Shown one piece after another: positions 1 through 27,289 of a stretch of DNA of 27,289 nt. This DNA comes from a virus. The DNA is taken from positions 1 to 27,289 of the IMG/VR virus record IMGVR_UViG_3300047564_005595; one strand, given 5' to 3'. Positions within the stretch are counted from its first letter, which is position 1. Each line of letters begins with the position of its first letter. The notes beneath the pieces were generated by a model, which saw only the letters and a list, made by a program, of their open reading frames with translations, did not search any database and was not told where the DNA came from. The translations under genes were made by a program, and so were the position numbers.

Positions 1-179
1 TCCAAACTCCGGACAAGTTCAGCAAGTTTGCATACTTCGGGATCGACACTCGCGCACTTGCTAACATTGGCGATGAATTCTTCGGGATTGGTATTGGTCG
101 CCTGTATGCTGGAATCTATCCCACCCGGACGGGATTTGAGATTGCGGCAGGCGTCACCGACCACAACGGGTGCCTGTGA
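1..179 (+). CDS. C-terminal fragment of unidentified protein (5' truncated)
   Basis: An open frame enters from the left edge (codons in phase with base 3) and ends at TGA 177-179, giving 58 residues that end in AAGVTDHNGCL. The composition looks like a folded globular protein: aromatic-rich, with FAYFGIDTRALANIGDEF followed by FGIGIGRLYAGIY. The stop is followed by a GC-rich stem-loop and a promoter-like element, as expected for a real gene end. I do not recognise the family. The start and most of the protein lie outside the window. A competing ATG-started frame at 28-237 overlaps it but runs through the stem-loop and promoter element, so I reject that one. Confidence 0.55.
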   Translation, partial: QTPDKFSKFAYFGIDTRALANIGDEFFGIGIGRLYAGIYPTRTGFEIAAGVTDHNGCL

Positions 180-200
180 CAGTGTGAGGAGTGGCACAAG

Positions 201-222
201 GGGAGGCGACAGGATGCCTCCC
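201..222 (+). terminator. Stem-loop of intergenic cassette A
   Basis: GGGAGGC (201-207) pairs exactly with GCCTCCC (216-222) around an 8-base loop. It follows TGGCACAAGGGG (192-203) and lies just 5' of the -10-like TATACT. There is no proper T-tract, so it could be a weak terminator, an RNA-end stabiliser or a processing site rather than a classical intrinsic terminator. The same arrangement recurs at 481-500, 954-972 and 1212-1233. Confidence 0.55.
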
Positions 223-229
223 TGCCCCT

Positions 230-248
230 TATACTGATTAAGTCAACC
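230..248 (+). promoter_or_regulatory. Promoter-like element A (TATACT ... AAGTCAACC)
   Basis: TATACT at 230-235 resembles a sigma70 -10 box. Four bases later comes AAGTCAACC (240-248), whose core AGTCAAC is identical in all four cassettes at the same distance from the -10-like box. The position of a -35 box would fall at the edge of the stem-loop, and no TTGACA is visible. The start codon at 261 lies 12 bases beyond the conserved block. The role as an early promoter is inferred from repetition and position. Confidence 0.5.
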
Positions 249-260
249 GCAAGGGTCGCC

Positions 261-470
261 ATGCTCACTGATCACGCCACTCCCGCCGACTTTGCCCGAT
301 GGGAGGCAAAGGCAAAGGTCATGACCGATGCCGAACTGCTTTGGTCCGCCCGCGATGCCCGCGCTGCTGCTGAGGCGATGCGGGGTTGGAATCCCATTGC
401 TGAGGGTCGCTATGATGACGAGGCATTTACCTATGGTGACGAGATCCGCCGCCGTCGTGCCAGTCGCTAA
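261..470 (+). CDS. Small unknown protein, 69 aa
   Basis: An ATG-started ORF encodes a 69-residue charged protein, probably alpha-helical. It is Ala-rich in the middle (WSARDARAAAEAMRGW) and ends in an Arg cluster (EIRRRRASR). It starts 12 bases after the conserved AGTCAACC block of cassette A and ends 2 bases before cassette B, so it sits exactly between two regulatory elements. AAGGG at 251-255 is a weak Shine-Dalgarno candidate. I do not recognise the family and propose no function. Its size and placement fit the tiny early proteins that T4-type phages carry in their variable regions. The antisense frame at 427-654 is discarded. Confidence 0.65.
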   Translation: MLTDHATPADFARWEAKAKVMTDAELLWSARDARAAAEAMRGWNPIAEGRYDDEAFTYGDEIRRRRASR

Positions 471-480
471 GGTGGCACAA

Positions 481-500
481 GGGGACCGCTAAAGGTCCCC
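481..500 (+). terminator. Stem-loop of intergenic cassette B
   Basis: GGGGACC (481-487) and GGTCCCC (494-500) form a perfect 7-bp stem around the 6-base loop GCTAAA. TGGCACAA lies directly upstream at 473-480, just after the stop of the 69-residue gene. The sequence after the stem is ACCCATCC, not a T-tract, so termination efficiency is uncertain. Confidence 0.6.
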
Positions 501-510
501 ACCCATCCTG

Positions 511-529
511 TAGAATTTCAGAGTCAACC
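511..529 (+). promoter_or_regulatory. Promoter-like element B (TAGAAT ... GAGTCAACC)
   Basis: TAGAAT (511-516) followed by TTCA and GAGTCAACC (521-529) has the same geometry as elements A, C and D. The flanks CTG and CAG give a partial dyad across the -10-like box. The start codon of the next small gene is at 541. No canonical -35 is visible because that position lies within the stem-loop. Confidence 0.55.
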
Positions 530-540
530 GGAAACGAAAC

Positions 541-702
541 ATGACCCGCCTGGACGTGATCTGCCCTTCTGCCCCTTGGGAGAACACCACTACCGATGAG
601 GACCGTGCGTGGGATCTCTGCCTCTCCCTCAGTGAGGAGTTTGGTTATGCTCAAGTTCGGCAGAATGGAATCATCATCGGAGATTACACTAACGGTCAGT
701 GA
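541..702 (+). CDS. Small unknown protein, 53 aa
   Basis: ATG 541 to TGA 700-702 encodes 53 residues, beginning MTRLDVICPSAPWENTTTDE and ending IIIGDYTNGQ. The start lies 11 bases after the AGTCAACC block of cassette B, and the stop is followed within 8 bases by an 8-bp stem-loop. It is acidic in the middle (DEDRAWDLCLSLSEEFGYAQ), suggesting an amphipathic helix. There is no recognisable family, signal peptide or membrane segment. The upstream sequence GGAAACGAAAC is only a weak ribosome-binding site. The case for it being real rests on its fit between two regulatory elements and on sharing strand and base composition with its neighbours. Confidence 0.6.
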   Translation: MTRLDVICPSAPWENTTTDEDRAWDLCLSLSEEFGYAQVRQNGIIIGDYTNGQ

Positions 703-709
703 TTCTTAA

Positions 710-731
710 GGGGGGATCAAACAATCCCCCC
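710..731 (+). terminator. Stem-loop after the 53-aa gene
   Basis: GGGGGGAT (710-717) pairs with ATCCCCCC (724-731) around the 6-base loop CAAACA, an 8-bp stem. It is followed by ATTCTTT, the closest thing to a T-tract in this region, so it is the best intrinsic-terminator candidate of the set. This gap lacks both the TAGAAT box and AGTCAAC. Confidence 0.6.
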
Positions 732-761
732 ATTCTTTCCCCACCATTCTTGATTCAAATC

Positions 762-944
762 ATGGCAATCTTTTCCCGCTGCTGCAACATCCAAACTCAG
801 GAAGAGTATTGGGCGCCTCATGATGCTGCAACTCACACCGCCCAAACATTCGCTGGAATGGATTGTGGGAACGATGCAGCATTCTTCGCCAAGAATTGCA
901 GTGAGACATATGCTGGCGATGTTAAGCCTGTGACAATCGACTGA
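762..944 (+). CDS. Small unknown protein, 60 aa
   Basis: I place the start at ATG 762 (MAIFSRCCNIQTQEEYWAPH...). The frame is open further upstream to 699, but that extension would run through the stem-loop at 710-731 and encode low-complexity residues. From 762 the protein is 60 residues and ends TYAGDVKPVTID. Four cysteines (two adjacent near the N-terminus, then one in MDCG and one in KNCSE) and two histidines in HDAATHTAQTF are notable for so short a protein. Metal binding is conceivable but not shown. There is no clear Shine-Dalgarno. The stop is followed directly by TGGCACAAGGGG of cassette C. Confidence 0.55.
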   Translation: MAIFSRCCNIQTQEEYWAPHDAATHTAQTFAGMDCGNDAAFFAKNCSETYAGDVKPVTID

Positions 945-953
945 CTGGCACAA

Positions 954-972
954 GGGGGGTCTCCGATCCCCC
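954..972 (+). terminator. Stem-loop of intergenic cassette C
   Basis: A G-run (954-959) can pair with CCCCC (968-972) over TCTCCGAT, giving a 5-bp all-GC stem. It is weaker than the stems in cassettes B and D. TGGCACAA (946-953) is immediately upstream. It occupies the same place in the cassette as the other stem-loops. Confidence 0.45.
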
Positions 973-983
973 GATCCATCCTG

Positions 984-1002
984 TAGAATTACAGAGTCAA
1001 CC
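984..1002 (+). promoter_or_regulatory. Promoter-like element C (TAGAAT ... GAGTCAACC)
   Basis: TAGAAT (984-989) is followed by TACA and GAGTCAACC (994-1002). The -10-like box sits in the inverted repeat CTGTA-GAAT-TACAG (981-994), which could be an operator or simply a constraint on the promoter. The next start codon is at 1016. Confidence 0.55.
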
Positions 1003-1015
1003 AAAGGGACACCCA

Positions 1016-1204
1016 ATGTTCACCTTTACCTTCCTTGCCACCTTCTATGGTCCTAACGGTATCGAGAATGACAGCGTGGCAATCGACGCCCCCAATCTCA
1101 AAGTGGCGACCGAGTTTGCTGAGCGGGAGATTAACGGGGTTAACAGTTTCGCGGATTGCCTAATCGATCTGGTGCTTCTGTTCACCACTGAGATTCAGGA
1201 CTGA
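1016..1204 (+). CDS. Small unknown protein, 62 aa
   Basis: ATG 1016 encodes 62 residues. It begins with a hydrophobic aromatic stretch (MFTFTFLATFYGPNG), has a charged helix-like middle (ATEFAEREINGVNS) and ends FADCLIDLVLLFTTEIQD. AAAGGGACA at 1003-1011 provides a modest Shine-Dalgarno. The motif DCLIDL is also present in the unrelated-looking 54-residue protein at 1514-1678, perhaps a shared helix. It lies between cassettes C and D. The family is unrecognised and no function is proposed. Confidence 0.65.
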   Translation: MFTFTFLATFYGPNGIENDSVAIDAPNLKVATEFAEREINGVNSFADCLIDLVLLFTTEIQD

Positions 1205-1211
1205 TCAAACA

Positions 1212-1233
1212 GGGGGACCCGCAACGGTCCCCC
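1212..1233 (+). terminator. Stem-loop of intergenic cassette D
   Basis: GGGGGACC (1212-1219) and GGTCCCCC (1226-1233) form a perfect 8-bp stem around the loop CGCAAC. The leading TGGCACAA seen in the other cassettes is degenerate here (ATCAAACA). There is no T-tract after the stem. Confidence 0.6.
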
Positions 1234-1241
1234 CGACATGG

Positions 1242-1259
1242 TAGAATTACAGAGTCAAC
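1242..1259 (+). promoter_or_regulatory. Promoter-like element D (TAGAAT ... GAGTCAAC)
   Basis: TAGAAT (1242-1247), TACA and GAGTCAAC (1252-1259) repeat the arrangement of elements B and C. The gene it serves starts at 1274, preceded by GGGAGA at 1262-1267. Confidence 0.55.
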
Positions 1260-1273
1260 ACGGGAGACCAGTC

Positions 1274-1453
1274 ATGACCTACACCCCGACCAATCTCAAT
1301 CGTGCCCTGCTTCAGACCAGCAGCGGTGCCGTCGTTATTGTTAACGATGATCGCCGCCTGTCTGTAGAGCAAATGCAGCAGTGGGTTGATACAATGAATC
1401 AGTATCTGATTAGCAAGGGTACTGATAAGGTTGCCCGCTACTATTTGGGTTAA
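1274..1453 (+). CDS. Small unknown protein, 59 aa
   Basis: ATG 1274 is chosen because it follows the AGTCAAC block and a GGGAG Shine-Dalgarno (1262-1266). An in-frame GTG/ATG extension to 1238 would overlap the promoter-like element. The 59-residue product begins MTYTPTNLNRALLQTSSGAV, has a short beta-like segment (AVVIVNDDRRLS) and then a helix-like segment (VEQMQQWVDTMNQYLISKG). That could make a compact alpha/beta microprotein. It has no membrane segment and no recognised family. The next gap has no cassette, so the following gene may be co-transcribed with it. Confidence 0.65.
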   Translation: MTYTPTNLNRALLQTSSGAVVIVNDDRRLSVEQMQQWVDTMNQYLISKGTDKVARYYLG

Positions 1454-1513
1454 TCTAACCCGTCCTGAGCATGACACTAAACTGCTCAATCTTCCCCCTG
1501 ATTCGTTAGTCTC

Positions 1514-1678
1514 ATGCCCGTCGCAATTTCTTATAATCAGGCACTGGACTTTGCCGGTCAGTGTATGGTTTCTAATGAGTTTCTGAGTGAGTATGGTTCC
1601 GCTATTCGCTGGCAGGATTGCCTCATTGACCTCGGTGAACTTATGCAGTTCGTGGAGGATAAACTCAACGGGCAGTAA
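1514..1678 (+). CDS. Small unknown protein, 54 aa
   Basis: ATG 1514 to TAA 1676-1678 encodes 54 residues, starting MPVAISYNQALDFAGQCMVS and ending MQFVEDKLNGQ, probably mostly helical. It contains IRWQDCLIDLGELM, sharing DCLIDL with the protein at 1016-1204. The 60-base gap upstream (1454-1513) has neither TAGAAT nor AGTCAAC and only an imperfect GAGCA/TGCTC hairpin, so transcription probably continues from element D. The stop is followed by TATACT and a strong 12-bp hairpin. No family is recognised. Confidence 0.55.
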   Translation: MPVAISYNQALDFAGQCMVSNEFLSEYGSAIRWQDCLIDLGELMQFVEDKLNGQ

Positions 1679-1688
1679 GGTATACTTA

Positions 1689-1721
1689 GTGGGCGCTGAG
1701 TTTGTGACACTTAGCGCCCAC
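1689..1721 (+). terminator. 12-bp hairpin closing the small-gene array
   Basis: GTGGGCGCTGAG (1689-1700) pairs with CTTAGCGCCCAC (1710-1721), 12 bp with one G-T wobble and a 9-base loop. TATACT (1681-1686) lies just upstream. No T-tract follows, so it may act as an RNA-end or processing structure, or as a boundary between the GC-rich array and the AT-rich late region. Confidence 0.5.
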
Positions 1722-1905
1722 ACATCCGTGCTTAAATACAGTCATTAGTCGTGCTTATCGACAGTGTTCTGATTGATAAGCGATCCTTATAACGGGCGCC
1801 AAGCGATAAGAATCAATGGGTCCCTGTAACCTACAACGACCCATAAGACCATATGTTCTATAAACCTCAAAGTCCACAAAAAAATCCCCCGTCAGAAAAA
1901 CCAAA
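1722..1905 (+). other. Gene-free stretch with three consecutive stem-loops
   Basis: I find no credible ORF here. Three potential stems follow one another: CTTATCGA (1754-1761) with TTGATAAG (1773-1780); GATCCTTAT (1782-1790) with ATAAGAATC (1806-1814), one mismatch; and ATGGGTC (1816-1822) with GACCCAT (1838-1844). I could not fold this into a tRNA cloverleaf and found no TTCGA-type T-loop. It may be a structured leader or a small RNA. Which of these it is, or neither, cannot be decided by reading. Confidence 0.35.
1731..1738 (+). promoter_or_regulatory. Possible T4-type late promoter (CTTAAATA)
   Basis: CTTAAATA matches TATAAATA, the T4-type late -10 sequence, at 6 of 8 positions. It sits at the join between the GC-rich small-gene array and the AT-rich module. 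The next ORF begins at 1906, so a transcript from here would have a long leader containing three stem-loops. A second imperfect candidate, TATAAACC, is at about 1857-1864. This is weaker than the sites at 4629 and 18936. Confidence 0.3.
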
Positions 1906-2088
1906 ATGAATTACCCCTTATATCAAAAAATTCGCCGCCAAAAAAATTACTCAAAAACCCCCTATTGGAATTTTTGGAAGGTTGTGTTTGCCGGTTGGTT
2001 AATTCGTTATCCAGGTAAGGTTTTCCGTATTCTTGGAGTGCCTCTGGGAATTCTGATTGTGATGATATATAATGCACTGACAAAATAA
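1906..2088 (+). CDS. Small membrane protein, 60 aa, unknown
   Basis: ATG 1906 encodes a basic 60-residue protein. The first 38 residues are rich in Lys, Arg, Tyr and Trp (IRRQKNYSKTPYWNFWK), and residues about 39-57 form one hydrophobic segment (VFRILGVPLGILIVMIYNA). This points to a single-pass inner-membrane protein with a positively charged N-terminal side. A small phage membrane protein (holin-like, or a host-interaction factor) is possible but unproven. No good Shine-Dalgarno is visible (AGAAAAACCAAA). The complementary frame on the - strand (1892-2083) is less plausible because every neighbouring gene is on +. It ends 6 bases before the next ORF. Confidence 0.55.
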   Translation: MNYPLYQKIRRQKNYSKTPYWNFWKVVFAGWLIRYPGKVFRILGVPLGILIVMIYNALTK

Positions 2089-2094
2089 AAAAAC

Positions 2095-2280
2095 ATGCCC
2101 GACAAAATATATCACATATATCTACGTGGACAGTGCATATATCATTGCCTCAAAGAAGAAGAATTCCAAAAAACTTGGAGTGTTCTCAATCGCCTCGCAG
2201 AGTTTCTTTCTAACACCTCTGAGTTGTCTTATGAAGAACTATCAGTGAATAAAGAAGTGTATCTGAATTCTTCCCATTGA
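2095..2280 (+). CDS. Conserved small cyanophage protein, 61 aa
   Basis: ATG 2095 encodes 61 residues beginning MPDKIYHIYLRGQCIYHCLK and continuing EEEFQKTWSVLNRLAEFLSN. From memory, small proteins with this pattern (KIYxIYxxGxCxYHxLKEEEF followed by a TW-containing helix) are common in T4-like cyanophages near the baseplate genes. None has a function known to me. The N-terminal half alternates like a beta hairpin and the centre looks helical. It follows the membrane-protein ORF by 6 bases with no strong Shine-Dalgarno, and is followed by the homing-endonuclease gene. Confidence 0.7.
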   Translation: MPDKIYHIYLRGQCIYHCLKEEEFQKTWSVLNRLAEFLSNTSELSYEELSVNKEVYLNSSH

Positions 2281-2331
2281 CAAGATGATATATAATCTGT
2301 TAAAATTGATTTGAGGTTAATTAAAAATTTA

Positions 2332-2808
2332 ATGACTTTATTAGAAAAATTTTCTAAGTGTCTCCCAGATATACTTGATGAAAATCAATGCTGGGAATGG
2401 AAAGGAAAAATTGATGCCTATGGTTATGGGTATATTTGTAATAATAATAAAACTTTGAAATCTCATAGAGTTTCCTATGAAATTTATTATTCAGAACCTT
2501 TAGGGGATTTACATTGTCTCCACAAATGCGATAACCCTTCTTGTGTAAATCCACTGCATCTATTTTCTGGAACTAATTTCGATAATATTAGAGATAAAGT
2601 TAATAAGGGAAGATGCTATACTGGAAATCAAAAAGGTCAGAACAATGGTGCATCAAAATTGACAGATATTGATGTAAAAAATATTAGAATGTTGCATAAT
2701 ACTAAAAATTATACAACACATAAACTTGGAGAAATGTATAATGTTCATCGTTCTACAATTTCTTACATCGTAAATAATAAAACTTTTAAACATTTATTGG
2801 AGGATTGA
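2332..2808 (+). CDS. Free-standing HNH homing endonuclease
   Basis: The product of 158 residues has an HNH_3-type nuclease core followed by a DNA-binding tail. Residues 19-35 (QCWEWKGKIDAYGYGYI) and HRVSYE (45-50) open the domain. HKCDNPSCVNPLHLFSGT (64-81) is the signature, with His64, Asn73 and His76 plus Cys66/Cys71 in the expected places. Residues 107-152 (ASKLTDIDVKNIR ... VHRSTISYIVNNKTFKH) look like the helix-turn-helix that commonly follows it. I prefer ATG 2332 over TTG 2311, although its upstream GAGG is rather distant (about 15 bases). Such genes nick or cut a cognate site in phages lacking them and spread by repair. It sits between two conserved phage genes, typical of a mobile insertion, and its last codons supply the Shine-Dalgarno for the next gene. 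It appears intact. Confidence 0.85.
   Translation: MTLLEKFSKCLPDILDENQCWEWKGKIDAYGYGYICNNNKTLKSHRVSYEIYYSEPLGDLHCLHKCDNPSCVNPLHLFSGTNFDNIRDKVNKGRCYTGNQKGQNNGASKLTDIDVKNIRMLHNTKNYTTHKLGEMYNVHRSTISYIVNNKTFKHLLED
2799..2803 (+). promoter_or_regulatory. Shine-Dalgarno GGAGG that sets a TTG start
   Basis: GGAGG lies inside the last codons of the HNH gene, 8 bases before TTG 2812. The first downstream ATG in frame is much further in and lacks such a site. The match to the conserved protein start (MAKGFTVKA) also supports initiation at TTG. Confidence 0.75.
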
Positions 2809-2811
2809 AAG

Positions 2812-3579
2812 TTGGCAAAGGGTTTTACTGTAAAGGCAACAGCACCCAAACCTAAGGAACAGGAATGGGATTATGATTCAATTAAAGAAAGAATGAGAGG
2901 TAAATCAATCGTATTCTGTTTACCCGGAAGAGGTTGCTCCTTTATCTTTCTCAAAGCATTTGTTCAATTATGCTTTGATCTAGTTCAGAATGGAATGAGT
3001 ATTCAGATTTCACAAGACTACTCATCTATGGTAAACTTTGCACGATGCAAAGTTCTTGGAGCAAATGTTCTCAGGGGTCCGAAGCAAATTCCTTGGGATG
3101 GAAAACTTCAGTATGATTATCAACTCTGGATTGATAGTGATATTGTTTTTGATTCCAATAAGTTTTGGCAACTCTGTGATCTAGCTCTTAACGAAGAAGA
3201 AGAAGAAAAGGAAATCGTTGCTGGTTGGTATGCCACAGAAGATGGTCACACAACTTCAGTAGCACATTGGTTAGAAGAAGATGATTTCCGTAAGAACGGT
3301 GGTGTGATGAATCATGAAACCGTAGAGAGCATCAGCAAGCGTCGTAAACCATTTACAGTGGATTATACTGGATTTGGTTGGGTCCTGATTAAAAAAGGAG
3401 TTTTTGAGAATCTTGAGTATCCTTGGTTTGCTCCAAAGATGCAAGTATTTGAATCAGGCGCCGTTCAGGACATGTGTGGGGAGGATGTTTCATTCTGCCT
3501 TGATGCAAAAGAACAAGGTTATGACATTTGGTGTGATCCTCGCGTTCGCGTAGGTCATGAAAAAACACGTATTATTTGA
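2812..3579 (+). CDS. GT-A glycosyltransferase, cyanophage type
   Basis: The 255-residue product resembles the family-2-like glycosyltransferases I recall from many T4-like cyanophages. A Rossmann-like strand appears at residues 31-38 (KSIVFCLP). The metal- and nucleotide-sugar-binding DxD is Asp108-Ser-Asp110 in LWIDSDIVF. A late acidic motif, CGEDVSFC (222-229), and the terminal DPRVRVGHEK (242-251) with His249 complete the pattern. An insertion of consecutive glutamates (128-132) lies in a loop. Length and ends look complete. Translation starts at TTG 2812, supported by GGAGG 8 bases upstream. Substrate and acceptor are unknown. Plausible acceptors are virion proteins, phage DNA or a host surface glycan. 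It is followed 19 bases later by a gene with its own good Shine-Dalgarno, suggesting one operon. Confidence 0.85.
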   Translation: MAKGFTVKATAPKPKEQEWDYDSIKERMRGKSIVFCLPGRGCSFIFLKAFVQLCFDLVQNGMSIQISQDYSSMVNFARCKVLGANVLRGPKQIPWDGKLQYDYQLWIDSDIVFDSNKFWQLCDLALNEEEEEKEIVAGWYATEDGHTTSVAHWLEEDDFRKNGGVMNHETVESISKRRKPFTVDYTGFGWVLIKKGVFENLEYPWFAPKMQVFESGAVQDMCGEDVSFCLDAKEQGYDIWCDPRVRVGHEKTRII

Positions 3580-3598
3580 TGATTGGAGGAACTGAAAC

Positions 3599-3739
3599 AT
3601 GGCAAAAAGACCGAATCTAAACGGAGTTCAGATTGAATCCAAACCCAAAACCACTCGTCAGGGTCTTGGGAAGAATACAAAGTATTCCGATACTTCTCGG
3701 AATAAGGCACGGAAAAAATATAGAGGTCAGGGAAAATAA
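3599..3739 (+). CDS. Small basic conserved protein, 46 aa
   Basis: ATG 3599 to TAA 3737-3739 encodes 46 residues, strongly basic with few hydrophobic residues (MAKRPNLNGVQIESKPKTTR ... KARKKYRGQGK). It is probably disordered or folds on nucleic acid or another partner. GGAGGA (3585-3590) 8 bases upstream is an excellent Shine-Dalgarno. The stop overlaps the next start (TAATG, shared A at 3739), indicating coupled translation with the ATP-grasp-like gene. Proteins ending in YRGQGK/R are familiar to me from cyanophages at this location, with no known function. The antisense ORF at 3617-3865 is discarded. Confidence 0.75.
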   Translation: MAKRPNLNGVQIESKPKTTRQGLGKNTKYSDTSRNKARKKYRGQGK

Positions 3740-4335
3740 TGTATTTCTCAGAGTCTTCTGATGAGTGGAATTACATTCATAATGAAGACCTCTGGGTTTA
3801 CAATAAACTATTTTTAAGTCGGGTTTTGGAGTATAACTGTGGTCCTGCGGGAGTCTCAGTTCCAAAACCCGACTTTTATATTGTTAGACCCTCTCTGAAT
3901 CTTATGGGTATGGGGCGTTACTCTCGTATAGAGCACTTGGAGAGTAATACAGAACATCTACATCCCTCTGAGTTCTGGTGTGAAGTATTTGAAGGAGAGC
4001 ATTTGAGTGTTGATTTTTATAAAAAGCAGTGTTCTTTGGTTGTTAGAGGTTTAAGAAAACCGGATTCACCTCTCTATAAGTGGTCTAAGTGGGAAAAAGT
4101 AGAAAGAAAGATAGAATATCCAAGTATTTTGGAGAAATTAATTGGTAATTATGACTGGATTAATTGTGAATTTATTGGAGATAAACTTATAGAAGTTCAT
4201 TTTCGTAGAAATTCAGATTTTAAGCATAATAATTCTATTGCTATTCCAATTTGGAAAGAGGATAATCATATAGATAGTGAATATAGGTATATAAAAGATG
4301 AGGACTATCATAGAAAGGGATTTTTAATTAATTAA
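3739..4335 (+). CDS. ATP-grasp-like protein, 198 aa
   Basis: The ATG overlaps the preceding stop by one base. The 198-residue protein shows features compatible with an ATP-grasp fold: a lysine in YNKLFLSRVLE (21-31), the strand and Gly-rich loop FYIVRPSLNLMGMGRYSR (46-63), an acidic strand FWCEVFEGEHLSVDF (79-93), and NCEFIGDKLIEVHFRRNSDF (142-161), which would carry the Glu and Asn/Arg metal-ATP ligands. Family members usually ligate carboxylates to amines. The protein is short for a complete ATP-grasp enzyme, so it may be a minimal or derived version. Neighbouring a glycosyltransferase, it may take part in modifying a glycan or peptide, but that is inference. An alternative is a conserved cyanophage protein of unknown fold. 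Confidence 0.5.
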   Translation: MYFSESSDEWNYIHNEDLWVYNKLFLSRVLEYNCGPAGVSVPKPDFYIVRPSLNLMGMGRYSRIEHLESNTEHLHPSEFWCEVFEGEHLSVDFYKKQCSLVVRGLRKPDSPLYKWSKWEKVERKIEYPSILEKLIGNYDWINCEFIGDKLIEVHFRRNSDFKHNNSIAIPIWKEDNHIDSEYRYIKDEDYHRKGFLIN

Positions 4336-4374
4336 GGGATAGCAACCCCTTAAAAAGTTCTGATTACAAATCAG
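4332..4374 (+). promoter_or_regulatory. Two small hairpins before the 81-aa gene
   Basis: TTAAGGG (4332-4338) pairs with CCCTTAA (4347-4353). CTGATT (4360-4365) then pairs with AATCAG (4369-4374) around a 3-base loop. The second hairpin takes in the first two bases of the Shine-Dalgarno AGGAG (4373-4377) of the next gene, so it could modulate translation. There is no T-tract after either stem. Confidence 0.35.
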
Positions 4375-4384
4375 GAGTTTAAAA

Positions 4385-4630
4385 ATGGGAAAATCTTCAG
4401 ATAGAAATACTGATATTATGATGCAAATGTGGGGCACTAATAAATTAGCAACAGATTATGATTCTATAGATCACAAAAAAATGCTTCGTGAAATTAATAA
4501 TGATCTACTTGTTCCCAAGAAGCATGATTTTGCAATTCAAAATGAAATTCATGAAAAGATTCGTAATGATGAAGATTATGATGATTGGGAGTATGGAACA
4601 GAACCACTTTATGAATTTCAAAAACACTGA
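4385..4630 (+). CDS. Acidic unknown protein, 81 aa
   Basis: ATG 4385 is supported by AGGAG (4373-4377) 7 bases upstream. The 81-residue product is highly charged and Asp/Asn/Lys-rich (SIDHKKMLREINNDLLVPKK) and becomes acidic towards the end (IRNDEDYDDWEYGTEPLYEF). There is no hydrophobic segment, and it is probably helical or partly disordered. I do not recognise the family. The TGA stop at 4628-4630 overlaps the late promoter GATAAATA (4629-4636) of the gp25 gene, which places it at the end of the upstream transcription unit. Confidence 0.65.
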   Translation: MGKSSDRNTDIMMQMWGTNKLATDYDSIDHKKMLREINNDLLVPKKHDFAIQNEIHEKIRNDEDYDDWEYGTEPLYEFQKH

Positions 4631-4636
4631 TAAATA
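4629..4636 (+). promoter_or_regulatory. T4-type late promoter before gp25
   Basis: GATAAATA matches the T4-type late consensus TATAAATA at 7 of 8 positions. It overlaps the stop codon of the preceding gene and lies 20 bases before the gp25 start. In T4 this sequence is read by RNA polymerase carrying gp55 and gp33 with the sliding clamp, and cyanophages carry homologues of these factors. The expected mRNA leader is very short. Confidence 0.7.
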
Positions 4637-4656
4637 ATACAGTTTTTATAGTTTTT

Positions 4657-5058
4657 ATGCCGTTAGAACGGGTAAGTAAAGGATTTAAAGACCTTAGTAT
4701 GTCTTTTCAAGTAAATCCTCTTAACTATGATTTAATTGCACTTAAAAATGAAAGTGCGATTGCCCGTTCTGTTCGAAATTTAGTACTTACTTATCCAGGA
4801 GAACGTTTTTTTAACGAAAATCTCGGATCAAAAGTAAGTCGTTCTCTTTTTGAAAATGTAGATGAGATCTCAGCATCAATTATCAAAGACGAGATTGAAA
4901 ATACTATTCGTAATTATGAGCCTAGAGTTAATTTAATTGAAGTGATTGTTTCGCCAAATTATGATAATAATGAATTTAATGTCACGATAAATTATCGTAT
5001 TGTGGGAATTGATGTCCTTCCACAGCAGTTATCATTTGCACTTCAGCCAACAAGATAA
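4657..5058 (+). CDS. 25: Baseplate wedge protein, gp25-like
   Basis: The 133-residue protein corresponds in length to T4 gp25 (132 aa) and belongs to the gpW/gp25 (lysozyme-like fold) family. The conserved core is SVRNLVLTYPGERFF (38-52) with LGSKVSRSLFE (56-66), followed by the helix and strand IRNYEPRVNLIEVIV (84-98). In T4-type phages gp25 is part of the baseplate wedge core and contacts the first sheath ring. It directly precedes gp6, its structural partner, with the stop TAA abutting the gp6 ATG. A late promoter is upstream, but the leader (TTTTTATAGTTTTT) has no Shine-Dalgarno. Confidence 0.93.
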   Translation: MPLERVSKGFKDLSMSFQVNPLNYDLIALKNESAIARSVRNLVLTYPGERFFNENLGSKVSRSLFENVDEISASIIKDEIENTIRNYEPRVNLIEVIVSPNYDNNEFNVTINYRIVGIDVLPQQLSFALQPTR

Positions 5059-6969
5059 ATGGCACTAGTTAATTTTACTAATTTAGACTTCGATCAAATT
5101 AAAAGTTCTCTTCGCGAGTATCTTAGAGCGAATTCAAACTTTACTGATTATGATTTTGAAGGATCAAATCTTTCCACTTTAATTGATGTTTTAGCATATA
5201 ATACCTACATTACCTCATATAATGCTAATATGATTAGCAATGAGGTTTTTATCGATAGTGCTACTCTCCGAGAAAACGTTGTATCGCTAGCAAGGAATAT
5301 TGGGTATGTTCCCCATTCTCGTGCAGCATCAAGAGCAAACATCTCATTTTTTGTTGATACTACTGGATTTACAACAAAACCAATTACCTTAACACTTAAA
5401 AGTGGTGTTGTTTGTGCAACAAATTCTTCTTTTGGAAGTCAAAGTTTTTCTTTTATTATTCCTCAAGATATTACAGTTCCTGTTGTTAATGGAATTGCTT
5501 TATTTGAAAATATTGATATCTACGAAGGAACATTCATAGTTAATAATTTTACCGTAGATTCAAATAATCCAAACCAAAAATTTATTTTAGAAAATGCTAA
5601 TATTGATGTAAATTCTATTAATGTTTTTGTAAGAGATACACAAGCAAGTTCAATTAGAAGAACTTTTAAATTATCAAAGAATTTATTTGATATAACTTCA
5701 GAGTCTAAAGTATTCTTTATTCAAGAAATTGAAGACCAAAGATATGAATTAATTTTTGGCGATGGTATTTTTGGCAAAAAACTTGAAAATTTAAATTATA
5801 TTGAAATTTCTTATAATGTAACTAATGGAGAATCTGGAAATGGAGTATCATCTTTTGGATTTAATGGTCGTATTGTTGATAATAATGGAAGAATAATTAC
5901 ATCAGGTATTTCTTTAATTACTACAAATTCTTCTTCTCAAAATGGAAGAGAAATTGAATCAGTAGAATCTATTAAAAAGTATGCTCCTAGAAAATATGCA
6001 TCACAAAATCGCGCAGTAACTGCAACTGACTATGAAACCATTATACCAACAATATATCCAGAAGCAGAATCTATTTCAGTTTTTGGTGGGGAAGATCTAA
6101 ATCCACCAAAATATGGAAGAGTTTTCATATGCATTAAACCAATTAATGGTCCATTTGTCTCAAATCAAGTTAAAGACAATATCGAAAGAGATTTGAGAAA
6201 ATACTCTGTTGCTGGAATTGTTGCTGAAATTATCGATCTTAAGTATCTGTATATTGAGACTGACACAACAGCATATTATAATTCAAACTCTACATTAGAT
6301 CCCAATAACCTTAAAGATATCATTCTCAGTAACATTAGAAACTATGCCAATTCAAAAGAATTGAATAAGTATGGAGCGAGATTTAAATATAGTAAGTATT
6401 TAAAAGTAATTGATGATTCCAATATTGCAATAACTTCTAATATAACAAAAATCACAATGAGACGTGATTTAAGGGTTGAAGCAAATAAATTTGCAGATTA
6501 TGAAATTTGTTATGGTAATGAGTTTTATATTAAAAACCAAAATGGATATAATATTAAATCTTCTGGATTTAAAATTTCTGGTATTAGTGACACATTGTAT
6601 ATTTCGGATCTTCCGAACTCAGATGGTTTAACTGGAAGTATATTCTTTTTTAAATTACCTTCAGCATCACAACCAGTAATTGTAAAAAGAAATGTTGGAA
6701 AAATTGATTATGTGAAAGGTGAAATTCTATTATTCCCGGTAAATATAAATTCAACATCAAAAACCTCATTTAATCAACCAATTATTCAAATTTCGGTTAT
6801 TCCAAAATCAAATGATGTAATTGGATTACAGGATTTGTATTTGCAACTAGATATTAATAATAGTGTGTTAAATATGTTATCTGATGAAATTTCTTCTGGT
6901 TCAGATATTTCTGGATCAACATATAAAATTACATCAAGCTACACCAACGGAGACCTTGTAAGAATATAA
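5059..6969 (+). CDS. 6: Baseplate wedge protein, gp6-like
   Basis: The 636-residue protein is close to T4 gp6 in length (660 aa) and shows the baseplate-J-like pattern. The N-terminus has NLSTLIDVLAYNTYITSYNA (55-74) and ATLRENVVSLARNIGYVPHS (89-108). The centre contains YELIFGDGIFGKKLENL, and then the J-like AVTATDYETIIPTIYPEAES with WGGE-like FGGEDLNPPKYGRVFICIKP. gp6 dimers form the inner iris ring that holds the six wedges together. ATG 5059 follows the gp25 stop with no gap and no Shine-Dalgarno, implying translational coupling. The C-terminal part is more variable and cyanophage-specific. Confidence 0.92.
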   Translation: MALVNFTNLDFDQIKSSLREYLRANSNFTDYDFEGSNLSTLIDVLAYNTYITSYNANMISNEVFIDSATLRENVVSLARNIGYVPHSRAASRANISFFVDTTGFTTKPITLTLKSGVVCATNSSFGSQSFSFIIPQDITVPVVNGIALFENIDIYEGTFIVNNFTVDSNNPNQKFILENANIDVNSINVFVRDTQASSIRRTFKLSKNLFDITSESKVFFIQEIEDQRYELIFGDGIFGKKLENLNYIEISYNVTNGESGNGVSSFGFNGRIVDNNGRIITSGISLITTNSSSQNGREIESVESIKKYAPRKYASQNRAVTATDYETIIPTIYPEAESISVFGGEDLNPPKYGRVFICIKPINGPFVSNQVKDNIERDLRKYSVAGIVAEIIDLKYLYIETDTTAYYNSNSTLDPNNLKDIILSNIRNYANSKELNKYGARFKYSKYLKVIDDSNIAITSNITKITMRRDLRVEANKFADYEICYGNEFYIKNQNGYNIKSSGFKISGISDTLYISDLPNSDGLTGSIFFFKLPSASQPVIVKRNVGKIDYVKGEILLFPVNINSTSKTSFNQPIIQISVIPKSNDVIGLQDLYLQLDINNSVLNMLSDEISSGSDISGSTYKITSSYTNGDLVRI

Positions 6970-6973
6970 TAAA

Positions 6974-9900
6974 ATGACAGAAACCAGAATCAAAATCAGT
7001 TCAATTGTCGATAATCAACTTCCTCAATTTGTTAGAGAAGAATTTCCTTTAGTATCAGAATTTTTATCCCAATATTATACCTCTTTGGAGAATCAAGGGG
7101 GAACTAGTGATATACTTCAAAATATTGATCAATATATTAAAGTTGACAATCTAACAAATTTAATTGATTCTACAAATTTAAGTTCTGATGTAACTTTTTT
7201 TGATTCGACTATTAATGTAATATCAACAGCAGGATTTCCAGATTCTTATGGTCTCCTGTTAATAGATTCTGAAATAATTACATATACGTCAAAGACCTCT
7301 ACAAGTTTTGAGGGATGTGTTCGTGGATTTAGTGGAATCACATCATATGAAGTAAAAGATGAATTAATTTTTTCAGAAAGTGAATCGGAAGACCATTCTT
7401 CAGGGTCAATTGTTACTAATCTAAGTATTCTTTTTTTAAAGGAATTTTTAAATAAAGTTAAAAAACAAATTACTCCAGGATTTGAAAATAGAGAGTTATA
7501 TTCAGAATTAAACGAAAGACTTTTTATTAAACAGTCAATTGATTTTTATTCATCAAAGGGAACCGATAGTTCCTTTAAAATTTTATTTGCTGCATTATAT
7601 GGTCAAAATGTTGAAATTATTCGTCCTAGAGATTATTTAATTCAACCATCTGATGCTCAATATAGAATTACTTTGGATTTAGTTGTAGAAGCAATTGAAG
7701 GAAATCCAGAAGATCTTGTTAATGCAACATTATATCAAGACAAAACAGATTTTATAGATGCTGCACAAGGAACTATTACAAAAGTCGAAAAAATTAGAAG
7801 AGATAATAAAAATTATTATGTAATTAGTTTAGATTCTGGTTATGATAAGGATATTGAATCTATTGGATCAGTTTATGGTAAATTTACGATTCACCCAAAA
7901 ACAAAAGTAACTTCAACAATATTATCAGGTTCAAATACTATAGAAGTAGATTCTACGGTTGCATTTCCTAATAGAAATGGTAATCTAATTGTTGATTTAG
8001 AAAATGGTACTACTTTAAACCTTACATATACTTCAAAAACCTTAAATCAATTTTTAGGATGTTTTGGAATTACTCAAGATATTCCAAAATCTTCTGAAAT
8101 AAAATTTGATTCTTTTGCTTCATCAAAAGATAAAAATATAAAAGTTCGTATTTTAGGGGTCCTCTCAGAATTTAAAATACCAGAAAGAACACGTTTTTAC
8201 TCTAAAGGCGATTTAATTAAGATTAAAACTTTGGGAATAGATTCAAAAGATACAAAATCAAATAATTGGTTTTTTAATATTCCAGTAAAATATGATGTTC
8301 AATCTATTTTAATAGAAGATTTTCCAAATGATTCAAATTCATCATCATCAGTATTGTATCGAATTAATACATATGATGATAATTTTCTAAGGATTGGTGA
8401 TTATGTCACGTTAATTTCATCTTCAGGGGGTGAAAAATTTGGATATATTTCATCTATTATTAATAAAAAATCTTTCAGTATTAATTTTGGATCAAGAAAA
8501 GAGTTTGGAAGTCAATTGAATATCAATTCAATTTATACTATTGAAAAAAATATATCTAAAGTTTTAATTAAAGATTATCCCTCCGTTGAACAGTATACTG
8601 CAAATGTTCAAAATGTATATTTGGATAATGAAGGTTCTTTATATGTTGCAGCACCTTCACTTCCAAATTATTTAAATAGAAATATAAAAATTAATGATCA
8701 ATCAGTAACATTTAGTGGCACTTTTAGTGGTACAACATTGAATATTGGTATTCATGGATTTTATACAGGAGATTCTATTGTATATAAACCATCCCCAAAT
8801 AATAATTTAGGTATATCTACTGGGGTATACTTTATCAAAAAAGTAAGCGACACTGAAATAAAACTATCAAGAAGTAAAGATAATATTTTTTATGAAAAGT
8901 TTATCACGGTAAATGGCACAGTAACTAATGCTAAGTTTGAATTAGTAGAATTTACATATAGAGATTTAAGTACTCAACTTTTAGATTCCCAAAAACTTAT
9001 CAGAAAAATTTCATTACCAGAAGTTGACGGTAAGATTTATGAAACCGAACCTGGACTTACTGGAATTTTTGTTAATGGTATAGAATTATTAAATTATAAA
9101 TCTAAAGATAATGTTTACTATGGTCCAATCCAAGAAATTATCCCAACTGCGCCTGGGTCAGATTATGATGTAATTAATCCACCAATATTAACAATCAGCG
9201 ATCCAATAGGATCTGGTGCGAATGCTCATTGCTCAGTAATTGGAAATCTTAAAAGAATTGAGATTATAGATCCAGGATTTGATTATATCGAAGAACCAAC
9301 GATTGAGATTACTGGGGGAAATGGATTTGGTGCTTCCGCGAAGGCAAATTTAGTCAGTTTCGATCATGAGGTTTCTTTTAATTCGCAAAGTTCTTCGGGA
9401 TTGGTAAAATTAAATCCTATTAATACTATTGAATTTTATAATTATCACAAATTTCGTAATGCTGAAGAAATAATTTATATCACTGATGGACAAAATGGAA
9501 TAAGTGGATTAACTACTAATTCATCTTATTTTGTGTCTATTCAGGATGCTTATACTGTAAAGTTGCATAATTCATTTTCAGATGCTGTTTCTGGTATTAA
9601 TACTATTTCATTGACATCATATGGAATAGGAAATCAATCATTCAGATGTAAAAATAAAAAGAAAAAGATAGGATCAATTGCAATAGAAAATGGTGGATCT
9701 AATTATCAAAATAAACTAACTACAACTAATGTAAGTGGCATTAATACTGCATTAGATACTATTAATATTAAAAGTCACGGATATCAAAGTGGTGAGATAA
9801 TTACCTATAATTCAACCGAATCTTCTATTGGAGGATTATCATCATCTACTTCTTATTACGTTACTAAGATAACTGATGATAGTTTTAAATTATCATCATT

Positions 9901-12900
9901 AGGAATTGGAACTATAGGGGTTAGTACATCTTTTTATTATGATACTAAACAATACGTTGATTTAACTTCACTTGGTTCTGGAATTCATAAGTTTAATTAT
10001 CCAGAAATCAAAGTATCAGTTAAAGGTAGAATTGGAGTTTCTACTTTAACAAATCAGAATTTTGATGCTATTATTCAACCGATTTTTAGAGGTGAGATTC
10101 AATCTGTATCTATAGAGAATGGTGGTTCTAAGTATGGATCCCAAGAAATTATTAATTATAATAGACAACCATCATTTACGTTAAATTCTGGATCTGGTAT
10201 TGAACTTACTCCAATCGTTTCAAATGGACAAATTGTTGATGTAATTATTAACAAATCTGGAAGTAATTATAATTCTATTCCTAATCTTGAAGTTGTTGGT
10301 GATGGAACTGGTGCAATTTTAACACCTATAATATTAAATGGATCTTTGATTGAAGTGAAGATAATTTATGGAGGAATAGACTATACTCAAGATAGTACAT
10401 CTATTATTGCTACTTCTTCGGGTACTGGATCTAAGTTTGAATGCAATATTAAATCTTGGAAAATTGATTTAGTAAAGAGGTTAATATACAATTCTAAACT
10501 ATTTGAAGATGAGGGTATTTTAACCAAAGGATTGAATAGTGATTATGGACTAGAATATTCACATGCGTATGCATCAAGATCATTAAGAGCATCTGTTCAA
10601 GCAACAAGCTTTAGAGATGGGAATCAAGTTTATATTCCTGATCTTGAAAATGATATTGAAGAAAATCCAAGTCATTCTCCAATTATTGGATGGGCATATG
10701 ATGGAAATCCAATTTATGGACCTTATGGATATTCATCAAAAACTGGTGGATCGGTAAAATCTTTAGTTTCTAGTTATAAACGAATTATAACCCCAGATAG
10801 ACCTGGAGGATCCGGAGAATCATTATATCCATGGGGATTTTTTGTAGATGATTATGAATATGTTGGTGATGGAGATCTTGATGAGCATAATGGAAGATTT
10901 GGAGTAACTCCTGAATATCCAAATGGTGTTTATGCTTATTTTGCAACTCTGGAGCAATCTGATAAAACGCCAAGTTTTCCTTATATTATAGGACCATCTT
11001 ATAAATCAAAACCAATAGATTTTAATTTTAGAACTGACTCAAATCAAGATTTTATTGATATTAATATGACCGGATGGAAGAGAAATACAACTCCATATGG
11101 TCTTTTAAATGAAAAAACTTATTATGAATTTCTTACAGATTCAAATAAAATTAAACCTCAAATTTCTATAGTTAAAAATGTATTAAAAGGTACTGTAGAT
11201 TCTATTGGAATTGTCACAGGAGGAAAAGATTATGAAGTTGGTGATCAAATAATATTTAATAGCGAAAACCAATTAATTACAGGAGCAAAATCTAGTGTTT
11301 CTTTAGTTAAAGGAAAATTAATATCTCAAATTAATGCCGAAATATCTTCTTTTAACGACGTTATTTTATATCCAAGTGGAAGAACTGGTAAATTTATTGG
11401 ATTTACTACGACTCCTCATAATTATAAGAATAATGATTTAGTAACATTTACTGGTAAATTTGACTATAAAAAATCCTCAACTATAAATGTAAATTCCAAT
11501 ATTCTTACGCTAATTTCTGGCGTAGGATCTACACAATATACGGGAATAGTGACTTATTTCAATGTAAGTGGTAATTTAAATTATCCATACATTAGAGAAA
11601 ATGATGTCTATCAAATAGGTAATGAACAAATAAAAATTCTAAACGTAGAACCAAATTTATCAAGAATTAGAGTTCTTCGAAATCAAAATGGTATAGTTGG
11701 ACTTACAAGCTACTCTGTAGGTACTGAAATTATTGAAAAACCAAAAAGATTTTCAATTAATTTAGGAATTTCTACAACATATAACTTTAATATTAATAAA
11801 GAATTGTATTTTAATCCAATAGAATCTGTTGGACTTGGTACATCTTTTGGTGTTGGTATTGTAAGTACCATTTATTTTTCAAATCCCGGATTTGGTATTA
11901 CACAAATTTCTATTCCAACACAATCAATTTATTTACCCAATCATAATTTATCTACTGGGGATTCTTTGATTTATTCATCTAATGGAGGAACAGGAATTTC
12001 AGTTTCTACTGATAGAAATTATACTTTTGAACTCCAAAATAATTCATTATTATATGTTGCAAAAATTTCAAATGATTTAATTGGCATTTCTACAGTTAAA
12101 GTTGGATTGGGATCAACTGGATCTTTTAATAATTTAGATTCTACTGAAGGTGGAATATTGTATTTCACTTCAGTAGGAGTTGGAGATACTCATAGTTTTA
12201 AGACAAATTATGAAAATACTTTAGTAGGATCAATTTCTAAAAATACTGTTACAGTATCAACTGCAGAAACTCATGGACTTTCTGTGTCTGATAGTGTAAT
12301 TATTAATGTAAATGTAGGAATAAGTACTACCTTTGTTGTAAAATATGATGATTATAATAGAAGAATATTGATTAATTCTAGAACATTTTCCTCTATTGAT
12401 ATTAGTAACAATATAATTACAATTAATGACCATAATTATTATACTGGACAAAAAATTGTATATACTTCAAATACACCAGCAATTGGATTAACAAATAATA
12501 ATTTTTATTATGTAATCGTTGTAGATGAAAATACTTTTAGATTATCTAATAGTTATTATGGTGCAACTAAAAATGATCCAGAAATAATTGATATTTTATC
12601 TTCCACTTCTGGAACTATTTCACCAATTAATCCACCACTTCAAATAATTAAAAATCAACAAATTACTTTTGATCTTTCTGATTCTTCACTTTCTTTTATT
12701 AGTAATGCAAGATCATACTCTGCATTTGAATTTAAACTTTATACTGATAATAAATTTACTCAAGTATTTGATACTACTCAAACTTCAAATAGATTTGAAG
12801 TTTCTCAAGTTGGAAGAGTTGGAATTGATTCGACTGCAAAATTAAGTATATTAATTAATGACCAAATCCCAAACAATTTATATTATAATTTAGTACCAAT

Positions 12901-15900
12901 TAATTTAGATTTAAATTCACAAGTCAAGCAAGAAATTGTTAATGATAATGAGGTTATTTCTTCAAACCAAATTTCAATAGTTGAAAGTGAATATAATGGA
13001 AGACATACCATTGTAGGAGTTGGATCAACATATTTTCAGTTCAATATTTTAGAAAAACCTAAATTTCAAACTCTTACTTCAAATTCCAATAACCTTGAGT
13101 ATTTTACAGATACTTTAGGAATTAAAGGTGAGATTCAAGAAATAGTAATCTCAAATAAAGGAAATTACGATTCTCTACCTGTTGTCAATTCTATAATATC
13201 AAAATCTGGTTCCGAATCAGTTATAGTTCCTATATCAGATTCAATAGGAAGAGTTTCGTCAACAGAAATACAAGACATTGGCTTTGAATATTCTGCCGAT
13301 TATAGTGTAAGACCTATTGCAAAGTTTCCGGATATTTTGAGACTTAATCCATTATCAACTTTTGACAGGATTGGTATCACTTCATTTGGAAAAAACTATA
13401 CTATTGCACCGGATCTTATTGTAATTGATGGATTAACTAATAAAGTAATTGAAGATGTAAATTTACTGTATTCTATTGGTGATAAAACTGTAACTATTCG
13501 TAAAAATACATATGAGTTAAGCGATGTTACACCTAAGATTATTCCTATAAACAATCCCAATGGAATAAAAATTAAAAATATAGTATTTGATAATATAACA
13601 AAGGATGTAACTGTAACTTTGGGTGCAAGTTTTAGTGACCCCGAAGATTATCCATTTTTTATTGGAAGTAATGTATTAATTGAAGGCGTGAGCGTAGGAG
13701 TTGGATCAACTGGTAGAGGGTATAATTCTTCAAACTATAATTATACACTATTTACTTTAACTGGCATCGATCCAAATATTGGTGGAGCTATCGGTGTTGT
13801 AACTTTTAATATGTCTTCTTACCTAAGAGAAGACGAAATACCAGGAACATTTAATAGTTTTAACTCTTCAGGTAGAATAGTTCCAGAATCTTATTTTCCA
13901 ATTTTCAATCCTATACTTAAGAAAAACAATTTCTACAAAGGAGAAATTGTTTATTCAGCGACAGCAACTGGTAATGTTGAAAATTGGGATCCTAATCAAC
14001 AATATCTTAAGGTATCTACTATAGATGAGTTTGATATTAATCAAACAGTTAGAGGAAAAACTTCAGGTTCTGTAGGCATTATTAATGAAATTATTGGATT
14101 TGAATCTGATTATAAGGTTAATTCATATTCTCAAATTAGAAAAGGTTGGAATCGTGAAACAGGATTTTTAAATAATGATTTTCAAAGAGTTCATGATAAT
14201 GACTATTATCAATATTTTTCTTATGAATTAAAATCTAAAATTGATCTAAACACATGGGATAATTCAGTAAGTGCTTTAAATCATACTGCAGGATTTAAAA
14301 AGTTTGGCAATTTAATCATTGAATCAACACAACTAAATGGGGGCATTTCTACAGATCAAAATCAAGGAGATTTTACTGGTATTTCAGATTTATCTTCTTT
14401 TGTAAGTTTAAACTGTGTATATGATTTTGATTTAGTGCGAGAAAATAATCTGTATATAGATCAAGATATTAAATCAGATGAAATAATATTTAATTCTGCT
14501 ATTATTCAAGATTATATTGAATCGATCGGAAATCGAGTATTAATGATTGATAATATTTCAGATCAATTTAATAGTAATCCACGACCAACTGATTTTAGCG
14601 TTGTAGATTCTTTTAAATTAAATGAATTTAGATCAAAAAAATATATTTCATTTGTTATGGATAAAAGATTTACCAATGAATGTGAACTAGGTTTAATTTC
14701 TTTAATTCATGATAATTCTTTTGGATTTTTGAACCAATATGGGTCAATTTCACCATTTAATACTCTTGGATTTTTTGATTTTAATATTTCGGGAACAGAT
14801 GGAAATTTATTATATTATCCAGTTAAATCAAAATATGATAATTATCATATTGAATTATTTTCTTTCTCACTAAATGATATAAGTAGTGGAATTGGAACTG
14901 TAAATTTAGGCGATTCTGTTTGTATTAATACAAACACTAATATTATTCCTCAGGGAACCATTTCGCCAATAGGTGTAGTAGGAATAGCGTCTACATATAG
15001 ATCTGCAAAAGTTCTTGTTCAAATTGGGGCAACTGATTCTTCATATTTTGAATATGATGAAATCACTTATATTCATGATAATAATAATGTTTATTTTATT
15101 GATTATGGGCAACTTTCTACAGATAATTTTGGATATAATTCATCTTCTGGAATTGGAACATATGATGCTTACTTATCTGGTTCAAATGTCCAAATCGATT
15201 TAATTCCTAATTTTGAAACCTCAGTTGATTATGTTATTAATACTTTTAATGTATCATTAGGAAATTCGAGCGTTTCTGGTATTGGCACTGAAATAATTGA
15301 AGGAAGTTCAATAAATTCTTCTTCAGTTAGTATTGCATCTTCAAGTTTTCCAGTTTCGAATGTAATTGCAACATATTCTACTCTATCAATAAGCTCCAAA
15401 AATTATAACTCTTCATACTCAATTATTAGTATTGAAGATAAAACTAATTTAAATTATCAAGTTTCTGAATTTTTAACGGTATTAAGTGATTCAAATTGTT
15501 ACACTACTGAATTTGGAATTGTCCAAACAGGTTCTTCTCTTGGTATTATAACTGCAGGACTTTCTGGATTAGATGTAAATATTTACTTTACACCAATTGA
15601 AAATATTGATGTTGATGTTAAAGTATTTAAGGTTGATGTTGGATTAGATCCTGATTCTGGAGAAATTTCATTACTAAATGGGTCTTTAAATTATGATTAT
15701 GGCAGTTATACTGGATCTTATAATGATGTTAAAAAAGAGTTTAATTTAACTCATAAAAATATACCAATTTTCCAAAGAAACTTTGATGGCAGTAATTCAA
15801 ATATTGTAAATATTGAAAATAATACAATATCGATTGAAAACCATTTTTATATTACTGGAGAAGAAATTGAATATTCTTATCCAGGAGTTGGAACTACCCA

Positions 15901-18900
15901 AGCAATAGGAATAGCAACGACATCAATTGCTGGAATTGGAATCACAGATAAATTACCTTCTTCTTTATTTGTAGTGAAAGTTAATGATATAGGTATTCAA
16001 GTTGCTGCATCTGCATCTGAAGCACTCAAAACAATTCCAAATACATTAGATTTAACTTCTGTTGGAATAGGAAGTGTACATACTTTTACATCAAAAAATC
16101 AAAATAATAAGGTTATAATTGGAATTGACAATGTAATTCAATCTCCGGTTGTTTCCACATCAATTACATCGTTTTTAACAAAAAATGTAACTCCACTTGA
16201 TTTTGATATTTATTGCTCAGACATAAGTTCTATTTTTAGTGGTGATTTAATTAAGATTGGTGATGAAATTATGAAAGTTTCTGCTGTAGGTGTTGGAAGT
16301 ACAAATTCAATATTAGTCATTAGATCTTGGTTGGGAACTGAAGAATTATCACACAATCAATATGATATTGTTACTAAAGTTTTTGGTACCTATAGTATCT
16401 CAAATAATACCCTCTATTTTTCTGAGGCACCATTTGGTAAAATTCCTTTCACAAATTTTTCAAATAATCCAAGTGAGCAAGATTATATTGGCATATCTAC
16501 AAGTTCTACTTTTAGTGGAAGAGTATTTTTAAGATCTGGAATTTCAGATACTACAAATGAACCTTATAGTAATAATTATATTTTTGATGATATTTCTGAT
16601 CAATTTAATGGATTTGAAAATACATTTACATTAAAATCAAATAATTCAAATGTGACTGGAATATCAACAGACAATGCAATTTTATTGATCAATAGTATTT
16701 TCCAAGGACCAGTATCAACTAATATTGACGGAGATTATAATTTGATTGAAAATACTGGAATAACAAGTATTACTTTTACTGGAGTTGCAAATTCAACAAG
16801 TTATGATGTGAATACTGGAAGTCTTCCTAGGGGTGGTATTATTCTTTCATTAGGATCTACTCAAGGATTTGGATATCAACCATTAATTTCTGCTGGAGGA
16901 ACGGCAATTGTATCCTATGCAGGAACAATTCAATCTATTAGCATTGGTAATAGTGGATCTGGATATAGATCTGGAATTCAAAAAATTATTAATGTGGGAG
17001 TTAAAACTGAGAATTTAGAATCATCAACTATAGAATTTGTCGGGGTTGCTTCTGTAATAAATGGTAATATCGTAAGTATTGCGATTACAAATCCTGGAGT
17101 TGGATATACTTCATCAAATCCTCCAATTGTTGTATTTGATTCTCCTTTATCATATTCAAATCTTCCTCTAATTTATAGCCCTCAATCTTCAGTGGGACTA
17201 GGAACTGGTGCAGTTATAGATATCGTCGTTGGTCAAGGATCTAGTGTCATCTCGTTTGAACTAAAAAATCTTGGATATGGATATAAACGAGGTGAAATCC
17301 TTACCGTTTCAATTGGAGGAACACTTGGAATTCAAACAACTTATTCTTCAAATTTCTCAGAATTTCAAATTATTATTGATAATATCCAATCTGATCAATT
17401 TACTGCTTGGTCAATTGGCAATCTTCAAGTAATTGATCCGTTAGATTCATTATTTGATGGGAATAGAAAAGTATTCCCAATACTAATTGAAGGTAATCAA
17501 ACTACAATTAGATCTAAAAAAGGATCTAATATTGATGTTCAAGCATCTTTATTGGTGTTTATAAATGACGTTTTGCAAGTTCCAGGTCAAGGTTATATAT
17601 TTGCTGGTGGAAGTAGAATAGAATTTACTGAGGCACCTAAAATAGGAGATAAATCTAAAATTATATTTTACAAAGGAACAGGTGATATTGATACTCAAGT
17701 TATTGATATTCTTGAGACTATTAAAGTTGGAGATAATGTTCAAATTAAGAGTGATGATATTATATTAAATCAAAATGATAGATTAGTTACTGAAATTATT
17801 TCCTCAGATATCATTGAAACAAATATATATTCTGGACCAGGAATATCTCAAAATGAAAATTTATTGAGACCAATTCTTTGGTGTAAACAGACTGAAGACT
17901 TGTTTGTAAATGGGCAATCTGTTGGAAAAAATAGAATCATTTATGAATCTTATATTCAACCAGTTTCAAGCATTATCCAAAATGTTGGAATCGGATCTAC
18001 TATAATTTTTGTTGAAAATGTAAAATCTTTATTTGATAATGAAAGAGAATATATCCATGACGGAACAATAGAAAAACCCCAGAATAAAATTTTAATTGTA
18101 TCTCAAGATAATATAGTTTCTGCTGCTGCAACTGCTGTGGTTTCTATTTCTGGAACTATTTCTTCGATTATTATTTCTGATGGTGGCGTTGGTTATAGTA
18201 CATCTCCTACAGTTTCAATAGGCAATCCTGTTGGAATAGCAACTACTGGACTTGCTCAATTAAATGCAACAATAATAAATGGATCTGTAACATCTGTATC
18301 AGTTATTGATGGTGGATTTGGATATGATTCATCTCAACCACCAATGGTTTTAATTGAACCACCTGAACCAAAATATGAAGTTATAGATAATATTTCTTAT
18401 ACTGGAGATTTTGGTGTCATTACTGGAATCAAAACAACTTCTGTTGGCGTTGCATCCACAGGTATTGTGTTTGATTTCTTCATCCCACAAAATTCTCCAT
18501 TGAGAGATGGTAAAACAGTTACAGTTGGGATTGCAACTACTGGAATTAGTGGAATTCAAACTGGATATTATTTTACTATCAATAACTCAAATGTTGGTCA
18601 AGGACTCACATCTCTAAATTCTTCTGGAGGTGTAGTTGGAGTTGGTACTACTTTTATTGATAACATTTATCAAGTTGCTGCAGTTTCCATAGCACAAACT
18701 GCGGTTTCGGGGGTTGGGGTTACTTATGTTGCCCAAGTAACTGTAAGCGTCTCTAATTATAATGGTTTAAGTGGTATTGGGTACAGTGGTTTTTATGGCG
18801 AATATAGTTGGGGAAGAATCTCTACACCAACTAGAAAAAATCCGCAGCAGTTTACCTCATATGCAAACATTGGAGGAATTTCTACATCACCAACAATTCA

Positions 18901-18940
18901 AAGATTTAATAGACTTAAATTCTCAAATTATAATACATAA
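6974..18940 (+). CDS. Giant baseplate/tail protein in the gp7 position, 3988 aa
   Basis: One uninterrupted frame encodes a virion protein nearly four times the length of T4 gp7, whose place between gp6 and gp8 it fills. Residues 1-225 hold a conserved N-terminal unit (LPQFVREEFPLVSEFLSQYY, then SSKGTDSSFKILFAALYG near 191) seen in large phage baseplate proteins. Beta-rich repeats follow: 'DxEIITYTSK...GCVRGF' at about 98-119, with a related copy at about 336-366; 'H-TGD-I-Y' units near 593, 823, 935, 1481, 1656, 1819 and 2955; and 'GGxxY' units near 722, 770, 900, 1044, 1095, 1131, 3316, 3371, 3427, 3726 and 3776. A YHYH-like domain (WAYDGNPIYGPYGYS at 1240-1254) spans about 1233-1345. A conserved segment lies at about 2490-2680. 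The end (GEYSWGRISTP, FSNYNT) resembles C-termini I recall from other cyanophages. A peripheral baseplate or fibre-like role is inferred. It starts 4 bases after the gp6 stop with no Shine-Dalgarno. Confidence 0.85.
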   Translation: MTETRIKISSIVDNQLPQFVREEFPLVSEFLSQYYTSLENQGGTSDILQNIDQYIKVDNLTNLIDSTNLSSDVTFFDSTINVISTAGFPDSYGLLLIDSEIITYTSKTSTSFEGCVRGFSGITSYEVKDELIFSESESEDHSSGSIVTNLSILFLKEFLNKVKKQITPGFENRELYSELNERLFIKQSIDFYSSKGTDSSFKILFAALYGQNVEIIRPRDYLIQPSDAQYRITLDLVVEAIEGNPEDLVNATLYQDKTDFIDAAQGTITKVEKIRRDNKNYYVISLDSGYDKDIESIGSVYGKFTIHPKTKVTSTILSGSNTIEVDSTVAFPNRNGNLIVDLENGTTLNLTYTSKTLNQFLGCFGITQDIPKSSEIKFDSFASSKDKNIKVRILGVLSEFKIPERTRFYSKGDLIKIKTLGIDSKDTKSNNWFFNIPVKYDVQSILIEDFPNDSNSSSSVLYRINTYDDNFLRIGDYVTLISSSGGEKFGYISSIINKKSFSINFGSRKEFGSQLNINSIYTIEKNISKVLIKDYPSVEQYTANVQNVYLDNEGSLYVAAPSLPNYLNRNIKINDQSVTFSGTFSGTTLNIGIHGFYTGDSIVYKPSPNNNLGISTGVYFIKKVSDTEIKLSRSKDNIFYEKFITVNGTVTNAKFELVEFTYRDLSTQLLDSQKLIRKISLPEVDGKIYETEPGLTGIFVNGIELLNYKSKDNVYYGPIQEIIPTAPGSDYDVINPPILTISDPIGSGANAHCSVIGNLKRIEIIDPGFDYIEEPTIEITGGNGFGASAKANLVSFDHEVSFNSQSSSGLVKLNPINTIEFYNYHKFRNAEEIIYITDGQNGISGLTTNSSYFVSIQDAYTVKLHNSFSDAVSGINTISLTSYGIGNQSFRCKNKKKKIGSIAIENGGSNYQNKLTTTNVSGINTALDTINIKSHGYQSGEIITYNSTESSIGGLSSSTSYYVTKITDDSFKLSSLGIGTIGVSTSFYYDTKQYVDLTSLGSGIHKFNYPEIKVSVKGRIGVSTLTNQNFDAIIQPIFRGEIQSVSIENGGSKYGSQEIINYNRQPSFTLNSGSGIELTPIVSNGQIVDVIINKSGSNYNSIPNLEVVGDGTGAILTPIILNGSLIEVKIIYGGIDYTQDSTSIIATSSGTGSKFECNIKSWKIDLVKRLIYNSKLFEDEGILTKGLNSDYGLEYSHAYASRSLRASVQATSFRDGNQVYIPDLENDIEENPSHSPIIGWAYDGNPIYGPYGYSSKTGGSVKSLVSSYKRIITPDRPGGSGESLYPWGFFVDDYEYVGDGDLDEHNGRFGVTPEYPNGVYAYFATLEQSDKTPSFPYIIGPSYKSKPIDFNFRTDSNQDFIDINMTGWKRNTTPYGLLNEKTYYEFLTDSNKIKPQISIVKNVLKGTVDSIGIVTGGKDYEVGDQIIFNSENQLITGAKSSVSLVKGKLISQINAEISSFNDVILYPSGRTGKFIGFTTTPHNYKNNDLVTFTGKFDYKKSSTINVNSNILTLISGVGSTQYTGIVTYFNVSGNLNYPYIRENDVYQIGNEQIKILNVEPNLSRIRVLRNQNGIVGLTSYSVGTEIIEKPKRFSINLGISTTYNFNINKELYFNPIESVGLGTSFGVGIVSTIYFSNPGFGITQISIPTQSIYLPNHNLSTGDSLIYSSNGGTGISVSTDRNYTFELQNNSLLYVAKISNDLIGISTVKVGLGSTGSFNNLDSTEGGILYFTSVGVGDTHSFKTNYENTLVGSISKNTVTVSTAETHGLSVSDSVIINVNVGISTTFVVKYDDYNRRILINSRTFSSIDISNNIITINDHNYYTGQKIVYTSNTPAIGLTNNNFYYVIVVDENTFRLSNSYYGATKNDPEIIDILSSTSGTISPINPPLQIIKNQQITFDLSDSSLSFISNARSYSAFEFKLYTDNKFTQVFDTTQTSNRFEVSQVGRVGIDSTAKLSILINDQIPNNLYYNLVPINLDLNSQVKQEIVNDNEVISSNQISIVESEYNGRHTIVGVGSTYFQFNILEKPKFQTLTSNSNNLEYFTDTLGIKGEIQEIVISNKGNYDSLPVVNSIISKSGSESVIVPISDSIGRVSSTEIQDIGFEYSADYSVRPIAKFPDILRLNPLSTFDRIGITSFGKNYTIAPDLIVIDGLTNKVIEDVNLLYSIGDKTVTIRKNTYELSDVTPKIIPINNPNGIKIKNIVFDNITKDVTVTLGASFSDPEDYPFFIGSNVLIEGVSVGVGSTGRGYNSSNYNYTLFTLTGIDPNIGGAIGVVTFNMSSYLREDEIPGTFNSFNSSGRIVPESYFPIFNPILKKNNFYKGEIVYSATATGNVENWDPNQQYLKVSTIDEFDINQTVRGKTSGSVGIINEIIGFESDYKVNSYSQIRKGWNRETGFLNNDFQRVHDNDYYQYFSYELKSKIDLNTWDNSVSALNHTAGFKKFGNLIIESTQLNGGISTDQNQGDFTGISDLSSFVSLNCVYDFDLVRENNLYIDQDIKSDEIIFNSAIIQDYIESIGNRVLMIDNISDQFNSNPRPTDFSVVDSFKLNEFRSKKYISFVMDKRFTNECELGLISLIHDNSFGFLNQYGSISPFNTLGFFDFNISGTDGNLLYYPVKSKYDNYHIELFSFSLNDISSGIGTVNLGDSVCINTNTNIIPQGTISPIGVVGIASTYRSAKVLVQIGATDSSYFEYDEITYIHDNNNVYFIDYGQLSTDNFGYNSSSGIGTYDAYLSGSNVQIDLIPNFETSVDYVINTFNVSLGNSSVSGIGTEIIEGSSINSSSVSIASSSFPVSNVIATYSTLSISSKNYNSSYSIISIEDKTNLNYQVSEFLTVLSDSNCYTTEFGIVQTGSSLGIITAGLSGLDVNIYFTPIENIDVDVKVFKVDVGLDPDSGEISLLNGSLNYDYGSYTGSYNDVKKEFNLTHKNIPIFQRNFDGSNSNIVNIENNTISIENHFYITGEEIEYSYPGVGTTQAIGIATTSIAGIGITDKLPSSLFVVKVNDIGIQVAASASEALKTIPNTLDLTSVGIGSVHTFTSKNQNNKVIIGIDNVIQSPVVSTSITSFLTKNVTPLDFDIYCSDISSIFSGDLIKIGDEIMKVSAVGVGSTNSILVIRSWLGTEELSHNQYDIVTKVFGTYSISNNTLYFSEAPFGKIPFTNFSNNPSEQDYIGISTSSTFSGRVFLRSGISDTTNEPYSNNYIFDDISDQFNGFENTFTLKSNNSNVTGISTDNAILLINSIFQGPVSTNIDGDYNLIENTGITSITFTGVANSTSYDVNTGSLPRGGIILSLGSTQGFGYQPLISAGGTAIVSYAGTIQSISIGNSGSGYRSGIQKIINVGVKTENLESSTIEFVGVASVINGNIVSIAITNPGVGYTSSNPPIVVFDSPLSYSNLPLIYSPQSSVGLGTGAVIDIVVGQGSSVISFELKNLGYGYKRGEILTVSIGGTLGIQTTYSSNFSEFQIIIDNIQSDQFTAWSIGNLQVIDPLDSLFDGNRKVFPILIEGNQTTIRSKKGSNIDVQASLLVFINDVLQVPGQGYIFAGGSRIEFTEAPKIGDKSKIIFYKGTGDIDTQVIDILETIKVGDNVQIKSDDIILNQNDRLVTEIISSDIIETNIYSGPGISQNENLLRPILWCKQTEDLFVNGQSVGKNRIIYESYIQPVSSIIQNVGIGSTIIFVENVKSLFDNEREYIHDGTIEKPQNKILIVSQDNIVSAAATAVVSISGTISSIIISDGGVGYSTSPTVSIGNPVGIATTGLAQLNATIINGSVTSVSVIDGGFGYDSSQPPMVLIEPPEPKYEVIDNISYTGDFGVITGIKTTSVGVASTGIVFDFFIPQNSPLRDGKTVTVGIATTGISGIQTGYYFTINNSNVGQGLTSLNSSGGVVGVGTTFIDNIYQVAAVSIAQTAVSGVGVTYVAQVTVSVSNYNGLSGIGYSGFYGEYSWGRISTPTRKNPQQFTSYANIGGISTSPTIQRFNRLKFSNYNT

Positions 18941-18943
18941 ATA
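18936..18943 (+). promoter_or_regulatory. T4-type late promoter before gp8
   Basis: CATAAATA, one mismatch from TATAAATA, overlaps the TAA stop of the giant gene (18938-18940) and lies 17 bases before the gp8 start. It is the counterpart of the site at 4629-4636. It would give gp8 and the following gene a supply of mRNA independent of the 12-kb giant cistron. Confidence 0.65.
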
Positions 18944-18959
18944 GATAAAAAACGTCAAA

Positions 18960-20519
18960 ATGTCTGCAATTATAACTGATCAGTTAAGAATTTTAAATGC
19001 AAAGAATTTTGTTTCAGTGGCAAGTTCTTCTAATAATTCTTATTATTCATTTGTCGGATTAACTAATGCAACAGATTATGCTGCAACTTGGGATAATAAT
19101 CCACCATCTCCTAAGGATAGCTTTGAACAAGAAAATGATTATTGGGATACAATGATTGCTTTGAAAAAAATCAAAGCAAATGATGTAAATCAAGTTGTTA
19201 GAAAAATTACTTGGTCTTCTGGAACAACTTATGACATGTATCGACATGATATTAGCAGGACTAATACATCAAAACCCTCAGGAGCAACAAGTTTATATTC
19301 TGCAAATTATTATGTAATTAATAGCGATTTAAGAGTTTATATTTGTCTTCATAATGGTACTGATCCAGAAAATCCTGAAGGAAGACCATCTTTAGATGAA
19401 CCAACTTTTATAGATTTGGAACCAAAATCTGCTGGAAACAGTGGAGATGGATATATTTGGAAGTATCTTTATACTATTAAACCTAGTGAAATTATAAAAT
19501 TTGATACTGTCAATTTTATGCCAGTACCAAAAGATTGGGAAACTTCAAGTGAATTTTATCCTATTCGAAATAATGCTGCGGCAACTAATAATCAACTAAA
19601 AATTATTACAATTACAAATCGAGGAGTTGGACTAGGTACAGCAAATAGAATATACACCAATGTTCCAATCAAAGGTGATGGAACTGGTGCAAAAGCAACC
19701 ATAATCATTAATAATGATTCTAAAGTTGAATCAATTACTATTTCATCTGGAGGATCTGGATATACATATGGAACAGTTGATTTAGTAGGTGGTAATGTTC
19801 CTACTGGTTCTACTAATTTAGATACTCCAAAATTTAATGTTATTATTCCACCAAAAGGTGGACATGGAGCAGATATTTATAGGGAACTTGGAGCATACAA
19901 TGTTCTAATTTTTTCAAGAATAGAAAATGATATTGAAAATCCAGATTTTATTACTGGCAATAAAATCGCAAGAGTTGGTCTTGTAGAAAACCCACAAGCA
20001 TATGATTCAACTTCTTTATTAGATATCGATAAGGCAAGTGCTTGTTATGCTCTCAAATTAACAGGCATTGGGTATAGTAATACAACTTTTACATCAAATT
20101 CTACAATTACACAAACAATTAGTACTGGCACAACAGCAGTTGGTAGAGTAATTTCATACGATCAAAATACAGGTGTTTTAAAATATTGGCAAGATAAAAG
20201 TCTTGCAGGATTTAATACTGATGGATCTCAAAATTCTTTATCAACTTATGGATTTAATCTGAATAAATTTACCAAAAATGTTGGGACTGGAGGAACGACC
20301 ATTTTAAATGGTACTAATCTTTCAATTGATACAACATTTACGGGTATTTCTACCACACTAAATAATAGAACATATAATCTAGGTCAATTCTTTGTTGACG
20401 GATTATCAAATCCAGAAGTTAAAAAGTATTCTGGAAATATTATTTACGTTGATCATAGACCTTCTATTACTAGATCATCAAATCAAAAAGAAGATATTAA
20501 AGTTATTTTGCAATTTTAA
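18960..20519 (+). CDS. 8: Baseplate wedge protein, gp8-like
   Basis: The 519-residue protein keeps hallmarks of T4 gp8 (334 aa): an N-terminal IITDQLRILNAKNF, a Pro-rich DNNPPSPKDS with DYWDTMIALKKI, PEGRPSLDEP, the strongly conserved GDGYIWKYLYTI (about 161-172), and a C-terminal SGNIIYVDHRPSITRSSNQ ending DIKVILQF. T4 gp8 is a dimer in the baseplate wedge next to gp7 and gp10. The extra length comes partly from a central insertion of 'GGSGY' beta-module sequence (about 217-275), the same type found in both flanking giant proteins. It has its own late promoter, no Shine-Dalgarno (AACGTCAAA), and a 6-base gap to the next gene. Confidence 0.9.
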   Translation: MSAIITDQLRILNAKNFVSVASSSNNSYYSFVGLTNATDYAATWDNNPPSPKDSFEQENDYWDTMIALKKIKANDVNQVVRKITWSSGTTYDMYRHDISRTNTSKPSGATSLYSANYYVINSDLRVYICLHNGTDPENPEGRPSLDEPTFIDLEPKSAGNSGDGYIWKYLYTIKPSEIIKFDTVNFMPVPKDWETSSEFYPIRNNAAATNNQLKIITITNRGVGLGTANRIYTNVPIKGDGTGAKATIIINNDSKVESITISSGGSGYTYGTVDLVGGNVPTGSTNLDTPKFNVIIPPKGGHGADIYRELGAYNVLIFSRIENDIENPDFITGNKIARVGLVENPQAYDSTSLLDIDKASACYALKLTGIGYSNTTFTSNSTITQTISTGTTAVGRVISYDQNTGVLKYWQDKSLAGFNTDGSQNSLSTYGFNLNKFTKNVGTGGTTILNGTNLSIDTTFTGISTTLNNRTYNLGQFFVDGLSNPEVKKYSGNIIYVDHRPSITRSSNQKEDIKVILQF

Positions 20520-20525
20520 AGAATT

Positions 20526-23500
20526 ATGCCACAGGAAACTAACCTCAACGTCTCTCCATATTTTGATGATTTTGATCCTCAAAAAAATTATTACAAGGTT
20601 TTATTTAAACCGGGATATCCTGTGCAGGCGAGAGAGTTGACTGGATTACAGTCCATTCTTCAAAATCAAATAGAACAATTTGGAAATCATGTATTTAAAG
20701 AAGGTTCTGAGGTAATACCTGGAGGAATTTCATACACTTCTAAATTTTCAGGTATTGTTCTTGAAAATTCTTTAAACGGTATTGATATAGATTCTTACAT
20801 AGATAATTTATTATTTAAGAGGATAGTAGGTCAAAGTTCTGGTGTTAGAGCAAGAATTGAGTATATTTTTAAAAAAAATACTTTAAATAACCCAAATACT
20901 GTTTTGTATTTAAATTATTTAAATGAAAGCGGCGATTCTAAAACATTTAGTGATTCTGAAAATCTTATAGTAGAAGAAGATATAATTCCAGGATTCTCAA
21001 ATTTAACTTCTATTCGGGCAAATCAAGTTTTTGCTCGTACACTTAGCACTAATTCAAATATATTTGGATCTGCAGTTTCTCTTTCATCTGAGGGAGTTTA
21101 TTTTTTGCGAGGTTATTTTATAACCGTTCCACCTCAGACTTTAATTTTAGACTATAATTCTATTAGACCAACTTACAAAGTAGGATTTACTGTTTCAGAA
21201 GAGATTGTTAATTATGATATAGACAATTCTTTGGTAGATAATGCTAAAGGATTTTCTAATTATGCAGCTCCTGGTGCAGATAGATTTAAAATAACTGCAA
21301 CTTTGTCTAAATTTAGATATGACGAGCAGCCCGGAAACTTTATTGAAATTTTAAGAATTAGGAATGGATCTCAAGAATATGTTGCAACAAATCCACAATA
21401 TAATGAGTTATCAAAGGAGTTTGCAAGAAGAACATATGACGAATCTGGTGATTATTATGTTAAACCATTTACAGTTGATATTAGAAATTCATTAAATGAT
21501 GGAAAAGATAATAATGGAATTTTTAATTTCAATCAAACAACATATCAAAATAATGTTCCATCAGAAAATCTGGGAGCATATTTAATTTCCCCAGGTAAGG
21601 CATATGTTCGTGGATATGAAGCAGAAATGCTATCATCGACAATCACGGATTTTGAAAAGCCAAGAACAACAAAAACTTTAGAAAATCAAAGCATAATTTA
21701 TTCAACTGGTGCTACATATTCATTAAATAGAGTTTACGGATCTCCATCTTTGGGGATTGGCACTTACTATGTAAGTCTAAGAGATTCTAGAGTAGGCATA
21801 AATCAACATTCTGCCCCAGGTAAAGAAATTGGAGTTGCAAGAGTTTATGATTTTGCACTAGAGTCTGGATCATATGAGTCAACTATTCCAGATACAAATC
21901 AATGGGATATTTCATTATATGATATACAGACATATACCGAAATTTCTTTAAATGAACCTATCACATTACAAACTCCAATATTCATTAAAGGAAAATCTAG
22001 TGGTGCAACTGGATTTTTAAGATATGATGCGAGTAATTCTGGAATTATTACTGCATATAATGTAAGTGGAATATTTGCTAAAGGAGAAAAGTTTATCTTT
22101 GATGGCATTGAAAATAATAGAATTGCAACATCTATTAAAAGTTATGGTACTAATGATGTACAATCTCTATATGGATTGGTGGGAACTTCATATACATTTA
22201 CTGCTGACACTAAGCAATATCCAACTGTTAATGTTGGGTCAGTAAATATTACTTCTCAATCTGGCGGAATTTCTACTGTAACCTCTTCTAATTTTAATTT
22301 TATAGGCATTGCTACTGTAGGAAATTTAGTTTCATTTTCGCAACCAGGCATCACAACATCAGTTTTTGCTAAAATTGCATCTGTAAGTGAAGGAAGTATT
22401 ACTATAACCGGAATAACAACTGTAACTGGAATATGCGAAGGAAAATTACCTTCTAGTAATATTACACCATCAGACTTTAAATTATTAAAATCAAGATTTT
22501 TAACTTCTACCGATAATACTTTATATACTCCGATAGGTAAAAAGTATATATCTTCAGTAGACCTATTGGGTTCTCAACTGATAATTAAAAAGCAATTTGA
22601 AGTTACTATTTCATCAAATTCAATTACTGTACCTTCAACAGAATTGCTATCAAATGAAGCATTTTTACCTTTTGATGAAGAAAGATACGTTCTTATTAGA
22701 AAAGATGGAGTAACTGAACCATTAAGTTCTGATAAATTTTTATTCACTTCTGGTGGTAGAGAATTAACCATTAATGGACTCACAGCATCCTCTGGTCAAG
22801 CAAAGTTAATAGCAACATTACAAAAAAGAAATATCAAATCTAGAGTAAAATATAAAAATAGAGTTAATTCTATAATCGTTGATAAATCAATTTACAATTA
22901 TTCAGGAACAAATAGTGGTGCAGGAAATACTACTATTAATGATGGATTAGTTTATGGAAATTATCCATATGGGACTAGAATTCAAGATCAAGAAATATGT
23001 TTAAATGTTCCAGAAGTTACTAAATTATATGCAATTTTTGAGTCCTCTGGATCTCAAGATCCTACAGCACCTTCTATAGTTTTAGAAAATATATCAACTG
23101 TATCGACATCATCAGTTCTAATTGGAGAAGAAATTATAGGAGAAAACAGTGGTGCTGTTGCTATTTGTTTAGAAAAATCATCATCTTTTAGTGTAAAATA
23201 TGTAAGTCTGAATGATCGCTCATTTATTGATGGAGAAAATATTTTATTTAAAGAATCTAATGTTACTGCTTCTATAAATCAAATAATTTCTGGATCTAAT
23301 GATATAAAAAATAACTATAGTTTAGATGGTGGGCAAAAAAGTACAATTTTAGATTATTCAAAAATAATTAAAAAAACAAATTCTTTCTCTCCCACTAAAA
23401 AATTAAAAATATATTTTGAATCCGCATATATTCCAGATTCTGACAATGGTGATATAACTGTTGTTGATTCGTATAATCAATTTAATTATTGCAGTATTCA

Positions 23501-26500
23501 ATCTATAAACAATAATAGAATATCAGACATTATTGATGTAAGACCAATAGTCTCACAATTTAATTCAAATGCAGTAGATTATTCTCCCTTTGAATTTTTT
23601 GGTAGAGTATTAAATATAACTCAAAGTTCTTCATTAAATATTCTCGCTTCAGATGAAGCGATTATTTGTAATTATTCTTTTTATCTTGGTAGAATAGATA
23701 GAATTTATCTATCTGTAAATTCAAATACTAATAGAATTTCTCAATCATATACGAAGAGACCAGTTATTGTTGCAAAACAGGGAGTTCCGTCAGAATCTCC
23801 ACAACTACCAGATAATATTGATGATGCATTAGAAATTGCAAGAGTATTTTTGCCTCCATATTTATGTAATGTTAAAGAAGCATCTATAACATTAATTGAC
23901 AATAAAAGATATACCATGTCTGATATATCTAGATTAGAAAATAGAATCAAAAATGTTGAGTTTTACACTACACTAACACTCTTAGAAAATAATGCAAAAA
24001 ATCTACAAATAAAAGATGCTCAACAATTAGATAGATTTAAATCTGGAATTTTTGTTGATAACTTTACAACTACTTCATCTCAAAATAAAATAACAGAAGT
24101 TAAGAATAGTATTGATGTAATTAATTCGGAATTAAGACCTTCCCCATTTACAACAGAAATTGATCTTGTTATAGGATCAAGATCATTGATTGGTATCGGA
24201 ACACAACCACCTTCTGAGGTTGATGTGAAATATGTTACCGATTTAATAGGTAACAATATAAGAAGAAGTAGTGTCAGAAATGCTAATTCGACGGGTAAAG
24301 GAATTATTACTTTAGATTATAATGAAGTTCTTGAAATTTCGCAACAATATGCTACAAGAATTGAAAATGTAACTCCATATCTAGTAACTTCATACTACGG
24401 AACTATTGAATTAAATCCATCCTCAGATATTTGGGTAGACCAAATTGCTTTAGAACCTTTAACAGTAGAAGGAATTTCCGGAGAAATAACTTACACTCAA
24501 GTTCAACTAAATGCATCTCAAGTTAATCAGCAAAGTGGATGGAGTCCAATTTTATGGAATTCTTGGGTTAATAATTGGACTGGTCTTGAAACAAATTCTG
24601 CTACTTCAGGTAATTCAACAACCATTAGTACAACTCTAACTGGACAAGCTGTAAGAACAGGTACATCTTCAAGAACGATAGAAACTTTCAGTAATATTTC
24701 TTTAGGTAGTCGTGTAGTTAATGTTGATGTTTCTCCTTTCATGAGATCTAGAAATATTGAGTTTAATGCTAAAAAATTAAAACCATTTTCTAGACTTTAT
24801 GCCTTTTTTGATGGGCAAGATGTCAATAACTTTATAATACCTAAATTAATTGAAATTGAAATGTTAGAAGGAGTATTTATTCCTAATGAAATTATATCAA
24901 GTTCTACATTTAAAGCTAGATGTGCATCTGCAAATCATAGATATGGACCATTTGCAAATCCAACGGATATTTTTATAAAAAATCCATATAATCAATCAGA
25001 AGATCTTCCTTCGTCATATTCCACAAATTCAACAGTTCTAAATATCGATACTACCAGTTTATCTGATTTATCTAGTTTTGATTTTTCAGGTTCAATATCG
25101 GTAGGAATGCTTTTAAATGGAGAAAGTAGTGGATCTCTTGCTAGAGTTACAAATATTAGATTAATTTCAGATCGTTCTGGAGTTGTGATTGGGTCATTTT
25201 TTGTTCCTAATCCAAATATTCAAACAAATCCAAAATATAAAACTGGAACAAAAACTTTAAAATTAACAACAAATCAATTCAATTCACCTTTGGCAGGAGA
25301 ACTCCTTTCTCAGGCAGAATCTAATTTTTATTCAAGTGGAACACTAACAACAACTCAAGAAACTATCCTTTCAGTAAGAAATCTTGATATACAAACTGCT
25401 ACAGTTAGCGAAAATCAAGCAATTACTCAAACAACAAACACTACATTTACAACCACTCCACCTTCTCCACCTCAACCACCTCAACCACCAGGAGGAGGAA
25501 ATGACGACGATGAGGATAATCCAGAATTTTCAGGACCTAATGCAGCAGCCAATCAAGCTGCATGGGAGGCAGCAACTGGATACACAGATCCTTTAGCGCA
25601 ATCATTTAGAATAGGTGACGATAAAGATTCTGTTGGACGATATGTAACATCTATTGACTTATACTTCCAGTCAAAAGATGATGAACTTCCAGTTATTATT
25701 CAACTTCGTTCAGTATCTCTGGGAATTCCTACAAATGAAATTTATCCATTTAGTACTGTTACAGTAGAACCGGAAAATATAAATGTTTCTGATGATGCAT
25801 CAATTCCAACAAGAATAAATTTTTCTGCTCCAGTATTTTTGGAAGGAAATAAAGAACATGCATTAGTTGTTTTATCTGATGCTAGAACATATAATCTTTG
25901 GATATCCAGAATGGGTGAGATTGATGTATCAACATCAAACGGTTTAGAGTCTTCTCAAATATTTGTGACTTCTCAAACCGTTTTAGGATCTTTATTCAAA
26001 TCTCAAAATACTTCGGTATGGACTCCTAGTCAATATGAAGATATTAAATTTAATCTTTATTCTGCTAGATTTGTGTCGGATGGATCCATAAATTTCTTCA
26101 ATCCAGAATTAAATCTTTCTAATCGCCAAATTGCTACTTTAAATAAAGATTCATTACAAATTACATCTAGAAACATTCGGGTTGGATTAGGAACAACAGT
26201 TAGTTCTAATTTAAGTATCGGTAATTTAATCACTCAAGATGGTTCTAATGCAACTGGATATTATGTTGGAGTGGGAGGTTCTGCTGTAGGGCAACTTCAG
26301 GTACTTAATGCCGGTATTGGATATACTCCATCTATAGGGTCTCTTACTTATAATAATGTATCTCTCACGTCAGTAACGGGAAGTGGAAGAGATGCAAAAG
26401 CAAATATTACTATTTCAAATGGAGTTGCTATTGCAGCCACTATTTCTATTGGCGGAACAGGATATACAGTTGGAGAAGTACTTACTGCAGAATCAATTGG

Positions 26501-27289
26501 AATTAATTCTCTTGGTAGAAACTTAAGATTGTCTGTTGTTGGTATTGGACAAGTAAACGAATTGATATTAGATAATATTCAAGGAGATTTTATTGTAGGT
26601 GTCGGAAAAACACTTTATTATCAAAGTTCAGAAGTTGGAGTTGGACGAACTCCAATAAACGGTGGTGGAGTTTATATTACATCAACTCCGATAGTAAGAT
26701 CAGATGGTCTTCATATGAAAGTAAATCATAATAATCATGGAATGCATTCTTTGACCAATAGTGTAATAATTTCTAATGCAAAATCTGATATAGATCCTGC
26801 AAGACTTACACAAGAATATTCATCTACCTCCAATTCAAGTATTTTACTTTCTCCCGGATTTAGTACTTCATTCTTAACTTTTGAAAATATTGGAGTTGGG
26901 CAAACAAATCCCGGATATGTATTGATTGATGGTGAAATTATCTCCTATACTGGTGTTTCTAACAATAATTTAACTGGAATAGTAAGAGGAATAGATTCTA
27001 CTCAAATAACCACACATCAAATAAATTCTTTAGTATATAAGTATGAGCTTGGTGGTGTTTCATTAAGAAGAATTAATAAAAAACATGATCTTCAGGATGC
27101 TGAAATTAATAATCCAATTGGATTAGATTATTATACAATTAAAGTCGGAATGAATACTAATGGAGTAGATAGAACAGATGGAACAAGTATTCCTAAATTA
27201 TATTTTAATTCATCTAAATTAACTGGGGGAGAATCTATTCAAGCAACACAAAATATTCCTTTTGAAATTGCGAGACCAATTACACAAAC
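20526..27289 (+). CDS. Large virion structural protein with DUF4815-like N-terminus (3' truncated)
   Basis: ATG 20526 opens a frame still open at the right edge: 2254 codons plus two bases. The N-terminus (NLNVSPYFDDFDPQKNYYKV, then GYPVQARELTGLQSILQNQI) matches what I know as DUF4815 in large tail/baseplate proteins of marine myoviruses. A segment near 1400-1480 (SRNIEFNAKKLKPFSRLYAF; HRYGPFANPTDIF) and another after 1688 (DPLAQSFRIG, then LWISRMGEIDV) are conserved in such proteins. Between them is a Pro-rich then Gly/Asp-rich linker (1640-1664). Residues about 1921-1988 carry two 'GxGY' units, 2063-2074 form a His cluster, and about 2131-2160 hold an 'IDGEIISYTG...GIVRG' unit also found in the 3988-residue protein. 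In gene order it lies where T4 has gp9/gp10, but I do not claim homology. It is read from the gp8 late promoter. Confidence 0.85.
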   Translation, partial: MPQETNLNVSPYFDDFDPQKNYYKVLFKPGYPVQARELTGLQSILQNQIEQFGNHVFKEGSEVIPGGISYTSKFSGIVLENSLNGIDIDSYIDNLLFKRIVGQSSGVRARIEYIFKKNTLNNPNTVLYLNYLNESGDSKTFSDSENLIVEEDIIPGFSNLTSIRANQVFARTLSTNSNIFGSAVSLSSEGVYFLRGYFITVPPQTLILDYNSIRPTYKVGFTVSEEIVNYDIDNSLVDNAKGFSNYAAPGADRFKITATLSKFRYDEQPGNFIEILRIRNGSQEYVATNPQYNELSKEFARRTYDESGDYYVKPFTVDIRNSLNDGKDNNGIFNFNQTTYQNNVPSENLGAYLISPGKAYVRGYEAEMLSSTITDFEKPRTTKTLENQSIIYSTGATYSLNRVYGSPSLGIGTYYVSLRDSRVGINQHSAPGKEIGVARVYDFALESGSYESTIPDTNQWDISLYDIQTYTEISLNEPITLQTPIFIKGKSSGATGFLRYDASNSGIITAYNVSGIFAKGEKFIFDGIENNRIATSIKSYGTNDVQSLYGLVGTSYTFTADTKQYPTVNVGSVNITSQSGGISTVTSSNFNFIGIATVGNLVSFSQPGITTSVFAKIASVSEGSITITGITTVTGICEGKLPSSNITPSDFKLLKSRFLTSTDNTLYTPIGKKYISSVDLLGSQLIIKKQFEVTISSNSITVPSTELLSNEAFLPFDEERYVLIRKDGVTEPLSSDKFLFTSGGRELTINGLTASSGQAKLIATLQKRNIKSRVKYKNRVNSIIVDKSIYNYSGTNSGAGNTTINDGLVYGNYPYGTRIQDQEICLNVPEVTKLYAIFESSGSQDPTAPSIVLENISTVSTSSVLIGEEIIGENSGAVAICLEKSSSFSVKYVSLNDRSFIDGENILFKESNVTASINQIISGSNDIKNNYSLDGGQKSTILDYSKIIKKTNSFSPTKKLKIYFESAYIPDSDNGDITVVDSYNQFNYCSIQSINNNRISDIIDVRPIVSQFNSNAVDYSPFEFFGRVLNITQSSSLNILASDEAIICNYSFYLGRIDRIYLSVNSNTNRISQSYTKRPVIVAKQGVPSESPQLPDNIDDALEIARVFLPPYLCNVKEASITLIDNKRYTMSDISRLENRIKNVEFYTTLTLLENNAKNLQIKDAQQLDRFKSGIFVDNFTTTSSQNKITEVKNSIDVINSELRPSPFTTEIDLVIGSRSLIGIGTQPPSEVDVKYVTDLIGNNIRRSSVRNANSTGKGIITLDYNEVLEISQQYATRIENVTPYLVTSYYGTIELNPSSDIWVDQIALEPLTVEGISGEITYTQVQLNASQVNQQSGWSPILWNSWVNNWTGLETNSATSGNSTTISTTLTGQAVRTGTSSRTIETFSNISLGSRVVNVDVSPFMRSRNIEFNAKKLKPFSRLYAFFDGQDVNNFIIPKLIEIEMLEGVFIPNEIISSSTFKARCASANHRYGPFANPTDIFIKNPYNQSEDLPSSYSTNSTVLNIDTTSLSDLSSFDFSGSISVGMLLNGESSGSLARVTNIRLISDRSGVVIGSFFVPNPNIQTNPKYKTGTKTLKLTTNQFNSPLAGELLSQAESNFYSSGTLTTTQETILSVRNLDIQTATVSENQAITQTTNTTFTTTPPSPPQPPQPPGGGNDDDEDNPEFSGPNAAANQAAWEAATGYTDPLAQSFRIGDDKDSVGRYVTSIDLYFQSKDDELPVIIQLRSVSLGIPTNEIYPFSTVTVEPENINVSDDASIPTRINFSAPVFLEGNKEHALVVLSDARTYNLWISRMGEIDVSTSNGLESSQIFVTSQTVLGSLFKSQNTSVWTPSQYEDIKFNLYSARFVSDGSINFFNPELNLSNRQIATLNKDSLQITSRNIRVGLGTTVSSNLSIGNLITQDGSNATGYYVGVGGSAVGQLQVLNAGIGYTPSIGSLTYNNVSLTSVTGSGRDAKANITISNGVAIAATISIGGTGYTVGEVLTAESIGINSLGRNLRLSVVGIGQVNELILDNIQGDFIVGVGKTLYYQSSEVGVGRTPINGGGVYITSTPIVRSDGLHMKVNHNNHGMHSLTNSVIISNAKSDIDPARLTQEYSSTSNSSILLSPGFSTSFLTFENIGVGQTNPGYVLIDGEIISYTGVSNNNLTGIVRGIDSTQITTHQINSLVYKYELGGVSLRRINKKHDLQDAEINNPIGLDYYTIKVGMNTNGVDRTDGTSIPKLYFNSSKLTGGESIQATQNIPFEIARPITQ

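Follow-up and report, generated by a model that had tools for sequence, protein, structure and literature searches.

Promoter-early stem-loop (PeSL) cassettes of T4-type phages were reportedly described by Arbiol in 2010 and by Comeau in 2014. They are composites that lie between the small genes of hyperplastic regions, and S-PM2 is listed as having no high PeSL density (PMC4503421). The middle promoters of T4 depend on a different element, the MotA box, a short monomer site centred at -30 and 12 bp from the -10 box (PMC2988021). Cyanomyoviruses have neither motA nor asiA, and the control of their early and middle genes has been termed unclear (PMC2984593). Host-like sigma70 early promoters have been attributed to these viruses (Mann 2005 and Weigele 2007, cited by PMC2984593). 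In the portion of the cyanomyovirus promoter literature covered here, no mention was found of a palindrome or of a fixed spacing, and coverage being partial, the novelty of the element described below is provisional; the only match to the motif letters in cyanophage papers was a primer.

We analyzed a virus fragment of 27,289 bp (the window, meaning the whole stretch of DNA), which was placed among T4-like cyanophages by its gene content, including g25 (4657-5058) and g6 (5059-6969). Its closest DNA matches are Synechococcus phages, e.g., S-SRM01 and S-SM2. Repeated cassettes sit in an island of small genes with 49-58% GC (window 1-1700), and small-gene regions directly before g25/g6 are also found in S-RIM32, S-SRM01, P-HM2, and Syn9. 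The structural part (1801-27289) has a GC content of mostly 25-33%, as opposed to 49-58% in the island, a drop that might mean that the small genes match the composition of a GC-rich host or donor. An HNH endonuclease gene (phrog_59) lies at 2311-2808, between the island and g25/g6, and a 3988-aa reading frame (6974-18940) directly follows g6, in the position of the "baseplate wedge initiator" of S-SRM01. The features of the island are as follows.

175-198, + strand: dyad of copy 1, TGTGACAGTGTGAGGAGTGGCACA; score 15.8 of 16.2, gap of 31 to the -10 box
177-179: stop codon of the gene entering the window from the left, overlapped by the copy 1 dyad
201-222, + strand: hairpin of copy 1, 7-bp stem, from folding
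230-235, + strand: -10 box TATACT of copy 1, from sequence and spacing class
240-247, + strand: leader of copy 1, AAGTCAAC
261-470, + strand: small gene A, 69 aa, without family match
456-479, + strand: dyad of copy 2, CGTGCCAGTCGCTAAGGTGGCACA, containing the stop codon of gene A; score 15.2, gap of 31
481-500, + strand: hairpin of copy 2, GGGGACC-GCTAAA-GGTCCCC, from folding
511-516, + strand: -10 box TAGAAT of copy 2
521-528, + strand: leader of copy 2, GAGTCAAC
541-702, + strand: small gene B, 53 aa, phrog_17176, function unknown
710-731, + strand: hairpin of the fifth gap (703-761), with a T-rich tail; the sole terminator-like match in 1-1800
762-944, + strand: small gene, 60 aa, without family match
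929-952, + strand: dyad of copy 3, TGTGACAATCGACTGACTGGCACA, containing the stop codon of the upstream gene; score 15.7, gap of 31
954-972, + strand: hairpin of copy 3, GGGGGGTC-TCC-GATCCCCC, from folding
984-989, + strand: -10 box TAGAAT of copy 3
994-1001, + strand: leader of copy 3, GAGTCAAC
1016-1204, + strand: small gene C, 62 aa, without family match
1188-1211, + strand: decayed dyad site of copy 4, of which short remnants are left; score 5.0
1212-1233, + strand: hairpin of copy 4, GGGGGACC-CGCAAC-GGTCCCCC, from folding
1242-1247, + strand: -10 box TAGAAT of copy 4
1252-1259, + strand: leader of copy 4, GAGTCAAC
1274-1453, + strand: small gene D, 59 aa, no convincing family match

The preliminary description of this DNA had proposed four repeated cassettes between the tiny genes, and all of their elements are present where they were claimed. 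The sequence TGGCACAAGGGG, assigned to three of the four gaps, indeed starts at 192, 473, and 946. AGTCAAC occurs at 241, 522, 995, and 1253, 12 to 14 bases before a start codon, and is preceded by TATACT (230) or TAGAAT (511, 984, and 1242), a 4-base spacer, and A or G. The stems (201-222, 481-500, 954-972, and 1212-1233) differ in sequence, and all are paired, with an MFE of -16 to -19; an Rfam search of window 1-3000 returned no family. While this promoter-like order stood, the left half of a palindrome and the loss of the dyad from copy 4 had been overlooked. Alignment of the copies showed that TGGCACA belongs to a 24-bp imperfect palindrome, TGTGMCASTY-N4-RASTGKCACA, of which it is the right half; the half-sites are 10 bp apart almost without exception. 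This dyad scores 15.2-15.8 of 16.2 in three of the four copies, and the next best score in the window is 12.2. Copy 4 keeps the stem, the -10 box, and the leader without it, so the dyad may be dispensable. The fifth gap (703-761), in which neither dyad nor AGTCAAC was found, is a decayed or replaced cassette. Within the window alone the AGTCAAC count is not significant (6 seen versus 2.7 expected, with 7 of 100 shuffles reaching 6); the significance of the repeats comes from relatives.

The family proved far larger than the window. TAGAATTNCAGAGTCAAC was found in 26 stretches of IMG/VR contigs, usually preceded by a GC-rich stem of differing sequence and almost always followed at a short distance by a start codon; three of these stretches (L006, L007, and L016) are one unrelated coding sequence. 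A composite pattern with the same layout and other stems matched at least 120 IMG/VR stretches, and single contigs (L015 and L030) carry 8 to 12 copies each; a search with the pattern CTACAATTNNCARAGTCAACC gave no match. The dyad is clear in 10 of the 12 T4-like Synechococcus and Prochlorococcus phage genomes examined (ACG-2014f, S-SRM01, S-RIM32, S-PM2, Syn9, S-CRM01, P-SSM2, P-SSM4, P-HM2, and S-SSM7), with about 30 copies between 27 and 56 kb in ACG-2014f. Six scored genomes have 10 to 34 dyads each, compared to 0 or 1 in the reversed sequence at the same threshold. An absence of copies from related genomes had been noted beforehand as evidence against the cassettes, and many copies were found across T4-like cyanophages. 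The dyad was not found in the S-SM2 genome, and Bellamy has two weak sites at two or fewer mismatches versus one in the control. Genome scans of T4, KVP40, S-TIM5, Ma-LMM01, P-SSP7, and the pelagiphage HTVC008M did not find it either.

In a far larger genome collection, the composite pattern gave 18 scattered matches, of which a single one is cyanobacterial (Leptolyngbya). Across 388 cyanobacterial genomes, a sample that appears to include picocyanobacteria, the strict dyad was counted 5 times, versus 25 times in nine cyanophage genomes, and none of the 5 has a -10 box at 28-31 bp. On these counts, a host origin of the cassette was rejected. By sequence, the cassette is restricted to T4-like cyanophages. 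Several local variants were also observed. At S-SSM7 loci L255-L271, the dyads have outer arms, CAAC-N6 and N6-GTTG, and the right GTTG coincides with the TTG of the -35 element. Several dyads in the 120- to 156-kb region of S-CRM01 (L239) precede tRNA genes. Another repeated palindrome, CTCGACGAG, lies near some of the same small genes in S-SRM01 (L170) and in contigs G005 and G006.

The distance between the dyad and the -10 box is narrowly defined. TA[TGC]A[AC]T follows the dyad at offsets 28, 29, 30, and 31 in 387 dyad readings (15, 107, 191, and 74, respectively), whereas each of the remaining offsets between 0 and 79 has 0 to 8. Some loci had been gathered with a pattern that permitted 22 to 50 bp between the two elements, so the narrow peak at 28-31 was not made by the search; six genomes gathered without a spacing condition gave 65 matches at offsets 28-31 versus 46 at all other offsets combined. 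TA[TGC]A[AC]T is missing at 28-31 from 318 of 673 dyads, many of which have TATGCT or TATTCT. Nineteen dyads are flanked by -10 boxes on both sides at 28-31 bp, a two-sided arrangement that a symmetric factor would be expected to give; in P-HM2, one of these dyads separates divergent genes. The cassettes have a -10 box of the TATAAT type at a fixed position, as sigma70-type promoters do, and the first ATG mostly follows it by 21-29 nt. Matches to 5 or 6 of the 6 positions of the -35 element are enriched (32 versus about 3), yet a TTGACA-like -35 element at 16-18 bp is present in only about a tenth of the copies; in the window, copy 1 alone reaches 4 of 6. The loop of some ACG-2014f hairpins carries TTGGCA at the -35 distance.

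AGTCAAC, which had been regarded as an invariant signal, turned out to be one of several lineage-specific leaders. The leader AGTCAACC is common in one phage group, and other groups carry CATACC, CTCAGTTCAC, or GTAATCAA at this position; the common denominator is probably a short, A/C-rich, unstructured leader. Conservation in the cassette is highest in the 24-bp palindrome and in the fixed distance that separates it from the -10 box, not in the stem or AGTCAAC.

The reading that we favor, and consider probable from the sequence comparisons, is that the cassettes are sigma70-type promoters served by a dimeric, probably phage-encoded factor and merged with a terminator-like hairpin. Each gap is a composite cassette with which one tiny gene closes and the next begins, in the order dyad, GC-rich hairpin (often over the -35 position), -10 box, A/C-rich leader, and start codon. 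A dimeric factor bound to the dyad, centred at about -54, may help the host RNA polymerase at promoters whose -35 elements are mostly poor and would hence need help. The hairpin may end or punctuate the upstream transcript, and the genes served are probably early or middle. A symmetric regulator site placed ahead of sigma70-type promoters would have this layout, and the sign of the regulation would be activation. Several points count against this explanation: early regulation by a phage-made factor requires its injection or prior synthesis, S-SM2 has no dyad, Bellamy has only the two weak sites, copy 4 of the window does without the dyad, most hairpins have no U-tract, and nearly half of the dyads (the 318 of 673 above) have no TA[TGC]A[AC]T at 28-31.

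The opposite sign is conceivable with the same geometry. If the dyad were a repressor or silencer site, a phage factor would shut the promoters off at a defined time; the fixed spacing and the palindrome would be the same, and copy 4, having no dyad, could be a constitutive version. Shut-off does exist, as early genes of P-HM2 fall after their early peak in the dark (PMC5082946). We regard repression as rather unlikely, however, as activators more typically than repressors bind ahead of the core promoter, at a position such as -54, and the poor -35 element of most copies suggests that help is needed.

An explanation that needs no special factor would take the cassettes for plain sigma70 promoters and terminators in the manner of the T4 PeSLs, the dyad being an RNA terminator or a copying relic. 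The S-CRM01 annotation labels two dyads as Rho-independent terminators, some ACG-2014f stems are followed by T-runs, and the good -35 element in about a tenth of the copies would fit as well. The dyad arms, however, show no excess complementarity in 317 nonredundant copies; because they do not covary, the dyad is a DNA site, and an RNA-hairpin reading of the palindrome was ruled out. In P-SSM2, moreover, several dyads lie inside coding sequence, some of them 35-60 bp before a stop codon, so the link to stop codons seen in the window is not general. Finally, the spacing from the dyad to the -10 box is kept where the intervening sequence is unrelated or has no hairpin. Promoters without a dedicated factor are therefore unlikely to account for the cassettes. 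Within the 317 copies, positions 8 and 17 of the dyad tend to carry identical letters (C..C or G..G), an anti-complementary preference with a z of about -7, so that a G in one half-site corresponds to a C in the other. The outer pairs have mildly negative values, for which the score threshold may be responsible.

The hairpin behaves differently from the dyad. Its arms covary, with at most 1 of 100 arm swaps among copies reaching the observed energy in every group tested, which identifies the stem as a constrained structure and bears out the earlier proposal that the stems vary and yet stay paired under selection. A strong hairpin lies between the dyad and the -10 box in about half of the 317 copies, and the hairpin is a constrained, optional feature. 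As in an intrinsic terminator, the stem is GC rich, but most hairpins, including all four stems in the window, have no U-tract directly after the stem; of 164 strong hairpins, 14 have a T-run before the -10 box. Some copies are likely to terminate transcription, and for most this role is putative.

Exchange of single genes, as suggested by the preliminary description, could be followed at two places. The window and L015 are collinear except for one extra cassette gene of L015 between genes A and B, and a 25-bp leader repeat (522-546 in the window) borders the extra unit on either side. In many contigs, gene B (541-702) forms a separate patch of homology, from about 10 bp before its start codon to its stop, and is found behind differing hairpins and differing leader alleles; automatic ORF calls, which overstate diversity, placed 14 groups upstream and 20 downstream of it. 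These observations support modular exchange of genes with borders at the cassettes, which may act as short homologies at which recombination gains, loses, and shuffles small genes. That the repeats are mainly recombination sites, homologous or site specific, with promoter function secondary, would fit the one-gene indel with its 25-bp repeat and changing neighbours but is highly improbable, as homology-driven exchange needs no fixed promoter distances, the short leaders precede ATG, and the spacing is kept across freshwater, marine Synechococcus, and Prochlorococcus phages with differing leaders and fully diverged intervening sequence.

Known site types were also compared. The core of an integron attC site is GTTRRRY/RYYYAAC, which AGTCAAC does not fit. 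A sigma54 reading of TGGCAC was rejected, as there is no TTGC partner and cyanobacteria are not known to have sigma54. CRP binds TGTGA-N6-TCACA and NtcA binds GTA-N8-TAC, and the half-site spacing of the dyad is wrong for either. The factor of the favored reading is more likely phage encoded, because hosts hardly use the site. A screen for candidates retained 78 Syn9 ORFs of 320 aa or less that are also conserved in four further genomes, although many are antisense artefacts; phrog_1308 (Syn9 gp97), phrog_818/DUF7717, and phrog_407/DUF7207 have no known function, and no candidate was established. MarR of P-SSP7 (PMC9692554) was rejected, as this podovirus has no dyad.

Cyanomyoviruses are abundant aquatic viruses whose variable gene content consists largely of small orphan genes. 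The cassette points to an undescribed transcription regulator of T4-like cyanophages, and the 24-bp site, with its constant spacing to the -10 box, is a handle for pulling down the putative factor. The site also allows transcription units to be predicted in hypervariable regions and makes it possible to test promoter cassettes as the driving force of orphan-gene exchange.

Compared with the described systems, the cassettes resemble PeSLs most closely in use. Promoter and stem-loop stand together in gaps between small genes in the four window copies, density is high in hyperplastic regions (L015, L030, and ACG-2014f), and recombination at the cassette would gain, lose, and shuffle single genes, as described for PeSLs. 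Unlike PeSLs, the cyanophage cassette has a 24-bp dyad at a fixed -10 distance and its own leader alleles, and its hairpin is optional and mostly without a U-tract. T4 and KVP40 have no dyad, in agreement with the earlier view that the cassette is independent of the T4 version, and S-PM2, which has no high PeSL density according to PMC4503421, does carry the dyad. The cassettes would work like PeSLs, any homology between the two being putative. The putative Pho box of S-PM2d250, CCTATACT GAT CTCAGTTC, comes from a study that found Pho-box prediction unreliable (PMC10976474); it shares letters with the -10 box plus CTCAGTTC leader allele of this cassette class and may be read as promoter core and leader. 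The TATAAT-type -10 box is shared with the host-like early promoters of cyanomyoviruses, which are perhaps in part the same promoters. Like the MotA/AsiA middle promoters of T4, the cassettes combine a good -10 box with an upstream element that is specific to the phage and stands in for a good -35 element; unlike the MotA box, this element is a 24-bp palindrome, centred near -54, that ends 29-31 bp before the -10 box. We tentatively suggest, with somewhat less than even confidence, that the cassettes may form a promoter class of their own, in which a dimeric phage-encoded regulator at about -54, sometimes serving divergent promoters, replaces MotA/AsiA and is merged with a hairpin over the -35 position and with swap points for orphan genes.
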